Part shown: in pieces, positions 1-64,000 of the stretch
How positions within the stretch are numbered: position 1 is the stretch's first letter
Layout: the number at the start of each line of letters is the position of its first letter
Source of the DNA: Stieleria neptunia
Lineage (GTDB): Bacteria; Planctomycetota; Planctomycetia; Pirellulales; Pirellulaceae
DNA length: 64,000 nucleotides
Reading direction: 5' to 3'
Assembly: GCF_007754155.1 (NCBI RefSeq)
Contig: NZ_CP037423.1
Location: 5,424,865-5,488,864, forward strand
Translations under genes and position numbers: made by a program
Notes under the pieces: model-generated
Databases searched by the model: none
What the model saw: the letters and a program-made list of their open reading frames with translations, nothing else
Told to the model about the DNA's origin: nothing

Positions 1-1270
1 CCGCTGCGCCCACTCGATCGGTCGGAAATCGGTCGTACCAGTAACTGTCGCCGGGCGCCCAACGGGCTTCGCAGGTGCCAAGGATCTGGAACGACTGGGG
101 CGTCCCGTCGTTGTGCGTCGCTGTGGCAACTCCGTCGATCCACTTCATTTCGCATCCGTCACACTCGTAACCGACGATGCTGTCCTTGCCACCGAACGCG
201 TCGCCCTGTTTCAATCCCGTGCCCTTGAACAGCCAATGATCGGGTTGGTGGACGGTAAACGCGCCGGAGCCGTCCATGAACTGGCCGTGGCTGCGGTGGT
301 AGCCGCCCCACAAAAAACCGACGCCGGTCAATTCATTCTCGGGTCGACCCACCAAGTGGTGGCTCCACGCCGTGCTCAGCAAACGGTGGTCGCCCGTACG
401 ATACAACGGATCCATGTTCGGTGTCTGTTTCCATGACGTCAGCGTTCGGCCATCACTGCCACTGCGTACTTGCCAACAACAGGTGTTGCCACTGAAAAAC
501 GCAACGTTGCCACCGTCACGGATGAAACGCTCCAGATGATCTCGCATCGGCGAAGACCAGTATTCGTCGTGCCCGACACTCAACACCAACTTGTAATTTT
601 TTAGGATCTCGGGATGAAACTCCAAGTCGCTGTTGACCGCAAAGTCAATCGAAAATCCGTTCGCTTCAGCCCAACGCACAAAAGGCAACTCCCAATTACC
701 GAACTGAGAATTGATCGGCCGATCGAACGACACCTGATGGCCTTGCAATCCGTCGCGATCATGGTAGCTGTACAGACTGTGGCCGCCCCAGTTCGTGTAC
801 GCGTTGTAGGTGTTGGTTGACAGTTGCAGCAAGATTTTGGATTTCGATTGGGAATCACCAGCGCGGACGACAAAGAACAGAGACCCTCGCACGTCATCGT
901 CATCACCGGACTTCATCGCGACCTCGTAGTAGCCGGTCTTCCAGTCGTCGGGAACTGTCAATGTCCAGGCAGTGGGCCAGTTGCAACCGTCCGACGAAGC
1001 CCGATCGGGAATGGGGTGGGCCGCACACGCAACACCGACCTCACGATGGACCTGTTCTCTCTGGGCACCGACCCGAGTGATCGTCAAATCCACACGGGGC
1101 TGGCTGGACGAAAGGTGAAAGGCAACGGACTCGCCGGCAACGTAGCTGAGTTGATCGGTGTAGCCGAACACATAGGGTTCGGCGGGCGGCATCTGTTCTG
1201 CGTTGCATTGATTGAGCACACCGAACATCATCGTCGCCCAAATCATCAATCGAAAAGTCGTCTTGACCAT
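1..1270 (-). CDS. Secreted N,N-dimethylformamidase large-subunit-like protein (C-terminus cut by window edge)
   Basis: The frame is open from the ATG at 1268-1270 to the left window edge (423 codons), so the C-terminus is missing. The first ~24 residues (MVKTTFRLMIWATMMFGVLN...CNA) form a plausible signal peptide. A beta-rich segment follows, then the stretch STNTYNAYTNWGGHSLYSY (about residues 150-170) and VLSVGHDEYWS. Both are typical of the large-subunit domain of N,N-dimethylformamidase-type proteins, which adopt a glutamine-amidotransferase-like fold. The family includes true DMFases, but most members in planctomycetes are of unknown substrate; export predicted here argues against a simple cytoplasmic amidase. 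It is transcribed divergently from the sigma factor at 1607, across a repeat-filled spacer. The family call is by motif; the substrate is unknown. Confidence 0.7.
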   Translation of the reverse strand, partial: MVKTTFRLMIWATMMFGVLNQCNAEQMPPAEPYVFGYTDQLSYVAGESVAFHLSSSQPRVDLTITRVGAQREQVHREVGVACAAHPIPDRASSDGCNWPTAWTLTVPDDWKTGYYEVAMKSGDDDDVRGSLFFVVRAGDSQSKSKILLQLSTNTYNAYTNWGGHSLYSYHDRDGLQGHQVSFDRPINSQFGNWELPFVRWAEANGFSIDFAVNSDLEFHPEILKNYKLVLSVGHDEYWSSPMRDHLERFIRDGGNVAFFSGNTCCWQVRSGSDGRTLTSWKQTPNMDPLYRTGDHRLLSTAWSHHLVGRPENELTGVGFLWGGYHRSHGQFMDGSGAFTVHQPDHWLFKGTGLKQGDAFGGKDSIVGYECDGCEMKWIDGVATATHNDGTPQSFQILGTCEARWAPGDSYWYDRFPTDRVGAA

Positions 1271-1386
1271 CGGTTTCTCCCGTTGTGAATCGAAGTTTGC
1301 AGCGACCAGTGTACCGGCCTCTCGCCACACCGGGCAACGATTGACACCGCTGGCAAAGCAGCCCCACGGATGCCCCACCCATCCTC

Positions 1387-1520
1387 CAGCCACCCATCAT
1401 TCTGCCCCCTATCATTCTGCCTACCCTTCTTTTCCCTTCCATCGTCTTGCCCCCATCGTCTTGCCCCCATCGTCTTGCCCCCATCGTCTTGCCCCCATCG
1501 TCTTGCCCCCATCATCACGC
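1387..1520. repeat. 14-bp tandem repeat plus CATCATTCTGCC-type repeats
   Basis: The 336-base gap 1271-1606 between divergent genes holds five perfect tandem copies of ATCGTCTTGCCCCC (1441-1510). Just before them are degenerate relatives, CATCATTCTGCCCC and TATCATTCTGCC (about 1397-1421). The same words recur at 6095-6270 and in variant form at 30690-30730. An open frame crosses the repeats, but its translation is a low-complexity S/P/H string and is not credible as protein. Confidence 0.85.
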
Positions 1521-1606
1521 CACACCTCGCCTGCGTCCCACCGCGACAACAAGCTATCATAGCCCCATCACACCGCTCTAATCCCTTCGGAAACCCTACC
1601 TCGGAC

Positions 1607-2218
1607 ATGCCTCCCGCCCCACAAAACGATTCCTCCTCTGGTCAAACTTCGTTGACCCTGGTCGGTCGCGTTCAAGCGGATGACCAGGCCGCGTGGCAGC
1701 GACTTGTCGACCTGTATGGTCCGTTGATCTTCTCGTGGGGTTGTCGCGGCGGATTGTCCGTTGAAGACGCGGCGGATGTGATGCAAGAAGTTTTCACGTC
1801 GGTTGCCAAAGCGATTCGGCGCTTCGATCCGGCGGCTCGTGGACGCTTTCGCGGTTGGCTGTGGACGATCACACGCAACAAAATTCGCGACCATCACCGC
1901 ACATCCGAAGCCAAAGCACGCGGCGGCGACACGGCCTTCGGCGAATTGGCTGAATACCCCGACCAGCTTCCCGAACAGTGGGATGACGATGCGTCCGACG
2001 TGACACGTCACGAAGTCCGGGCGTTGTATCATCGCGCGATGGAGCTGATTCGCACTGATTTTCAGCCGCACACGTGGCAGGCCTTCTTTTTGTCGGTCGT
2101 CGAAGAAATGCCGACAGCCGACGTCGCCGAACGCTTGAGCATGTCCCCGAATCAAGTGCGACAAGCCAAATCCCGGGTGCTGCGGCGGCTAAGGCTGGAA
2201 TTGGCAGATCATGAATGA
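1607..2218 (+). CDS. ECF-type RNA polymerase sigma factor
   Basis: A 203-residue sigma-70-family extracytoplasmic-function sigma factor. Region 2 is seen around residues 25-90 (DQAAWQRLVDLYGPLI, then EDAADVMQEVFTSVAKAI and FRGWLWTITRNKIRDHHR). Region 4 lies at about 150-200, with the helix-turn-helix TADVAERLSMSPNQVRQAKSR. The frame extends upstream to 1370, but that part is the 14-bp tandem repeat, so I start at ATG 1607. It lies about 190 bases upstream of a large Ser/Thr kinase in the same orientation; ECF sigma factor/Ser-Thr kinase pairs are a recurring planctomycete arrangement in which the kinase is thought to control the sigma factor. Target promoters cannot be read from the window. 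Confidence 0.93.
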   Translation: MPPAPQNDSSSGQTSLTLVGRVQADDQAAWQRLVDLYGPLIFSWGCRGGLSVEDAADVMQEVFTSVAKAIRRFDPAARGRFRGWLWTITRNKIRDHHRTSEAKARGGDTAFGELAEYPDQLPEQWDDDASDVTRHEVRALYHRAMELIRTDFQPHTWQAFFLSVVEEMPTADVAERLSMSPNQVRQAKSRVLRRLRLELADHE

Positions 2219-2240
2219 TGGAGCCATTGCTGCGTAGGAA

Positions 2241-2290
2241 GTAGGGCATGCTGTGCAAGCCAATGGGCCGACAGGCACAGCCTGACCTAC
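2241..2290. repeat. Short foldback repeat (GTAGGGCATGCTGTGC type)
   Basis: GTAGGGCATGCTGTGC at 2241-2256 is inverted, with two mismatches, at 2275-2290, giving a 16-bp stem with an 18-base loop between the sigma factor and kinase genes. A related word occurs at about 18880-18900. Confidence 0.6.
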
Positions 2291-2409
2291 GCCGCGCAAG
2301 CGTCCAGGCGCCGATGTCGTTGGTGGTGTCAGGTTCATTCGGGCGATTCCAGATTTTCGTGTCGCGCCCGTCCGTGGTTACGTAATGGCTAAACTAGTCA
2401 CACGCCCCA

Positions 2410-5400
2410 ATGGACACCATCATGAACCAAGCCGCCTGTTTCTCCACCGAAGAACTGCGCCGCTATTTACTGGGCGAGTTGCCCGAGTCGGCTTCGGATG
2501 CTGTTGCGCACCACATCGACTCCTGCAGCGATTGCGAATCCACCATCTCGCTGCTGGACCGCGAATCGGACACGCTGGTCCAATCACTACGCACTCCCGT
2601 CGACCAACCAGAACCCGCATCAGCGTATCGCCAGGCGGTAAAATCCGCGAAGTCCAAATGGCGCGATGCGGCGTCGGAATCTGGCATCGAAGGCGTCTCC
2701 GATGCCCCCAAACTGCGTGATTATGAACTCCTGGAACCGCTCGCCCGCGGCGGCATGGGAACGGTCTATCGCGCCCGTCACACACGGCTCAATCGCCAAG
2801 TTGCATTGAAAGTGCTGCCCGGTCGATGGCTGCGAAACCCGGCCGCGGTCGCGCGATTTGAGCGTGAAATGCAGGCCGTCGGATCGCTCAACCATCCGAG
2901 CATCGTGCAAGCGACCGACGGTGGCGAAGTGGATGGCGTTCATTTTTTAGTGATGGAGTTGGTCGACGGGTTTGATGGTGGGACGCTGGCGAGTTTGCTG
3001 GGGCCGCTGCCGACCGCGGATGCCTGCGAAATCGCCCGTCAGGTTGCCGAGGGCATGGCCTACGTTCATCAGCAAGGGATCATTCACCGCGATCTGAAAC
3101 CGTCAAACTTAATGATCACGCGAAGGGGTGACGTCAAAGTCTTGGATCTGGGGCTGGCACGACTGGTGGACGAGCAACTGGCCGGTGATGAGTTGACGAC
3201 GATCGGCCAATTGATGGGGACGCTGGACTACATGTCGCCGGAGCAATTGGAAAACTCGCACGACGTCGATCAATGCGCCGACCTGTACTCTCTGGGGGCG
3301 ACGCTCTACAAACTGCTTACCGGTGATTCGCCCCACGCCTCGGATCTGAGTGAGCCGTTTTTGTCAAAACTTCGTCGAATTGCGTCCGAACCGGCGGCGC
3401 CGCTGAAGCAGCGCCGCGATGACGCGCCGGATGAGTTATGCGAACTGGTCGATGGGTTGTTGGCCCGTCGCGTGGAAGATCGGCCTGTGTCGATGGAATC
3501 GGTCGCTGAGATGCTGAAGCCTTTTACGGTTTCCAGCGATCTTGTCCGTCGAACGAAGGAGGCGGCCAAAATTCAGAAACAGCGTCGAAACGTTATTCCG
3601 ATGAATTCCGTCGACGCGACGGCGGCGCTGCACAGCGATGCGCTGCCACCTCCACCGGCGGCCGTTGCCAGTCGCACCAGACGATTGCTTTCTTGGGCGG
3701 TCGCACTCTTACTGGTGATTTCACTTGGTTTGGGAGCCGTCATCACGCTGGAGACGACGGCCGGGCGATTGGTGATCGAGACCGCCTCACCGAACGTCGA
3801 AGTCAGGATTCTCAAAGCCGGCCAAGTCTATCGCGAGTTGACGCTCAGTCAAAAACCAAAGTCATTGAGTTTGGGGGCGGGTGAGTATCGGATCGAGATC
3901 ATCAGTGACGCCGACGGACTAGAGATCCAGAACGGTCAGTACACGCTGAAACGAGGCGACACTTGGCTCGCAAAGATCGTCCATCGCGAGCCGTCTGACC
4001 AGACCGCTCCCGTGGCTGATTCACTGGCTGATTCAATGGCCGACGCGTCGAGATCTCTCAGCGCGGGACAGCCGACCTACGAAGGGAAAACGTTGCCCCA
4101 GTGGTTATCGCTCTTGCGTACCGAACGGAGTGCGGATCAGGTTGACAAAGCCTGTAAAGCACTGCAAAAACTCGGCTCGGAGGACGACACCGCAACCGTC
4201 GATGCCCTGCTGCTTGCGGTAAAGTATCACACCGGGAGTTCCAAACCGAGCGGGAGCGTGAACACGATTTGGTCTTCGGTTCAAAACGTCTTGGCTGCAC
4301 TCGATCAAACGGTTGTTGCCAGAGCGATGGCCGAATCGCTTAACGACGAGGGTCAAGCGAACACGCCGTTCATCCTCCGGTACGCGTCCGATCACGCCAG
4401 TCTTTTGGAGCCGGTTGAAACCGATGGTCTAGTCGATCAGATACAAACCATTGCGGCGACTCCCCTGTCCTCTCAACGAATCAGCGCCTTGAATGCGTTT
4501 AAGGCGATCGGTTCGGAAGAAACGACCGAACGATTGTTGCGGTCCGCCCTGGACGATGCCCAGGTTGGTGTTCGGTTGTACGCGGCGAATCGGCTGATCG
4601 AGTTGGACGCACACGTTGCGGAAGTCGTCTCGGCGCTCCGTGAGGTTGTGTTGTCCAGTGATCTCAGGAGTCGTGCGCAGGCAAGCTGGCTGTTGGGAGA
4701 AATCGGTCCGGAAGCAAAATCCGCTGTGCCGGAACTGGTCCATTGTGTCGAAGATCAGGATCTCGCGGTCACTCTCGCTGGTGTCTACCACACTTCCGAC
4801 GGCACAACGAGTGTCAAAGATGCCGCGATTCACGCTCTCGGAGAGATTGGTGACGAATCGGTTGCTCCGTTGCTGATTGAAGAATGGAATCGGCGAGCAT
4901 TCGAACGTCGACAAGTGACCAAATCAGAATTGCGGGAGCTGAATGATTACGGCAATTCGGCGACCTACCAACCCGACTGGGTCGCCGCATCGATCAAAAG
5001 GTTGATCGGCCGACGCCCGAACGTCGCTAGACGTCCCGATCGGACAAGCGTGCTCGTGTGGTCCATCGACGGACGAACGCTTGACATTGCATATCGTAAC
5101 GCGTTCGATGATCGCCACCGCCGAACGACGGCAGGTCTGTCGGAGATCGCGGAACAGCTGCTGCCCATTTCACAACCGTTCGAACGTGAAAGTGCACGTG
5201 CGGTCATCGAAAAGGCCAGTCGCCTTCCCGATGACGAAGCACTTGAACTTGAAATCCGCATGATCGAGTTGCTCGCTCAGTTCGACGATCCAAAATCGGT
5301 ATTGAAGTCCATGTATCGCCGTCAATCGTCGTATGCCGCATTGAGTATAGACGAAGCGGACCAGGAATTTCGAACGAAGACACTTCAGCAATACCAAGCA

Positions 5401-6078
5401 CTCGCAATCCGGATGATTCAGTCACAAGAGAACTGGAAAGCAACCTATGCAGAATTTCTGATCGAACTTCTGGGCGACCGTTACCCGGGTGCCGCAACGT
5501 CCTTCCTAGATCTGATCGACGACTTCGCGCCAGACAAGCAAGTCGAGGGCGTTGTCAAAATCTTCCACCTGATTCGATGGCTCGGAGTGGATCGTATTGC
5601 GGATGCATCGACGGATCTTCACCGTTGGGTCCAAGTGCCTGTCAATCGCGCGGCAATTCGAAAGCATTTAAGTGGTGACAGCAATCGCGCATGGCTTGAC
5701 CTGGTGGTCGGAATCTATTGCTGGGGCAGAGACAACGATTTGGCGGATGAAATCGTCGATCAACGCTTTGCGGAAGATTCGATCAACCGGTTTGATTTGT
5801 TTAACGAGCTGATCACGGCGATGAACGATCAACCCAAACTGTCTGAGCTGATCATCAAACTCTTTCGTCACCCCGCCCTGGCCGAGGCGGCAACGGAGAT
5901 CAAGAGGGGCGATCAGACGACGATTCGTTCGTTGCGAGCAGTCTACCTTTCCAAACTCTTGACGCAGATCGCCAGGCAGCATCGATCCACTTTTGTGCCG
6001 ATGCTCAGAACGCTGGCCGAATCGGGCGTCCATGGAGAATCCGAGGCCGCGAAACAGTTGCTTGATCAATGGAAATAG
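2410..6078 (+). CDS. Large membrane Ser/Thr protein kinase with N-terminal zinc-finger-like and C-terminal HEAT-like regions
   Basis: 1222 residues. Residues ~10-60 carry an anti-sigma-like segment, with HHID at 34-37 and C39/C42 in the pattern HxxxCxxC seen in zinc-binding anti-sigma domains. The kinase domain spans ~105-375: glycine loop ARGGMGTVY (112-120), Lys134 in VALKVL, HRDLKPSN (226-233), DLG (246-248, in place of DFG) and MSPEQL (275-280). One membrane span lies at ~427-448. The outer part, ~500-1220, is helical with HEAT-like units such as ALGEIGDESVAPLL. The kinase would phosphorylate Ser/Thr, with the sensor region outside the membrane. Its partner is most likely the ECF sigma factor at 1607. 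An alternative start is ATG 2422. Substrate and signal are inferred, not seen. Confidence 0.93.
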   Translation: MDTIMNQAACFSTEELRRYLLGELPESASDAVAHHIDSCSDCESTISLLDRESDTLVQSLRTPVDQPEPASAYRQAVKSAKSKWRDAASESGIEGVSDAPKLRDYELLEPLARGGMGTVYRARHTRLNRQVALKVLPGRWLRNPAAVARFEREMQAVGSLNHPSIVQATDGGEVDGVHFLVMELVDGFDGGTLASLLGPLPTADACEIARQVAEGMAYVHQQGIIHRDLKPSNLMITRRGDVKVLDLGLARLVDEQLAGDELTTIGQLMGTLDYMSPEQLENSHDVDQCADLYSLGATLYKLLTGDSPHASDLSEPFLSKLRRIASEPAAPLKQRRDDAPDELCELVDGLLARRVEDRPVSMESVAEMLKPFTVSSDLVRRTKEAAKIQKQRRNVIPMNSVDATAALHSDALPPPPAAVASRTRRLLSWAVALLLVISLGLGAVITLETTAGRLVIETASPNVEVRILKAGQVYRELTLSQKPKSLSLGAGEYRIEIISDADGLEIQNGQYTLKRGDTWLAKIVHREPSDQTAPVADSLADSMADASRSLSAGQPTYEGKTLPQWLSLLRTERSADQVDKACKALQKLGSEDDTATVDALLLAVKYHTGSSKPSGSVNTIWSSVQNVLAALDQTVVARAMAESLNDEGQANTPFILRYASDHASLLEPVETDGLVDQIQTIAATPLSSQRISALNAFKAIGSEETTERLLRSALDDAQVGVRLYAANRLIELDAHVAEVVSALREVVLSSDLRSRAQASWLLGEIGPEAKSAVPELVHCVEDQDLAVTLAGVYHTSDGTTSVKDAAIHALGEIGDESVAPLLIEEWNRRAFERRQVTKSELRELNDYGNSATYQPDWVAASIKRLIGRRPNVARRPDRTSVLVWSIDGRTLDIAYRNAFDDRHRRTTAGLSEIAEQLLPISQPFERESARAVIEKASRLPDDEALELEIRMIELLAQFDDPKSVLKSMYRRQSSYAALSIDEADQEFRTKTLQQYQALAIRMIQSQENWKATYAEFLIELLGDRYPGAATSFLDLIDDFAPDKQVEGVVKIFHLIRWLGVDRIADASTDLHRWVQVPVNRAAIRKHLSGDSNRAWLDLVVGIYCWGRDNDLADEIVDQRFAEDSINRFDLFNELITAMNDQPKLSELIIKLFRHPALAEAATEIKRGDQTTIRSLRAVYLSKLLTQIARQHRSTFVPMLRTLAESGVHGESEAAKQLLDQWK

Positions 6079-6094
6079 ATTCGGAATGACTAGA

Positions 6095-6274
6095 AATGGC
6101 AGAATGATACAGGGCAGAATGATGGACTGACCGCTCAGGTCGCAAAGCCAACATCATACGCCCCCCGCCTCCTTCTTCTTCCTTTCCATCATTCTGCCAC
6201 CCATCATTCTGCCCCGTATTATTCTGCCTTCCCTCCTACTGCCTTACATCGTTTTGCCCCCATCGTTTTGCCCC
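6095..6274. repeat. Inverted arrangement of GGCAGAATGATGG repeats
   Basis: Two copies of GGCAGAATGAT (6097-6123) are mirrored by several CATCATTCTGCC copies (6187-6235) and two ATCGTTTTGCCCC copies (about 6247-6274), the latter a one-base variant of the 14-mer at 1441-1510. The arms could pair over about 180 bases between the kinase and phosphatase genes. Confidence 0.75.
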
Positions 6275-6361
6275 TGCTGCACACACGGCCTGCCCGACTT
6301 CTCTAAACTACCTCAGCATCGTTTGAATCCAACTCTAAAAGCCTGTTTCGATTGCCGCACC

Positions 6362-7405
6362 ATGTTCAAGCCCCTCGCTCTGGCCTCGTTGATTTCCATC
6401 GTCCTGTCTCCGCTCTCCGTTTCCGCAGACGCCGATTCATCAGCCGCGGTCACACGCGTCGTTTTTGGTTCCTGTATCAAACAAGACCAGCCCGCGCCGA
6501 TCTTTTCGGCCATGGCGGCCGAGCGGGCTGAACTGCTGCTGTTTACCGGCGACAATATTTATGCCGACACCGAGGACATGGCGGTGATGCGGAACAAGTA
6601 CCAGACGTTGTCTCAGAAGTCGGGCTTTGCGTCACTGATCGATTCTGGCACGGTCATGGCGACCTGGGATGATCATGATTTTGGCGTCAACGACGGAGGC
6701 GCCGACTATCCCAAACGCGCGGAATCTCAGAAGCAGTTCCTCGATTTTTGGAACATCCCGGCCGACTCGCCGCTGCGTCGGCGGCCGGGCGTCTACGACT
6801 CCCAAACCTTCGGCCCCGAAGGAAAGCGTTTGCAAGTCATTTTGCTGGACACGCGTTACTTTCGATCTCCATTGAAGAAGGGCGAGCGACGTGTCGGCGG
6901 TCCTTATTACCCTGACGACGATGCGGAAAAGACGATGCTCGGTGACGCCCAATGGCGGTGGCTGGAGGAACAGTTCCGTCAGCCCGCCGACGTCCGGCTG
7001 ATCGTTTCCAGCATTCAATTCGTTGCCCAGGACGCCGGCCAGGAATGTTGGGCGAATTTGCCGCTGGAACGCGATCGGATGTTGAACCTGATCCGTGACA
7101 CCCGAGCAAACGGAGTCGTTTTCATCAGCGGCGACCGGCACTGGTCGGAGGTGTCAGCGCTGGCCGAGAAAACGCCCTACCCGATCTATGACATCACCTG
7201 CAGCAGTTTGAATCAGCTTCACCCACGTGGCACGCCTACCGACAATCGCTATCGGGTCAGCGAGTCGACCTACCACCGCGAAAACTACGGTCTGCTGGCG
7301 ATCGATTGGCAGGGCGACGCTCCGACGCTGGCATTTGAGATTCGTGATCTCGGGGGGCAACGTGTCATCACCAAAAAATTGACACTGGCGAATCTGTCAA
7401 ACTAA
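6362..7405 (+). CDS. PhoD-like metallophosphatase, exported
   Basis: 347 residues from ATG 6362; the frame stays open upstream, but that region is repeat sequence. Residues 1-22 are a Sec-type signal peptide (MFKPLALASLISIVLSPLSV). Metal-binding motifs of the PhoD/purple-acid-type phosphatase superfamily are visible: GSC (36-38), GDN (63-65), WDDHDFG (102-108), and near the end SGDRHWSE. Family members hydrolyse phosphodiesters or monoesters with iron/calcium cofactors; shorter bacterial members like this one are often annotated alkaline phosphatase D-like, with substrate undetermined. The stop codon abuts a foldback repeat at 7405-7465. The call is firm at the superfamily level. Confidence 0.9.
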   Translation: MFKPLALASLISIVLSPLSVSADADSSAAVTRVVFGSCIKQDQPAPIFSAMAAERAELLLFTGDNIYADTEDMAVMRNKYQTLSQKSGFASLIDSGTVMATWDDHDFGVNDGGADYPKRAESQKQFLDFWNIPADSPLRRRPGVYDSQTFGPEGKRLQVILLDTRYFRSPLKKGERRVGGPYYPDDDAEKTMLGDAQWRWLEEQFRQPADVRLIVSSIQFVAQDAGQECWANLPLERDRMLNLIRDTRANGVVFISGDRHWSEVSALAEKTPYPIYDITCSSLNQLHPRGTPTDNRYRVSESTYHRENYGLLAIDWQGDAPTLAFEIRDLGGQRVITKKLTLANLSN

Positions 7406-7465
7406 AGTGGCGTAAGCTTCCAGCTTGCGTTCCGTGCAATGGCAAGCAGGATGCTTACCCCACTT
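7405..7465. repeat. Foldback repeat (GTAAGCTTCCAGCTTGC type)
   Basis: Arms at 7405-7428 and 7442-7465 pair imperfectly (AAGTGGCGTAAGCTTCCAGC against its complement with four mismatches) and begin directly at the phosphatase stop codon. A near-copy lies at 45375-45442, also at a gene 3' end. A role in transcript ending is possible but there is no T-run. Confidence 0.7.
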
Positions 7466-7615
7466 GGGCTAGATCGCGAATAACACTCGCCCGGGACGGC
7501 AAGATCTCGTAGAATAGACACACGGCCTCGTCCGCCCCGCCTGCCCCAGCTCGAAACGTCCGAGAGAGCCGCCCGGTTTTCCACTGCGTTTTGCCCCGCC
7601 TGCCCCCGAGAAGAG

Positions 7616-10603
7616 ATGCCTCGCGTGTATTCTCATCGCCAGGATTTTGCCTCCTGCCTGACCCGCACCAGTCGATTGAGTTGCTACGCGGTCGGTTTGG
7701 GGATTCTGTTTCTTGCCACGTGCCTTCCCGCCGTCGGCGCCCCTGTGCCGCAAGACAAGACCGCAACCTCGTCCGAGCAAGAGGAATTCTTTGAGACCAA
7801 GGTGCGTCCGCTGTTGGTGCAGCATTGCGTCGAGTGCCATGGACCGGAGGACCAGTCGGGTGAACTGAGACTGGATCGCCAAGACCATTTCAAACGTGGC
7901 GGTGGCAGCGGACCGGTTGTGGTTCCCGGTGATGTCAAGGCAAGTCGGCTGATCCGTGCGATCGGCTATCGAGACAACGGCTTGCAAATGCCGCCGGACA
8001 GCAAGTTGCCCGAGGAAGCGATTCGCGTGCTGTCCGATTGGGTTCGCAGCGGGGCGTCTTGGCCGGAAGAAGCGATCGAAACAGATCAGACGGTCAGCAT
8101 GTCGCCGGAGGAGCACATCGAAGCTCAACGACGCTCGCATTGGTCCTACCAACCGATCGCAACCACGCCGCCGCCATCGATCGCGGATCTGGTAGCGCGA
8201 GTGGGTCAAGACCAGGTGGACGCCTTTGGTGGCGATGGCATGACGGCGATCGACCGTTTCGTGCTGGCACGGTTGTCCGACGGCGGACTGGCGCCGAACC
8301 CGCGAGCCGATCGCCGCACCCTGATTCATCGGGCTTACCACGCGCTGTTGGGACTGCCACCGACCTATGAACAGGTCCAGGCATTCGTAGCGGACGAGCA
8401 GCCTGATGCCTTTGCCCGTCTTGTCGATCGTCTATTGGAGAACCCGCACTATGGAGAACGCTGGGCGCGGCACTGGTTGGACATCGCCCGCTACGGGGAC
8501 ACGAAAGGCTACTTGGCCGGAAACAGGGAAACGCGATACCCGTATGCGTTTACCTATCGCGATTACGTGATCGATGCCTTCAACCGCGACAAGCCTTTTG
8601 ACCAATTTGTGATCGAGCAGCTTGCCGCCGACCAACTGGATCTGACCGGTGAGGCCCGCAGCGCGCTGGCGGCGATGGGGTTCTTGACCGTCGGTCGGCG
8701 TTTCATGAACCGCAAACACGACATCATCGATGACCAAATCGACGTGGTCACCCGAGGTTTTCTCGGCATGAGCGTCGCCTGCGCCCGCTGCCACGACCAC
8801 AAGTTCGATGCGATCCCGACGGCCGACTACTACTCGCTGTACGGCGTCTTCGCCAGTTCCGAAGAACCGTCCGAGTTGCCGCTTCTTGGCGATCCACAAT
8901 CCACTCCGGAATACGAGGCGTTCCTCAAAGCAAAGGCAGAAAAACAGCAAGAGGTCGACAAGTGGGTCGAAGAGCGACGCCAAGGAATCGAAAACGAACT
9001 GCGTTCACGCGTCGCCGACTATCTGGTTTACATCGCCAAGTCGCTGCCCCAATACAGCAAGGGGAAGGTGCAGCCCCAAGGGAAACGGGGGGCGTTGCGT
9101 TTGCCGGCCTCGCGGCGATGGCAACAGTATCTGGTCAACGCCAACGCATCGCCGCATCCCGTCTGGGAACTGCTTCGTCAACTGGCCGCACTGCCGCTGG
9201 ATGAGTTTGCCGCGAAGTCGGCCACACTCTTGGACCAAGCCGCGACGGCGACGGAAACGACAGAAGGGCAGGAACCGGCGAATCCGATCCCTCAACGCTT
9301 GCTTGATTCGTTGCGCGAGGCACAGCCGACATCCTTGCCCGAGGCGGCGCAGGTGTTCGGTGATGTGTTGGAAGCGGTCTATGCCCAATGGATCGAAGCA
9401 CGCAAAGCAGATGAGAGTCTGGAACGCTTGCCCGACGCCGGTGACGAAACGTTACGCCAGGTTTTGTGGTCCGCCGACGCACCGACCACCCTGGACAGCG
9501 GCCAGGCGATCGCACATTTGGATCAGGCCGAGCGTGGCAAATACAACCAATTGCTCGGCGGCGTGAACGGGGTCAGCGTCACGCATCCGGGCGCCCCGCC
9601 GCGTGGGATGGTGATGTTCGACAAGCCCAAGCCGGTCGAACCGGTGATCTTTCGCCGCGGCGTGCCCGGCAATCGAGGCGATCGCGTCCCGCGACGATTT
9701 TTGCAGGTCTTGTCGCACGTCGATGGCGGCAAGCCCTTTGAACAGGGAAGCGGGCGTCTGGAATTGGCTCAAGCGATTGCCGACCCGGAAAATCCGCTGA
9801 CCGCACGGGTGATCGTCAATCGCGTCTGGCAACACCAATTCGGCGAAGGCCTCGTCCGCACGCCGAGTGACTTTGGGATTCGCGGTGAACTGCCGACGCA
9901 CCCGGATCTGCTGGACGACCTTGCGGCAGGGCTGATCGCCGACGGCTGGTCAATCAAGCGTCTGCAACGCCGCATCATGCTCTCGGCAACCTGGCAACAG
10001 TCCAGCGACACGCGTCCTGCCGCGATTGAAACAGACCCCGAAAACCGACTGCTGTGGCACATGCCGCGACGGCGGATGGATTTTGAACCGCTGCGTGATC
10101 GATTGTTGTCGGTCGCCGGACGGTTGGATGAATCGGTGGGCGGGCGATCCGTCATGATCCACCAGGATGCCACGCGTCGCGCCCTGTACGCCTACATCGA
10201 TCGCGAAGACTTGCCCGGACTGCTGGCCAGCTTTGATCTTCCCAGCCCCGATGCCAGTCAAGCCAAACGCGCCAAAACAACCGTTCCGCAACAAGCACTT
10301 TACCTGATGAATTCCGGATTCGTCATCGAGCAGGCCAAAGCGTTGGCGGAACGCAGCGAAGCGGAACGCAGCAAAGCGGAACCGGAAGGCCCGACCGGCG
10401 ACGATACCGAACAAGTCGCCACCGACCGCACGGCCGAACGTATCAAGCGACTGTATCGACTCGCCTTGGCTCGCGACCCGGCACCGGCCGAATTGCAGGT
10501 GACGCTTGAATTTGTCACCCCTGGATCAGAGGCCACGTTGGATCCCTGGGTTCAACTCGCGCAAGTTTTGCTCCTGAGCAACGAGTTCGCGTTTGTCGAT
10601 TAA
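7616..10603 (+). CDS. Planctomycete cytochrome C / DUF1549 / DUF1553 protein
   Basis: 995 residues, preceded by GAGAAGAG as ribosome-binding site. The N-terminus has a membrane/signal segment (~22-42). The planctomycete cytochrome C domain carries the haem-type motif CVECH (71-75). DUF1549 covers about 205-420 (TAIDRFVLARL, HYGERWARHWLDIARYGD, and a second CARCH motif). DUF1553 covers about 700-960 (LTARVIVNRVWQHQFG, RTPSDFG, PHRD-like NSGF region). This domain set is a hallmark of planctomycetes and their relatives, nearly always followed, as here, by a DUF1501 gene 24 bases downstream. The pair is suspected to act on sulfated or complex polysaccharides outside the cytoplasm, but no reaction is established. 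Two CxxCH motifs support haem binding. Confidence 0.93.
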   Translation: MPRVYSHRQDFASCLTRTSRLSCYAVGLGILFLATCLPAVGAPVPQDKTATSSEQEEFFETKVRPLLVQHCVECHGPEDQSGELRLDRQDHFKRGGGSGPVVVPGDVKASRLIRAIGYRDNGLQMPPDSKLPEEAIRVLSDWVRSGASWPEEAIETDQTVSMSPEEHIEAQRRSHWSYQPIATTPPPSIADLVARVGQDQVDAFGGDGMTAIDRFVLARLSDGGLAPNPRADRRTLIHRAYHALLGLPPTYEQVQAFVADEQPDAFARLVDRLLENPHYGERWARHWLDIARYGDTKGYLAGNRETRYPYAFTYRDYVIDAFNRDKPFDQFVIEQLAADQLDLTGEARSALAAMGFLTVGRRFMNRKHDIIDDQIDVVTRGFLGMSVACARCHDHKFDAIPTADYYSLYGVFASSEEPSELPLLGDPQSTPEYEAFLKAKAEKQQEVDKWVEERRQGIENELRSRVADYLVYIAKSLPQYSKGKVQPQGKRGALRLPASRRWQQYLVNANASPHPVWELLRQLAALPLDEFAAKSATLLDQAATATETTEGQEPANPIPQRLLDSLREAQPTSLPEAAQVFGDVLEAVYAQWIEARKADESLERLPDAGDETLRQVLWSADAPTTLDSGQAIAHLDQAERGKYNQLLGGVNGVSVTHPGAPPRGMVMFDKPKPVEPVIFRRGVPGNRGDRVPRRFLQVLSHVDGGKPFEQGSGRLELAQAIADPENPLTARVIVNRVWQHQFGEGLVRTPSDFGIRGELPTHPDLLDDLAAGLIADGWSIKRLQRRIMLSATWQQSSDTRPAAIETDPENRLLWHMPRRRMDFEPLRDRLLSVAGRLDESVGGRSVMIHQDATRRALYAYIDREDLPGLLASFDLPSPDASQAKRAKTTVPQQALYLMNSGFVIEQAKALAERSEAERSKAEPEGPTGDDTEQVATDRTAERIKRLYRLALARDPAPAELQVTLEFVTPGSEATLDPWVQLAQVLLLSNEFAFVD

Positions 10604-10627
10604 GACTATCCCACCTTGGATTGTACG

Positions 10628-12076
10628 ATGTCAGATTTCCTTTCCGCACTGAACCGACTGCCCGCGACTCGCCGCGACTTCCTGCGTCGTAGCGGGATCG
10701 GGCTCGGTTCGCTGGGCTTGGCGGGCGTCCTGTCCGACGACACGTCCGGTCTGCTGCACGCTGCGACGGCCACGAACCCGATGGCTCCCAAGACGCCGCA
10801 CTTTGCGCCCAAGGCGAAGGCGGTGATTCACCTGTTCCTCAACGGCGGGCCGTCGCAAGTCGACACGTTTGATCCCAAACCGGCGCTCGACAAATACCAC
10901 GGAAAATCGATTCCATTGAATCTGCGCACCGAACGCGAAACCGGGGCCGCCTATCGATCGCCGTTCAAATTCAAGAAGTATGGCGAAAGCGGGATCGAAG
11001 TCAGCGAGTTGTTCTCGCACGTGGGCGAGATGATCGACGACGTTTGCGTGGTGCGATCCATGCACGCCGACGTGCCCAACCACGAGCCCTCGTTGATGCT
11101 GATGAATTGCGGCAGCGGCCAACTCGTGCGTCCCTCGGTGGGATCCTGGGTCACGTATGGACTGGGCAGCGAAAATCAGAATCTACCGGGCTTCATCTCG
11201 ATGTGCCCGAGCGGCTACCCGATCAAAGGCGCCGAGAACTGGCAGGCCGGTTTTCTGCCCGGTGCGTACCAGGCGACGTACATCGATAGCAGACACCAGG
11301 AAATCGAAAAACTGATCGCGAATATCCGCAACGCAACCGGGCTGCCCCGCGACCAGCAACGTCGGCAATTGGATCTGTTGCAAACGCTAAACGAACGTCA
11401 TCAACAGGCTCGTCAGCAAGATGCCGAACTGGAATCGCGCGTGCAAAGTTTCGAGCTTGCCTATCGCATGCAGATCGAAGCGACCGATGCGTTTGACATC
11501 AGCAACGAACCCCAATCGATTCGCGACATGTACGGCGATTCGATCCAGGCACGACAGATCCTGATCGCGCGGCGACTGGTCGAACGCGGCGTGCGATACA
11601 TCCAACTGTGGCACGGCGCGGGACAGCCCTGGGATAGTCACGACAAGATCGAGAACAACCATCGTCGCTTGGCCGGCGAGTGCTCGCAAGCAATCGGCGC
11701 GTTGTTGAAAGATCTGAAACAACGTTCGTTGCTGGACGACACCCTGGTGGTTTGGGGAGGTGAATTCGGCCGCACGCCGACCGTCGAACTGCCCAAACCG
11801 GGCGCCAATGCCGGGACCAACAGCGGCCGAGATCACAATCATTACGGGTTCACGATGTGGCTGGCCGGCGGCGGAGTGAAAGGAGGTCACGTGCACGGCG
11901 CGACCGATGAGTTCGGTTTCCAGGCGGTCGAAGACCGTGTCCACGTCCATGACCTGCATGCCACCATTTTGCATTTACTGGGATTCGATCATGAGCGGCT
12001 GACGTACCGTTACGCCGGCCGCGATTTCCGACTCACCGACGTTCACGGTAACGTCGCCCACGAGATCATCGCGTAG
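10628..12076 (+). CDS. DUF1501 (sulfatase-like) protein, Tat-exported
   Basis: 482 residues from ATG 10628; a TTG 12 bases upstream is in frame but unlikely. The N-terminus has a twin-arginine signal (R15-R16-D-F-L, then GIGLGSLGLAGVL), so the protein should be exported folded. DUF1501 features include HLFLNGGPSQVDTFDPKP, HADVPNHEPS, GRDHNHYGF and WGGEFGRTP; these histidine- and acid-rich motifs recall the alkaline-phosphatase/sulfatase superfamily metal site. It follows the DUF1549/DUF1553 gene at a 24-base spacing and is almost certainly cotranscribed with it. The exact substrate is unknown. Confidence 0.93.
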   Translation: MSDFLSALNRLPATRRDFLRRSGIGLGSLGLAGVLSDDTSGLLHAATATNPMAPKTPHFAPKAKAVIHLFLNGGPSQVDTFDPKPALDKYHGKSIPLNLRTERETGAAYRSPFKFKKYGESGIEVSELFSHVGEMIDDVCVVRSMHADVPNHEPSLMLMNCGSGQLVRPSVGSWVTYGLGSENQNLPGFISMCPSGYPIKGAENWQAGFLPGAYQATYIDSRHQEIEKLIANIRNATGLPRDQQRRQLDLLQTLNERHQQARQQDAELESRVQSFELAYRMQIEATDAFDISNEPQSIRDMYGDSIQARQILIARRLVERGVRYIQLWHGAGQPWDSHDKIENNHRRLAGECSQAIGALLKDLKQRSLLDDTLVVWGGEFGRTPTVELPKPGANAGTNSGRDHNHYGFTMWLAGGGVKGGHVHGATDEFGFQAVEDRVHVHDLHATILHLLGFDHERLTYRYAGRDFRLTDVHGNVAHEIIA

Positions 12077-12175
12077 CCCGCTAGATCAACGCATCGTGAA
12101 AGCATGAGGTACGGAGACGCGACGCCCCGACACATCAGTCGAAGACACGTTTCCACAGTCACCCTCCTTGAAGAG

Positions 12176-12375
12176 GTCGTGCAGTTTTTAAGTCGTTGAC
12201 AAGAGTGGTTCTTGTCACTCTCCCTCTGGGAAAGTCGAGCGAAGCGAGGAGAGGGTTTGGGTTGCTGCTTGGGGTCACCCATCAAGAGTGAAGTGAACGC
12301 CGCGATGCACCAATCGACCTCCCCTCGCTGCGCTCGACCCTCCTGCCAGGAGGGTGGCTTTAATACTGCACGAAC
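12176..12375. repeat. ~200-bp foldback element
   Basis: The gap 12077-12517 holds a nested inverted repeat. GTCGAGCGAAGCGAGG (12234-12249) pairs with CCTCGCTGCGCTCGAC (12323-12338, one mismatch). Outer arms with TCGTGCAGT at 12177 are mirrored near 12365-12373, and a small hairpin CCCTCCTGCCAGGAGGG sits at 12338-12354. The remaining sequence of the gap shows nothing coding. Confidence 0.65.
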
Positions 12376-12517
12376 TTTAAAAGATTGATGAGGACGTGGG
12401 ATCTTTCTACCGAGGCAACGCAGCGGTATCTGATTCGCATACAATGCCGGCGACAGGACGCCACCGACGACGTTCAGCGACACTCAATCTCTTTTGCACC
12501 TGTTTTCGGACATCAGC

Positions 12518-13270
12518 ATGTATCCCAAAATTGGAAGCGTCTGCACGTCAGGCATTTTGCTGCTCTCGATCGCCACGATCCAAGTCTGTGTCAGCCGGCC
12601 AACTCACGCCGAAGAAGCTTCGCCGCCGACCATGAACGTCAACCGTTGCGAAGACTTCACGGTCAACGGCAAGGGCGACGCGGCGGCGTGGGAGTCGGCC
12701 GAGTGGGTGACGCTAAACCGTCGCCCGAAGGGAAGCCACGACTACACCTCACGTATCAAGATGCTGTACTCCGGGACCGGGGTCTACGTGCTGTTTGACG
12801 GCAGCGATCGAAAGCTGACTGCAACCATGAATGAAGATTTCTTGGACCTCTGGAACGAAGATGTCTATGAATGTTTCTTCTGGACTCACGAAGAAGATCC
12901 GGTTTACTTCGAGTATGAAATTTCACCGCTCGGCTATGAGCTTCCGATTCTGATTCCAAACCTGGACGGCCGTTTCCTGGGCTGGCGTCCGTGGCACTAT
13001 GAGGGCGATCGAAAGATCAAGAAAGCGGTTTCGGCGCAGGGCGGAACAAACGAGTCCATGGCCGCGGTCACCGGCTGGAGTGCGGAAGTGTTTATCCCTT
13101 ACGCGTTGTTGAAGCCGCTTCGAAATCTGCCGCCCGAACCGGGAACGCGATGGCGAGCCAATTTCTATCGCGTGGACTATGACGATCGGACGTCAACCGG
13201 CTGGGATTGGGCGCGAGTGGGTTCAAGTTTCCACGAATTCAAGAAATTCGGCACGCTGGTGTTCCAGTGA
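12518..13270 (+). CDS. Secreted CBM9-like (carbohydrate-binding family 9-like) domain protein
   Basis: 250 residues from ATG 12518, with a signal peptide of about 33 residues ending near THAEE. The rest resembles the single-domain carbohydrate-binding family 9-like fold: FTVNGKGDAAAWESAEWV, then ATMNEDFLDLWNEDVYECFFW, YFEYEISPLG and TGWSAEVFIPYALL. The pattern resembles proteins annotated as endoxylanase-type sugar-binding domains. It has no catalytic domain, so it probably binds glycans or acts as an accessory protein outside the cell. The longer frame from 12494 adds eight residues before the signal and is less likely. Confidence 0.8.
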   Translation: MYPKIGSVCTSGILLLSIATIQVCVSRPTHAEEASPPTMNVNRCEDFTVNGKGDAAAWESAEWVTLNRRPKGSHDYTSRIKMLYSGTGVYVLFDGSDRKLTATMNEDFLDLWNEDVYECFFWTHEEDPVYFEYEISPLGYELPILIPNLDGRFLGWRPWHYEGDRKIKKAVSAQGGTNESMAAVTGWSAEVFIPYALLKPLRNLPPEPGTRWRANFYRVDYDDRTSTGWDWARVGSSFHEFKKFGTLVFQ

Positions 13271-13341
13271 GGCGTCTTGACCCGACCGGGTCATCTGTCA
13301 TGCGATCGTTACCAGCACCAGTGAGAGAAGAGGCTGCAGCA

Positions 13342-13599
13342 ATGTCTCGATCCTTTACGTTGCTGATTGCCCTTTCTGTCGCGTCTTTTTCCGTCGGTAA
13401 CGCTGCCGAACCAGAATACGGAGGCGGTTATTACACGCACATGCGAAACGCAGGCGACCGCTTGCTCGAAGCGATCGACGAGACACTCGATATCGGTCGT
13501 CAGGCAAGTACTCCCGTCCATCTCTTTCATCTCAACGCCGCCGGCAAGCAGAATTGGGGCAAGATGCCGTTGGCGATCGCAACCATCAGGGCGGCGTGA
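13342..13599 (+). CDS. Small secreted protein of unknown function
   Basis: 85 residues from ATG 13342. Residues 1-22 (MSRSFTLLIALSVASFSVGN) are a clear signal peptide ending at NAAEPE. The mature part is about 60 residues, with YGGGYYTHMRNAGDRLLEAI and a short C-terminus. It has no recognisable domain and no cysteines. It sits 72 bases after the CBM9-like gene in the same direction and may share its transcript. The GAGAGAAGAGG stretch upstream could serve as ribosome-binding site. It may be a truncated relic, as the C-terminus is abrupt. Confidence 0.5.
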   Translation: MSRSFTLLIALSVASFSVGNAAEPEYGGGYYTHMRNAGDRLLEAIDETLDIGRQASTPVHLFHLNAAGKQNWGKMPLAIATIRAA

Positions 13600-13746
13600 T
13601 CGAGCGGCCGACGAAGTGAACGACTGGCCCCAAACAGCGGTTCGCCGTAACCGAGAACTTTCCGCACAACATTCCTGCCATTGAAACGATAACAGGTGAT
13701 ACCAGAATCCTGGCTGATCCCGACTCAATTCAATGGAGACACTCCG

Positions 13747-14331
13747 ATGCCGTCAAAGCTTACCGGCCTTTTCAAGACGCTCAGGTGGTCAGATTTCGTG
13801 GGCACGCCCGACGCCAGCAGCTCCCACCTCGCGTTTACGAGCACGTCGTTTTCCGTTCCGACCATCCTGCTCTCGTCACTGGTCCACGACAACATCAACG
13901 TGACGATCAAGTTCAACGCGTCCAAGAGCTGGAAGAAGATGGAGGAGATCAATCGGAAGAAGAAACGCACACCCGATCAGATCCTGAAACATGAGCAGGG
14001 TCACTACGACATTGTCGCCCTGTTGGCCCGCGACCTGTTTATCGAATTGATGCAGCTGAAGGGAAATCACTACAAGAATCAGGCGGAACTGAACAAGGAC
14101 GTCCGCCCCATTCTTGCTAAATACAACGGGACGGAAAAGAAGTTGATGGACAAGTACGACTTGCCGACGGAGTCCGACCATGGGGAAAGCGCCACCGGTC
14201 AGGACAAATGGAATCGAATGATCAAAGAGGCATTCACGACAGCGCGTAGCCCGGCAGTGATGGCCCCGGACGGAAAAGCTTACAAGGTTCCGCTGCTGGA
14301 CGTCTTGGCCAAGAATGGAATCAAACCTTGA
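13747..14331 (+). CDS. DUF922-like putative zinc-dependent protease
   Basis: 194 residues from ATG 13747. The key feature is HEQGHYDIV (82-90), an HExxH zinc-metallopeptidase motif in the exact form typical of DUF922 proteins (HE.GHYDI). The preceding beta-rich segment TSTSFSVP...NVTIKFNASKSW also fits. Unlike most DUF922 proteins it shows no signal peptide, so it may act in the cytoplasm, or the true start may not be recovered. The C-terminal lysine-rich half has no known domain. It follows the small secreted protein by 147 bases. Confidence 0.65.
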   Translation: MPSKLTGLFKTLRWSDFVGTPDASSSHLAFTSTSFSVPTILLSSLVHDNINVTIKFNASKSWKKMEEINRKKKRTPDQILKHEQGHYDIVALLARDLFIELMQLKGNHYKNQAELNKDVRPILAKYNGTEKKLMDKYDLPTESDHGESATGQDKWNRMIKEAFTTARSPAVMAPDGKAYKVPLLDVLAKNGIKP

Positions 14332-14381
14332 CGCCGACCGACCGCGAACGGATTGGAAGGTTGGATGAATGCCAATGCCGC

Positions 14382-14687
14382 TTACCCCAACAGACGACCG
14401 GTCGCCGCAATCAACTCGCGTCGCAACTGGGACGAGGAAACCATCATCCGTCGTTCCACATCGCTGCTGTCGAAGAAACGATCGATGGCCGGCATCAACG
14501 AATCTAGCGTGTCGGCCGTGCGAATGCCGTACATCATGATTCGATCCCAGGAATACGCACCGTCCTCGTCGAGCGTCTGTCGGACAAGGATCGTTCGCCC
14601 GTCATCCCAATTGATGATTGCGACGATGCATCCGGTTCCAACGTCGCGTTCAATTCTCCGACACTCGATGACATGGTAGGTCGACAT
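14382..14687 (-). CDS. Hypothetical protein, 101 residues
   Basis: A short minus-strand gene starting at ATG 14685-14687. The sequence (MSTYHVIECRRIERDVGTGC..., WDDGRTILVRQTLDEDGAYSWD) reads as a normal soluble alpha/beta protein and not as low-complexity shadow translation. No family recognised. It is convergent with the HExxH gene, which ends 50 bases away, and divergent from the compatible-solute operon starting at 14966. Confidence 0.55.
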   Translation of the reverse strand: MSTYHVIECRRIERDVGTGCIVAIINWDDGRTILVRQTLDEDGAYSWDRIMMYGIRTADTLDSLMPAIDRFFDSSDVERRMMVSSSQLRRELIAATGRLLG

Positions 14688-14965
14688 GGCCCAACTGATT
14701 CAGCGTCAATTTGGCGTCAATGAAGCAGGATGGCGTGCGTCCGATGTGCAGCCACCTCCTGGATCCCGTCCCGGTCCGCCGCTCCGGAAAGGGAACTCTT
14801 GGTAGATCAAAACCGCTCGGCGAAACCCGCCAGGGATTTTTTCACGATGGCGGGTTCACGCCACAGCACGGGCATCTTTCCCCTTATCGCTCTACGAGGT
14901 CAGCGAACCCGCCCGGCCCGGAGTCGCAGTGGCGACCGCATCGTCGATTGCATAAACTTGGCGTC

Positions 14966-15814
14966 ATGCTGCCAACCGCTTCACCGCTGATTCTGTTTAC
15001 GGACCTTGATGGATGCTTGCTCAACAAGCATGACTATGACTGGTCGCCGGCGGCCGCGACGTTGCAAACGTTGCGTGATCGGCAGATCCCCGTGGTCATG
15101 AATTCCAGCAAGACCGTGCCGGAAATGACCCAACTGGGCCGGCAACTGGGTCTGGCCGATTATCCCTTTGTCTCCGAGAACGGGTCCGTGATTTGCTGGG
15201 GCAGTGATGCGGATCAGCCGGTCGGCGACGTTGAAATCATCGGTGCGTTGCGAGATCGGATTCTCGAGGTACTGCAGTCTTTGAAACCACAGTATCGGTT
15301 TCGCTCCTTTGCCGACCTGGGTTTGGAAGGTGTCGTGGCGGAAACCCAACTGCCCGAAGACAGCGCCCGGATGGCGCTAGCGCGTCAAGGAACCGAGCCG
15401 CTGCTGTGGGACGACAGCGACGACCAGCGGTGCAAGTTCGAACAATCCTTGCGCGATCACCAGCTGACTTTGACCCGCGGCGGTCGTTTTTGGCACGTCG
15501 CCGGCCAGACCAGCAAGGGCCGGGCGATGCAAACGGTCGCCGATCGCTTGTCGCAGGCCGATCCATCGTCGCAGCCCAGCGCTCGACCGTTGCTGGCGGC
15601 CATCGGTGACAGCCCGATCGACCAGAGCATGCTGGACGTGGCCGACGTCCCGATCGGCATCCCGACTCCTGCCGGCCTGGGAGTCCACGTTGCCGCCGAC
15701 CGGGGGATCGTTGCCACAGCGCAAGGAGCCGCCGGCTGGGCCGAAGCAGTCTCCCAACTGCTCACACGGCTAGAATACGACACGACTCCTCCTCCCCAAT
15801 CTCCCCTCCCTTGA
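14966..15814 (+). CDS. Mannosyl/glucosyl-3-phosphoglycerate phosphatase (HAD family IIB)
   Basis: 282 residues from ATG 14966. HAD motifs: FTDLDGCL with the nucleophile pair D13/D15; NSSKT as motif II; TSKGRAMQ with the motif III lysine; and AIGDSPIDQSML as the acidic motif IV. This is the mannosyl-3-phosphoglycerate phosphatase-like branch of HAD-IIB. The enzyme would remove phosphate from glycosyl-3-phosphoglycerate to give glycosylglycerate. The next gene, 14 bases downstream, is the matching 3-phosphoglycerate glycosyltransferase, which fixes the role; whether the sugar is glucose or mannose cannot be read here. The frame continues 85 codons upstream without convincing protein character. 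Confidence 0.88.
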   Translation: MLPTASPLILFTDLDGCLLNKHDYDWSPAAATLQTLRDRQIPVVMNSSKTVPEMTQLGRQLGLADYPFVSENGSVICWGSDADQPVGDVEIIGALRDRILEVLQSLKPQYRFRSFADLGLEGVVAETQLPEDSARMALARQGTEPLLWDDSDDQRCKFEQSLRDHQLTLTRGGRFWHVAGQTSKGRAMQTVADRLSQADPSSQPSARPLLAAIGDSPIDQSMLDVADVPIGIPTPAGLGVHVAADRGIVATAQGAAGWAEAVSQLLTRLEYDTTPPPQSPLP

Positions 15815-15828
15815 TCTAGGCGAACACC

Positions 15829-17040
15829 ATGGCGGACTTTTCGCAGAACGGAATTATCGGAACGCTTCACAACCTGCGAAATCGCTCCACTGACGAGCTC
15901 GAGTCAGAATTGGTGCAGTTTTCCGCTGAGACCCCGATGGCGTTGCTGTTGCCGTGCCTGTACTCGGAACTGGAAGGCCCGGCGATGGGGCCGATCGTCG
16001 AAGCGCTGGCGAAGATTCCCTACCTGAGCGAGATCATTATCGGGCTCGATCGAGCCAACGAAGAACAGTTCTACGCCGCCAAACGATTCTTCGAAAAACT
16101 GCCGCAAAACCACGTCGTGCTCTGGAATGACGGGACACGGCTGAGACACGTCGATGCCGCGCTGCAAGCCGAAGGACTGGCCCCGATGGACCCGGGCAAG
16201 GGCCGAAATGTCTGGTATTGCCTGGGGTACTTCCTGGCATCGGGACGATCCAAAGCCATCGCACTGCACGACTGCGACATCCTGACCTACGATCGTTCGA
16301 TGCCCGCCCGACTGCTGTACCCGCTGGCGCATCCGTCATTCCACTATCAGTTCTGCAAAGGCTATTACTATCGTGCCGCCAACGGAAAACTCAACGGCCG
16401 CGTGTTCCGGCTGCTGGTCGTGCCGTTGATCCGTGCCCTCAAGACGGTGCTGGGTCGCGTCGAATACCTCGACTACATGGGAAGTTTTCGCTACGCGCTT
16501 TCGGGCGAATTTTCGATGCGCTCCGAAATCGTCACCTCGTTGCGGATCCCCAGCGACTGGGGACTGGAAATCGGCACGCTGTCGGAAATGTACCGCAATT
16601 GCAACTTGAATCGGATCTGCCAGGTGGACATCGCCGACGCGTACGATCACAAACATCAACTGGTTTCCGAAGACGATCGCACCAGCGGGCTGCATCGCAT
16701 GGCGACCGACATCTGCAAAGCCTTTATTCGAAAACTGGCCGTCCAAGGATTCGTGATCAGCAACAGCATGCTGCGAACCTTGAAAGCCTGTTACTACCGT
16801 ACAGCACTCGACGTCGTGGATCATTACCACAACGACGCCGTGATGAGTGGACTGAACCTGGATCGACACCGAGAGGAAAACACGGTTGAATTGTTCAGCC
16901 GTGTCATCGTTGCGGCGGGAGATGAATTCCTCAATCGTCCAGACGAAAGTCCCTTCATCCACAACTGGTCCCGCGTGACCAGCGCGGTGCCGGACATCTA
17001 TGACCAGATTCTGGGTGCTGTGGAGGCAGACAATGCCTGA
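15829..17040 (+). CDS. Glucosyl-3-phosphoglycerate synthase-like glycosyltransferase
   Basis: 403 residues. A GT-A glycosyltransferase resembling glucosyl-3-phosphoglycerate synthase (GT81/GT2 type): the N-terminal fold with LLPCLYSELEGPAM, the GKGRNVWY loop (123-130) and the metal-binding DCD (148-150) in ALHDCDILTYDR. It would transfer a sugar from an NDP-sugar to 3-phosphoglycerate, the first step of glycosylglycerate synthesis; this solute protects against salt or nitrogen stress. It lies between the phosphatase (14 bases upstream) and a GH13_18 phosphorylase (47 bases downstream), forming a synthesis-and-recycling operon. The NDP-sugar preference is unknown. Confidence 0.83.
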   Translation: MADFSQNGIIGTLHNLRNRSTDELESELVQFSAETPMALLLPCLYSELEGPAMGPIVEALAKIPYLSEIIIGLDRANEEQFYAAKRFFEKLPQNHVVLWNDGTRLRHVDAALQAEGLAPMDPGKGRNVWYCLGYFLASGRSKAIALHDCDILTYDRSMPARLLYPLAHPSFHYQFCKGYYYRAANGKLNGRVFRLLVVPLIRALKTVLGRVEYLDYMGSFRYALSGEFSMRSEIVTSLRIPSDWGLEIGTLSEMYRNCNLNRICQVDIADAYDHKHQLVSEDDRTSGLHRMATDICKAFIRKLAVQGFVISNSMLRTLKACYYRTALDVVDHYHNDAVMSGLNLDRHREENTVELFSRVIVAAGDEFLNRPDESPFIHNWSRVTSAVPDIYDQILGAVEADNA

Positions 17041-17087
17041 AACAAATCGCTCCAACTTTGATTATCCCGCTTTAAGCAATCGATTCC

Positions 17088-18839
17088 ATGGCTTCTACGG
17101 ACACTGACGACTCGCCCGTTCGCGCGCAACTTGCTCAACACCTCGGTTTCCTTTACCCCGACTCCAATGCCGAGCGACTGGCCGATCAGGTCATCGCGAT
17201 CTTCGACCATCTCGAAGAACAACGCCCATTGCCGCTTCACCAACTTTGGTCGCAGCAGGACTGCCTGTTGATCACCTACGGCGACTCGATCGTCGATGAC
17301 CATTCGGCCCCGCTGGAAACGCTTCACAGTTTTCTCAAGCAGCACGTCAAAGACTCCATCTCGGCCGTTCACGTGCTGCCGTTTTGCCCGTTCAGCTCCG
17401 ACGACGGGTTTGCCGTGATCGATTACACGCAAGTCAATCCCAAGCTGGGCGACTGGTCAGAGATCTCGCAAATCGCCGATGACTATCGATTGATGGCCGA
17501 TATCGTCATCAACCATGTGTCGTCGGAAAGTCAATGGTTCGAGAATTATCGCAAGGGAGTCGAACCCGGGGCGTCCTACATCATGGAAGCCAATGTCGGC
17601 GACGATCTGTCGGAAGTCGTCCGCCCCCGCGCGTCATCACTGCTGCGACCGACCGAAACGTCCGACGGCCTGAAACATGTCTGGTGCACCTTCAGCCACG
17701 ATCAAGTCGACCTGGATTTCCGCAACCCTCAGGTCTTGCTGGAGTTTCTCAAAATCATCCGGCTGTACCTGGAACACGGCGTCAGTATCTTTCGGCTCGA
17801 TGCGGTCGGGTTCCTCTGGAAGCAACCGGGAACCACATGCATGCACCTGCCCCAGACGCACGAAGTGGTCAAACTGATCCGCACGGTCACCGATTTCTTT
17901 GCACCGGGAACCTTGTTGATCACCGAAACCAATGTCCCCAACCACGAAAACCTGACGTACTTCGGCAACCGCAACGAAGCCCACGTGATCTACAACTTCA
18001 GCCTGGCGCCGCTGCTGGTGCACTCGTTGTTGACCGGCAAAACGGAGTACCTGAAGCGCTGGATGATGACCATGCCTCCGGCGCCGGTGGGCTGCACCTA
18101 CCTGAACTTCACCGCCTCGCACGACGGCATCGGCATGCGGCCGGCCGAAGGTTTGTTGTCCGACGAGGAACAATTGCAACTGGTCGAGACCGTCCGCCGT
18201 TTCGGCGGACGCGTTTCGACGCGAAGGACCGCCGACGGTGGCGAACGCGTCTACGAATTGAACGTGGCGCTGTTTGATGCACTGCGGGGCACGGTCAAAG
18301 GCGAAGACCCCTGGCAGGTGGAACGTTTTTTGTGCTCGCAAACCGTGATGATGGCACTCGAAGGCATCCCCGCATTCTACATCCACAGCCTGCTGGCCAC
18401 CCCGAACGATCAAGCCGGTGTGGAAGCGACGCAAATCAACCGCGCCATCAATCGGCACAAATGGGATTGGCAGGAATTGCAACGGCAACTGAGCGATGAA
18501 GGATCGGTGCACCATCAAGTGTTCGGCGAATTGACCCGCCGCATCAGTTTGCGCCGGCAGATGCTACCGTTCCACCCCAACGCGACGCAGTTCACACTGC
18601 AACTCCACGATCCATTCTTCGCGTTCTGGCGGCAAAGCACCGACCGCAGCCAAAGTGTTTTCTGCGTGAATAACATGAGCGACACGGTGCAGGAACTACG
18701 CCTATCCGACCTGAACCTGATCGCGATGGATGCCTGGCATGACGCCATTTCGGGAACCCGATTCGACGATCAAAACGCCGTGCTGAACGTGGCTCCGTAT
18801 CAATCGCTGTGGATCACCAATCGCCCCGCTTCCCCGTGA
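17088..18839 (+). CDS. GH13_18 sucrose phosphorylase-like enzyme, probably glucosylglycerate phosphorylase
   Basis: 583 residues. A GH13 subfamily 18 (sucrose phosphorylase) architecture with TIM-barrel motifs: ADIVINHVSS, IFRLDAVGF with the nucleophile D238, LITETNVPN with acid/base E280, and FTASHDGIGMRP with transition-state D346. Members cleave an alpha-glucoside with phosphate to give glucose-1-phosphate. The family contains sucrose, sucrose-6'-phosphate and glucosylglycerate phosphorylases. Because the two upstream genes make a glycosylglycerate, the glucosylglycerate activity is the best inference. No signal peptide is present, so the enzyme is cytoplasmic. Confidence 0.87.
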   Translation: MASTDTDDSPVRAQLAQHLGFLYPDSNAERLADQVIAIFDHLEEQRPLPLHQLWSQQDCLLITYGDSIVDDHSAPLETLHSFLKQHVKDSISAVHVLPFCPFSSDDGFAVIDYTQVNPKLGDWSEISQIADDYRLMADIVINHVSSESQWFENYRKGVEPGASYIMEANVGDDLSEVVRPRASSLLRPTETSDGLKHVWCTFSHDQVDLDFRNPQVLLEFLKIIRLYLEHGVSIFRLDAVGFLWKQPGTTCMHLPQTHEVVKLIRTVTDFFAPGTLLITETNVPNHENLTYFGNRNEAHVIYNFSLAPLLVHSLLTGKTEYLKRWMMTMPPAPVGCTYLNFTASHDGIGMRPAEGLLSDEEQLQLVETVRRFGGRVSTRRTADGGERVYELNVALFDALRGTVKGEDPWQVERFLCSQTVMMALEGIPAFYIHSLLATPNDQAGVEATQINRAINRHKWDWQELQRQLSDEGSVHHQVFGELTRRISLRRQMLPFHPNATQFTLQLHDPFFAFWRQSTDRSQSVFCVNNMSDTVQELRLSDLNLIAMDAWHDAISGTRFDDQNAVLNVAPYQSLWITNRPASP

Positions 18840-18877
18840 ACGGACATCTTGGTTCCCGTCGTCGATGTGACTTAAAA

Positions 18878-18905
18878 CCGTAGGGCATGCTGTGCATGCC
18901 GATTG
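18878..18905. repeat. Copy of the GTAGGGCATGCTGTGC word
   Basis: The gap 18840-19087 contains GTAGGGCATGCTGTGC followed by ATGCC, matching the repeat at 2241 and including the palindrome GGCATGCTGTGCATGCC. Nothing else is recognised in this gap. Confidence 0.5.
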
Positions 18906-19087
18906 GTAAGAAACGCAAGATCTTCCCATCGGCCTGGACGATCGGGTCTCCAACGCCCAACGATGGACAAAGCATGATCCGAGTCAGCAACATGTTTCGT
19001 CGAGTCGTGCTTGGGGGAAAGCTGAAATGCGACGAGCGCTAGGAGAATCTTCAAACAATACCTCTCAGGGCCACCGAGCGCCCGCGA

Positions 19088-19819
19088 TCAGCGGACCGAG
19101 AATTTTGATTTCCCCTTCGGACAACGCCGCAGGCTCAGCTCCCGTGCGTCGCTTGATTCAGAGCGTTCCGCACGCATTGCCTCGGAGAAGACTCCACAAG
19201 CGAGCAACAGTATCCCAAAACCGCAAGCCAGCGCACCGGGAATCGCTGGCCAAATCCCCCGCGGTGGGTCAGGAATCGCGGTGTAGCCAAACGTCACCAT
19301 CGCAATTCCGCCGCCGAGACAAAAGAACCAGGATGTGCACTCATAGGCGCGCCCGCATCGTGGTCGTCCCGTGAGAAAGGAAGTGACGTAACCACAAACA
19401 GCGGTGACACAAAACAACACCGAGAGAACGATCACGAGATGCCGAATATTGACGACGTCGGGCAGCGGAATGTTGATCTTTGGAAGCAGCAATGCAAACG
19501 TCAGGGCCGGTGCCCAAAGCAAGAACGCAATCGCGAGCAATGCACGTGAAAGCTCAAAGAAGAATCGGGGTCGTGCAATGGCGAAGCATCCAAAGCGACG
19601 AATATTTCGCGCAGCATCGTACCCAATGAACGCGGTTCCAACGCATCCCGTCATCCACAGCGTCAACCAACCTGCCCATGCCATCACCACGTTCTGCACC
19701 CAACCATTCAGCTCGAACAAGACGGGCATCATCACGCCGAACCAGGCAAACCACCCCATCGGCATCGCCCATCCAGGGGACACACGACGATTTTCGAAGA
19801 GGGTGTGTATCAGATTCAT
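19088..19819 (-). CDS. Multi-pass membrane protein of unknown function
   Basis: 243 residues from ATG 19819; a GTG nine codons upstream is an alternative. About six hydrophobic segments are visible, including WAMPMGWFAWFGVMMPVLFEL, LLAIAFLLWAPALTFALLL, LVIVLSVLFCVTAVCGYV and a C-terminal pair around IPGALACGFGILLLACGVF. The C-terminus is basic (LSLRRCPKGKSKF) and cytoplasmic by the positive-inside rule. No family recognised. The upstream gene on the same strand (19881) is another membrane protein, and the two probably form a small operon. Confidence 0.65.
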   Translation of the reverse strand: MNLIHTLFENRRVSPGWAMPMGWFAWFGVMMPVLFELNGWVQNVVMAWAGWLTLWMTGCVGTAFIGYDAARNIRRFGCFAIARPRFFFELSRALLAIAFLLWAPALTFALLLPKINIPLPDVVNIRHLVIVLSVLFCVTAVCGYVTSFLTGRPRCGRAYECTSWFFCLGGGIAMVTFGYTAIPDPPRGIWPAIPGALACGFGILLLACGVFSEAMRAERSESSDARELSLRRCPKGKSKFSVR

Positions 19820-19880
19820 TGGCACAGCATGTTTCGAATGAACCACGGACCGCGGATGACAGAGCGATGGCCGAAAAAAC

Positions 19881-20414
19881 TTAACTCCCCCCGTCCGATC
19901 GTTTTCCGGGAGCCTCGTTCAGCTCGGCGCCAGCGGACAGAAACCAAGTCGGAACGATTAGCAATAGATTTAACACAGCGTAACAGACGGCATTGAAAAC
20001 CACACCAATCTCAATGAGGTCCCAGGTTGAAAACCAGTGTCGGTCACTGAGGTTCATTTTCGTGGAAACCCCATGCCAGGCGACCATTGCGATCGTGGGC
20101 CCAGCGACAGCGAACAACCATCGACGCCAGTTCTCCAGGCCAAGTGACCGAGCGATGACGTGAACGGTCAGGGTAACGCTGCCAACAAACGCCAATCCCC
20201 TGACGGGCCACCAGCGAAGAAATGCCCGCATGCCGAACGCTTCGGTTGGCATCTCCATGCTTGATTCATGGGCCTCAACGATCGTCACCGTCGAGGCCGC
20301 ATGGGGCATGCCCAGAATTGAAGTGCAAACTGCGACAACAGCCACGACCGCAAGCAAAGATCGAATCGTCATTCCGCTCTGCCACACGATGGGATAACGG
20401 CGGCGTTCCGTCAT
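19881..20414 (-). CDS. Membrane protein of unknown function
   Basis: 177 residues from ATG 20414. Four likely membrane spans: SLLAVVAVVAVCTSILGM, GLAFVGSVTLTVHVIA, WLFAVAGPTIAMVAW and VVFNAVCYAVLNLLLIVPTW. A long loop after the first span (EAHESSMEMPTEAFG) is likely outside. No conserved domain recognised. It is the first gene of the minus-strand pair with 19088-19819, 61 bases apart. Confidence 0.6.
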   Translation of the reverse strand: MTERRRYPIVWQSGMTIRSLLAVVAVVAVCTSILGMPHAASTVTIVEAHESSMEMPTEAFGMRAFLRWWPVRGLAFVGSVTLTVHVIARSLGLENWRRWLFAVAGPTIAMVAWHGVSTKMNLSDRHWFSTWDLIEIGVVFNAVCYAVLNLLLIVPTWFLSAGAELNEAPGKRSDGGS

Positions 20415-20697
20415 GTGCAACGACTTGCCGAGTCGTTACCGAACAGCCGGTAACCGCTTGATCCTAACAGATCCCGTGACGGTGGCGGAATTGAATTGAA
20501 CCGACTGATGCAGGGTGGCACTGACCAGATGTCGTCCTGGGCCAAGGAACGATGGGACGAATGCGACCGATGGGACACATCGGACCGGTGAGACGCGGAT
20601 GACCGATTGGTCTCCGAGGTCTGCTTGGTCTCGGGCGGGAGGCTGAACGAGTCGATCTGACATCGGTGATCGGGGCCACTCGCTTCGCGCCGCGCAC

Positions 20698-20729
20698 AAA
20701 AAAGCCGTTTCTCCTGGCAGAGAAACGGC
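20698..20729 (-). terminator. Rho-independent terminator behind tRNA-Leu fragment
   Basis: On the minus strand GCCGTTTCTC, a six-base loop and GAGAAACGGC form a perfect 10-bp stem followed directly by six Ts. It lies immediately downstream of the 3' end of the tRNA-Leu fragment at 20733-20787. Confidence 0.85.
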
Positions 20730-20732
20730 ATA

Positions 20733-20787
20733 GGGCTGACAGGAGTCGAACCTGCACTTCCGAAGAAACTGGAACCTAAATCCAGCG
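20733..20787 (-). pseudogene. 3' fragment of a tRNA-Leu(UAG) gene (attachment-site remnant)
   Basis: The minus strand reads as a tRNA-Leu from the anticodon arm (CTGGA-TTTAGGT-TCCAG, anticodon UAG) through variable arm, T arm (GCAGG-TTCGACT-CCTGT) and 3' acceptor strand CAGCCCT. The D arm and the 5' acceptor strand AGGGCTG that would be needed are absent from the sequence upstream. About 45 of 50 bases match the intact tRNA-Leu at 26057-26138, but the acceptor strand differs. It has its own terminator. It lies 190 bases from an integrase gene, which suggests an integration scar. Confidence 0.75.
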
Positions 20788-20975
20788 TGGAAACGCCTAT
20801 CCATTATAAGCAAGACACGCAACAACCTGGCACAACCCAGAATTTTCCCAGTAAGATTGCCAAGGCAGGTCAGAGGGGGTAGATTCATAACCCCCAAAGA
20901 GCCGGCCACCGACCGAGCGGCAACTCGATCGATGGCCCACGTCAAACCTCAGCCAATTGCCTCCGAGGTCGAACG

Positions 20976-22469
20976 ATGCCGCAGATTACCATCACACAAG
21001 CCCTTTTTCGTCAGCTTGACGATCAAACCGACTACGATGCCGACGGTGGTCACTGGAAGTATCCAGGCAGCGGCAAGATCACCATCGACGGCAAGTGCTA
21101 TCGAGCCCGACAACTCTGGTGGGCTCACAAAAACGACGGCCAATACCCCACCCGCATGGGATCAATCTGCAAGGTCGCCGGATGCTGTAATCCGGATCAT
21201 TGGTTCGACGCGTCGAAGTCTCAACGCCCGCCCTGCACGATCGAGACGGAAGTCAAATATCACTCCCGGCATGGTTACTACTACGTCGCCAACAATCTCA
21301 CCGGAGGCCGGCAAGTCTCCCTGGGCAAGGATCGAGCGATCGCGGTCAATCAATGGCGTGAGGGTAGGTCGATCCTGCAGAGCGGTCTGCCATGGAGTCC
21401 GATCACTTCGGCAAGTCATCACAGCTACACGGTAGGCGCCGTGGCAACGGCCTACCGCTTGGCGTTAGCCGAGCGACTCCAGAAAGGGCAGGTCAGCCCC
21501 GAACATGTTGCCTGCATGAAGGGGAGATGTGACCGTCTGGTGAAGTATTTTGGAGCAAAGACCTTGGTCGCAGCGCTCACGCCGAAACACTTCGACGCGG
21601 TCAGCGAACAGGTCATGATCAGTCGCGTCGATGGATCACGCCGGAACTGGAAAGGCTATCAGTCCGAGATCTCCAAGATGCGGCATATCCTCACATGGGC
21701 GAGGAAACAAAACTTGCTCCCCGCACTGCCCGACTATGGCTCCAACTTCCCAATGGGGCGACAGGCATACGAACGCGAGGCAAACCGCCAACGGCGCACC
21801 AAAGGCGTCAAGATCACGGAGTCCCGTGTCAAGCTGTTTCAGCGGCCCGAAATCACCGCCATGTTGGACGTCGCAGACGATGACGTGAAGGCATGGATTT
21901 ACATTGGATTGAATCTTGCCCTCGAGAACAAAGAACTCAGCTATCTATGCGCTGGGGACTTTTCGCAGGACAGCGCAGGGGAATGGTGGTTTGGAGAGAA
22001 CCGCATCAAGAGCGGTGAACCCCGATTGGCTCACGTCTGGCCTGAGACGATCGACGCGGTCAAGGCGGCTATGAAAGTCCGGCCGGAACCGGCCGAAGAC
22101 GAATTCGAGGATCGACTGTTTCTGAATGCCCACGGGCGACCGCTGAGGCCCGAAGTCAGCAACGTCCAATTCACGCGGCGGTTTCGTTCATGCATGGAGT
22201 TGGCAGACTGTTACAAGGCATACCGAGGTTTCCAATCCTTACGTCATACGTTCCGGACTTACGCCGGCAACTGCGGCGACACCGAGGCAGTTGAATGGGT
22301 GATGGGCCATGAGACGTTTGGGAAGGAATTCACGCGTGAATCATCCACGTACACGCATGCGATTGCACGCACGCGACTGATGGCGGTCAGCAAGGCCGTA
22401 CATGATTGGCTGACCGGCAAGGGCGCCGAGTCGGCAGCAGAACCAATGGTGCAGACATTGTCGTTCTGA
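20976..22469 (+). CDS. Tyrosine recombinase-like integrase with N-terminal HNH-like zinc module
   Basis: 497 residues. The C-terminal ~200 residues are a phage-integrase fold: LRHTFRT (R423), MGH (H445) and the candidate nucleophile Y459 in YTHAIA. The usual first arginine is replaced by E317 (LALENKEL), and the box II histidine three residues before R423 is Q420, so the catalytic set is non-canonical, as in other planctomycete recombinases. The N-terminal ~85 residues contain RARQLWWAH and CKVAGCCNPDHW (65-76), resembling the HNH fold of phage endonucleases but without the first catalytic histidine. It sits beside the tRNA-Leu fragment and is followed by an 18-bp perfect inverted repeat. It probably mobilised the island 20.7-26.06 kb. 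Confidence 0.85.
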   Translation: MPQITITQALFRQLDDQTDYDADGGHWKYPGSGKITIDGKCYRARQLWWAHKNDGQYPTRMGSICKVAGCCNPDHWFDASKSQRPPCTIETEVKYHSRHGYYYVANNLTGGRQVSLGKDRAIAVNQWREGRSILQSGLPWSPITSASHHSYTVGAVATAYRLALAERLQKGQVSPEHVACMKGRCDRLVKYFGAKTLVAALTPKHFDAVSEQVMISRVDGSRRNWKGYQSEISKMRHILTWARKQNLLPALPDYGSNFPMGRQAYEREANRQRRTKGVKITESRVKLFQRPEITAMLDVADDDVKAWIYIGLNLALENKELSYLCAGDFSQDSAGEWWFGENRIKSGEPRLAHVWPETIDAVKAAMKVRPEPAEDEFEDRLFLNAHGRPLRPEVSNVQFTRRFRSCMELADCYKAYRGFQSLRHTFRTYAGNCGDTEAVEWVMGHETFGKEFTRESSTYTHAIARTRLMAVSKAVHDWLTGKGAESAAEPMVQTLSF

Positions 22470-22497
22470 GAATCCCAAACTTTTCTGTGGGGGCGTA

Positions 22498-22535
22498 CTA
22501 GGTCTCAATCAAGCGAACGCTTGATTGAGACCTAG
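22498..22535. repeat. Perfect 18-bp inverted repeat with 2-base spacer
   Basis: CTAGGTCTCAATCAAGCG, then AA, then its exact reverse complement. It begins 28 bases after the integrase stop codon. There is no following T-run, so it is not a classical terminator. It may be a recombinase-binding or regulatory site. The rest of the gap to 22685 shows only the ribosome-binding site GGGGAGAAAGG of the next gene. Confidence 0.9.
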
Positions 22536-22685
22536 GGCAGCGTCCCGACACCGAGCGGCCGGCGGATCGAGGGCATCGCCAATTCTGCAAAGCCCGGGGG
22601 CTATTGGAACGCACCTAGCGAGGGGCTATGTTGTTACCCCACATATGTTGATTCTGCATCGTCGAGGAATTGGGGAGAAAGGCCG

Positions 22686-24140
22686 ATGGAGTCCGATCAA
22701 AAACAAACAAGGTACTGCCCAGAGTGTGGATCAAAGGTCGTCTCGACTGAAGACAAATTCCAATCGCCACAGATTTGCCCTAACTGCAAAACGCGTGTTC
22801 TCTTCCTAAACTACTCGCGAGAACCGATCCCAGCGATTCAGGACGAAAGTGGGAACATAAAGACTCGCGACCCCAAAATCGATCAAAAACTGGCAATCAT
22901 GATCACAGGGACAGTCCTGTTTTTGTTGCTGGTCGGTCTGGTCGCCTTTATCTCGGGACAATTGACCCTGTTTTTCGCGATTGGTTGCTTAATGTTCGTA
23001 GGCGGGGTTGTCGCGATCAGCGTTTTCTTAGACGGGCAAAGCAAGATTGCGGCACTCAACGAGGCCAGCGACGAACTTGATTCACGCGTGCGGTTCCACG
23101 AACAGAACCAAACGCGCCTGGTCCACGCCCATCAAGGATTGAAAACAAACTTCGACGCTTTGGTCGCTGTTGCCCGATCCAACCTTGATGCCGAGTTTGA
23201 GCAATTGTTGCGAGACGCAAAAAACGACCGGGAGGCTGCCGCGTTCGAATACGAAACCGCTTCGGAACATGCGTCCGCCGCGTCCGCAATTAGCAAGCGA
23301 CTGTTTACCGAGGTCCGTAGGAGTATCAAATCTCGTCTTACGCCAAACAATTACGCGACACAAAAAGACCGGTTTTTGAAGACCGTCGCGTTTTGCGAGA
23401 AGAAAGGTTATCCCATCGATCAAGCAACCATCGATGAGTTTGAAGTCGAGTTAAAAAAGGACTATGAAGAGGCCGTTAGGGCACAATTTGCGAAAGAAGA
23501 GCAAGCGAGAATCAAGGAGAAAATCCGCGAAGAGCAAAAGGCAGAGCGTGAGCTTGAACGTGAAATGAAACGTTTGGATGCGGAACGACGGGCAATCGAA
23601 AAAGCGATTGCCGCTGCATTGGAACGCACGCACGATGAACACTCGACAGAAGTCGAAGAATTGCGTCGCAGACTGGCTGAAGCAGAGGCGAAGTCAGCAC
23701 GTGCCATGTCAATGGCTCAACAGACCCGCGCCGGAAACGTCTACGTGATCTCGAATTATGGTAGCTTTGGCGAAGGGGTGTTCAAGATTGGTTTGACGCG
23801 CCGACTTGAGCCACTCGACCGCGTCAAGGAACTCGGCGACGCTTCGGTACCGTTTCCGTTTGATGTCCACATGATGATTTCGAGCGATGATGCCCCGTCA
23901 CTCGAAGCTGCACTACACCGCGAGTTCAAGTCAAACCGTGTTAACCGAATTAACCTTCGAAAGGAGTTTTTTCGGGTGCCGATTGACGAGATAGCCGAAG
24001 CGGTTGAACGCTGCCGCGCAAAGGTAGATTACATCGCAGAACCCGAAGCACTCGAATACAACGAGTCGTTACGGATGACAGACGATGACTTTGAGTTTGT
24101 GTCTTCGCAAGTTGATCCAGAAACCTTGGCAGAAGATTGA
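22686..24140 (+). CDS. Zinc-ribbon, membrane, DUF4041-like and GIY-YIG (T5orf172/MUG113) protein
   Basis: 484 residues, preceded by the strong site GGGGAGAAAGG. Order: zinc ribbon with C11, C14, C31, C34; two membrane spans (~68-90 and ~93-115); a helical region with a long coiled coil (~255-345; IREEQKAERELEREMKR resembles the DUF4041 core); and a C-terminal GIY-YIG-type domain from ~348 (GNVYVISNYGSFGEGVFKIG, then SLEAALHREF as the acidic helix). Such T5orf172/MUG113 nuclease domains occur in phages and in phage-defence proteins. The membrane anchor and zinc ribbon are unusual additions. It probably acts as a membrane-tethered nuclease or DNA sensor; function is inferred. Confidence 0.8.
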   Translation: MESDQKQTRYCPECGSKVVSTEDKFQSPQICPNCKTRVLFLNYSREPIPAIQDESGNIKTRDPKIDQKLAIMITGTVLFLLLVGLVAFISGQLTLFFAIGCLMFVGGVVAISVFLDGQSKIAALNEASDELDSRVRFHEQNQTRLVHAHQGLKTNFDALVAVARSNLDAEFEQLLRDAKNDREAAAFEYETASEHASAASAISKRLFTEVRRSIKSRLTPNNYATQKDRFLKTVAFCEKKGYPIDQATIDEFEVELKKDYEEAVRAQFAKEEQARIKEKIREEQKAERELEREMKRLDAERRAIEKAIAAALERTHDEHSTEVEELRRRLAEAEAKSARAMSMAQQTRAGNVYVISNYGSFGEGVFKIGLTRRLEPLDRVKELGDASVPFPFDVHMMISSDDAPSLEAALHREFKSNRVNRINLRKEFFRVPIDEIAEAVERCRAKVDYIAEPEALEYNESLRMTDDDFEFVSSQVDPETLAED

Positions 24141-24261
24141 TCGACACGCAGAGTTCAGGGTGTTCCGTTCTGCGACTTTGTTGTGGCGCGTTGCCAATGC
24201 CGGCCGGGTGGTTGATCGCGACCGAGCGTTTCATTCAGAGGGCTGGGAGTGGGAGGGGGTG

Positions 24262-25185
24262 ATGTCGAAATTGCGAGTATTTATGCGTGTTCCCAGGCAG
24301 AGACGCGAGTTGGGCTCAATTCCACCACTTGAAGGTCAGGACTCGCTACTTTTGTGGATCGATGAACTCGCCAAGGTGCTCCAGGCTGAGGCACGTTTGG
24401 CCGGGTTGCTAGGGCATGGTGCCATGGTTGGCAATGCAAGAGAGTTCTTTGTGCAGCGCGTACTTCGAACTGTCGTTCCGCCAAGGTTACATTTTGGGAC
24501 AGGGGTCATTGTTGACGCAAACGGAGGCCGATCAAAGCAGATTGACGTCATTGTGTATGACCCGGACTTTCCCGTTATGGAAACGCAGCCGGGCCAAGGG
24601 CTCTACCCTATTGAAGGTGTTATTTGTGCAATTGAGGTCAAGTCTCAAATCGACAAGCCCAAGCTTCACCAAGCCATCGAAAACTGCTACTCAGTGACTT
24701 CATTGTCGCCGTTTGAAGGAGCTGGTTTTCGGCCTTCAACTGCGGTATTCGCGTACGACACGACGGTGAAAGGAAAAGAAGCATTTGCTGATCATGTTTC
24801 AGAATGGATTGACTTAAAGAATGTGCATCTTGAAGACTGCAATAGGCTTCCCGAGATGATTGTTGCGGGTTCAAAGCTCGGACTTTGTCGGGGCGGATGG
24901 TTCCACAACGAGTTGGCAGGTCAGGACAGGAAGAAGATCGACAAGGCAAGTGGAAAGCACGCGGAAATCCTGTTTGCGGCCTGGGAGGTCGGGAATCCAT
25001 TCGCATGGCTATTGATTAACCTGCTTCTCTATTGCACTGTGAGGGCATCCGAGTCGCACAAAGCAGCATTTGAAAGATACTTGCCAATTAGGCAACTCTT
25101 TGATCGCGACTTAGACGGAAGAGAATACTGCTACCACGTAGCGCAATGGAAAAATCGGCCGCGTGCAGATGACGTTGGAGAGTGA
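24262..25185 (+). CDS. DUF6602-like PD-(D/E)xK nuclease-fold protein
   Basis: 307 residues from ATG 24262, chosen because GGAGGGGGTG lies just upstream; the frame extends 59 codons further upstream into the preceding gene. Motifs: GNAREFFVQRVLRTVVPPRL with E61, QIDVIVYD with D95, and CAIEVKSQI with E125 and K127. The E-D-ExK layout is that of the restriction-endonuclease-like superfamily and fits DUF6602 proteins. No separate DNA-recognition domain is seen. The next gene overlaps its stop codon by four bases, so the two products are probably made together. A role in mobile-element defence is inferred. Confidence 0.75.
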   Translation: MSKLRVFMRVPRQRRELGSIPPLEGQDSLLLWIDELAKVLQAEARLAGLLGHGAMVGNAREFFVQRVLRTVVPPRLHFGTGVIVDANGGRSKQIDVIVYDPDFPVMETQPGQGLYPIEGVICAIEVKSQIDKPKLHQAIENCYSVTSLSPFEGAGFRPSTAVFAYDTTVKGKEAFADHVSEWIDLKNVHLEDCNRLPEMIVAGSKLGLCRGGWFHNELAGQDRKKIDKASGKHAEILFAAWEVGNPFAWLLINLLLYCTVRASESHKAAFERYLPIRQLFDRDLDGREYCYHVAQWKNRPRADDVGE

Positions 25186-25667
25186 AACCAAGTAGCCCAG
25201 CGATTCCCAATCAAAGCCAGAGGAGCAGTAGCGAGCCAGTGATAAACGAAATTCTACAGTCCATCAGGCAAGGTCTTGACGAACGCGTACGCAATCCGCT
25301 CCCAGGGGCATTTGTCATCGCATGGTGCATATGCAACTGGAAGGGAATTGCGGTTGTCTTCAGCGACGAGTCGTTCGCAAGCGAGATGAAACTGCTTTCC
25401 GAACTTTATCCAGATTTTTGGTACACAAATTGGCAGACTTGGATTCTGCCCCTGGTCCTTTCAGGCGTTTACGTTCTAGCTAGTCCCTGGATCACTTATG
25501 GAGTGTCCATGTATACGACGCACGTAAACAACAAGAGCAAAGAAAAGAAACTGGAATCCGACGCGAAACTTTTGAATCTCCGTGTGTCAAACGCTCAGAA
25601 GAGACATGACTTGTCGTCCTATGTGTTCGACCAGTCGGCAGGGGCGGAACAAATCGAGATGAGTTGA
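25182..25667 (+). CDS. Two-span membrane protein coupled to the nuclease gene
   Basis: 161 residues from GTG 25182, overlapping the nuclease stop by four bases (GTGA). Two hydrophobic segments are seen: NPLPGAFVIAWCICNWKGI (~40-60) and TWILPLVLSGVYVLASPWI (~85-105). A charged, helical C-terminal tail follows (NNKSKEKKLESDAKLLNLRV). No family recognised with certainty. The tight overlap on both sides suggests a complex with the nuclease upstream and the coiled-coil protein downstream. A pore-forming effector or membrane anchor are both possible. Confidence 0.7.
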   Translation: MKPSSPAIPNQSQRSSSEPVINEILQSIRQGLDERVRNPLPGAFVIAWCICNWKGIAVVFSDESFASEMKLLSELYPDFWYTNWQTWILPLVLSGVYVLASPWITYGVSMYTTHVNNKSKEKKLESDAKLLNLRVSNAQKRHDLSSYVFDQSAGAEQIEMS

Positions 25668-25903
25668 ACGAAAAAATGGACGAGATGCGACAGGAAATCA
25701 GACGACTTGAAACACAAATCGAAGCAATCAAGAAGGAACGCGATTCATTTAAGAATACACAAGCCTCTAATGGGGCGGATCTACAAATGCAGATAGCGAA
25801 GCTTTCAATGTCAGCCGATGAATTAAAGGCGGAGAATAACCGACACAAGGAAACGATCAAGTCGCTCAAGGATCAACTACACGCAATCAAAAATTTTGAG
25901 TGA
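25664..25903 (+). CDS. Small coiled-coil protein
   Basis: 79 residues from TTG 25664 (TTGA overlap with the preceding stop); ATG 25676 is an in-frame alternative. Nearly the whole protein is heptad-like helix: MRQEIRRLETQIEAIKKERD, then ADELKAENNRHKETIKSLKD. No cysteines, signal or membrane span. It is the last gene of the overlapping trio and ends about 115 bases before the terminator of the flanking tRNA. It probably oligomerises with the charged tail of the preceding membrane protein. Confidence 0.65.
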   Translation: MNEKMDEMRQEIRRLETQIEAIKKERDSFKNTQASNGADLQMQIAKLSMSADELKAENNRHKETIKSLKDQLHAIKNFE

Positions 25904-26018
25904 GTGTGTCCGTGCCGACGAAACCATGCAAATCGGTGTGTTGCGTGCGGGTCAGACTTGCCTGAAACCCCGTGCAAACGGCATCTTCGTGTGGACTGGA
26001 TCGGGCCGAAACCAAACG

Positions 26019-26050
26019 AAAAACGCCCGCCGACATTAGCCGGCGGGCGT
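26019..26050 (-). terminator. Rho-independent terminator of tRNA-Leu
   Basis: On the minus strand a perfect 9-bp GC-rich stem (CGCCCGCCG paired with CGGCGGGCG) is followed by TTTTTC. It begins seven bases after the tRNA-Leu 3' end. Confidence 0.88.
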
Positions 26051-26056
26051 CATTCA

Positions 26057-26138
26057 TAGCCGAGACAGGAATCGAACCTGCACCTCCGAAGAGACCGGAA
26101 CCTAAATCCGGCGCGTCTGCCAGTTCCGCCACTCGGCC
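26057..26138 (-). tRNA. tRNA-Leu (anticodon UAG)
   Basis: A complete cloverleaf can be drawn on the minus strand: acceptor GGCCGAG/CTCGGCT, D arm with GGCAGA, anticodon arm CCGGA-TTTAGGT-TCCGG (anticodon at 26102-26104), a long type II variable arm (TCTCTTCGGAGG region) and T arm GCAGG-TTCGATT-CCTGT, discriminator A. CCA is not encoded. It reads CUA leucine codons. It bounds the 20.7-26.06 kb island on the right. Confidence 0.95.
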
Positions 26139-26341
26139 ATTGTTTTTTGGAAATCTGCCCGGAACTGCCGGCATTTGCCAGCAGTCAACGGCATATCAAA
26201 TTCGATTTTTCCGATAAGAACCTCGACATGCTGTGAACTTCGCTGAATCTACGTAAATCCAGCATGTCCGCCACAGCCCCTGATGAGCAATCGACGTGGC
26301 CGCTTGTGCCGCCGGGTGATGACGGCAGCGGTCACGGGCTC

Positions 26342-26370
26342 CCACCGGTCCTTGGCAGGGTGACCGGTGG
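26342..26370. repeat. 9-bp inverted repeat between rplI and tRNA-Leu
   Basis: CCACCGGTC (26342-26350) and GACCGGTGG (26362-26370) form a perfect hairpin in the 290-base gap 26139-26428, downstream of the ribosomal-protein operon. No T-run follows on either strand. The rest of the gap shows nothing recognisable. Confidence 0.5.
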
Positions 26371-26428
26371 GGTGGTTGGGTGTCGAGTGACGAAGGTCGT
26401 CGGCGACTTTCGTCTCGATCCCGCTGGA

Positions 26429-26962
26429 TCAGGAAACGGCGGCGTCTTCGGCGGCGGTGGGCACGACCCAGACCTTCAAATTGGCTTCGACTTCGCTGTG
26501 CAGGTAGACACGCACGGTGTACAGACCGAGTTCGCGGAGCGGGCCGTCCAAACGGATCTGGTCGTTGGCCAGGCTGAAGCCGGCTTCCTTGAGTGCCGCG
26601 GTGATTTCGTGCGGTCCGACGCTGCCGTACAAGTGGCCTTCGTCGTTGGCATTGGCTTCGATCGTGATCGACTGCTTGCCGAGTTCGTCTGCCAGGTCGC
26701 GATAGCTCTTGAGTTTTTCCAGTTCGATCGCACGCAGTTTTTCGCGGTGCTTTTCCACCATCCGCTTGTGGTGCTCGGTCGCGATCGTCGCCATGCCGTG
26801 CGGCAGCAGGTAGTTGCGTGCGTAGCCGGCTTTGACTTCGACGATGTCACCTTGCTTGCCGAGGTGTTCGACGTTGTGAATCAACAGGAGCTGGATCCCA
26901 CCGTGTTCGCCTTTGGGCAATCGTTTGTAGGGTCGTTTAATGGTTCGGCCGTTGCGTGACAT
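26429..26962 (-). CDS. rplI: 50S ribosomal protein L9
   Basis: 177 residues from ATG 26962. The L9 core is clear: IQLLLIHNVEHLGKQGDIVE, VKAGYARNYLLPHGMA, then the long connecting helix and a C-terminal domain with HLYGSVGPHEI. It binds 23S rRNA near the L1 stalk and limits frameshifting. Compared with the usual L9, which starts directly at the VILLE-like strand, there is an N-terminal extension of ~20 basic residues (MSRNGRTIKRPYKRLPKGEH). It is the last gene of the minus-strand set rplY-pth-rpsF-ssb-rplI; rpsR, often between ssb and rplI elsewhere, is absent. Confidence 0.95.
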   Translation of the reverse strand: MSRNGRTIKRPYKRLPKGEHGGIQLLLIHNVEHLGKQGDIVEVKAGYARNYLLPHGMATIATEHHKRMVEKHREKLRAIELEKLKSYRDLADELGKQSITIEANANDEGHLYGSVGPHEITAALKEAGFSLANDQIRLDGPLRELGLYTVRVYLHSEVEANLKVWVVPTAAEDAAVS

Positions 26963-27060
26963 CGTTGTGCTCTGGCGATAGGTTGAGTGGGTGGTTGTTG
27001 ACAAAGGAGGACGAACCGGGGCGTCAATGCCCGGGGACGTCTACGATACTGTTGTTTGGT

Positions 27061-27573
27061 TTAAAACGGAATATTGGGGTCTTCGTAACCGGCACCGTTC
27101 CCGGTCGGCTGGGCATCGCGCGCCCCCGAATCGGTGGAATAATCTTCCACGGATTGCGAATCATAGCTGACTTGGTTTTCAGCCGTCTGACCGCCGGACC
27201 GCTGCGCCGGGCGTTGCCCCGTTCGCTGTTCGGATCCGCCGCCCGAGCGTGAGCCGAGCATTTGCATTTTTTCGCAGATCACACGCAACTTGCTTCGCTT
27301 CTGGCCGTCGGTTTCCCAGCGGTCGAGTTTCAACCGGCCTTCGATCAAAACCGGCGATCCCTTGGACAGGAACTCACTGGCCACCTCGGCGTTCCGTCCC
27401 CACAAGGTGACATCGACAAACGTCGGTTCATCGACCCATTCGCCGCTGCTGGTCTTGCGGCGATCGTTCACCGCAACGGTCACGTCGGAAACGGCTTGAC
27501 CGCTGGGGATGTAACGCAATTCGATATCACGCGTCAAATTCCCAACCAGAATGACGCGGTTGTAGCTGGCCAT
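27061..27573 (-). CDS. ssb: Single-stranded DNA-binding protein
   Basis: 170 residues from ATG 27573. The OB fold is recognised from [51 protein letters not shown] and [12 protein letters not shown] Gly/Gln/Ser-rich linker and the C-terminal tip EDPNIPF follow; the tip is the partner-binding end of SSB, less acidic than the usual DDDIPF. It coats single-stranded DNA in replication and repair. It lies between rpsF (145 bases upstream) and rplI in the same direction. Confidence 0.96.
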
Positions 27574-27718
27574 CGTAGTCCTGTGAGTTGCTGGGAAAGT
27601 GAAAGGAGGTAAAAAAACGTGGTCGTCCCGGCCCGAACCGGCTGCATCGCCGCGGGGACCATTGTAGGCAAACCGCGCCCACCGGCCAGGGACCAACCGC
27701 CCGAATGGGGAATCCCGA

Positions 27719-28129
27719 TCAGGAAGCCGATTCGGTCTCGGCGGGCTTGTCGCTGGATTCTTCCGCTTCGGCCGCGGCGTCTTTGCTGACGACGGGCGTT
27801 GCACCACGGGCGTTGGCCAGGATCGGCTCGACCAAACGCGGGTCCAGCTTCAGCGTCATCTGACGCAGCACGGGTTCGCACAGGTGGAAGGCTCGATCCA
27901 GCTTGGGAACTTCGCTGCCTTCCATTTCGAAGTAGGTCAACCAGTAGGTTCCCTTTTGGTGGCCGTCGATCGGATAGGCGAGCTTTTGCTCCATCCACAA
28001 ACGATTGACTTCGACTTTTCCGCCGGCTTCGGTGATCAGATCTTCGATCTGCTTGCTCACTCCGCCGGGGTCGCGGGCGTAGTGGTTGCTATCGAGGATG
28101 CAGAGGGTTTCGTAAGTGTTTTTGGCCAC
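27719..28129 (-). CDS. rpsF: 30S ribosomal protein S6
   Basis: 136 residues from ATG 28129. The S6 pattern is present: [10 protein letters not shown], the segment [30 protein letters not shown] and the [18 protein letters not shown] helix/strand. The C-terminal ~25 residues are an acidic Ala/Glu tail ([16 protein letters not shown]), as in many S6 proteins that are glutamylated or disordered. S6 normally pairs with S18 on 16S rRNA; the S18 gene is not next to it here. Confidence 0.95.
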
Positions 28130-28226
28130 GACTTTTCTACTTTTCTACTTGCTACGGTTGGCTCCAGCCTGATTTGCGAAACGCGATCGGGCTGATGCTG
28201 CTGTGAAACGGGGACGATGATTTGAA

Positions 28227-28874
28227 TTAGGGTTGCTGCTGGCCGACGGATCGCGGATCGCTTGGGGACCGATCGGACGTTTTCTTTTGTTTCGGTTTGG
28301 AATCAGCCGCCGGATCACCGTTGAACTGACTCATCGTGCGATCCACTCCATCGGTGACAAAGCTGATCACGGCGTGGGCCGCGCGGGTTGTCGCCGCGTC
28401 GAATGTATCGCGTTCGCTCTTGGAGAATTTCCCCAAGACATAATCGGTCACCGTCCAACCTGCCGGAGGCCGTCCGATGCCGACGCGAAGCCGCGGAAAC
28501 GACTCCGAACCGAGATGCCGGATGAGATCCTTTATCCCGTTTTGGCCACCGGCACTGCCCGATGGCCTGATCCTTAACCGGCCGCTGTCGAGATTCAAAT
28601 CATCACAGACGACCAGGATATCACTCAAATCCAACTTATAAAAGTCGAACGCTTTGCGGACACTTTGCCCACTCGCGTTCATGTACGTGTGGGGGCAAAG
28701 AATCACGACTTTCTCCCCGCCGATCGAAGACTCCGCCAATTCGCCTTCGAATTTAATCTTTGGCGTCCCGGCGCGAGTCAGCACGGCAACCTTTTCGGCC
28801 ACGATGAAACCGACATTGTGCCGCGTTTGTTCGTATTTTCGACCGGGGTTGCCCAGTCCAACGATTAGCTTCAT
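28227..28874 (-). CDS. pth: Peptidyl-tRNA hydrolase
   Basis: 215 residues from ATG 28874. Motifs: MKLIVGLGNPGRKYEQTRHN with N9 and the catalytic H19, PHTYMNASGQSV, VVCDDLNLDSGRLRIR and GGQNGIKDLIRHLGS. The enzyme frees tRNA from peptidyl-tRNA that drops off ribosomes. A C-terminal extension of ~25 residues (DSKPKQKKTSDRSPSD) is polar and disordered. It lies 51 bases after rplY, a common bacterial pairing. Confidence 0.96.
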   Translation of the reverse strand: MKLIVGLGNPGRKYEQTRHNVGFIVAEKVAVLTRAGTPKIKFEGELAESSIGGEKVVILCPHTYMNASGQSVRKAFDFYKLDLSDILVVCDDLNLDSGRLRIRPSGSAGGQNGIKDLIRHLGSESFPRLRVGIGRPPAGWTVTDYVLGKFSKSERDTFDAATTRAAHAVISFVTDGVDRTMSQFNGDPAADSKPKQKKTSDRSPSDPRSVGQQQP

Positions 28875-28925
28875 CGCACTGTCGAAGGGCCCAAGGCCGG
28901 TTGGCCTTGCCGAGCAGTCCGTAGA

Positions 28926-29513
28926 CTACGCTTCTTCGCCCTCTTCCTCGGTCTCGTCGGCCGCAGCCTCACCCTTCACTTTTTCCACGTGGTAGACCAC
29001 GGTTTCGCCGGGGGTGACCAAGACGACTTTTTCCGGCAGCGACAAATCCGACGCCGAGCGGTGTTCACCCAGGCCGACGCCGGTGACGTTCAATTCGACG
29101 AATTCGGGGATCGCCACGGCCGGGCACTCGACTTCGACCTCATGAGCGTTTTCGATCGCAATTCCGCCTTGCTTTCCACCGACCGGCTCGCCTTTGAATC
29201 GAATCGGCACCGAGACGGCGACCTTTTCGTTCATGTCGACTCGCTGCAGGTCGATGTGCAACACCTCGATCCCCAACGGATCGAATTGCAGATCGCTGAC
29301 CAGTGCGGTCTCGACCACGTCACCTTGCAGCTCGACGATCTTGCTGTGATGCCGCAAGATCGACTCGACCGTCTTTTGCGAGATCGCGAGATGCTGGTTT
29401 TCTTGCTTGTGCCCGTACAAAACGGCCGGGACGGACCCCGCCTTTCGTAACCGGCGCGATGCTGCCGTTCCTAGGCTGCCATCACGTTTCTGGACCTGTA
29501 CCACTTCCGCCAT
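28926..29513 (-). CDS. rplY: 50S ribosomal protein L25/general stress protein Ctc
   Basis: 195 residues from ATG 29513. The N-terminal L25 domain has TAASRRLRKAGSVPAVLYGH; the C-terminal TL5-type beta domain carries VDMNEKVAVSVPIRFKGEP and LGEHRSASDLSLPEKV. It ends in an acidic tail (AADETEEEGEEA). It binds 5S rRNA. It is the first gene of the minus-strand operon; the 355-base gap 29514-29868 to the divergent hydrolase must hold its promoter, though no clear consensus was picked out. Confidence 0.94.
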   Translation of the reverse strand: MAEVVQVQKRDGSLGTAASRRLRKAGSVPAVLYGHKQENQHLAISQKTVESILRHHSKIVELQGDVVETALVSDLQFDPLGIEVLHIDLQRVDMNEKVAVSVPIRFKGEPVGGKQGGIAIENAHEVEVECPAVAIPEFVELNVTGVGLGEHRSASDLSLPEKVVLVTPGETVVYHVEKVKGEAAADETEEEGEEA

Positions 29514-29868
29514 TGCGGATCACCCTGACGTCGTTAAATTCTTGTGTTTTGTTCCCTCAAACGCCACCAAAATTCTCGTTTGGGGTGCGTTTGGCACGCC
29601 GATACGTTTACGGCGAAGCGGGTAAGTATGTCAGGGCGGACGATCTCTGCAAGCCCAAACAGGCGTTGCGAGCAAACCGGGGCCTGAACAGCGGTCGCAG
29701 ACGGCCATCGACGGGCCGATTGCCGGCCTGCGAGTGGGGCGTCGACCTGCCAATTTGAACGGCATCGCGGCGTTTCCCGCCTCTCGCGTCGTCACCACTG
29801 CTGTCGTAGGATGCCGGCTCGCTGCCTGTTATCTGCCGCCCGATCCGCCCCCGATCCGATCTGCATCC

Positions 29869-30681
29869 ATGCCGTTTGTTCCCGAATCCAGCCGTCCCCA
29901 CGAAGGCCTGGTCACTTTTTTGGGCACCGGGACCAGCGTCGGCGTGCCGGCGATCGGATGCGATTGCGAGGTTTGCCAGAGCAAGGATCCGCGGAACAAT
30001 CGCACCCGCTGCGCGATCACGGTCCGGCTGCCGGGAGGCACGGTGCTGATCGATACCCCTCCGGATCTGAGGGTTCAGCTGATCCGCGAACGCATCCGTC
30101 TGGTCCACGCGGTCGTCTACACCCACGAACATGCCGACCATCTTTTCGGCCTGGACGACCTGCGTTTGATCCCCTTTCGGCTCGGCCACGCGGTGCCGTT
30201 GTTCTGTAACGAGACCGTCGAATCGAACATCCGCCGGGCCTACGCCTACGCCTTCGCCGATCGCGAGGACACCCACCCGGGGGCGACACCGAAGCTGGAG
30301 TTCACTCGGATCGACGAGTCGCCCTTTGAAGCCCTGGGAACGACCTTCATCCCGATCCCGATGAAACACGGCCCGCACTTCAACGTGCTCGGATTTCGCA
30401 TCGGTGATTTCGCCTACTGCACCGACACCAACTTCATCCCGCCGACATCTCTGGAACGACTGCGGGGCGTGAAAACCCTGGTCATCGGGGCGCTGCGGAT
30501 GGAGCCCCATCCGACGCATTTTAATCTGCAGGAAGCCATCGACGTCGCCCGCGCCGTGGGTGCCCAACGGACCCTGCTGACCCACACCGGTCACCAGCTC
30601 GACTACCAAAAAACCTGCGACTGGCTGCCGGCCGGGATCGACATGGCTTACGACGGTTTGCAAGTCGACATCAGGGTTTGA
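29869..30681 (+). CDS. MBL-fold metal-dependent hydrolase, PhnP-like
   Basis: 270 residues from ATG 29869. The metallo-beta-lactamase fold motif THEHADH (85-91) is present, with IDTPPDLR before it and a late histidine in LLTHTGH. An N-terminal pair of cysteines in GCDCEVC (30-36) and the RTRCAI segment match the PhnP/tRNase Z-like branch, where these residues bind a structural zinc. PhnP acts on cyclic phosphodiesters such as 5-phosphoribosyl 1,2-cyclic phosphate. No phn genes are nearby, so the substrate is open. The longer frame from 29734 is low-complexity upstream. Confidence 0.85.
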   Translation: MPFVPESSRPHEGLVTFLGTGTSVGVPAIGCDCEVCQSKDPRNNRTRCAITVRLPGGTVLIDTPPDLRVQLIRERIRLVHAVVYTHEHADHLFGLDDLRLIPFRLGHAVPLFCNETVESNIRRAYAYAFADREDTHPGATPKLEFTRIDESPFEALGTTFIPIPMKHGPHFNVLGFRIGDFAYCTDTNFIPPTSLERLRGVKTLVIGALRMEPHPTHFNLQEAIDVARAVGAQRTLLTHTGHQLDYQKTCDWLPAGIDMAYDGLQVDIRV

Positions 30682-30683
30682 GT

Positions 30684-30800
30684 TGGGAGTTGGGAGTTGG
30701 CAGAAAAATGGTGGGCAGAAAAATGGACGTCGGAAAGGAACGAATCAGACAAGAAAATGGGTGACAGGAAAATTTCTTGCATCGTCTGATGACGGAAGGT
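30684..30800. repeat. GGCAGAAAAATGG-type repeat cluster
   Basis: The 249-base gap 30682-30930 starts with tandem GTTGGGA words, then two GGCAGAAAAATGG copies and degenerate followers (CAAGAAAATGGGTGACAGGAAAAT). It is a variant of the GGCAGAATGATGG family seen at 1397-1421 and 6095-6235. Confidence 0.6.
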
Positions 30801-30930
30801 CCAGAACCCAGAACCTGGGGCTGGGGACGCCGGAAGTCAAAACGTTCGTCCGGGGCACATGGGCGGTGTGAGTTGCTCTATACTTCGCCGCTGGTCGTGA
30901 ATTGATTGTTTGTTTTTTCCCGAGGTCTCG

Positions 30931-31236
30931 ATGTCGTCGCTTTCGGACACACAACGCTCCAACGCCCGCTTGGGGCTCTGGCTGTTCGCTGTTTATTTGG
31001 TGCTTTATCTGGGGTTCGTGTTTCTCAGCGCGTTTGCCGCGGACGTGATGGAACGCCCCGTTCTCGCCGGATTGAACCTGGCCATCGTCTATGGGTTCGG
31101 ATTGATCGTCGGCGCCTTGGTGATGGCATTGCTCTATGGAGTGCTTTGCAAATCCGAACCGTTGAACGAATCAACAGACGGTTCGGCATCACACGGTGCG
31201 TCCACTGGCGATAAGCCGCAGGGGGACCCGGCGTGA
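30931..31236 (+). CDS. DUF485 membrane protein
   Basis: 101 residues from ATG 30931. Two membrane spans (LGLWLFAVYLVLYLGFVFLS and LAIVYGFGLIVGALVMALLY) with a short polar loop, as in DUF485/YjcH proteins. These are encoded directly before acetate-type sodium:solute symporters; here the stop overlaps the symporter start by four bases (GTGA), so the pair is translationally coupled. Presumed small partner of the transporter. The polar C-terminal tail (ESTDGSASHGASTGDK) is disordered. Confidence 0.87.
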   Translation: MSSLSDTQRSNARLGLWLFAVYLVLYLGFVFLSAFAADVMERPVLAGLNLAIVYGFGLIVGALVMALLYGVLCKSEPLNESTDGSASHGASTGDKPQGDPA

Positions 31237-33149
31237 TTTACGACCCTTCATGGATTGCCGTTTTTGTCTTTTTTACGTTTGTCGGTGCGACGGTCGGCCT
31301 GAGTTTTTACTTGGGACGAAAAGCGAAATCGTCGGCGGGTTATTTTGCCGCTCACGGCCAAATCCCGTGGGCGGTCAATGGGATCGCGTTCGCGGGGGAT
31401 TACTTGTCCGCGGCCTCGTTCCTGGGCATCTGCGGAATGATCGCCTCCTACGGCTACGACGGCTTCTTGTATTCGATCGGCTTTTTGGCGGGTTGGATCG
31501 TGGCCTTGTTCGTCATCGCCGAGCCGATGAAACGCTTGGGGCGATTCACCTTCGCCGACGCGTTGGATGCCAAATTTGATTCACGCGGGATCAAAGCCGC
31601 CGCGGGCGCCAGCACGCTGGTGGTCAGCGTGTTTTATCTGATTCCCCAGATGGTCGGTGCCGGATCGCTGATCCAGCCGTTGCTCGGTTTCCCGCACTGG
31701 GTGGGCGTCGTGCTGGTCGGGATTGTCGTGATCACGATCGTCGTCACCGCGGGCATGGTTTCGACGACGTGGGTGCAGTTTCTGAAAGGATCCTTGTTGG
31801 TCATTTTCAGCGCCGTACTGGTCGTGTTGTTGCTCGGCCGCGGGTTTGTGGCCCAGCCCGATGCGTTTGAAACGATCGGCCCGATGCCGGCGTCCGACTT
31901 GAATCAACCCGAGATCGCCGGTCGGTCCGTTTTGCCGGCCGCGGATGGTTGGCAGGAACACGAGGATCTGGTCCGTTTCACGCGCAGCGATGATGTCGGC
32001 TTTGATCTTTTTCACGTCCAACCGGCCGGCGAGGACCAAGTCATCTTGCGGCAGGCGCAAGCGATCCGGGGAACGTCCGACGGAGACCTGGTCGATGGCG
32101 CACCGCTGGGACGCGACGCGAAGCAGAAGGAACTGAAGCCGGTCGGCACGCTCACCAAACTACCCGATGGCCAGTCAGAGACGGGGCCGCTGGGGCCGGT
32201 CAGTTTCTTCAACACCCTCGGTGACAGCGAAGTCGTGCTGTGGCGGAACAAGACGGTCGAGCACGACGATGAAACCAAATCGACGGTCTACTTTCAAAAA
32301 CTGACACCCGGCAACGAAGTCCTCCGCCCCGGTGAACACCCCAAATTCGCCGGCATTCGAAGCGACGCGCCCAGCGGCAAGTTGAATTTTCTTTCGTTGA
32401 TGCTGGCCTTGTTTTGCGGGACCGCATCGCTGCCCCACATCCTGATCCGCTACTACACCGTCAAAGACGGCGCGGCGGCCCGCAAGAGCACGATCGTCGG
32501 GATCGCCAGCATCGGTTTCTTCTACGTCCTGACGCTGTACCTGGGACTCGGTGCGATGACCAGCGGCTCGATGGATTTGACCGACAGCAACATGGCCGCT
32601 CCGCTGCTGGCACGCAGCATCAGCACGTGGTTGTTCGCGATCATTTCCGCGATCGCATTCACGACGGTGCTGGGGACCGTCAGCGGATTGATCCTGGCCA
32701 GCAGTGGCGCCGTCGCCCACGACATCCTGGTCGGCGTGGTCGGCATGCAGTTGTCCGAAGCCAAAAAGGTACGGATCGCAAAGATCGCCGCGGTCGTCGT
32801 CGGCGCGATCGCGATCGTGCTGGGAATCCTGTTCAAAGAAATGAACGTCGGCTACCTGGTCGGCTGGGCCTTCAGTGTCGCCGCCAGCGCCAACCTGCCC
32901 GCGTTGGTGATGCTGCTGTTCTGGAAAGCGACGACCAAGGAAGGCATCGTGGCCAGCGTGCTGGTCGGCATGACCAGCTCACTCGGTTGGATCCTGCTGT
33001 CGGCCGACACCTACAAGAGCGTCTATGGCTGGGATCCGGAGCTGGCCTATGCACCGTTCAGCCAACCCGGCATCGTCACGATTCCCTTGGCGTTTGTCAC
33101 GCTGATTGTGGTTTCGTTGATGACACAGCCGAAAGCGGCCGCGGCTTGA
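31233..33149 (+). CDS. Sodium:solute symporter, acetate permease (ActP) type
   Basis: 638 residues from GTG 31233. Sodium:solute symporter family with many membrane spans; motifs include FYLGRKAKSSAGYFAAHGQI, GIAFAGDYLSAASFLGICG and ASLPHILIRYYTV, the last typical of ActP. It probably imports acetate or another short monocarboxylate with sodium. Between about residues 210 and 385 there is a long hydrophilic insert (FETIGPMPASDLNQPEIAG to GEHPKFAGIRSDAPSGK) that must form a large extramembrane domain. Coupled to the DUF485 gene. A foldback array begins at the stop codon. Confidence 0.9.
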   Translation: MIYDPSWIAVFVFFTFVGATVGLSFYLGRKAKSSAGYFAAHGQIPWAVNGIAFAGDYLSAASFLGICGMIASYGYDGFLYSIGFLAGWIVALFVIAEPMKRLGRFTFADALDAKFDSRGIKAAAGASTLVVSVFYLIPQMVGAGSLIQPLLGFPHWVGVVLVGIVVITIVVTAGMVSTTWVQFLKGSLLVIFSAVLVVLLLGRGFVAQPDAFETIGPMPASDLNQPEIAGRSVLPAADGWQEHEDLVRFTRSDDVGFDLFHVQPAGEDQVILRQAQAIRGTSDGDLVDGAPLGRDAKQKELKPVGTLTKLPDGQSETGPLGPVSFFNTLGDSEVVLWRNKTVEHDDETKSTVYFQKLTPGNEVLRPGEHPKFAGIRSDAPSGKLNFLSLMLALFCGTASLPHILIRYYTVKDGAAARKSTIVGIASIGFFYVLTLYLGLGAMTSGSMDLTDSNMAAPLLARSISTWLFAIISAIAFTTVLGTVSGLILASSGAVAHDILVGVVGMQLSEAKKVRIAKIAAVVVGAIAIVLGILFKEMNVGYLVGWAFSVAASANLPALVMLLFWKATTKEGIVASVLVGMTSSLGWILLSADTYKSVYGWDPELAYAPFSQPGIVTIPLAFVTLIVVSLMTQPKAAAA

Positions 33150-33669
33150 ATCAGAGAGCGGCAACAGTGGGATAGGCTTCCAGCCTGTCATCTTCAACTC
33201 ATTCCAAGGCTCCGCCTGGGAACGCGAGGCAGGTGTGGCTCTGCCACACGCCGTTCACGGGCGGGAGGCGGGAGCCTCCGTGACAGTGTGTTCCCAGGCG
33301 GAGCCCGGGAACAAGGGAATCAGAGAGCGGCAACAGTGGGATAGGCTTCCAGCCTGTCATCTTCAACTCGTTCCAAGGCTCCGCCTGGGAACGCGAGGCA
33401 GCTGTGGCTCTGCCACACGCGGTTCACGGGCGGGAGGCGGGAGCCTCCGTGACAGTGTGTTCCCAGGCGGAGCCCGGGAACAAGGGAAATGTGGGATAGG
33501 CTTCCAGCCTGTCATCTTCAACTCATTCCAAGGCTCCGCCTGGGAACGCGAGGCAGGTGTGGCTCTGCCACACGCCGTTCACGGGCGGGAGGCGGGAGCC
33601 TCCGTGACAGTGTGTTCCCAGGCGGAGCCCGGGAACAAGGGAAGGCAACAGTGGGATAGGCTTCCAGCC
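33149..33669. repeat. Tandem array of a ~165-bp foldback repeat (units 1-3 and start of unit 4)
   Basis: Units run 33149-33317, 33318-33486 and 33487-33641; unit 4 starts at 33642 and is interrupted at 33670. Each unit holds the word pair GGCTCCGCCTGGGAAC and its complement GTTCCCAGGCGGAGCC flanking ~85 bases with smaller hairpins (GTGTGGCTCTGCCACAC). The rest of unit 4 is at 35110-35152 and 36852-36962. No credible protein is encoded. Confidence 0.92.
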
Positions 33670-35109
33670 CAGGGCTGTAAGGGTATCCTGCTAGGTCAAT
33701 CCTAGCAGTTTCGCGGTCGAAACATGAGACGAGGCTACATTCCTTGATCGGTGCGGCTTTTTCTTCTTCGGGCCGCGGACCGATTTTCTGTACTCCTTTA
33801 GGTCGATCGTCCGAGCGATCTTCTTCAGCATCGCGACGAGGCCTTTGATTGTCGTCGGAATCAATTCTGCCCACTCGTCCTCGGTGATCGCAATCAACAT
33901 CCCTTCGGTTTTATCGGAGACATTTTTTGAGACGTGAAAGTGGCTGATCGCTTCCACCTCTGATTCGTCATGGGTCGCAAACAAAGCCGCAAAGATGGTT
34001 TGTCGAAGATTGAACGCGAGCAGCGACATACAAAACAGGAACGTTGCTGCTTTGGGATGACCGACACCTGATTTCTCGCAAGTGAGCGTCATCTGTAAAA
34101 TATTGAACGCGGTTTCTTCTTCCCAGCGATGCCGGTAAACCTCTGCCACGTCCTTAGCCGAAACTGTGGCGGGAAGATTCGTCAACACGTGAATCTCTTC
34201 GTCGCCATCTCGCGTTGGCGAGTCCAATATGACAGTGATTCGGCGAACCACCATGGCATCTTCGGCAGCAGATAGTTTCAACGCTTGTTCGTAGACTACG
34301 CCTGTGCTGCTGCGGCCAATGCGTTTGCGTTTTCCCAGTAAAACGCCTTTCAAACGCCCGTGCTGGCGGATCACGAAGAAGCTTTTGGATTGAGCGAGTT
34401 TGTTGAGGAATGGGACGATGCAATAATGCCGGTCCGCAATTACGACATCATTCGGCTGGATATCATCCACGATCCGATCGCAACACGTCGACTCTTGCGC
34501 GTGGCCGTCAAGCAGCACGTACGCGCGGTCAAACACCTGTCGCTGTAGGTCAAACCTCGCGACTAGTTTACCCGGCAACGGTGCACCCTTGACGTCTCGA
34601 AGGTCTTTCAATCTTTTGTCAGACTTCGCCAAGACATTCCCATCAATACTCAAGCAACGATAACCTGGAAGCAATTCCCAGGGTGTGAACCCCATCGCGT
34701 CTTGCATTTGGATAGTCCGCTTTGCCGCGTGCGAAACGAGCGACTCACTTACCGCTGGTTCTATGCCTCTGGTTTTGGCATAGAATGACTGTCGAGAAAC
34801 GTCGAGATTCTCTTTGTGCTCCTTGTAGGCTTGATTGAAATTCTCGCTGAAATCCAAGGCCACGTCAGCGACCGTCATCGCCACTGCCTGGAATGTGGCG
34901 AGGTACTCATACTGCTTTTCTCGATTGTTATCGAAAACCAGTTGCAAATCGCTCCCGATAAAGTCCTGCGTGAGCGCCCTGGTCATGACAGCAAATGGTG
35001 CCTTGGTTACAAACCGATCAAAAACTTTCGATGACATCGCGAACCTCCGTGTAGCGTAAAACACGGGAATACACAAAAATCGCGGTCACGCGATACCCTT
35101 ACAGCCCTG
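33670..35109 (-). mobile_element. IS4-family insertion sequence, apparently intact
   Basis: 1440 bp with perfect 18-bp terminal inverted repeats CAGGGCTGTAAGGGTATC (33670-33687; complement at 35092-35109). It is flanked by 11-bp target duplications GGCTTCCAGCC (33659-33669 and 35110-35120), which lie in the foldback repeat array. It has one transposase gene on the minus strand. Confidence 0.95.
33691..35037 (-). CDS. IS4-family transposase
   Basis: 448 residues from ATG 35037, selected for the GGAGG site eight bases upstream. A DDE transposase: first Asp in YRCLSIDGNVLAKSD, second in DVVIADRHYC, and the Glu in the IS4 signature YRHRWEEETAF (Y-2-R-3-E; the following lysine position is Gln). 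The C-terminus is strongly basic (RGPKKKKPHRSR) for DNA contact. The reading frame is uninterrupted and lies within perfect terminal repeats, so the element could be active. Confidence 0.93.
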   Translation of the reverse strand: MSSKVFDRFVTKAPFAVMTRALTQDFIGSDLQLVFDNNREKQYEYLATFQAVAMTVADVALDFSENFNQAYKEHKENLDVSRQSFYAKTRGIEPAVSESLVSHAAKRTIQMQDAMGFTPWELLPGYRCLSIDGNVLAKSDKRLKDLRDVKGAPLPGKLVARFDLQRQVFDRAYVLLDGHAQESTCCDRIVDDIQPNDVVIADRHYCIVPFLNKLAQSKSFFVIRQHGRLKGVLLGKRKRIGRSSTGVVYEQALKLSAAEDAMVVRRITVILDSPTRDGDEEIHVLTNLPATVSAKDVAEVYRHRWEEETAFNILQMTLTCEKSGVGHPKAATFLFCMSLLAFNLRQTIFAALFATHDESEVEAISHFHVSKNVSDKTEGMLIAITEDEWAELIPTTIKGLVAMLKKIARTIDLKEYRKSVRGPKKKKPHRSRNVASSHVSTAKLLGLT

Positions 35110-35255
35110 GGCTTCCAGCCTGTCATCTTCAACTCGTTCCAAGGCTCTGCCTGGGCTGCGCAAAACCGACCGGTTTTGTGTTGAAATTGCTATTTGAGAA
35201 TTTGACGGAATTGGTTCTCTTATATGCAGTTTTTCCGCGTCATGGAGGTTCAGTC

Positions 35256-35501
35256 ATGTCTCAAGCCACGATTGAGTATAAGTCACCTGTTTCCAAACTT
35301 CTTGGTTCGGCACGCCGTGGACGAGAGAAATGGAAGAACAACGCCATGCAATCCAAGCGGTTGATTAAGGAACTCAAGCAAAACCTCTGCAATGCGAGAG
35401 AGAGCCGCCAGCGATGGAGAGGCGAGGCAAGCCAACTGCGGCGGCGCGTCGCCGAGCTGCAGAGTGAATTAGAGCAGTTAAAAACGCGGAGCAGCCCCTG
35501 A
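35256..35501 (+). CDS. Small basic coiled-coil protein of the 1.7-kb IS
   Basis: 81 residues from ATG 35256, preceded by GGAGG. Basic N-terminal half (SARRGREKWKNNAMQSKRL) and a C-terminal coiled coil (ASQLRRRVAELQSELEQLK). It overlaps the open frame of the transposase-like gene by ~34 bases in the -1 frame, with TTAAAAAC in the overlap. It may be a DNA-binding accessory protein, or be joined to the downstream product by frameshifting as in IS3-type elements. Confidence 0.7.
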   Translation: MSQATIEYKSPVSKLLGSARRGREKWKNNAMQSKRLIKELKQNLCNARESRQRWRGEASQLRRRVAELQSELEQLKTRSSP

Positions 35502-35530
35502 AGAATCGCCCGACGCAGCCGTCGACTCAA

Positions 35531-36814
35531 TTGCTGCCGCCGGCCCCCCAACATTCTTTTTCGTTGAGTCTCGTTGTACTCACGATTTCTTGGGTGCTCC
35601 AAGCAACCATCAGCTATCGAGCTTGTGAGAAAATTGCCCGCACGCTAGGCACCATCCATTCTGGATTGTCTCACGCCCCTACGGCAAACACGATTCAGAA
35701 CTGGACGCTGCGACGGGGGCTGCATGAATTAACGCGTCCCAAAGAACAGGCCGACGATTGGATTCTCCTGGTCGACCACACGATCCAATTGGGAAACGAG
35801 AAATGTCTTTTGATCGTTGGGATTCGCCTTGAACATTGGCTCAATCTCGATCGGCCTATCCGACTGAGCGATCTCTCGGCCATCCTGATCGAGATTGTCC
35901 AGACATCCAACGGCAAGATTGTTGCCGAGCAACTGAAGAAAGCTGCTGACCGAGTCGGTCAGGTCAAGGCCATCATTTCCGACCAAGGTTCCGACTTGGT
36001 CAACGGAATCGCTGGTTTTCAACAGGAAAGCGAGTCGACGATCGCATTGACCGACATGTGTCACCGAACTGCGACGGCACTCAAACATGTCCTGCAGAAA
36101 GACCCTCAATGGGATTCGTTTCTCGGGCACTGTGGAAAGACACAACCGAAAGCCAAACAGACTGAGCTGGGATCGTTGTTGCCTCCCAAACTCAAGGTCA
36201 AGGCACGCTTCATGAATCTGCACAGTCTGATCGGGTGGGCAGAGCGGATGTTGCGTCTGCTTGACACCCCCCATGGAGAACGTCAGCAACAAGATCGACT
36301 TGGTCGCCTGGAAGAGAAATTCGCTTGGGTGCTTGACTATCGTGAATCGATCGCAGTCTGGGCACGTCTGATGCGGATGGTCGACAAGACGTTAGAGCAC
36401 TCACGAACAGTCGGTTTTAACGCAGACTCGGCTGCTTCCCTGGCTGAAAAACTTTCGTGTGATGTAGGCGATTGGCAGAGCCAAGCGTTTCGCGACGAGA
36501 TCGTCTCGGCGATCGAAGAGAATTCAAGCATTCTTGCCCCCGGGGAGAGGTTGCCGGCGAGCAGCGAAATCCTTGAATCCTTGATCGGTAAGGGCAAGCA
36601 GATGGGTCGACAACATTCTCGCAGCGGTTTCACCCGCAACGTCTTATCAATGGCTGCCAGCGTCGCCGACGTCAGTGCGGAAGCCATTGAAACGAGCCTC
36701 GCCTCCGTTACCCACAAAACCCTATGCAATTGGGTGAAGGACAACCTCAGACAAACCATGACGATGTTCCGCCGCAGCGTACTACCGTCATCCCCAGGAA
36801 CCGATACGGCCTAA
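35531..36814 (+). CDS. Transposase-like protein of the 1.7-kb IS
   Basis: 427 residues from TTG 35531; the frame is open from 35468, so a fused or coupled start further upstream is possible. After a proline-rich start it has YRACEKIARTL, then VDHTIQLGNEKCLLIVGI and VKAIISDQGSDLVNGI, which look like the first two acidic positions of an RNase H-like DDE fold, followed by a mostly helical domain. The third acidic residue cannot be fixed by eye. I do not recognise the family; the location between inverted termini supports transposase. The frame is intact. Confidence 0.72.
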   Translation: MLPPAPQHSFSLSLVVLTISWVLQATISYRACEKIARTLGTIHSGLSHAPTANTIQNWTLRRGLHELTRPKEQADDWILLVDHTIQLGNEKCLLIVGIRLEHWLNLDRPIRLSDLSAILIEIVQTSNGKIVAEQLKKAADRVGQVKAIISDQGSDLVNGIAGFQQESESTIALTDMCHRTATALKHVLQKDPQWDSFLGHCGKTQPKAKQTELGSLLPPKLKVKARFMNLHSLIGWAERMLRLLDTPHGERQQQDRLGRLEEKFAWVLDYRESIAVWARLMRMVDKTLEHSRTVGFNADSAASLAEKLSCDVGDWQSQAFRDEIVSAIEENSSILAPGERLPASSEILESLIGKGKQMGRQHSRSGFTRNVLSMAASVADVSAEAIETSLASVTHKTLCNWVKDNLRQTMTMFRRSVLPSSPGTDTA

Positions 36815-36851
36815 ATCTGCTATCCTTCTGAGTTGCAATTTTGCGCAGCCC

Positions 36852-36962
36852 AGGCTACGCCTGGGAACGCGAGGCAGGTGTGGCTCTGCCACACGCCGTT
36901 CACGGGCGGGAGGCGGGAGCCTCCGTGACAGTGTGTTCCCAGGCGGAGCCCGGGAACAAGGG
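36852..36962. repeat. Right part of foldback repeat unit 4
   Basis: The sequence after the second IS continues unit 4 (CGCCTGGGAACGCGAGGCAG to CCCGGGAACAAGGG). The middle part, 35121-35152, lies between the two insertion sequences. It ends 16 bases before the sufS stop codon. Confidence 0.88.
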
Positions 36963-36978
36963 AATTCCGGATTGCCGA

Positions 36979-38250
36979 TTAAGCCGGCGAGGGGCTTCGC
37001 CTTCGTCGTCGTCGGCCGCCACGGGCGAACTTGTCACGGGCCTCCTTGACCGCCTCGATCAATCGGTCGACTTCCTCGAGTGTGTTGTACAGATAAAAAC
37101 TGGCGCGGGCCGAAGCGGTCTTGCCGAGCGATTCGTGCAAGGGCATCGCACAATGATGCCCGGCGCGGACCGCCACACCGCGGGTGTCGAGCCACTGGGC
37201 GATGTCATGCGCGTGCACGCCGTCGACGGTGAAGCTGACGATGCCTCCCTTTTTGTCCGGCGTCGGCCCCAAAATCTGCACGCCGTCGATGTTTCGCAGC
37301 GCCGTGTCGGCGGCTTGGCAAAGCAGGTGCTCGTGCGCCTCGATCGCTTCCAGTCCCACCGATTGCAGGTACCGCATCGCCGCGGCCAAGCCGATCGCTT
37401 CGGTGATCGGCGGCGTACCGGCCTCGAATTTTTCCGGCAATCCCGTCGGGCTGAACCCTGCGGTGGTGACACGATCGATCATCCCGCCACCGCCCAGAAA
37501 CGGCGGCATCGCATCCAACAGCGTTTCCTTGCCGTACAGCACTCCGATCCCGGTCGGACCACAGATCTTGTGGCCGCTAAAGACGACGAAGTCCGCGTCC
37601 CACTGCTGCACGTCGAGCGCTTGGTGGGGAGCCCCCTGGGCCGCATCGACGAGCACGGTCGCACCGGCGTCGTGGGCCATGCGAGTCCAACGTGCGACGG
37701 GAAAGTTGGTGCCCAAGACGTTGCTGGACGAAGCGAACGAGAACAGTTTTGGTTGCAGCGACTGAAGTTTGGACTGGACGACCGCGTCGTCGATGGTGAA
37801 ATCGTCACCGAGCGGAAGGAACTCGACGCGGCATCCCGTTCGCTCGGCCAACTGATGCCAGGGCACGATGTTGGCGTGATGTTCGGCGATCGTCAGCAGG
37901 ATGACATCACCGGCCGACAGATTGCGGCCGCCCCAGGAATGGGCGACGGTGTTGATCGCGGCGGTCGTTCCCGCGGCAAACACAATTTCCGTCTGCGACT
38001 GCGCCCCGACAAATTGCCGCGTCGTTTCACGCGCCGCCTCGTAGGCCGCCGTCGATTCTTCGCTCAGCGTGTGGATGCCGCGATGCACGTTGGCGTAATA
38101 ACGCTGGTAACAATCGCTGATCGCATCGATCACGACCTGCGGACGCTGGGCACTGGCCGCATTGTCTAAAAAGGCCAGCGGCGCGCCGCTGGATGTTTCC
38201 CGCTTCAAGATCGGAAAATCGGGGCGAATCGAATGGGGGTCAAGCGGCAT
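36979..38250 (-). CDS. sufS: SufS-type cysteine desulfurase
   Basis: 423 residues from ATG 38250. A group II (SufS/CsdA) PLP enzyme: NVHRGIHTLSEEST, AGTTAAINTVAHSW, EHHANIVPW, the PLP lysine K228 in SGHKICGPTG, and catalytic C367 in RAGHHCAMPL. It takes sulfur from cysteine for iron-sulfur cluster assembly and hands it to SufU, encoded two bases upstream in the same operon. The C-terminus ends in GGRRRRRRSPSPA, an unusual basic tail lying next to the repeat array. Confidence 0.95.
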   Translation of the reverse strand: MPLDPHSIRPDFPILKRETSSGAPLAFLDNAASAQRPQVVIDAISDCYQRYYANVHRGIHTLSEESTAAYEAARETTRQFVGAQSQTEIVFAAGTTAAINTVAHSWGGRNLSAGDVILLTIAEHHANIVPWHQLAERTGCRVEFLPLGDDFTIDDAVVQSKLQSLQPKLFSFASSSNVLGTNFPVARWTRMAHDAGATVLVDAAQGAPHQALDVQQWDADFVVFSGHKICGPTGIGVLYGKETLLDAMPPFLGGGGMIDRVTTAGFSPTGLPEKFEAGTPPITEAIGLAAAMRYLQSVGLEAIEAHEHLLCQAADTALRNIDGVQILGPTPDKKGGIVSFTVDGVHAHDIAQWLDTRGVAVRAGHHCAMPLHESLGKTASARASFYLYNTLEEVDRLIEAVKEARDKFARGGRRRRRRSPSPA

Positions 38251-38252
38251 GT

Positions 38253-38699
38253 TCAGCTCTCTTCACTTAAACTCGGCCCGCCAAAATGGGGCCCGGCGTC
38301 GTCATCGTCGGCGGATTCATCGAGCGGGGCGTGCAAGGCCGATTGCAACACACGCCACGACAACAAGCAGCATTTCTGGCGGTTGGGAGTCAATTGCGGG
38401 CCGAACAGCTCCAGCATCTGGTTGGCCGTGAACTCCTTCGCCTCTTCCACCGTCTTGCCCTCGATCGCTTCGATCAACATCGACGCCGACGCCTGGCTGA
38501 TCACGCACCCCTCGCCGTCAAACCAGGCCTCTTCGATCTTTCCGTCGGCTCCCAAACGCAGCATCACCTGGATCACATCACCGCAGAGCGGATTTTTGCC
38601 TTCGTCCCCGTGGGTGGCTGTCGCCAGCTCGCCGCGGTGGTAAGGATCCTCATAGTGGTCCAAGACGTGTTCTTCGTAGATGTCTTGTTCGTTGGGCAT
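38253..38699 (-). CDS. sufU: SufU-type iron-sulfur assembly protein
   Basis: 148 residues from ATG 38699. An IscU/SufU fold with the three cysteine positions NPLCGD (C39), DGEGC (C65) and QKCCLLSW (C110/C111), and an EELF-like insert before the last one as in Gram-positive-type SufU. It accepts sulfur from SufS, probably through a zinc-bound thiol. The C-terminal tail is acidic (DESADDDDAG). It is cotranscribed with sufS. No sufBCD genes are in the window. Confidence 0.93.
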   Translation of the reverse strand: MPNEQDIYEEHVLDHYEDPYHRGELATATHGDEGKNPLCGDVIQVMLRLGADGKIEEAWFDGEGCVISQASASMLIEAIEGKTVEEAKEFTANQMLELFGPQLTPNRQKCCLLSWRVLQSALHAPLDESADDDDAGPHFGGPSLSEES

Positions 38700-38878
38700 G
38701 GTCTGACGGGGGAAACAAGAGACGTTTGTCGAATGGATTGGGCGGTCTGCGATCGACCGCCGTTCTATTTAAGTCTACGCGCGTTGTCAAAAATCGACGA
38801 GTCCCTATTCGCGTCAATTTGGTCGCAGGCGGGCGGTTCCGGGTGTTTCGGCCCCGGATTTGGCCCGTGTCGGCAAGG

Positions 38879-39129
38879 CAGCGAAGCATTTTTTAGCGGT
38901 AGGGCGCGAGCGGGCTGTCGTTTTTGTGAGCCGCGCGCGCCGCGTAAGCGGCCGGGCACTGCGACACTGCCCGAGGCCTTACGGCCAGCGGCTCACCATT
39001 GACTCAGCAGATCCCGACTCAATCGACAGCCCGCGAGCCCTCCGGTGTTTCGGCAGAGCTGAAGAACCGGAGGGCTCGCGGCCTGCCGCTAAGACCTCAA
39101 GAAACACCTGGAAAAAATGCTTCACAGCG
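38879..39129. repeat. Composite foldback element (TTAGCGGTAGGGCGCGAGC family) with a second foldback inside
   Basis: Outer arms GCGAAGCATTTTTTAGCGG (38881-) and its relative AAAAAATGCTTCACAGCG (-39129). Inside lie an inverted GCGAGCCCTCCGG pair (39032-39080) and an independent hairpin with arms TGAGCCGC/GCGGCTCA (38927-38997). The inner hairpin recurs at 54569-54634. It fills most of the 662-base gap 38700-39361. Confidence 0.8.
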
Positions 39130-39361
39130 ACAGCCCGCCGGGCCCCGTTTCCCGACCGCCGCGCCCCGATTGCGGTCGGTGGGGGTTTATTGTTCCAATC
39201 AGCGGAGTAGTTTGTTCCTTCGTGCCAGGACCGTCGCGGACGTCGTCAAGACTTTCGACATGATTCAGGGACGATCGCAACTCTTGACGAGTTCCGCTAC
39301 CGTCGCACCGAGTCGCGACAGGCGGATCGCCGAATTTGAATCGAGATCACTCTCCCCCACC

Positions 39362-40465
39362 ATGAAGAATTCGCCTCTCCAGCGTCCCCTGAACCGTCGC
39401 GCCGCGTTGTCGACCCTTGCCGCATCGGCATTGGTCACGACCGGATGCCCGCTGTCGATTCCCCAATCGTTGCCCGACGCGGCGTTAACGTCGGACGCTT
39501 CGTCGGTTCCAATTGCCGATTTGGTTGCCCGAACATTGGCGGCGGAAAAGCGGCACCGTGGACTTTCGACAATGGTCAACGGCGCCTGGCAGATTTTCCA
39601 CGGCATCCTGGCCTATGGCAACGACTTTGAAATCGACACGCCGCGTGGTCGCCGAAGTGCCCTGGACTACTTCCGCGCGGGTGGGACGTGCGACGGGTTT
39701 CGCCCGATGATCGGCGATCCGCTGGGTGAAGAAGGGCGATTCGGTATCCGAGTCGATTTGGAACCGTCGACCAAGGTAGGCCAAGGCCACCGCGACCAAT
39801 GGCTGGCCGTCGTCGCCCAGGCCGGACTGCCCGCCGATGCCTCATGGGTGGTCGAAGAGCGCACGTTGACGGTCGACGACTGGATGCGGCAAGCCGAGTT
39901 GGATATTCCGCTCAACTACGAAGCGGAATTCAGTTGGACCTTGATTCCGCTGTCCTATTATCGATCGACCGACCATCGCTGGACCGCACGTGACGGCAAC
40001 ACCTACAGCACCGAACTGTTGTTAGAGCTGGAGGTGGAACACGATTTGTCGACCAGCGTGTGCGGCGGGACACATCGGTTGATCGGAATCGCCACCGCGC
40101 TGCGCAATCGAGTCAGTGAAGGGAATCCGATCGCCGGCGTTTGGGCCGATGCCAGAGAACACCTCGACGCATCGATCGAACTGGCCCGCGTCAACCAGAA
40201 CCCGGACGGGTCGTACAGCACGTCCTACCTGCATCGTGCGGGCTGGTGCAACGATTTGGGCGAGACGCTGGGGACAACCGGACATGTGCTCGAATTTCTG
40301 GCGACCGCCGCCGATCGCGAAACCTTGCAATCGGACTGGGTCGTCCGCAGCGTGCGCAAGCTGTGTGACGTGTTGCAGCAGTGTCGCGACGTCGATCTGG
40401 AGTGCGGCGTGCTGTACCACGCCCTACACGGATTGGTGGTCTACCAACAGCAGATCGCAACCTAG
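39362..40465 (+). CDS. Exported protein of unknown function
   Basis: 367 residues from ATG 39362. The N-terminus has a twin-arginine-like export signal (N-R-R-A-A-L, then STLAASALVTTGC), possibly with a lipid-attached cysteine. The rest is soluble and helical: AAEKRHRGLSTMVNGAWQI, GRRSALDYFRAGGTCDGF, YGSTSYLHRAGW-like C-terminal helices. It resembles a planctomycete protein family whose database names are unreliable; I assign no function. The frame is open for another 121 codons upstream, through the foldback element. The stop codon is in an 18-bp sequence duplicated at 40593-40610. Confidence 0.75.
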   Translation: MKNSPLQRPLNRRAALSTLAASALVTTGCPLSIPQSLPDAALTSDASSVPIADLVARTLAAEKRHRGLSTMVNGAWQIFHGILAYGNDFEIDTPRGRRSALDYFRAGGTCDGFRPMIGDPLGEEGRFGIRVDLEPSTKVGQGHRDQWLAVVAQAGLPADASWVVEERTLTVDDWMRQAELDIPLNYEAEFSWTLIPLSYYRSTDHRWTARDGNTYSTELLLELEVEHDLSTSVCGGTHRLIGIATALRNRVSEGNPIAGVWADAREHLDASIELARVNQNPDGSYSTSYLHRAGWCNDLGETLGTTGHVLEFLATAADRETLQSDWVVRSVRKLCDVLQQCRDVDLECGVLYHALHGLVVYQQQIAT

Positions 40466-40610
40466 TGCTTTGTCAGCGTTAAATCTTCGGGCGACGTTTG
40501 TCGAGCGGAAAAGGGGTCAGGTACCAAAAACCAAATGGCCCGCAGGGTGCTTCGCATTTTTGGTACCTGACCCCTTTTCCGCGGCAGCAGCGGATCGCAA
40601 CCTAGTGCTT
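40453..40610. repeat. Foldback element with 18-bp flanking direct repeats
   Basis: GATCGCAACCTAGTGCTT occurs at 40453-40470 (end of the preceding gene) and at 40593-40610 (end of the aldo/keto reductase gene). Between them a perfect 24-bp inverted repeat (40507-40530 and 40557-40580, core GGGGTCAGGTACC) encloses 26 bases. Confidence 0.9.
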
Positions 40611-41589
40611 ACTCGTAGATCGGGAAAAACGTATTGAACGCTTTTTCTCCGAAATCACCGGGGTCGTTGAAGCGACGGTTTTGGTTGAGCGACGACAGCG
40701 TGTTCATCTGCTGGTCGGTCAATTCGAAATCGAACAGATCAAGGTTTTCTTTCAGCCGTTCGACGCGCGACGTTTTGGGAACGATCGACGTTCCGCGTTG
40801 AATCCCCCAACGAAGGACGACTTGTGCCGGAGTCTTGCCTAGCTGGTCGGCAATCGCCTTGGTTTCCTTGCGGTCGATCACGCCTTCGCCTTCTTCGGCC
40901 ATCCCGATGGAGAAATACGATTGAGCCCCCAGCGGTGAGAAACCGGTCACGTGGATGTCGTGCTGGGCACAGAATCGAAGCAGTTTTTCCTGGGTCAGAT
41001 AGGGATGCAGCTCGACCTGCAGCACGGACGGCTTGACCGATGAAGATGCCATCAGATCGCGGATCAACGAGACGCCGAAGTTGCACACGCCCGGGTGGCG
41101 GATCAACCCCGATTTTTGACACTCGATCATCGCTTGCCAGGTTTCCAGAATCGGCACCGGGTCTTCTTTCATTTGCGGATTTTCGGCGTCGGGATCGTAG
41201 AACCAGCCCGGCGGATACCGTTTCTCGATCGGCACATGGGCGAGCGAAATCGGAAAGTGAATGTGGTACAAGTCCAGGTAGTCCAGTCCCAGATCGGAGA
41301 GCGTCTTTTCGAGCGCGACGGGAACGTCTTCGGCCCGGTGATAGGTGTTCCACAGCTTGCTCGTCACCCACAGCTCTTCGCGTTTGACCAAGCCGTCGTC
41401 GATCGCCTTTCGAATTCCGTCGCCCGCTTCGTATTCGTTGCCGTAATCACACGCCGCATCGATGTGGCGATAACCGATTTCGATGGCTCGATAAACGATC
41501 TCGGCGGTCGATTCTCGGTCAATTTTCCAAAGTCCCAGGCCGACTGCCGGGATCGTGTCCCCGCCGGTGAGCGTCAATTCAGTGGTCAT
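40609..41589 (-). CDS. Aldo/keto reductase (xylose/aldose reductase-like)
   Basis: 326 residues from ATG 41589. The AKR tetrad is complete: D44 and Y49 in HIDAACDYGNEYEAG, K78 in VTSKLW, H111 in YHIHFP. The NADP-binding end shows IVPKTSRVERLKENL. The segment LDYLDLYHIHFPISLAHVPI and the YPPGWFYDP insert resemble xylose/aldose reductases. It would reduce an aldehyde or aldose with NAD(P)H; the substrate is unknown. It is convergent with the preceding exported-protein gene. Confidence 0.92.
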   Translation of the reverse strand: MTTELTLTGGDTIPAVGLGLWKIDRESTAEIVYRAIEIGYRHIDAACDYGNEYEAGDGIRKAIDDGLVKREELWVTSKLWNTYHRAEDVPVALEKTLSDLGLDYLDLYHIHFPISLAHVPIEKRYPPGWFYDPDAENPQMKEDPVPILETWQAMIECQKSGLIRHPGVCNFGVSLIRDLMASSSVKPSVLQVELHPYLTQEKLLRFCAQHDIHVTGFSPLGAQSYFSIGMAEEGEGVIDRKETKAIADQLGKTPAQVVLRWGIQRGTSIVPKTSRVERLKENLDLFDFELTDQQMNTLSSLNQNRRFNDPGDFGEKAFNTFFPIYE

Positions 41590-41697
41590 TCTTGTTCGGG
41601 GGATGGGTAGGAGTTCAGCTGATCGGACGCACTCCATGATCCCAGACTCGGCGCGATGGGGAAAGCATGGGTGTGAATCTTTCGTCGTGGGGTAAGC

Positions 41698-41734
41698 ATC
41701 CTGCTTGCCATCGGTGCCGGCTCCGCCGGCACGC
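41698..41734. repeat. Hairpin and GTAAGCATCCTGCTTGCC word
   Basis: GGGTAAGCATCCTGCTTGCC matches one arm of the foldback at 7405-7465, and CATCGGTGCCGGC...GCCGGC...ACCGATG forms an adjacent hairpin. Both are in the 452-base gap 41590-42041. Confidence 0.45.
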
Positions 41735-41770
41735 ACCGATGACATTCAGGAGGCGGGAGCGCCCCTGCCC

Positions 41771-41906
41771 GGCAACGCTGTGAAGCATTTTTCCCATGTG
41801 TTTCTTGAGGATTTAGCGGCAGGGGGCGAGCCCTCCGGTTCTTCCTCTCTGGCACAACACCGGAGGGCTCGCGCCCTACCGCTAAAAAATGCTTCACAGC
41901 GTTGCC
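41771..41906. repeat. Perfect-ended foldback element (TTAGCGGTAGGGCGCGAGC family)
   Basis: A 22-bp perfect outer inverted repeat (41771-41792 and 41885-41906, containing GCTGTGAAGCATTTTT) encloses a second pair, GCGAGCCCTCCGG (about 41826-41838) and CCGGAGGGCTCGC (41860-41872). This is the clearest copy of the family also at 38879-39129, 44580 and 54660. The rest of the gap 41590-42041 is not coding. Confidence 0.9.
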
Positions 41907-42041
41907 TGCCAGGGAGGATGACTGGGCGGAATGCACGACCATCGTCGATGCAGACGATTTCTGTAATCACGTTGGCGACGGGTGCCCCCGTCGGGTAGGG
42001 TATCGATTGATGACAAACCTTTTCCGCTGGGTAATTTCGGG

Positions 42042-43832
42042 ATGGATCGCGAACAATCGGTGACTCGCTCGCTGTTGATGGGGCTCAGCAACGACGGGCT
42101 GGAAAACGTGCTATCGGCATTTCAGCCGCGATCGTTTGACGCCGGCGCGACGATCATCGAGCTCGGTGACGAGGGCGACGAGTTGTTCCTGATCACGGCC
42201 GGCAAGGTGCGGGTTTGGACGGGCGATGGTCCGGCCGTGGCCGAACGGACCCTGGGCATGATGGGAGCAGGGGACCATTTCGGCGAAGCTTCGGTGATCG
42301 CCGGCGGACCACGAACCGCCACCGTCACCGCCGTCACCTATGTCGAAACCCTGGTGCTCGGCGGAGACGATTATCGCCGTTTGGTGCAAAGCTATCCGCA
42401 ACTGCTGGAAAACCTCAGCCGGTCGTTGACCAAGCGGTTGTCCAAGATGAACACGGCGGCATCGTCGCCACGGCAAACCAATCGCGGCGTGCATTCACTG
42501 GCGATCATCATCGACGATCCCAGCGGCTGGCCGCTGGCGGAGCAACTGATCGGCCAACTACGCGGGGACCATCCGTTGGTGCAACCGTTGTTGGTCAGTG
42601 ACGAGGAACTGCCGTTTGCCCCCGCATCCTTTGACCGTGACGCGATCTGTGTTTCGGTCGCCGACCTGGGGTGCACGATCGCCGGTCGCAGCAAACAGGC
42701 GTTGGCGGTCGCGGTCGCCTGCGGCCCCCAAGCGACCGACGCCGCCGTGCGAGAATCCAATCGCGTGGTGTTTGCCGCCGACGCCCGTCAAGGGCTCTCC
42801 GCTCACGCGGCATCGCTGTTGAAATCGATTCCGCTGCATCGTCGCGCGATGGTGGCGTTGATGTTTCCATCGGACTGCTGGCCACGACCGGACATGGACT
42901 TTTCCGAAGTGGATGCGGTGCGTTGTGAGTATCGCGGCGAAGCCCACCACGCCGAGTTCGTTCGGGCATCGATCACCCGGCTGTATCGGTCCATGATCGG
43001 CAAACGGATCGGGCTCGCGCTCGGCGGGGGTGGCGCCCGCGGGATCGCCCACATCGGCGTCCTGGAGATCTTGCAGCAGCACAACGTCGTTTTCGATTCG
43101 ATCGCCGGAACCAGCGCCGGTGCCATCGTGGCTGCGGCCTATGGTGCCGGGTTTACTCCGTGGGACATCGGCGATTTCTTTCGCAAAGAGATGATTCCAC
43201 CGAAGTACCTGGCCGGCCGACCGTCGATGCGACGCATGTTCTTGCTGCACAGTTTTCGTGGCGGGCGTTTCGAAACCAAACTGCGACGCTACCTCGATCA
43301 CCTGACGTTCGAACAAGCCAGTTTGCCGTTGGCGATCACAACGCTGGACCTGATCAGCGGCGAACAACAAATCCGCCGATCCGGCGACCTGGTTCAAGCC
43401 GTCTTGCAGAGCATCAATCATCCCGTCTTCGGTCGGCCGATCATTCACGACGGCCAGATGCTGGTCGACGGCGGCGTGTTGATGAATGTGCCCGCCTCGG
43501 TCTTGCGAAGCGAAGGCTGTGATCACGTGGTCTCGATCGACGTCGGATCGACGCTGGCGACCGATTACGCCAAAGATCGGAGCGGCAAACTGCGTCGACC
43601 AAGCTATCTGTCGACATTGCTCCGCACCATGGACATTTCGCGGCGGCATTCCAGCGCCCTGCATCGCGAAGAAAGCGACCTGATCATTATCCCCCAGACC
43701 AGCGCGTTTCGGATCGAAGATTTTCACGCCGTCGATCCGCTGATCGAAGCGGGGCGACGGGCCGGTGAAAAAGCGGTCGAAAACGTCAAACGTGTCATCG
43801 AGAACCTCCAACCGACCGACGATGTTGCATGA
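42042..43832 (+). CDS. Cyclic-nucleotide-binding and patatin-like phospholipase protein
   Basis: 596 residues from ATG 42042. Residues ~15-130 are a cNMP-binding domain (LGDEGDELFLITAGKVRVW, HFGEASVIAGGPRTATV with the phosphate-contact R91). The middle region ~150-310 is Rossmann-like. The patatin domain follows: GGGGARG (328-334) as oxyanion loop, GTSAG with the nucleophile S358, and DGG with D476. This is the layout of neuropathy-target-esterase-type lysophospholipases. It would hydrolyse membrane lipids under nucleotide control. The stop codon overlaps an ECF sigma factor start by four bases. A GTG 20 codons upstream is a weaker start. Confidence 0.92.
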   Translation: MDREQSVTRSLLMGLSNDGLENVLSAFQPRSFDAGATIIELGDEGDELFLITAGKVRVWTGDGPAVAERTLGMMGAGDHFGEASVIAGGPRTATVTAVTYVETLVLGGDDYRRLVQSYPQLLENLSRSLTKRLSKMNTAASSPRQTNRGVHSLAIIIDDPSGWPLAEQLIGQLRGDHPLVQPLLVSDEELPFAPASFDRDAICVSVADLGCTIAGRSKQALAVAVACGPQATDAAVRESNRVVFAADARQGLSAHAASLLKSIPLHRRAMVALMFPSDCWPRPDMDFSEVDAVRCEYRGEAHHAEFVRASITRLYRSMIGKRIGLALGGGGARGIAHIGVLEILQQHNVVFDSIAGTSAGAIVAAAYGAGFTPWDIGDFFRKEMIPPKYLAGRPSMRRMFLLHSFRGGRFETKLRRYLDHLTFEQASLPLAITTLDLISGEQQIRRSGDLVQAVLQSINHPVFGRPIIHDGQMLVDGGVLMNVPASVLRSEGCDHVVSIDVGSTLATDYAKDRSGKLRRPSYLSTLLRTMDISRRHSSALHREESDLIIIPQTSAFRIEDFHAVDPLIEAGRRAGEKAVENVKRVIENLQPTDDVA

Positions 43833-44485
43833 ATGTTTCTGCCGATTCCAATGGTCCCTCTGCGGACGAGCTTCTGGTCGCCCAGATCCGCGACGGCGAT
43901 TCCGATGCCTGGCAATCCCTGATCGATCGCTACGAAGGGCGTCTGCTGGCGTACACCCGCAGCCGCATTCGTGATTCGGCCGCCGCCGAAGACATCGTCC
44001 AAGAAGCCTTTGTCGGGTTCCTGATCAGCCTGCCCAACTATGACGGCGGCCGTCCGCTGGAAAGTTATCTGTTTTCGATTTGTGCCTACAAACTGACCGA
44101 TCACCTGCGACGCGAAGGCCGACGCCCCGCGCTGCAATTGCATGGCAGGTCGAGTTCGGCCGGAGATTTCGATCTGAAGGGAAGCGCACGCGTCGCCAGT
44201 TCGATTGCCCGCAGCGTCGAACGAAAACGGATCGAAGAGCAAGCGATCCGCGATGCCATGCAAGAACAAATCGTTCGCTGGAAACAGTCGGGAAATTGGA
44301 TCAAGCTGCGAGCGATCGAACTGTTAATTGTTCGCGGCTGGGGCAACAAGCAAGTCGCCGAACAGCTGGACCTCTCCGAACAGCAAGTCGCCAATTACAA
44401 AAGTGACTTCCAGATCCGATTGAAATCGATCCTCAAACGCGCCGAACTCGATGAGAGTGTGTTTCCGGAGCTGGCAGGGGAATGA
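43829..44485 (+). CDS. ECF-like RNA polymerase sigma factor
   Basis: 218 residues from ATG 43829, overlapping the phospholipase stop (ATGA). Region 2: DAWQSLIDRYEGRLLAYTRS, AAAEDIVQEAFVGFL and LESYLFSICAYKLTDHLRR. Region 4: ELLIVRGWGNKQVAEQLDLS with HTH, then QQVANYKSDFQIRLKSIL. A ~50-residue linker (LQLHGRSSSAGDFDLKGSAR) separates them. No anti-sigma gene is adjacent; the coupling to a cyclic-nucleotide-sensing phospholipase is the only clue to its signal. Confidence 0.9.
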   Translation: MNVSADSNGPSADELLVAQIRDGDSDAWQSLIDRYEGRLLAYTRSRIRDSAAAEDIVQEAFVGFLISLPNYDGGRPLESYLFSICAYKLTDHLRREGRRPALQLHGRSSSAGDFDLKGSARVASSIARSVERKRIEEQAIRDAMQEQIVRWKQSGNWIKLRAIELLIVRGWGNKQVAEQLDLSEQQVANYKSDFQIRLKSILKRAELDESVFPELAGE

Positions 44486-44579
44486 TTGGCAAGCATGTAT
44501 TTGATGTGATTGACGAGATTGAGCGGCAGCGCGCACAAGCCCAATGCCACTTGCTTTGACGCAAAGCGGGGTGTTTCTG

Positions 44580-44700
44580 TTAGCGGTAGGGCGCGAGCCC
44601 TCCGGTCTTTCACGCTAAAGATCAGCAAGGATCGACCGCCCGGAAGGGCCGTCGTACATCGGAGAAGCGATGGACGAACCGGACGGCTCTGCCGCTAGGG
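44580..44700. repeat. Degenerate foldback element (TTAGCGGTAGGGCGCGAGC family)
   Basis: TTAGCGGTAGGGCGCGAGCC and CTCCGG at 44580-44605 with a decayed opposite arm (GGACGGCTCTGCCGCTA, ~44681-44697). It sits between the sigma factor and the convergent HlyIII gene, whose stop codon it reaches. Confidence 0.65.
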
Positions 44701-45345
44701 CACGACGTACCACTGAATCGCCAGGAAGTGACACAGCGCCGCGGAGATCACAAACAGGTGCCAGACGACGTGCAGGTATTTGACCTTGGAATCATTCAAC
44801 AACACGATCACGCCCAGGCTATACAGCACGCCGCCGAGCAGCATGCCCCAGCCCAGCCCGGCAGGCACATTCCCATACAACGGAATCGCCGGCAACCATC
44901 CGAGTAACAGGTAGCTGACCGTCGCCACGTTGTTCACGCGATGCCGCATCAGCAGCTTGCCGGCGATCCCGGTAAACGCAGCCACCCAGACTGCAATCAA
45001 CAAGGGCGTGCGGACCGCGTCGGGCGCATATCGAAAAATAATCGGCGTGTACGTTCCCGAGATCATCGCGTAGATCATCGCTTGGTCCCACGCCCGCAGC
45101 CTGTCCAACAGCGGTTGTTGCAGAATCGCGTGGGACAACGTCGAAAAAGAAAACGTCGCGCACACCGATGCGATGTATGCCGCACAGGCGAGCGCCAACC
45201 CCGGGTTGTCGGGCAACGCCTCAAGCACCAGCCACGTTCCCAGCACCAGTGACATCAACGCCGCCAAGCCGTGTGTCAGCGCGTTGGCCCACTCTTCACC
45301 GTGTCGGACGGGTGCGTTTCCGTGGGGTGGGGCGGGGGCGTTCAC
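44695..45345 (-). CDS. HlyIII/PAQR-family membrane protein
   Basis: 216 residues from ATG 45345. Seven membrane spans and the family metal-site motifs: EEWANALTHG in the first span, FSTLSHAI (SxxxH) and HVVWHLFVISAALCHF (HxxxH...H) at the C-terminus. Members related to haemolysin III and the progestin/adipoQ receptors are thought to be zinc-dependent membrane hydrolases acting on lipids or on membrane homeostasis. No operon partner; it is convergent with the ECF sigma factor. Confidence 0.92.
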   Translation of the reverse strand: MNAPAPPHGNAPVRHGEEWANALTHGLAALMSLVLGTWLVLEALPDNPGLALACAAYIASVCATFSFSTLSHAILQQPLLDRLRAWDQAMIYAMISGTYTPIIFRYAPDAVRTPLLIAVWVAAFTGIAGKLLMRHRVNNVATVSYLLLGWLPAIPLYGNVPAGLGWGMLLGGVLYSLGVIVLLNDSKVKYLHVVWHLFVISAALCHFLAIQWYVVP

Positions 45346-45374
45346 GACAGCCTAATGCTCGGTCAATCTTTCAG

Positions 45375-45442
45375 AGTGGGGTAAGCTTCCAGCTTGCCGT
45401 CTCGTTTCACTCCTGAAACGCAAGCTGGAAGCTTACGCCACT
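45375..45442. repeat. Foldback repeat (GTAAGCTTCCAGCTTGC type)
   Basis: AGTGGGGTAAGCTTCCAGC (45375-) is mirrored by GCTGGAAGCTTACGCCACT (-45442) around a 22-base loop. It lies at the 3' end of the minus-strand flagellar operon. Matches the copy at 7405-7465. Confidence 0.85.
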
Positions 45443-45455
45443 TTCGCGACGGCGC

Positions 45456-46160
45456 CTACTTCCAGGACTGCGCCAGAGCGGCTGCCAAGCGAGATGCCCC
45501 GAAATCGATCAGCCGCGTCGGAGAATTCTTCAGGGTGGTATCGACCTTGGGGTCCGCGTTCATCGCCGCGAAAAAGCACTCGCTCATTGCCGGATCGGCC
45601 AGATCAAACGTATGGGCCCCCGAGACGATGGCCACGGATTGGGCGACGTTGATGGCCAGAAATTGAACCTCCAGCCGCATCGGGCTGTAGGCATCAATCG
45701 ACTCGATGTTGCAGTACAACACCGTGTCGACAAAGTATTGATTGCCGAGCTCGACAAGCTTTCGTTCATCAAATCGACCGCTGTGAATCGGAAAGCACGC
45801 TTCGCAAACCCGCCGCGGACTTTCGACCACGTCGACGCCGGCTTTTGCCCGCAACGCGCCGGCCAAGTCTTGCATCAACGCCATCTGTTCTTTCAAGCGA
45901 TCCTGGCGATCCAGCGGCACGACGATCAAGACGCGATTCGGTTTCAATTGGCCCAACAACGGCGACGTTCGGATCGGCTGCACAGGACACTGGGGCGCCG
46001 CCGTTTTACCCGCCGAATCGGCGGATTGCTGGCAATGGCACGTCGCACCGCAATCTCCCATGCAGCGGGTCCACCATCGCGGCGGTCCGGCCGGGCAGCA
46101 CTGGATGAACCAAGCCAAGATCAAGGTCGTGGCGAGCAGTCGATTTCTGAAAGTATGCAC
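45456..46160 (-). CDS. Exported protein of unknown function, end of flagellar operon
   Basis: 234 residues from ATG 46160. Signal peptide or lipoprotein-like start (LLATTLILAWFIQCC) and a cysteine-rich segment CMGDCGATCHCQQ. The body looks like an alpha/beta domain: LKPNRVLIVVPLDRQDRL, ELGNQYFVDTVLYCNIESID and MRLEVQFLAINVAQSVAI. The pattern (a nucleophile-free, TolB-N/FlgT-like strand order) recalls envelope proteins that help flagellar outer rings, but this is only a resemblance. It starts four bases after the preceding gene, so it is in the operon. Confidence 0.7.
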   Translation of the reverse strand: MHTFRNRLLATTLILAWFIQCCPAGPPRWWTRCMGDCGATCHCQQSADSAGKTAAPQCPVQPIRTSPLLGQLKPNRVLIVVPLDRQDRLKEQMALMQDLAGALRAKAGVDVVESPRRVCEACFPIHSGRFDERKLVELGNQYFVDTVLYCNIESIDAYSPMRLEVQFLAINVAQSVAIVSGAHTFDLADPAMSECFFAAMNADPKVDTTLKNSPTRLIDFGASRLAAALAQSWK

Positions 46161-46164
46161 GATG

Positions 46165-47463
46165 CTAAGTCCCGTTCGCCGAAATCTCTCGTACCAACAC
46201 GTCGTCCAACTCTTCGCGGATCGATTGCAGCATCCGATCGGTTTCCATCAGATAACGGTTGTATTTCTGTTCCGCATCGTCCAGCTTGGTTTGCAGTTCG
46301 CGGTTGATCTGACGCGTCGCTTCGATCTCCTCATACGCCCCTTCGACGGCCTTGGTCGAACGTCCCAGCAACGTTTCCGTCTGGTCGAGTTTTTCCTTGA
46401 GCCGTTTGTTTTCGGCGTCCAGCATCGCCAACTTGGCTTTCAGGTCCCCGTTCTCTTCGAGCAATCGAAGCGCGTGCTGTGTCGCCGTGATCTGGTTGTC
46501 GCCCAGCACGCTGCCCCGCGCCAGGGGCGCGTTTGTGTTGACCGATGCGTTTGCCAACCGCGATGGCTCGCCGCGATATCCCATCTCGGATGAATTGGAA
46601 TAACGTGGATCGGCAAAACCTTGTTCCTGACCATCCCAACGCTGGCCATCCCAACGGCGGGTCGGTCCGCGGCCCGGTTGTCCGGCCGGCTGGGGTAGCT
46701 CGCCCGTCGCCAAGTCTGCGATCGGCGGCGGCAAGGGCCGTTGGATTTGGTTGTACGCCGCGGGCCCGACGGCGTGCTGCTCGGCCGGTTCGGCGGCCCG
46801 CATCGGGTTCGGGCTGGCGTATTGCGCTGGGGCGTATTGCTCGTGCGGGTACGGTTGCTGTTGGTAGGGCTGCCGGGCGTACGACTCTTGGTAGTACTGT
46901 TCTTCGGTGTAGCGTTCGGGCTGCCAGCGATTTTCCGCGGCGGCGGCGACAGCGCGGCTGCCGTCGTCGGTCCGGCTGTTGGGCGGCACCCAACGGGGAT
47001 GCTCGGCACCGGCCGGACTGGTCGGCTGCGGAGTCCACTTGGGGTGGACCTGTGATTGCGTGGGGTTTCCGGCTTGTGCGATCACGCCGTTGCCGGAACT
47101 GCGGCCATGGGTCTGGGCGTGGCGGTCGTCGGCTGCTATCGCCCCGTCGGCACCGCTCCCCTGTGCGTCTTCGTTGGAATCGTGCTGTCCCTTGACCCCT
47201 AAGGCGTTTTTCAGTTTTTGCTTGACGCTTTGTTGCAGCAGATCCAATTTACGCAACGCCGAATTCGGATTCTGCTCACGGCGGGTGTGATGCCGGTCTT
47301 GTGCGATCGCCGTCGATCCGCCCCAGCATCCCAGGGTGAACAGCAGCAACAAGGCGGCGATCGGAACCCGGCGTGCTGCGCAGCGCCACTCGGCGGTGCT
47401 CTGGTCGCACTTGGTCGTCGCGTGCCGTGCACACGGTCGGTCATTGCTGCGCGGTTTAATCAC
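46165..47463 (-). CDS. Exported low-complexity protein with C-terminal coiled coil
   Basis: 432 residues from ATG 47463. A signal-like segment (VPIAALLLLFTLGCWGGSTA, ~33-52) is preceded by a long basic N-region. A disordered middle rich in Gln, Tyr, Pro and Arg (~100-300; PYQQQPYPHEQYAPAQYA) follows, then a coiled coil at ~320-425 (ENGDLKAKLAMLDAENKRLK). No known family. It overlaps the upstream small gene by four bases. It could be a structural or scaffold protein of the cell envelope around the flagellum; this is inference from position. Confidence 0.75.
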   Translation of the reverse strand: MIKPRSNDRPCARHATTKCDQSTAEWRCAARRVPIAALLLLFTLGCWGGSTAIAQDRHHTRREQNPNSALRKLDLLQQSVKQKLKNALGVKGQHDSNEDAQGSGADGAIAADDRHAQTHGRSSGNGVIAQAGNPTQSQVHPKWTPQPTSPAGAEHPRWVPPNSRTDDGSRAVAAAAENRWQPERYTEEQYYQESYARQPYQQQPYPHEQYAPAQYASPNPMRAAEPAEQHAVGPAAYNQIQRPLPPPIADLATGELPQPAGQPGRGPTRRWDGQRWDGQEQGFADPRYSNSSEMGYRGEPSRLANASVNTNAPLARGSVLGDNQITATQHALRLLEENGDLKAKLAMLDAENKRLKEKLDQTETLLGRSTKAVEGAYEEIEATRQINRELQTKLDDAEQKYNRYLMETDRMLQSIREELDDVLVREISANGT

Positions 47464-47669
47464 GTACTCGCTGTCTCGTCATAGCCGCAAATCACCGTGA
47501 TCTCTTCGCCACAGGGGCAAGCGATCACGATCGATTCGATACGATTTCCGTCTTTGATCACACGGACTTCCGGTTCCGTGTTGCAATGTTTGGTGGGGCC
47601 GACGCGGACGCGCGGTCCGCCGACCTTGGTGGTGCGTTCTTTCAACACGGTTGCTAGCTGGTCTTCCAT
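47460..47669 (-). CDS. Small Cys-containing protein in the flagellar operon
   Basis: 69 residues from ATG 47669, overlapping the fliA stop by 16 bases and the next gene by four. The sequence ends with a compact motif, IESIVIACPCGEEITVICGY, whose three cysteines plus C29 could bind a metal. The N-terminal half is basic (LKERTTKVGGPRVRVG). No family recognised. Tight overlaps on both sides make it a real gene; a regulator of the adjacent sigma factor is conceivable. Confidence 0.72.
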   Translation of the reverse strand: MEDQLATVLKERTTKVGGPRVRVGPTKHCNTEPEVRVIKDGNRIESIVIACPCGEEITVICGYDETAST

Positions 47670-48364
47670 CGAATTGCCTCCTTGAGTCTGAATCTCGCTG
47701 CGGCCAACAGGCGTGAGGTGCGCGATTCGGACAATCCCATCGCGGCCCCGATTTCCGCCAGGTTCAATTCCTCGCTGTAGTACAGCGTCATCACCAAGCG
47801 TTCCTTCTCTGGCAATTGCTCAATCAATTCTGCAAGCAGTTGTCCGATTTCTTCTTTTTCGGCCAGATCTTCCGGAGAATCGATACTGGTCCGCCAAGTT
47901 TGGTGAACTACGTCAGAAAGATCGTTCCAATCGTCAGGCTTGATGAACCGCATCGCTTCGAGAGACTCCAGCACGACATCGATCGGCAGGCTGGAACGTT
48001 CGGCGAGTTGTTCGGGCGTGATCGGCGGTTCGAGCGTCTCGCACAGTCTCTTGATCTTGCCGACGTGGCGCATCATCCGGGGCGAGATGGGAGACTGTTT
48101 GCGCAATTCATCGACGATCGCGCCGCGGATGCGTGGATAGGCGAACGTTCGAAACGCGACGCCTTGTTCGGCATCAAAGCTGGCGGCGGCTTGGACCAGC
48201 CCCAGGATTCCGGCGGAGTGAAGGTTTTCCCGATGATCGTCGTTCTTGCTAAAGAACGTCATCGTGCTGAGAATCCGCCCGACGTAGTCGATGTTGTCCA
48301 GCACCAACCGATCGCGATCGGTCTGCGTGGAAGGCTTGTAGGTAGTTTCGATCGTCGCTTTCAT
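47654..48364 (-). CDS. fliA: FliA/WhiG-type flagellar sigma factor
   Basis: 236 residues from ATG 48364. A sigma-70 group 3 protein: region 2 LVQAAASFDAEQGVAFRTFA and YPRIRGAIVDELRKQSPISP; region 3 PPITPEQLAERSSLPIDVVL; region 4 EKERLVMTLYYSEELNLAEI with HTH GLSESRTSRL. It would direct RNA polymerase to late flagellar promoters. The location downstream of flhA is usual for fliA. No FlgM anti-sigma factor was found in the window. Confidence 0.92.
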   Translation of the reverse strand: MKATIETTYKPSTQTDRDRLVLDNIDYVGRILSTMTFFSKNDDHRENLHSAGILGLVQAAASFDAEQGVAFRTFAYPRIRGAIVDELRKQSPISPRMMRHVGKIKRLCETLEPPITPEQLAERSSLPIDVVLESLEAMRFIKPDDWNDLSDVVHQTWRTSIDSPEDLAEKEEIGQLLAELIEQLPEKERLVMTLYYSEELNLAEIGAAMGLSESRTSRLLAAARFRLKEAIRWKTS

Positions 48365-48375
48365 TGCAAAGCCGC

Positions 48376-48609
48376 TCAGTCCTTGTAGTCCGCGTCAGCG
48401 AGTCGAATCACTCCAACGCCGATAGAGACGACCGATCCGACCAGGACCGAGGAAACGATGGCACGCATCAGAATGGTCGACGATTCCAACCCCAAGATGA
48501 CGCCGACCAAGGTCACCGCGACCGCGGTCAACAGGGCCATCAACGTCCCCACCGGAAACGCCTTTTGACGCCGAAACGATGCACGCCGAGTAGTTGACTT
48601 TCCGCTCAT
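48376..48609 (-). CDS. Small two-span membrane protein between flhA and fliA
   Basis: 77 residues from ATG 48609, overlapping the flhA stop by four bases. A basic N-terminus (GKSTTRRASFRRQK) and two hydrophobic spans: GTLMALLTAVAVTLVGVILG and AIVSSVLVGSVVSIGVGVI. It is the size of FliQ, but the pattern and position are not those of FliQ. Not recognised. It may be a membrane regulator or export-gate accessory. Confidence 0.7.
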   Translation of the reverse strand: MSGKSTTRRASFRRQKAFPVGTLMALLTAVAVTLVGVILGLESSTILMRAIVSSVLVGSVVSIGVGVIRLADADYKD

Positions 48610-50759
48610 TTACGCCCTTCTTGATTGCCGTCTTTGCCATGCAGCCCGAGCACGAACGGGTCGGGTGAGGGATTCTCTCCATCGCCCAACACGTCTTCGT
48701 AACGGATCATCCCCACCGATTCGATCCGCATGTCCGAGGGGACCTCGCTGTAGGCGACCACACTGATTTCCGGCAGCGACCGAAAGATCGTTCGGTGCAG
48801 CGGGAAACGAACCGACGAATCCACCAACACGGTCGCCATTTGATTTTTCAATCGCGACGCTTCCCATTTCGCTTGCAGTTCCATGATCAGGCGTTCCAGC
48901 TGATCGGGTCGCAGCACAATCGCGTCCCCGTTGAGGTGTTCTCGGAAATAGTGTTCCAATCTCGGCTCCAGGATGATGACCCTCACGTTTCCGTTGCTGT
49001 CTCGGAATCGGTCACAGATGATGTGTCCGATACCGCCTCTTATCTTTTCGGTCAACTGAACGGGGTCTTTGATTTGCGGACCGAATTGAACCGCCGATTC
49101 GACGATTTTTTCCAAGGCGGTGATGGAGATGCGTTCGCGGAGCAGATTCAACAGCACTTGATGCAAGGTGGCCGGCCGCACCGTATCGGGTTTGATTTCC
49201 TCGACCGTCGTCGGGGCGATCTCCTTCAATTTCTCTAGCATGGATTGGAGGTCTTGGCGGCTTAAAAGCTCGTGGGCGTGCTTCCGCAAACACTCGCTCA
49301 GGTGTGTGATCAACACAGTCGGCGCGTCGACGACGGTAAACCCTAAAACTTCGGCCCGACGACGCTGCGATTCCGGAATCCATTTGGCCGGCAGGTCGAA
49401 CGCGGGGTCCCGAATTGGCTCACCCTCCAGCTCCGCATTGATGCTGCCCGGATTGATCGCCAGGTAGTCGTTGACGAACACTTGCCCCCGCGCGATCTCA
49501 CGTCCGCAAATCAGAAAGCGGTACTCATTGACACCGATTTGCAAGTTGTCTCGGATCCGCGCCGCGGGCACCCAAAACCCGTGCTCGATCGCCACGTCTT
49601 CGCGCAACGTCGAAATCCGTTCGGCGATGCCCTTGCCCCGCTTCGGTTCGGCCAGCGCGATCAGGCCGGCACCGATTTCGATGATGATCCGTTCGGGCTG
49701 GACGAATTTCTGCAATCCCTTCTCTTCCGGTGTCTCGGTCGCCGCGACAGGTTCCGGCTCTTTCTCCGCTTCCTCGGTTTTGGCCGTCTCGCGTTGCTTG
49801 GCGAAAAACACAAACGCGAACACCGCGCCGGCAAGCAGCATGAAGGGAAATTTCGGAAACCCCGGCGTGAACGCGATCAACACCAGGATCATCGGTCCCA
49901 GGTACAACGACCGATAGGCACCGGAAACCTGATCGTTGATTTCGTCGCCGAGGTTGGATTCGGACGCCGATTTGGTGACCAGGATGCCCGCGCTGGTGGC
50001 GATGATCAGTGCCGGAATCTGAGACACCAGCCCGTCGCCGATCGTCAGGATCGAATAGATCTGCAGTGCGTCGGAGATCGCTTGCCCGTCGCTGACCCCC
50101 AGCACCACGCCGCCGAGAATGTTGACGATCATGATGATCAGGCCGGCGATCGCATCGCCGCGGACATACTTGCTGGCACCATCCATGGCACCGTAAAACT
50201 CCGCCTCCTGGGTCAACCCCTTGCGTCGATCGCGTGCTTCTTTCTCGTCGATCGCACCGCTGTTGAGTTCGGCATCGATCGCCATCTGTTTTCCGGGCAT
50301 CGCATCGAGCGTGAACCGGGCGTTGACTTCGGAGATCCGCGTCGCCCCCTTGGTGATCACGATGAATTGAATCGTGACCAAAATCAAAAAGATCACCACG
50401 CCGACGACCAGGTTTCCGCCGACGACAAAATCGCCGAACGTCAACACGATCTTGCCGGCGTTGGCATCCAACAGAATCAAACGCGTCGTCGCAACGTTCA
50501 GCGACAGTCGGAACAGCGTCAGCAACAGCAACAGCGACGGAAAGGAAGCGATATCGAGCGGTTTTTTCGCGCCCAGGGTGACCAACAGCAACAGGATCGC
50601 CGCGGCGATGTTGCAGGCCAGAAACATGTCCAGCAAGAAGGTCGGCAAAGGAATGATCAGGACGACCAGCATCGCGAGGAACGAGGCCGAAAGCCAAAGC
50701 TCACTCCGCTGCAAAAATCCGAAATTCGAATCCGTCTCTTTCATCAATTTGTACGCCAT
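48606..50759 (-). CDS. flhA: Flagellar export gate protein FlhA
   Basis: 717 residues from ATG 50759. Eight N-terminal membrane spans with the conserved cytoplasmic loop FTLDAMPGKQMAIDAELNSG and IDEKEARDRRKGLTQEAEFY, characteristic of FlhA/LcrD. A Glu/Pro-rich linker near residues 325-350 leads to the large cytoplasmic domain with IEIGAGLIALA and LSRQDLQSMLEKLKEIAPT. FlhA is the main gate of the flagellar type III export machine and receives chaperone-cargo complexes. It follows fliP by only six bases. Confidence 0.97.
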   Translation of the reverse strand: MAYKLMKETDSNFGFLQRSELWLSASFLAMLVVLIIPLPTFLLDMFLACNIAAAILLLLVTLGAKKPLDIASFPSLLLLLTLFRLSLNVATTRLILLDANAGKIVLTFGDFVVGGNLVVGVVIFLILVTIQFIVITKGATRISEVNARFTLDAMPGKQMAIDAELNSGAIDEKEARDRRKGLTQEAEFYGAMDGASKYVRGDAIAGLIIMIVNILGGVVLGVSDGQAISDALQIYSILTIGDGLVSQIPALIIATSAGILVTKSASESNLGDEINDQVSGAYRSLYLGPMILVLIAFTPGFPKFPFMLLAGAVFAFVFFAKQRETAKTEEAEKEPEPVAATETPEEKGLQKFVQPERIIIEIGAGLIALAEPKRGKGIAERISTLREDVAIEHGFWVPAARIRDNLQIGVNEYRFLICGREIARGQVFVNDYLAINPGSINAELEGEPIRDPAFDLPAKWIPESQRRRAEVLGFTVVDAPTVLITHLSECLRKHAHELLSRQDLQSMLEKLKEIAPTTVEEIKPDTVRPATLHQVLLNLLRERISITALEKIVESAVQFGPQIKDPVQLTEKIRGGIGHIICDRFRDSNGNVRVIILEPRLEHYFREHLNGDAIVLRPDQLERLIMELQAKWEASRLKNQMATVLVDSSVRFPLHRTIFRSLPEISVVAYSEVPSDMRIESVGMIRYEDVLGDGENPSPDPFVLGLHGKDGNQEGRK

Positions 50760-50765
50760 CCGCCC

Positions 50766-51488
50766 CTAGGCAAAACTTGCGACCAGTGCTTTTGAAATCA
50801 ATTGCCAGCCGTCAACGAGCACGAACAGCAGCAACTTGCAGGGCGTCGAAACAACCACCGGGGGCATCATCATCATCCCCAACGCCATCAAGATCGTGGA
50901 AATCACCAGATCGATCAGCAGAAACGGGATGTAAATACAAAATCCCATGATGAACGCGGTTTTCAATTCGCTGATGATAAATGCCGGCACGGCGATCTTC
51001 AGCGGCGTGTCCATCCGCTGCGACGGGGGCGGCGTCTCGGACAGTTCAAAGAACAATCCCAAGTCGTTCGTCCGAGTGTTCTTCAACATGAACACCTTCA
51101 ACTCTTCCGACGCAATCTTCCAGGCGTCGACGAATCCGAACGTCGGCTCTTCCTCCGGCCCGGCCGCTTCCTGGGCCTCCAACAGCGGGATCACCGCGTT
51201 GTCATGAATTTTTTCAAACGTCGGGGCCATCACAAACAAGGTCAGAAACAGACTCAATCCCATCATCACCTGGTTGGGCGGAATCTCTTGCGTCGAAAGC
51301 GCACGCCGGACGAAGGACAGCACAATGATGATTCGCGTGAACGCCGTGACACTGACCAGCATTGCGGTGGCAAAGCTGAGCGCACCGAGCAACACCGCGA
51401 CCTGCAACGGCGGCGCAAGATCCGAGAACAGCTGCGACGGATCGCTGGCTGCTTCGGCGGTGGTCTGGGCGATCAAGGCGAAATCCAT
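50766..51488 (-). CDS. fliP: Flagellar export gate protein FliP
   Basis: 240 residues from ATG 51488. Family motifs: VTAFTRIIIVLSFVRRALST, PPNQVMMGLSLFLTLFVMAP and PAFIISELKTAFIMGFCIYI, then FLLIDLVISTILMALGMMMM. It forms, with FliQ and FliR, the export gate in the basal body membrane. The N-terminal segment before the first span is short and lacks an obvious cleavable signal. Genes for FliQ, FliR and FlhB, normally next, are missing from this operon. Confidence 0.97.
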   Translation of the reverse strand: MDFALIAQTTAEAASDPSQLFSDLAPPLQVAVLLGALSFATAMLVSVTAFTRIIIVLSFVRRALSTQEIPPNQVMMGLSLFLTLFVMAPTFEKIHDNAVIPLLEAQEAAGPEEEPTFGFVDAWKIASEELKVFMLKNTRTNDLGLFFELSETPPPSQRMDTPLKIAVPAFIISELKTAFIMGFCIYIPFLLIDLVISTILMALGMMMMPPVVVSTPCKLLLFVLVDGWQLISKALVASFA

Positions 51489-51505
51489 TTCAGTCCTCGG
51501 TTCGA

Positions 51506-52450
51506 TCAGGCGGCTTCTTTCGACTTCGTCAAAAGCAGCCGGATCAGGTTCTCATCAATCTCTGACGTCGACGTCTTGTTGACGCTGCGACGCGAAGCCT
51601 GGCGGCTGGCGACGTTCCCTCCGGCCCGGGCGGCTTCGGATTCCTTCTGCCGACTGAAGGCTTCGGGTTCTTCGAGCGCGTCCTCGAATCGGGACGGCAG
51701 CACGCTGACCGACTTGATGCCTCCGCCATCGACGGCGACCAAGATTTTGCTGGCCATCGAATCGACCAAGTACAAACTGACGCCGCGCGTGACCTGCAAC
51801 ACCTGATCGATTTTCAACCCCGCCAAATCGGCCGGTGTGTCCTGGCGGCCACCCTGCTTGCCTTTTTGAATCTGGCGGACGAACAAGATCCCGCCGACGG
51901 CCAAGGCCAACACAAACACCAGATTGATCCCGATCCGGCTGATCATCTCCGTGGCATCGGCCTGCTCCGGCTCCGGTGCGGCGTTTTCACGTTCGATGAA
52001 TGACTGGTAGTGATCCTGGGCGTTCAGCCGATCCAGACTTTGCCGCGACTGCAGTTGGTGCTGCTGGCCGGAGTACAGGTCGTTGATGTGATCATTGGAT
52101 TCGAAATTGGCCTGCCGGACCGACATCGGTTGCGGACGCAACGCGACGACGTGCTCGGAGCCGCCGTCGAGACGGCTGCCCGAAGGCCGTAACGGACTCA
52201 CCGGAATTTCGGATCGACCATCCCGATCGACCGAACCGATGTCGCCCGAGAGCACCCCGCGGCGAATGCTGACCGTCGACTCGCCGCGCGAGAGTTGGTC
52301 GACCATTCCGCCCAGCTGGCGTGACGAGCGAGATTCAGGTTCGGCGTAGCGCTGACCGTGGGCGATCGTAGCGAGTGACGATGAAATCAGGAGTGCGTAG
52401 AAAACGCACATCGATTTTCGGTTGAAGCGGAAAGGCATGTTGACGTCCAT
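51506..52450 (-). CDS. fliO: FliO-like flagellar protein with large N-terminal extension
   Basis: 314 residues from ATG 52450 (ATG 52438 possible). A signal peptide (FYALLISSSLATIAHG), a disordered extracytoplasmic stretch of ~140 residues, one membrane span at ~173-191 (IGINLVFVLALAVGGILFV), and a C-terminal beta-rich FliO domain (LKIDQVLQVTRGVSLYLVD). FliO helps assemble the FliP ring. Typical FliO proteins are 100-150 residues, so the exported N-terminal part is extra. The order fliN-fliO-fliP supports the identity. Confidence 0.82.
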   Translation of the reverse strand: MDVNMPFRFNRKSMCVFYALLISSSLATIAHGQRYAEPESRSSRQLGGMVDQLSRGESTVSIRRGVLSGDIGSVDRDGRSEIPVSPLRPSGSRLDGGSEHVVALRPQPMSVRQANFESNDHINDLYSGQQHQLQSRQSLDRLNAQDHYQSFIERENAAPEPEQADATEMISRIGINLVFVLALAVGGILFVRQIQKGKQGGRQDTPADLAGLKIDQVLQVTRGVSLYLVDSMASKILVAVDGGGIKSVSVLPSRFEDALEEPEAFSRQKESEAARAGGNVASRQASRRSVNKTSTSEIDENLIRLLLTKSKEAA

Positions 52451-52471
52451 GTGAATGCCGATTCATTTGAC

Positions 52472-52858
52472 CTAAGAGGGATAGATTTGCTTGATTCGAA
52501 TCGCGAATTGATTGTCAATCACGACTACCTCGCCGTTACCCATGGGAACACCCTGAGCAACTAACTCGACCGGCGCGCTGATGGCCCGGTTTAATTCAAC
52601 CACCGATCCCTCCGCCAGTCCGATTAATTCCTGAATCGTTAATTGGGTGCGTCCCAATTCGGCAGCCAGGGTGACGTGGACTCCCCCGAAGCGGGAGAAA
52701 TCCAGATCCTTGGAGGCTTGCGGCGGGTTCGGTTTGAGCGCTTCGAACTCTGGAATCGAGTCGTCGGCTTGCGTTTCAGACGCTTGGGCTTGGGCCTGCT
52801 CGGACGTCGCTTGCGGATCGTCGGAGACGGGCGTTTCGGTCTTGGTCTCAGCCATCAA
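52472..52858 (-). CDS. fliN: Flagellar motor switch protein FliN
   Basis: 128 residues from ATG 52858. An acidic, Ala/Gln-rich disordered start is followed by the C-ring (SpoA) domain: VHVTLAAELGRTQLTIQELI, GSVVELNRAISAPVELVAQG and GEVVVIDNQFAIRIKQIYPS. It forms the lower part of the switch complex and binds FliH in export. It lies 13 bases after fliM. Confidence 0.95.
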   Translation of the reverse strand: MMAETKTETPVSDDPQATSEQAQAQASETQADDSIPEFEALKPNPPQASKDLDFSRFGGVHVTLAAELGRTQLTIQELIGLAEGSVVELNRAISAPVELVAQGVPMGNGEVVVIDNQFAIRIKQIYPS

Positions 52859-52871
52859 TCAATTCCTTCGT

Positions 52872-53726
52872 CTACTTGTTCAAACACTTTGAAACTTGAA
52901 CGGCCTGTGTGTTGCCCAACCGGCCGGCCCAGCACTGGAACGCCGGTTCGCCATCGACGGTGGACACCATCGGTTCGTCGATGCGTTGATCCAAAACGAT
53001 CAACTCGCCGGGTTTTAACTTCGCCAGATCGGCCATCGGGATCTTGGCCGACCCCAGCATCGTGACGACGTCCAGGGGTAACTGGCCGATCAATTCTTTG
53101 GACGGCTTGGCGGGTTCTGCACCGGCACGATGGTCAACCGTTTCATCGAGCAAGGCAGGTAATTTCTGTTTCGGCAGCAACCAATTCAACGTCGCCGTGC
53201 CGCCCTTGCATTCGATTTCGATGCAGACCTTGGTGACCAGATCCTTGCCGCGGAAAAGACGCAACTTTCGCGCATCTTTCTCCAGATCCGTCACTTCGAT
53301 CTCCAGTTCATCCTGCCCCATCCAGCCCCGACTGATCGATTCGGCGACCCGGTTGATAAAATAATTCGACAGATCGGTTTCGATCGCACTGAGGTCCCGG
53401 TCACCATCACTGTCACCATCCGCGGGGGGCAAGCACAGCAAATCGGACAGAATGATGCGAAACTGATCGGCCGAGGCATACCAGACCGATGGCAATCGGT
53501 CCTTGATGTCGGCGACGCAATACAGGTCGTGCCGCGGGATTTCACTGAGGATCTTGTCGTACGACTCGGTCGTGATCGCCCCCAGATCCAATTTGGCACT
53601 GAATCCGGTCGCCTCGACCCAATAGTCCGAGAAGAACGACGTCGACTTCGAAATCCAAGTTCGAATGGCAACGGCAGTGTCATCCAGGGCAGCAATGTCA
53701 CGAAAATCGAACGGACGAACGCTCAT
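52872..53726 (-). CDS. fliM: Flagellar motor switch protein FliM (short form)
   Basis: 284 residues from ATG 53726, against about 330 for the usual FliM. The middle CheC-like domain and a C-terminal SpoA domain (PLDVVTMLGSAKIPMADLAK, GELIVLDQRIDEPMVSTVDG) are present. The usual N-terminal EIDALL-type CheY-binding peptide is missing; the protein starts MSVRPFDFRDIAALDD. It lies between fliL (four-base overlap) and fliN, which fixes the identity. Confidence 0.87.
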   Translation of the reverse strand: MSVRPFDFRDIAALDDTAVAIRTWISKSTSFFSDYWVEATGFSAKLDLGAITTESYDKILSEIPRHDLYCVADIKDRLPSVWYASADQFRIILSDLLCLPPADGDSDGDRDLSAIETDLSNYFINRVAESISRGWMGQDELEIEVTDLEKDARKLRLFRGKDLVTKVCIEIECKGGTATLNWLLPKQKLPALLDETVDHRAGAEPAKPSKELIGQLPLDVVTMLGSAKIPMADLAKLKPGELIVLDQRIDEPMVSTVDGEPAFQCWAGRLGNTQAVQVSKCLNK

Positions 53727-54244
53727 TGAACCTTGAAATCCTGGAAGAGGACATCTTGAATTCGCTCGATGCCGTCGGTGAACAGCATCGCGTTGAATTT
53801 GTCATGGATTTCACGCCGCAGCAGGTTGTGCCCGAGTTTCCCGCGGACATCTTCCAGCTTTTTGTCTCGCAAGTGCGCGATCAGCCAGTTTTTCAGGACG
53901 ACGTTCTTGTCTTCCACCAACTTGGTGATCGCCTCCTGTTGCGAGGCCGCGATTTGCAGGGAGAACGTGCAGGTCAGGTACCGCGAATAACGGTCGTCGT
54001 TCAAATTGACCACGACTTCGTCAAAGTCCACAAACGCCAACTTGTCATCGGGTTCGGGGATGTCCATGCGGTCTTCATCCACCGCGTTCCGGTGAGCCGC
54101 CTTGGGATCCGAGGGCAGCACGAACATCGGCACCGCCACGCCGGTTCCGGCGCCCATCACGAAAACCGCGCCCCAGATCACAAGCTTGGAGAGCATGCCG
54201 GATTTCTTTTTGTCGTCCGCTCCGGACTCGTTGTCGTCTGCCAT
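53723..54244 (-). CDS. fliL: Flagellar basal-body protein FliL
   Basis: 173 residues from ATG 54244. One N-terminal membrane span (KLVIWGAVFVMGAGTGVAVP) and a periplasmic domain with FVDFDEVVVNLNDDRYSRYL and RREIHDKFNAMLFTDGIERI ending in VLFQDFKVQ, the standard FliL end. It surrounds the stator units of the motor. It is the first gene of the minus-strand flagellar operon. Confidence 0.94.
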   Translation of the reverse strand: MADDNESGADDKKKSGMLSKLVIWGAVFVMGAGTGVAVPMFVLPSDPKAAHRNAVDEDRMDIPEPDDKLAFVDFDEVVVNLNDDRYSRYLTCTFSLQIAASQQEAITKLVEDKNVVLKNWLIAHLRDKKLEDVRGKLGHNLLRREIHDKFNAMLFTDGIERIQDVLFQDFKVQ

Positions 54245-54898
54245 GAATCATTGAGGTGTTGGGAGGGAATGGGTCACGCGGTGATCGATCCGATCGCCGC
54301 CTGATCAGGCGCTTGGCCGGTGCGGCCGAGACCGACGCTGGCCGGTCACCCGCCATCTTTGCGTGACCGGTTTATCTTTCCGTGTCGTTACAGTTTATCG
54401 TCCGGCCCGGGTGACGGAATTCAGTCGGGACCTGTCTTTCCGTACCGGATGAGGGTTAACCCCCACAAGCGCAGCCGAGCGCCAACGCGCCGCTCGGCCG
54501 ACGCCCCATGCCACCTTTCTTGGGCACTGCAGAAGTGAGCGGAACGGCACGCGGGCTGGTCGATTGAGTGAGCCGCGACGCGTAAGCGGCCGGGCACTGC
54601 GGCGCCCGCCCGAGGCCTTACGGCCTGCGGCTCACCATTGCCTCAACAATTCTCAATCAACCGACAGCCCGCTCGCGCCCTACCGCTAACAACACCACCC
54701 CGCCTGGCGTCAAAGTCGCTGGCATTGCGGTGACGCGATCGGACGGCAGTGTGGGTTATCCCTCGTGCGTTCTTGCCCAACCCGACGCGATAATCTCACC
54801 GCCAGACGCCGGATATTCGACATAACCAATACCTGCGATCGCTGTCGGTCTCCGTGTCCCCTGACCCGCTGCGATCCCTCCATGGATAGGAAGGTCGA
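54245..54898. promoter_or_regulatory. Divergent flagellar intergenic region
   Basis: This 654-base region must hold the promoters of the fliL and flgF operons. GCGATAA at about 54787-54793 resembles a sigma-28 -10 element, but no matching -35 TAAA is found, so no promoter is claimed. TTTATCTTTCCGTGTCG (54371-54387) and CTGTCTTTCCGTACCGG (54432-54448) are similar to each other. The middle is occupied by a foldback repeat. Confidence 0.35.
54557..54690. repeat. Foldback repeat, copy of the 38.9-kb inner element
   Basis: TGAGCCGCGACGCGTAAGCG (54569-) and GGCCTGCGGCTCA (-54634) are hairpin arms matching 38927-38997. Outer flanks CTGGTCGATTGAG and CTCAATCAACCGACAG add a second stem, and CTCGCGCCCTACCGCTAA (54672-54689) is the word of the 41771 family. 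Confidence 0.8.
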
Positions 54899-55615
54899 AT
54901 GATCAACGGACTCTACAGCGGCGCCGCCGCGATGCAGACATTGGCCAAGCAACAGGAGCTGATCAGCAGCAACCTGATGCACGCCAATTCGAGCGGACAC
55001 CGACGCGTTCAACCGGCAGTCAAACAACGCTTCGAAGAAACATCACCGAACACCACCTTGGATCTGGGCCCCGAAGTCGAAGCGATGACCTCGGACTTCA
55101 CCCCGGGACGAATCACCGCGACCGACCGGCCGCTCGACATCTCGATCGCCGGCGACGGTTTTTTCGTCTACGAAAACGGTGGCCAACCCTACCTGACTCG
55201 CAACGGCAGACTATTCCGTGACCCCCAGAGCAACACGCTGGTCAATGAAGAGGGGGTTCCCATCCGCGGCGAAAACGGACCGATCACCATCGACCGCGAC
55301 GTCTCGGACCGAGAGATCACGATTTCAACCGACGGTACGGTTTCGGCCGGCGACCGCCAAGTCGGACGGATTCAAGCGGTCGCCTACGAAGACAACGGAA
55401 CCCTGATTCCCGTCGGCGCCCTCGGGTTCACGCCCGGTCCCGATTCGATCGAAAGCGATGCCGCGGTCAAGATCACGCAATTCGGTCATGAACTCTCAAA
55501 CGTCCAACCGGTTTCCGAACTGATCGCCCTGATCGTCAACACGCGACAACACGAGGCGGTCGAAAAAGCCACCCGAACGCTCTCGGATTCGCTCAAAGAA
55601 TACATCCGATCATAA
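54899..55615 (+). CDS. flgF: Flagellar basal-body rod protein FlgF
   Basis: 238 residues from ATG 54899. FlgF/FlgG family: N-terminal helix INGLYSGAAAMQTLAKQQEL, core RPLDISIAGDGFFVYENGGQ and TRNGRLFRDPQSNTLVNEEG, C-terminal helix VSELIALIVNTRQHEAVEKA. It is shorter than FlgG and directly precedes it, the usual place for FlgF. It forms part of the proximal/distal rod crossing the periplasm. First gene of the plus-strand operon. Confidence 0.9.
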   Translation: MINGLYSGAAAMQTLAKQQELISSNLMHANSSGHRRVQPAVKQRFEETSPNTTLDLGPEVEAMTSDFTPGRITATDRPLDISIAGDGFFVYENGGQPYLTRNGRLFRDPQSNTLVNEEGVPIRGENGPITIDRDVSDREITISTDGTVSAGDRQVGRIQAVAYEDNGTLIPVGALGFTPGPDSIESDAAVKITQFGHELSNVQPVSELIALIVNTRQHEAVEKATRTLSDSLKEYIRS

Positions 55616-55642
55616 CCCGCTTGAAAACCGCATAGGTATTCC

Positions 55643-56422
55643 ATGTTAAAAGCATTCTATTCCAGCGCCACCGGCATGCGCGCCCAGGAATTGATGATCG
55701 ACAACACGGCCAACAACTTGGCCAACGTCAACACAACCGGCTTCAAAAAGAAGCACATCAATTTCGCCGACCTGCTGTATGACACCAAGACGCCGCCCGG
55801 TGCCGCTTCGGCCAACGGCGAGATCAAGCCGATCGGGTTGCAGATCGGCAGCGGGGTGCGGGCCGTCGGCACCACCAGCCTGTTCGCTCAAGGGACCCCC
55901 ACCGAAACGGGCATCGACACGCACATGGCGATCGAAGGCGACGGCTTTTTCAAAGTCACCCAGGCCAACACGACCGCCTACACACGCGACGGGTCGTTTA
56001 CCCTCAATGACCAAGGCCAGATGGTCACCGGCGACGGTTACCTGTTGGATCCGCAAGTCACGATTCCCCAGCAAGCGACCAACCTGTCGATTTCCTCAAC
56101 CGGCGTGGTCAGCTACCAGATCGACGGTGTTTCCACCGTCGGCCCCACCATTCAACTGGCCCGGTTCGCCAACCCCGCCGGTCTGCAGAACATGGGAAGC
56201 AATCTGTACATGGAAACCGCCGCTTCGGGTCCCGAGATTCTCGGGCAACCCGGGCAACAGGGCAACGGCGAGATACGACAGCGATTCATCGAAGGATCCA
56301 ATGTCGAAGTCGTTTCCGAACTCGTCTCGCTGATCACCGCCCAACGCGCCTACGAGATCAACTCGCGAGCGATCCGTGCCGGCGATGAAATGCTTTCATC
56401 CGCAAGTGACCTCGTTCGGTAA
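55643..56422 (+). CDS. flgG: Flagellar distal rod protein FlgG
   Basis: 259 residues from ATG 55643, close to the standard FlgG length of ~260. Motifs: ATGMRAQELMIDNTANNLAN with the VNTTGFKKK loop, GDGFFKVTQANTTAYTRDGS, and the C-terminus SNVEVVSELVSLITAQRAYE. It builds the distal rod. It starts 27 bases after flgF and ends two bases before flgA. Confidence 0.96.
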   Translation: MLKAFYSSATGMRAQELMIDNTANNLANVNTTGFKKKHINFADLLYDTKTPPGAASANGEIKPIGLQIGSGVRAVGTTSLFAQGTPTETGIDTHMAIEGDGFFKVTQANTTAYTRDGSFTLNDQGQMVTGDGYLLDPQVTIPQQATNLSISSTGVVSYQIDGVSTVGPTIQLARFANPAGLQNMGSNLYMETAASGPEILGQPGQQGNGEIRQRFIEGSNVEVVSELVSLITAQRAYEINSRAIRAGDEMLSSASDLVR

Positions 56423-56424
56423 CG

Positions 56425-57435
56425 ATGATGAAATCGGTTCGAATCGTAGCGCTGCTGATCAGTTTTCTGGTCCTCGCCCGGCAAGACGCCCTGTCGGCCG
56501 GCGACGTTGTCGTTGCGCTCCATCAAACGTCTTCGACGGTCGCCGACACGACGGTTCGCATCGGCGACATCGCCAACGTGCTCAATGCGACACCGTCTCA
56601 GCGACGCGACATCGAGCAACTCGACTTGGAATCGCTGCGTGATCAGGACGATTGCTCGATCACACGAAAACACGTGGAGATGCGTCTGTTGTTGGCCGGG
56701 TACGAACGTCATTCGTTCAACATCATCGGACCATCCACCGTCTCGGCCCGACGGTCCTCCCCGGCAAAGCTGCGCAGCAAATTGGAACAATTGCTGGCAT
56801 CGGACCTCGGCCGACAATTTGCCGTCGCCCCCGAACGCGTCGCCATCCGACTGACACAAACGCCCCAGTTGGCAACCTTGGAACCAAAACTCGCCGCCGG
56901 CGATTTCGCCGTCGACCTGATCCCACGCAACGCCTTCCCGATCGGTCGGACCAGACTGGCCGTCGCCATCATCGACTCGGCCGGAAACCAATACTCGCAT
57001 TCCTTCGATGCCCAAGTCAGCCTTTCGATGAAGGTTGCGATCGCCAGTCAGCCGATCGCTCAAGGCACCGTGCTCAAACCCGACATGTTTCGCCTGGTCG
57101 ATCGCTCGATCACACAGAATGCCGACTATGCCAATCCCGACAGCACCGTCGGACGGACCGCAAGCCGTTACATCGCCAGCAACACGATTCTGTTGACCAA
57201 TCATTTCCACAACACCCGGGCGGGTCATTCCCAAACGGTCAAGCGAAACGACTTGGTCGACGTCGTGATCAGTGTCGGGCAGGGCGAAATCCGATTGAAG
57301 AACGCCCGAGCGATGGAAGCGGGACAGATCGGTGACATGATCGAGGTTCTCAACCCCCAAACCAACCGGCGTTTCAACGCCTCCATCATCGGCCCCAACC
57401 TGGCAACCGTATCTTCAAACTCACGGAGGCGATAA
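56425..57435 (+). CDS. flgA: P-ring assembly chaperone FlgA
   Basis: 336 residues from ATG 56425. Signal peptide ~1-24 (IVALLISFLVLARQDALSAG), an N-terminal region, then the SAF/FlgA domain: VAIASQPIAQGTVLKPDMFR, RTASRYIASNTILLTNHFHN, QTVKRNDLVDVVISVGQGEI and the end GDMIEVLNPQTNRRFNASII. FlgA escorts FlgI during P-ring formation in the periplasm. Typical FlgA is ~220 residues; the N-terminal half here is longer. Confidence 0.92.
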   Translation: MMKSVRIVALLISFLVLARQDALSAGDVVVALHQTSSTVADTTVRIGDIANVLNATPSQRRDIEQLDLESLRDQDDCSITRKHVEMRLLLAGYERHSFNIIGPSTVSARRSSPAKLRSKLEQLLASDLGRQFAVAPERVAIRLTQTPQLATLEPKLAAGDFAVDLIPRNAFPIGRTRLAVAIIDSAGNQYSHSFDAQVSLSMKVAIASQPIAQGTVLKPDMFRLVDRSITQNADYANPDSTVGRTASRYIASNTILLTNHFHNTRAGHSQTVKRNDLVDVVISVGQGEIRLKNARAMEAGQIGDMIEVLNPQTNRRFNASIIGPNLATVSSNSRRR

Positions 57436-57437
57436 CG

Positions 57438-58109
57438 ATGCATCACGAACATCACCCGCAGCGGCAAGTGCGCCCGTCGTCGGCCATTGTCGCATTCATC
57501 AAACCGGCGCTGGTCCTGCTGGCGATCGCGGTCACCACACAACCGTCGCTGGGGCAGAGCCTGTTCGAGCGGCGCAGCATTAATCAGATTGACCAGTACC
57601 GTGACTACGCCGCACGCAACCGCGGCGACACGTTGTCGATTCTGATCGCCGAAAGCACGGACGTTGAAAACCGCGATGAGCGATCGATGGACAAGACGGG
57701 CAACTCGTCCTCCACGCAAGGATTCGACTACGGACTCGGCGGTACGATCGGCACCGGCAGCGGCAGCGCCGAACTGGGCACCAACACGGCCAATCAACGC
57801 GCCTTCACCGGCGACGCCGAATTCAGAAGCGAACGAATGATCACCGATCGATTCAGCGTGATGGTGGTCGATGTCCTGCCCAACGGAAATCTGGTCGTCG
57901 AAGGCACACGCAAGATTTCGGTCCAGGGCGACGCTCGGGACCTGAAGCTGACCGGGATCGTGCGCCAGTACGACATTCTTCCCGGCAACAGCGTCCCGTC
58001 TTACCTGGTCGCCGACCTGCGTTTGACGCTCGACGCCGACGGTGCCGAACAGGCCTACACCAGCCAGGGCTGGCTCAGCCGCCGATTCAATCGTTTCTGG
58101 CCTTTCTAA
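57438..58109 (+). CDS. flgH: Flagellar L-ring protein FlgH (no lipobox)
   Basis: 223 residues from ATG 57438. Signal segment (FIKPALVLLAIAVTTQPSLG) and a FlgH core: RNRGDTLSILIAESTDVENR, ANQRAFTGDAEFRSERMITD, VMVVDVLPNGNLVVEGTRKI and VRQYDILPGNSVPSYLVADL. FlgH forms the outer-membrane L ring. Canonical FlgH is a lipoprotein; this one contains no cysteine at all. It lies between flgA and flgI, which confirms the assignment. Confidence 0.94.
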   Translation: MHHEHHPQRQVRPSSAIVAFIKPALVLLAIAVTTQPSLGQSLFERRSINQIDQYRDYAARNRGDTLSILIAESTDVENRDERSMDKTGNSSSTQGFDYGLGGTIGTGSGSAELGTNTANQRAFTGDAEFRSERMITDRFSVMVVDVLPNGNLVVEGTRKISVQGDARDLKLTGIVRQYDILPGNSVPSYLVADLRLTLDADGAEQAYTSQGWLSRRFNRFWPF

Positions 58110-58132
58110 TTTCCGCGGTCGCAATCTCATTC

Positions 58133-59347
58133 ATGCAGACTCCTTCAAAGCATCCACGACTCGCGTTTTCGACGCTCTGCCTGGCCGTCCTGTTGATCAG
58201 CAACGGCGGCGTGGTCGTGCGCGCCCAAACGCTACAGGATCCGCTGCCGCCACCGCCCGCAATCACGCCCGCGATGACGCCCGCGGCGGGATCCACGCTC
58301 ACACCGCTGGCCCCGTTGCGTCAAGATCCCAGCGTTCGGATCAAGGACATTGCGTTCGTCGAAGGCGACCGCGTCAATCATGTCTCCGGTGAAGGCTTGG
58401 TGTTCGGGTTGAGCGGAACGGGCGGCAAGTCGCAACAGACGCGGCAAATGTTGACCAACTATTATCTGCGTCGCGGTGTCCGTGTCGGGCAAGTCGACAC
58501 CAAGAACATTTCCGCGGTGATGGTGTCGGGTAAAATCCCCGCCTACGCGCGGCCCGGCGAGACGATCTTGGTGACGGTCTCGGTCGCAGACGACGCGTCC
58601 AGTCTGCGTGGCGGCACGCTCAATCAAACCGCGCTGCGGGGCATCGATGATGAGATCTACGCGATCGCCCAGGGCGCGATCATCGGCGGCGGCATCTCCG
58701 CCGAAGGTGCCGGCGCCAACGTACAAAAGAACCATCCCACGGTCGGTGTTTGTGAAGCCATCGTGGAACGTGCGGTGCCCTGCGGCAGGATCGTCAACAA
58801 CGGAAGCCTGCGTCTGGTGTTGCGCAACAAGTCCTATTCCACGGCGACCGCGATCGGCAATGCACTCAATCGGATTTTCCCCGGCCGTGCCCGCGCCCTG
58901 GATTCGGGGACGGTTCAAGTCTTCATCCCATCCACGTTTGCCAACAGCGTCACCGAATTCATCTCGACGATCGGCAACTTACGTGTCGAACCCGACACGC
59001 CGGCCCGCGTGGTGATCAACCAGAAAACGGGATCGATCGTGTTGGGCCACAACGTCAAGATCGCGCCGGTCCTGTTCGCCAGCGAGAACATCGTGATCGC
59101 CACCACCGAAACACCGATCGCATCCCAGCCCAACCCGCTGGCCGGGGGCGACACCGTCGTCCTGCCGCGGACCGGGATCGATTTGTTTGAATCCGGGGGA
59201 CGCTACAACGTCTTGCCCGGCGGAATGACGGTCGGCGATCTGGCGACGGCCCTGAACTCCCTGGCCGTTTCGCCCACCACGCTGATCAGCATCATGACAA
59301 CGTTACGCAACCAAGGCGCCCTGAAGGCCGAGTTGGTCATCGAATAA
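58133..59347 (+). CDS. flgI: Flagellar P-ring protein FlgI
   Basis: 404 residues from ATG 58133. Signal peptide (LCLAVLLISNGGVVVRAQ), a proline-rich stretch, then the FlgI core: VRIKDIAFVEGDRVNHVSGE, GLVFGLSGTGGKS, MVSGKIPAYARPGETILVTV, and the end VGDLATALNSLAVSPTTLIS. It forms the periplasmic P ring around the rod. Usual FlgI is ~365 residues; the extra length is the proline-rich N-terminus. Confidence 0.96.
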   Translation: MQTPSKHPRLAFSTLCLAVLLISNGGVVVRAQTLQDPLPPPPAITPAMTPAAGSTLTPLAPLRQDPSVRIKDIAFVEGDRVNHVSGEGLVFGLSGTGGKSQQTRQMLTNYYLRRGVRVGQVDTKNISAVMVSGKIPAYARPGETILVTVSVADDASSLRGGTLNQTALRGIDDEIYAIAQGAIIGGGISAEGAGANVQKNHPTVGVCEAIVERAVPCGRIVNNGSLRLVLRNKSYSTATAIGNALNRIFPGRARALDSGTVQVFIPSTFANSVTEFISTIGNLRVEPDTPARVVINQKTGSIVLGHNVKIAPVLFASENIVIATTETPIASQPNPLAGGDTVVLPRTGIDLFESGGRYNVLPGGMTVGDLATALNSLAVSPTTLISIMTTLRNQGALKAELVIE

Positions 59348-59366
59348 TTCGCAGGAGACAGATGCA

Positions 59367-59708
59367 ATGGAATCCATCGGAAACAACATCAGCGTGAGCT
59401 TGCCGGGTCAGATCGCCGCGGCGGCCAAGGGCGGCGATCCGTCCATGGAGCAGATGAAAGAACTGGGCACGGAGTTTGAAAGCGTGTTTCTGTCGATGCT
59501 GATGAAGGAGATGCGAAACTCACTCGAAGACGGCCTGTTCGGCGGCGACGGAAGTGACTCCTTTGGCGGCATGTTCGATCTGTTCATCGGCCAACACCTT
59601 GCCCAGTCCAACGCGATCGGCGTCAGCGATTTGTTGGTCGAGCAGTACTCCAAAACGCAAGCCGACGGCGAGCCGGAGTCATCATCCGGCGTCTCGTTCT
59701 CCGCATAA
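59367..59708 (+). CDS. flgJ: FlgJ-type rod-binding protein without muramidase domain
   Basis: 113 residues from ATG 59367. Only the N-terminal rod-binding domain of FlgJ is present: MKELGTEFESVFLSMLMKEM and GGMFDLFIGQHLAQSNAIGV. It caps or scaffolds the growing rod; the peptidoglycan-cutting glucosaminidase domain of enterobacterial FlgJ is absent, so another hydrolase must open the wall. It begins 19 bases after flgI. Confidence 0.9.
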   Translation: MESIGNNISVSLPGQIAAAAKGGDPSMEQMKELGTEFESVFLSMLMKEMRNSLEDGLFGGDGSDSFGGMFDLFIGQHLAQSNAIGVSDLLVEQYSKTQADGEPESSSGVSFSA

Positions 59709-59798
59709 ATCCACTTTCCGCATCACCATGCGTCGCCACGGTCCTATGACCCTGGCCGAACCCCTTTTTGGACATCTCTCACAGACGGTGACTCAACG

Positions 59799-60356
59799 AT
59801 GAATCAACAAACGGAACGACTGGGCGTCCTCGTCGAGCGGCAACTGCAATTGGAATCGGGAGTCGCCGACGCGCTCGATGCACTCAACGACGAAATGGCT
59901 GCGTTGCTGGACAACTCGGGGATCTATGGCCCCCAACAATCGGATCTGCAACAGCTCTCGCCCCTGATGGAAACGCTGCAACATCGCCAGGCGGACAGCC
60001 GCAAGTCACGCCGGATCCTCAGCCGCTATGTCGGCGCCAAAGCGACCGGTGGGACCGACGCGGCTGACACGCCGAGCGAAGTCGACGATCGCCTGACGTC
60101 GATCAAGACGATTCTGGCAACGCTTCCGCCCGCGGAATCCAAACGGCTCGATGCCAGCCGGCGACAACTTCACGATCGGCTGGTCGCCGCCCAGCAACGG
60201 CTGACCGCCAACCAAGTGGTCATCTTTTACTCCACCGAGTTTCATCGTCGTTACCTGCTCGGTGTGTTGCAGTGCGACGTCGATGAAGCCAGCTACCAAG
60301 CCGATGGCCAATCGTTCAAGCTCCCCACAGAAAAAATCATCGGAAGGAACTGCTAA
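59799..60356 (+). CDS. flgN: FlgN-like export chaperone
   Basis: 185 residues from ATG 59799. A largely helical protein (RLGVLVERQLQLESGVADAL, DALNDEMAALLDN, RRQLHDRLVAAQQRLTANQV) of FlgN size and charge, immediately upstream of flgK and flgL, the cargo of FlgN. FlgN proteins are weakly conserved in sequence, so the call leans on position. The stop codon is two bases before the flgK ATG. Confidence 0.75.
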   Translation: MNQQTERLGVLVERQLQLESGVADALDALNDEMAALLDNSGIYGPQQSDLQQLSPLMETLQHRQADSRKSRRILSRYVGAKATGGTDAADTPSEVDDRLTSIKTILATLPPAESKRLDASRRQLHDRLVAAQQRLTANQVVIFYSTEFHRRYLLGVLQCDVDEASYQADGQSFKLPTEKIIGRNC

Positions 60357-60358
60357 CG

Positions 60359-62323
60359 ATGCCCAATTTTTCAATCGGCCTGTCCGCCCTGCGAACCAGC
60401 CAGTTCGCTCTGGAAGTGGTCTCCAACAACATCTCCAACGCCAACACCGATGGATACCACCGGCGACGGCTTTCCATGGAATCGACTCCGCCAAATTACA
60501 CCGGCGGTTTTCGTGTCGGCAACGGCGTCACGATCTCGGGAATCACTCGGATCCGCGACCAGGTCACCGAATCTTCCTTGACCAGCGTGATCTCCGATTC
60601 CAACGATGTCGACCAGCTGTTGACCATCGAGCGGAAGATCGAATCGGCGTTGCTGACCGGCGACAATTCGGTCGGACGACAACTCGATCAGTTCTTCGCC
60701 GAGTTCACGAACTTGTCGGCGTCCCCGAACGAGCCGGCCCAGCGATCGGCATTGTTGGAGACCGGCAAACAGCTGTCCGGCGGTCTGCGTGACGCGGCGC
60801 AACAGTTGACCGAACTGAAGAACAACGTGCGGCTGCAAATCGAAAACGAGATCGAATTGCTCAACGGCGACCTGCAAGAGTTGAGCGTTGTCAGTTTCGA
60901 GATCAACAAGTTTTCCGCCCAGGGCATCGAGCGGAACAACGAATTGGACCAACGCGACGCCGTTCTGAACCGGATCGCGGAAGTCGTCGGCATCGCGCGG
61001 AACGAACAACCCGGTGGCCAATTGCACCTGACCATCGGCAACCACAGCATCGAACAGGGCAGCCACCCCAGCACCCTGTCCGTCGTGGAAGAGGGCGGAC
61101 AGCTGGAGATCTACTTGGACGATTCTGCGCGGCCCTTGTCGGTGGAAACCGGGCGGCTCTCGGCGCTGGTCGAAGCGTACAACGAAATCATTCCCGCCTT
61201 CGAAGAAAAACTGGACCAAATTGCCGGCCAACTGATCCAGAGCGTCAACACCATTCATGCGACGGGGATCGGCAGCACGGGATCGTTCACGAATCTGGTC
61301 GGCAACGTCAACGTCTCCGACACCGATGTGCCGTTGTCCGAAGCGTTCCCCGAGGGGGACCTGACCGCCGGAGAACTCACTCTGTCGGTGATCGATGCCA
61401 ACGGCGATCGGCAGACGCATGTCATTTCGATCGATCCCGACGTGGACACACTGGAAGACGTGGCGGCGGAATTGACCGGGATCTTGGGGATCACCGCATC
61501 GATCCGAGCGGTCAGCAACCAGTTCCAAATCACCACGGGGGCGGATCTGGAATTCGATTTCGCCGGCGGCGTGGAAACCAATCCCGACCTGTCGCTGTTT
61601 TCCGGTACCAGTGTGGCGACCGTCGCGGGCACCTACACCGGCGAAAGCAACGAATCGTTGACCGTCCAAATCGAGGGCAGCGGACAAGTCGGTAGCGCCG
61701 CGGCGCTGTTCGCCAACGTGTATTCGTCCAGCGGTGCGTTGTTGACCCGCGTGAACGTCGGCGACGGATACGAAGCCGGTTCCGCGATCGAACTCGACGA
61801 CGGCGTCGAACTCTCCTTCAGTGCCGGCACGATGAACGATGGCGATGAATTCACGACACGGTTGACGGGTGAACCGGATCAGACGGGTATCCTGGCCGCG
61901 CTGGGCATCAACGCGTTCTTCAGCGGAACCGATGCCCATTCGATCCAAGTCGACACGAACGTTGCCACCGATCCCGGCCGAATTGCAACCGGGCGAACCG
62001 GCGAAGCGGCCGACACCAGCAATCTTGCTCGATTCATCGCCATTGATGATGCCACGTTGATGCCCGGTGGTCGCACGATCGGACAGTACGCCAGTGAAAT
62101 GGGCACCGAGATCGGTTTCGAGATCAATTCCAACACCGCGTTGAGCACCAGTTTGACCACATACCAACTTCGGCTGGAAACGGAGAGAGACGCGAAATCA
62201 GGCGTCGATCTGAACGAAGAATTGGTCTATTTGCAGGAATACCAAAAGTCATATGAGGCGGCCGTCCGAATCATTCAGGCGACCGACGAAATGCTCACCG
62301 AACTGTTCAGAATCATAGGTTAA
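60359..62323 (+). CDS. flgK: Hook-filament junction protein FlgK
   Basis: 654 residues from ATG 60359. N-terminal D0 helix (SIGLSALRTSQFALEVVSNN, then NISNANTDGYHRRR), the FlgK helical region (QLDQFFAEFTNLSASPNEPA), a long beta-rich variable centre, and the C-terminal helix VDLNEELVYLQEYQKSYEAA typical of FlgK. It joins hook to filament (HAP1). It is longer than the ~550 residues of enterobacterial FlgK, owing to extra beta domains. Confidence 0.95.
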   Translation: MPNFSIGLSALRTSQFALEVVSNNISNANTDGYHRRRLSMESTPPNYTGGFRVGNGVTISGITRIRDQVTESSLTSVISDSNDVDQLLTIERKIESALLTGDNSVGRQLDQFFAEFTNLSASPNEPAQRSALLETGKQLSGGLRDAAQQLTELKNNVRLQIENEIELLNGDLQELSVVSFEINKFSAQGIERNNELDQRDAVLNRIAEVVGIARNEQPGGQLHLTIGNHSIEQGSHPSTLSVVEEGGQLEIYLDDSARPLSVETGRLSALVEAYNEIIPAFEEKLDQIAGQLIQSVNTIHATGIGSTGSFTNLVGNVNVSDTDVPLSEAFPEGDLTAGELTLSVIDANGDRQTHVISIDPDVDTLEDVAAELTGILGITASIRAVSNQFQITTGADLEFDFAGGVETNPDLSLFSGTSVATVAGTYTGESNESLTVQIEGSGQVGSAAALFANVYSSSGALLTRVNVGDGYEAGSAIELDDGVELSFSAGTMNDGDEFTTRLTGEPDQTGILAALGINAFFSGTDAHSIQVDTNVATDPGRIATGRTGEAADTSNLARFIAIDDATLMPGGRTIGQYASEMGTEIGFEINSNTALSTSLTTYQLRLETERDAKSGVDLNEELVYLQEYQKSYEAAVRIIQATDEMLTELFRIIG

Positions 62324-62327
62324 CCCG

Positions 62328-63785
62328 ATGGATGCTCGAGTCACTTCGCAAACGTTTACCCGTAATGCGATCCATTTCACCTCGCTGCACAGCTCGCAAT
62401 TGCTGACCGCCCAACGGCAGATTACCTCGGGGCTGCAGTTCGAACTGCCGTCGGAAGAACCGGTCGCCTATCGACAGGTCCGATCGTTGGAAACCCGCTA
62501 CGTCGAATTGCAGGCCGACAAAACCGTGATCGGTCGCGCAACCTCGACGCTCAACTCCAGTGTCGCCCAGTTTCAAGATGTCAGCGAACTGATCACGCTT
62601 TCCAAAAACCTGGTGCAACAAGGAATACAAGCGCTGGATTCCGACGAACGCAATGCGCTGGCAACCGAAATTGACGCGTTGTTGGCCCAAGCGCAACAAA
62701 TCGGACTGGCAAAGTTCAACGAAAACTATTTGTACGGGGGCACGCGATCCGACCAACCTCCTTTCACGTTCGCTGAACCGGTGCGTGAAAATGGCATCTT
62801 GGAAGTCAGCTACCAAGGGTCCCTGCAACGCAGTCAAACCCACATCGGTGATTCGATCTCGATCGACACCTACTATGACGGGTCCAAAATCTTCGGAGGC
62901 TCCGGTCGCGAATCGACCGTGCTGGTCGGAACCACGGGAGCGAAGCATGGCGGAGGCACCGACACGCTGGTCGGTCGAGCCACCTTGCAGGTTCGACACG
63001 ACACCACCAGCTATGCCGGCGGCTCCGGTGTCCTGGCCGGAACCGGTTCCGCGGCCGGCGACACCATCCTCGGCCCGGCTGGTGCGCATCAGTTGACGAT
63101 CGTTGACACAGCCGGTGACGGTTCGGCCGGGACCATCTCCCTCAACGGCGGCGAACCGGTTGCGTTTTCCAACACGGACACCAACTTACGCGTACCGGGT
63201 CTATTCGGCCAAGAAGTCTACTTGGACACGACCAACATCGCCGCCGGTTTCAACGGGACCGTCGATATCACGTCGACGGGAACGTTGAGCGTCGACGACG
63301 GGGCATCGACCATCCCGATCGACTACAGTTCCAGTCAACTGGTTTCCGACGTCGACAGCGGCCAATTCACCACGATCGACTCGAGCAACATCCGCTCGAC
63401 CGGCGACGATTCACTGGAGTTTCCCGGAACGTCCGACCTGTTCCAGATTCTGCACGCCACCGCCGCAGACCTGCGCAACAGCAGGGAGCTGAGTTCCGCC
63501 GAGTATGGTCAAGCGCTCGACCGGCGACTGAATGAACTGGACCAAGCCGCCAGCAGGGTGTTCAGCGTGATGGGCGAACAATCGACTTCCTTGCAGACGA
63601 TGCAGACGATGGAGTTTCGCGTCGACGATTTGATGCTTTCGGTCGAATCGAATATCGGCGAACTCCAAGCCACCGACTTTCCCGATGCGGTGCTGCGTCT
63701 GGAAAATTCACAGACGCTGCTGCAGTACACCTACGCCGTCACAGCGAATCTGAATTCGCTGGGGCTGTTGGAATTCTTGCGATAG
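62328..63785 (+). CDS. flgL: Hook-filament junction protein FlgL
   Basis: 485 residues from ATG 62328. N-terminal flagellin-like helix (SLHSSQLLTAQRQITSGLQF, SEEPVAYRQVRSLE), the FLYGG-type motif NENYLYGGTRSDQPPF, a Gly/Thr-rich central domain, and a C-terminal helix (AVLRLENSQTLLQYTYAVTA) ending in LGLLEFLR. It is HAP3, the second hook-filament junction protein. The central insert makes it well above the usual ~320 residues. Four bases after flgK. Confidence 0.94.
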   Translation: MDARVTSQTFTRNAIHFTSLHSSQLLTAQRQITSGLQFELPSEEPVAYRQVRSLETRYVELQADKTVIGRATSTLNSSVAQFQDVSELITLSKNLVQQGIQALDSDERNALATEIDALLAQAQQIGLAKFNENYLYGGTRSDQPPFTFAEPVRENGILEVSYQGSLQRSQTHIGDSISIDTYYDGSKIFGGSGRESTVLVGTTGAKHGGGTDTLVGRATLQVRHDTTSYAGGSGVLAGTGSAAGDTILGPAGAHQLTIVDTAGDGSAGTISLNGGEPVAFSNTDTNLRVPGLFGQEVYLDTTNIAAGFNGTVDITSTGTLSVDDGASTIPIDYSSSQLVSDVDSGQFTTIDSSNIRSTGDDSLEFPGTSDLFQILHATAADLRNSRELSSAEYGQALDRRLNELDQAASRVFSVMGEQSTSLQTMQTMEFRVDDLMLSVESNIGELQATDFPDAVLRLENSQTLLQYTYAVTANLNSLGLLEFLR

Positions 63786-63795
63786 CGATCTCGGT

Positions 63796-64000
63796 TCAGG
63801 ACGCCGCCGGTTTGCGAAAACGCAACAGATAGTTTTCTTCGAATGCCGGCACCTGGACTTCATCGACGAATTCGAATCCGCCCTTCTCGATCTCGCTGCG
63901 AAACACCTGTTTGCCGGCGCGGACATGACCGAGGATGAATTCGCGCGACTTTCCGGGAATCCGATCAAAGTCGATGACGATCAATGCACCGCCCGGCTTG
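63796..64000 (-). CDS. C-terminal part of a class I SAM-dependent methyltransferase-like protein
   Basis: The minus-strand frame is open from the right window edge to the stop at 63796-63798. It reads KPGGALIVIDFDRIPGKSRE, then GHVRAGKQVFRSEIEKGGFE and EENYLLRFRKP. The PGG-loop, hydrophobic strand and EIEKGGF helix are the C-terminal third of a Rossmann methyltransferase. The 5' end, including the SAM-binding loop, lies outside the window. It is convergent with flgL. Confidence 0.7.
   Translation of the reverse strand, partial: KPGGALIVIDFDRIPGKSREFILGHVRAGKQVFRSEIEKGGFEFVDEVQVPAFEENYLLRFRKPAAS

What the first reader, a model, noticed from the sequence alone, without database searches (positions are those of the whole stretch)
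20733..26138. Genomic island between a tRNA-Leu scar and an intact tRNA-Leu, with a possible new defence set
Seen: a tRNA-Leu 3' fragment with its own terminator, an integrase, a zinc-ribbon/membrane/DUF4041/GIY-YIG protein, then three genes overlapping by four bases each (nuclease fold, membrane protein, coiled coil), then intact tRNA-Leu(UAG). Known: islands in tRNA genes often carry anti-phage systems, and T5orf172 and PD-(D/E)xK nucleases are common in them. Inferred: the four non-integrase genes act together as membrane-associated nucleic-acid surveillance. I know of no described system with this gene order.
Basis: partly seen in the sequence, partly recalled or inferred. Interest (0 to 1): 0.78.

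Follow-up and report, generated by a model that had tools for sequence, protein, structure and literature searches.

The report
Defence island that replaced its host's tRNA
A small piece of mobile DNA in a planctomycete bacterium has cut the host's leucine tRNA gene in two and carries its own leucine tRNA gene in exchange, alongside genes that look like anti-phage nucleases, a trick so far described mainly for bacterial viruses.

Summary
In 12 of 12 same-genus rplI loci, rplI is followed by one identical 82-nt tRNA-Leu(UAG). The intact tRNA-Leu(UAG) at 26056-26139 is therefore island cargo, with a different acceptor stem. It is the only canonical-length tRNA-Leu(UAG) found in the genome. The island is 5,477 bp. 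Its integrase's relatives mostly sit before an intact tRNA (28 of 35 loci), and seven leave a 38-40-nt displaced tRNA 5' half. This island kept a 10-bp core, rebuilt no tRNA and carries its own, which is the logic of phage "tRNA-dependent lysogeny". Cargo: a SNIPE/PD-Lambda-1 relative (known defence family), a NucC-fold DUF6602 nuclease, and a membrane/coiled-coil protein that is one ORF in relatives but two here. Homologues of these three were never found together in the loci searched, so a four-gene system is not supported. I call it a new variant of a known kind.

The parts
20698..20729 (-). terminator-like hairpin and T run after the native tRNA 3' half; a like element follows the intact native tRNA in several relatives
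   Evidence: sequence, by eye; blastn of relatives' loci runs on through it in several, e.g. 94% over 108 nt for L007; in L004, L006, L014, L015 the match ends near the tRNA
20731..20787 (-). native tRNA-Leu(UAG) 3' part (nt 26-82 of 82), no longer joined to a 5' part
   Evidence: 57 of 57 nt identical to the tRNA of 12 same-genus genomes
20777..20786 (-). att core copy, integrase side (GCTGGATTTA)
   Evidence: direct repeat D2
20976..22469 (+). tyrosine integrase, 497 aa, with an endonuclease-like (HNH-like, as I recall the motif) N-terminus
   Evidence: phrog_1 E 2.1e-17 and phrog_1872 (endonuclease) E 2.7e-4; no Pfam hit; 47-48% full-length identity to P0027/P0028, which carry PF00589
22498..22535 (.). 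perfect 18-bp inverted repeat with a 2-nt loop between integrase and p2, function unknown
   Evidence: I1
22686..24140 (+). p2: SNIPE/PD-Lambda-1 relative: zinc-ribbon-like N-terminus, two hydrophobic stretches (about 65-119), partial DUF4041-like region, GIY-YIG nuclease
   Evidence: PADLOC PD-Lambda-1 E 1.7e-84; T5orf172 E 1.6e-16; phrog_1847 E 5.1e-89
24262..25185 (+). p3: DUF6602 protein with NucC-like PD-(D/E)xK fold
25182..25667 (+). p4: N-terminal membrane part of a membrane/coiled-coil protein; likelier start GTG 25239
   Evidence: P0025 41% identity; phrog_4780 E 7.1e-13
25664..25903 (+). p5: coiled coil, in relatives the C-terminal part of the p4 protein
   Evidence: alignment of p4+p5 with P0025; homologues as one ORF
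26018..26055 (-). terminator-like hairpin of the island tRNA
   Evidence: inverted repeat I4 followed by a T run on the - strand
26056..26139 (-). island-borne complete tRNA-Leu(UAG), acceptor stem GGCCGAG/CTCGGCT
   Evidence: ARAGORN; Rfam RF00005 52.8 bits; 69 of 82 nt identical to the native tRNA
26254..26280 (-). native tRNA-Leu 5' remnant (14 exact nt, small deletion, then att core 26254-26263)
   Evidence: score 32 against at most 24 in 1000 dinucleotide shuffles; flanking spacer aligns to G002, G005 and G012 up to the tRNA start

Best explanation
A 5,477-bp integrative island recombined, by its tyrosine integrase, through a core of about 10 bp (GCTGGATTTA) in the anticodon arm of the only canonical tRNA-Leu(UAG) gene, behind rplI. 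Neither junction now holds a rebuilt tRNA: the native 5' part stayed at the far end and the native 3' part with its terminator at the integrase end. The cell survives because the island carries a complete tRNA-Leu(UAG) with its own terminator. This works like phage tRNA-dependent lysogeny. The cargo adds a membrane-anchored SNIPE-type GIY-YIG nuclease, most likely acting alone on entering phage DNA, a NucC-fold nuclease, and a membrane/coiled-coil protein now in two frames. Shown: the split native gene, the different complete tRNA inside the island, the unbroken tRNA in relatives, the protein families. Inferred: that the integrase made the break, that the island tRNA is functional and needed, that the cargo defends, and that the island is a relic of a satellite or prophage. 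The confidence is for this end state; the order of events is left to the first rival.
For: Native tRNA identical in 12 of 12 same-genus loci; its 3' part exact at 20731-20787 and its 5' part at 26254-26280, in the right order and orientation. The spacer up to the 5' part aligns to relatives (L004: 109 identities, 35 mismatches, no gaps). Three of 7 wider loci have both flanks and no island. Other canonical-length Leu tRNAs found are CAA, CAG, TAA and GAG, one each outside the arrays; UAG of that length is only in the island, and the anticodon-arm pattern occurs only in the scar and the island copy. Integrase relatives: an intact tRNA, 5' end toward the integrase, at 28 of 35 loci examined, and a 38-40-nt displaced 5' half in 7 (3 of 8, 4 of 18), ending in the same anticodon arm. 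Precedent: PMC10865867 (abstract, introduction, start of results, passages, sections 10 and 11 read). p2 in the PD-Lambda-1 family (PMC13190303); p3 NucC fold.
Against: Two tRNA arrays in the same genome hold short tRNA-Leu(UAG) genes of 73-74 nt, so the native gene may not have been indispensable. The island tRNA (69 of 82 nt like the native one) is as similar to the native body (92.8% over 69 nt) as to its best hits in another family (92% over 73 nt), so its donor is unknown, and change after entry is possible. In the three loci with both flanks, 2.9-9.4 kb of other DNA lies left of the tRNA, so no perfectly clean empty site was seen. No other island with the same cargo was found. Excision and expression are untested. 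A TATAAT-like box upstream of the orphan 3' half (by eye) would also fit an island that first rebuilt the tRNA and lost that 5' half later. Five of 35 relatives' loci show no intact tRNA (3 of the 5 near contig ends) and 2 have one in the other orientation.
Confidence: 0.78

Rival explanations
1. Same end state, other history: the island first rebuilt the native tRNA with an element-borne 5' half, as its integrase relatives do. The complete tRNA was acquired later, and the rebuilt tRNA then lost its 5' half.
For: Relatives rebuild the tRNA from an element-borne 5' half; same geometry of integrase and 3' half.
Against: No trace of the native tRNA 5' half upstream of the 3' half (score 11, reached by 493 of 500 shuffles), nor of the island tRNA's 5' half (score 11, same call, no shuffles made).
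Confidence: 0.3
2. Conventional island: the intact tRNA at 26056-26139 is the native gene, restored at its 3' end, and 20731-20787 is the displaced native 3' end.
For: Gross geometry fits: intact tRNA at one end, 3' fragment at the other.
Against: The native 5' end lies outside the intact tRNA at 26267-26280, the acceptor stem is not the native one, and the scar, not the intact gene, matches the genus.
Confidence: 0.04
3. A four-gene membrane-associated defence system (p2-p5) acts as one unit.
For: All four are codirectional on one small island, and two of them are nucleases.
Against: No co-occurrence at 30 loci and 21 places of p3 homologues and 49 viral loci of p4 homologues; the p2 family is described as one protein in E. 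coli (PMC13190303, abstract and passages); 121 bp separate p2 from p3; p4+p5 look like one split gene.
Confidence: 0.08
4. p3 and p4/p5 form a two-gene module (nuclease plus membrane sensor) independent of p2.
For: Tight spacing, possible 4-bp overlap.
Against: No second example found; the closest p4 relative, P0025, is on a 2.1-kb contig whose context could not be read.
Confidence: 0.3

Closest known systems
tRNA-dependent lysogeny of actinobacteriophages (Guerrero-Bustamante and Hatfull 2024, PMC10865867; abstract, introduction, start of results, passages, sections 10 and 11 read)
   Different: Here a 5.5-kb island without recognised phage structural genes, in a planctomycete, with defence-type cargo; the integrase family normally uses the tRNA 5' half rather than the 3' half; dependence not tested.
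Sinorhizobium meliloti prophages and islands that carry or replace tRNA genes (PMC11476347, section 2.3 and passages read)
   Same: There too tRNA-Leu(UAG) is reported inactivated by a prophage that supplies a foreign tRNA-Leu(UAG); three genomic islands with incomplete prophages carry tRNA-Thr genes.
   Different: Other phylum; those islands contain incomplete prophages.
5'-half integrations such as pTN3 in archaea (PMC8371274, passages read)
   Same: The integrase relatives here displace the tRNA 5' half and rebuild the gene from the element side.
   Different: The window's island does not rebuild the tRNA at all.
SNIPE / PD-Lambda-1 (PMC13190303, abstract and passages read)
   Same: GIY-YIG nuclease at the C-terminus, linker helix, N-terminal membrane part.
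   Different: Zinc-ribbon-like N-terminus plus two hydrophobic stretches further in; only the second half of the DUF4041 region aligns.
NucC nucleases
   Different: 15-23% identity in the structure alignments, longer, and no cyclase or CRISPR gene among the island's proteins.

Membership tests
tRNA-dependent lysogeny / integration | tyrosine integrase | tested here: met
   phrog_1 E 2.1e-17; PF00589 in full-length relatives P0027/P0028
tRNA-dependent lysogeny / integration | att site within a host tRNA gene | tested here: met
   native tRNA-Leu(UAG) split, both parts found
tRNA-dependent lysogeny / integration | short core, no functional tRNA at either junction | tested here: met
   10-bp shared core GCTGGATTTA; junctions at 20777-20787 and 26254-26266
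[quoted passage not shown]
   tRNA-Leu(UAG) 26056-26139
tRNA-dependent lysogeny / integration | disrupted tRNA is non-redundant | tested here: inconclusive
   no other canonical-length copy found, but two 73-74-nt tRNA-Leu(UAG) genes in tRNA arrays
tRNA-dependent lysogeny / integration | element tRNA required for survival after integration | not testable with these tools
   needs a deletion experiment
tRNA-dependent lysogeny / integration | the element is a temperate phage | tested here: not met
   five ORFs, none recognised as a phage structural gene; hence 'works like', not 'is'
Conventional tRNA genomic island | the native tRNA is rebuilt at one junction | tested here: not met
SNIPE (PD-Lambda-1) | C-terminal GIY-YIG nuclease of this subfamily | tested here: met
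   PADLOC E 1.7e-84; up to 68.5% identity over that domain to a protein annotated DUF4041
SNIPE (PD-Lambda-1) | DUF4041 domain | tested here: inconclusive
   no Pfam match; second half aligns, probability 97.5
SNIPE (PD-Lambda-1) | N-terminal membrane anchor | tested here: met
   hydropathy only, 19-residue windows starting at 65-101
SNIPE (PD-Lambda-1) | blocks phage DNA entry | not testable with these tools
   needs phage assays
NucC | PD-(D/E)xK fold of the NucC type | tested here: met
NucC | encoded with a CD-NTase or type III CRISPR | tested here: not met
   none among the five island proteins; the rest of the genome was not searched
NucC | binds cA3 | not tested
   no ligand-pocket comparison made

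The most novel reading that the evidence does not exclude
tRNA-dependent integration is not only a phage life-cycle trick. A compact defence island has made itself indispensable by destroying the host's only canonical tRNA-Leu(UAG) and supplying a replacement. Because the displaced native 5' part has since lost bases, excision could no longer restore a working tRNA, so island and host are locked together: addiction without a toxin. It arose within an integrase family that otherwise rebuilds tRNAs from the 5' side.
Probability: 0.45. Interest if true: 0.7.

Novelty: new variant of a known kind. Interest (0 to 1): 0.55.

Why it matters
It would extend tRNA-dependent integration from temperate phages to a small defence island, and to a phylum for which the listings of my searches showed no report of it (listings only, apart from PMC10865867, PMC11476347 and PMC12429752). 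It shows the change beside its own control: relatives of the integrase keep a 38-40-nt tRNA half and rebuild the gene, this one shares 10 bp and swapped the whole tRNA. That makes a question left open in the discussion of PMC10865867 (how dependent systems relate to rebuilding ones) testable by comparison. It also offers a toxin-free way for a defence island to be retained, and a warning for annotation: the intact tRNA at an island's edge need not be the native one.

Tried and rejected
Rejected: the conventional restored-tRNA model (native 5' part found elsewhere). Rejected as unsupported: a four-gene system (no co-occurrence). Rejected: family f21 as donor of the island tRNA on the strength; the match is no better than to the genus's own tRNA. 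A stricter pattern for the tRNA 5' part over 397 genomes of the class gave 13 genomes with at most 1 mismatch, own included. Ten were read with ARAGORN: the own copy, two other UAG tRNAs and seven CAA or UAA tRNAs; three were not read. One of the two, in G655 of the same family, has the same acceptor stem and T arm but only 68 of 82 nt identical, and no rplI within 1.5 kb; the acceptor type thus exists in the family, but the donor stays unknown.

Led nowhere: integrase scan of genome contigs (6 pattern matches, no relative); p3 in viral contigs (55 pattern matches, no relative); DUF6602 in papers (0). Only 1 of 10 proteins from three relatives' islands hit PADLOC, weakly (E 6e-10), while several are phage- or satellite-like (capsid, primase-helicase, tail), so 'all these islands are defence islands' is not supported. 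The context of P0025, P0027 and P0028 (contigs of 2.1-3.1 kb) could not be read. Of 9 integrase matches outside the window, one (G444) was not examined; of more than 100 listed, 27 were. Structure searches: only NucC stood far above the rest; unlisted folds are not excluded.
Full report
WHAT IS THERE. The window lies at G000:C1:5424865-5488864 of one 10.98-Mb contig. One genome listed as the same phylum, G381, has a contig with the length and DUF6602 place of a record titled Planctomycetota, so the phylum is taken as Planctomycetota. The region holds, left to right: a tRNA-Leu 3' fragment with a terminator; a 497-aa tyrosine integrase; p2, a GIY-YIG protein; p3, a DUF6602 protein; p4, a membrane protein; p5, a short coiled coil; and a complete tRNA-Leu(UAG).

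THE NATIVE tRNA. The rplI protein was searched in 60 relatives (58 with a match). Of 13 other same-genus genomes 12 had it; G008 (85% complete) did not. In all 12, one tRNA-Leu follows rplI on the same strand, and the 82 nt are identical in 12 of 12. The window's fragment (20731-20787) equals nt 26-82 of that tRNA, 57 of 57. The match runs on through the terminator in several relatives and ends near the tRNA in L004, L006, L014 and L015. So the fragment is the native gene's 3' part. The intact tRNA has a different acceptor stem (GGCCGAG/CTCGGCT instead of GGGGCTG/CAGCCCT) and paired changes in the anticodon stem and variable arm, 69 of 82 nt identical in all, so it is not the native gene.

THE OTHER HALF. 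On the minus strand at 26267-26280, beyond the 5' end of the intact tRNA (26139), the native 5' end GGGGCTGTGGCGGA is found exactly, followed by three bases where the native gene has twelve, and then the core GCTGGATTTA (26254-26263). The score of 32 was not reached in 1000 dinucleotide shuffles (maximum 24). The spacer between rplI and this remnant aligns with the relatives' spacer right up to the tRNA start (L004: 109 identities, 35 mismatches, 0 gaps; L005: 107, 34, 6; L006: 63, 16, 7; L007 and L008 align less well). The repeat finder independently shows the core three times: left junction, intact tRNA, right junction (D2). The island is thus 20777-26253, 5,477 bp, and the intact tRNA is inside it.

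EMPTY SITES AND COPY NUMBER. Seven wider same-genus loci were compared by tblastx. Three (G002, G005, G012) show both flanks and an unbroken tRNA, with about 5.0, 2.9 and 9.4 kb of other DNA between the tRNA and the left-flank match; the other four share only the rplI side. A whole-genome tRNA scan of G000 gave 88 matches (150 of 282 first-look candidates scored). I read the Leu/Ser-length ones and both arrays with ARAGORN: canonical-length Leu tRNAs are CAA, CAG, TAA and GAG, one each outside the arrays. UAG of that length is only in the island, and the pattern GGNTTTAGGTNCCNGT occurs twice, once in the scar and once in the island. In 12 of 13 other same-genus genomes it occurs once, with the native letters; in G008 the single match differs. 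Caution: two tRNA arrays (L063 with 28 and L064 with 23 tRNAs) each contain a short tRNA-Leu(UAG) of 73-74 nt, so essentiality is inferred, not shown.

WHAT THE INTEGRASE FAMILY NORMALLY DOES. A phylum search (7 of 392 genomes, own included) and a family search with a four-row alignment (81 of 241 genomes, own included) gave relatives. I examined 35 loci besides the window's: 8 of the 9 other matches (one is a second copy in G000), and 27 of the more than 100 listed (19 and 8 further ones; 10 of the 18 repeat). At 28 of 35 an intact tRNA lies with its 5' end toward the integrase start; 2 have a tRNA in the other orientation; 5 have no intact one, 3 of these (L252, L269, L270) near contig ends. 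A displaced copy of the tRNA 5' half was found at the far side in 3 of 8 and 4 of 18 (6 of these 18 stretches are under 8 kb). Six were read base by base and match over 38-40 nt, ending in or just after the anticodon loop; the seventh (L123/L139) is 97.5% over 40 nt. So at least these seven displace the 5' half and rebuild the tRNA from their own side, the reverse of the usual orientation. The window's island has the same geometry (integrase start 189 bp from the 3' half), but the shared stretch is down to 10 bp and no native 5' half precedes the 3' half (score 11, reached by 493 of 500 shuffles).

MECHANISM. Short core, no rebuilt tRNA, and an element-borne tRNA of the same isotype are the defining points of tRNA-dependent lysogeny (PMC10865867). 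Replacement of tRNA-Leu(UAG) by a prophage-borne copy, and three islands carrying tRNA genes, are reported in S. meliloti (PMC11476347). I therefore read the island as a non-phage user of the same logic, probably derived from a satellite or prophage: proteins from three relatives' islands include a capsid, a primase-helicase and a tail protein, and p4 relatives include phage genes. These origins are inferences.

DO THE CARGO GENES BELONG TOGETHER? p4 and p2 were sought around p3 homologues at 30 named loci and 21 phylum places (six refetched with wider flanks; one place, G381, is in both sets), with flanks from about 0.2 to 8 kb, and p2 and p3 around 49 viral p4 loci: none. One related-integrase locus (L276) has a DUF6602 match about 11 kb from the integrase. 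Absence at this depth does not exclude a rare pair.

VERDICT. A real island; the tRNA swap is the remarkable part. Two of the cargo proteins belong to families linked to defence, and the set as a system is not supported.

Noticed in passing
L283 (G005:C122:34300-54100), 9226-14368: An array of 24 tRNA genes lies about 8-14 kb from an integrase of the island's family that sits beside a tRNA-Met. If it is cargo of that element, this integrase family also moves tRNA arrays.
   Followed up: partly
G000:C1:582500-597000 (L063) and 7773500-7782000 (L064): Two arrays of 28 and 23 often odd, short tRNA genes in the window's own genome; L064 has largely the order of the G005 array.
   Followed up: partly
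L120 (G000:C1:4486500-4506000): A second integrase of the family beside tRNA-Arg(TCT), and a second SNIPE-like gene (578 aa from the first Met; 52% identical over p2 residues 303-463) about 8 kb away.
   Followed up: partly
window 22498-22535: Perfect 18-bp inverted repeat with a 2-nt loop between integrase and p2; 17 nt of its arm recur with one mismatch at four other places in the genome.
   Followed up: partly
window 20976-21410: Integrase N-terminus resembles an endonuclease family (phrog_1872 E 2.7e-4; HNH-like by recalled motif). In the window, P0027 and P0028 the expected catalytic His (recalled) is replaced, so it may be a DNA-binding remnant.
   Followed up: partly
window 33148-33643: 169-bp tandem repeat, 3 copies, 92% matches.
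   Followed up: no
window 1439-1513: 14-bp perfect tandem repeat, 5.4 copies.
   Followed up: no
L153 (Vibrio aerogenes plasmid NZ_AP024863.1): A 442-aa p4-like membrane protein is encoded directly after two DUF262 genes, one of them annotated as an HNH endonuclease family protein, a possible other partnership for this membrane domain.
   Followed up: no
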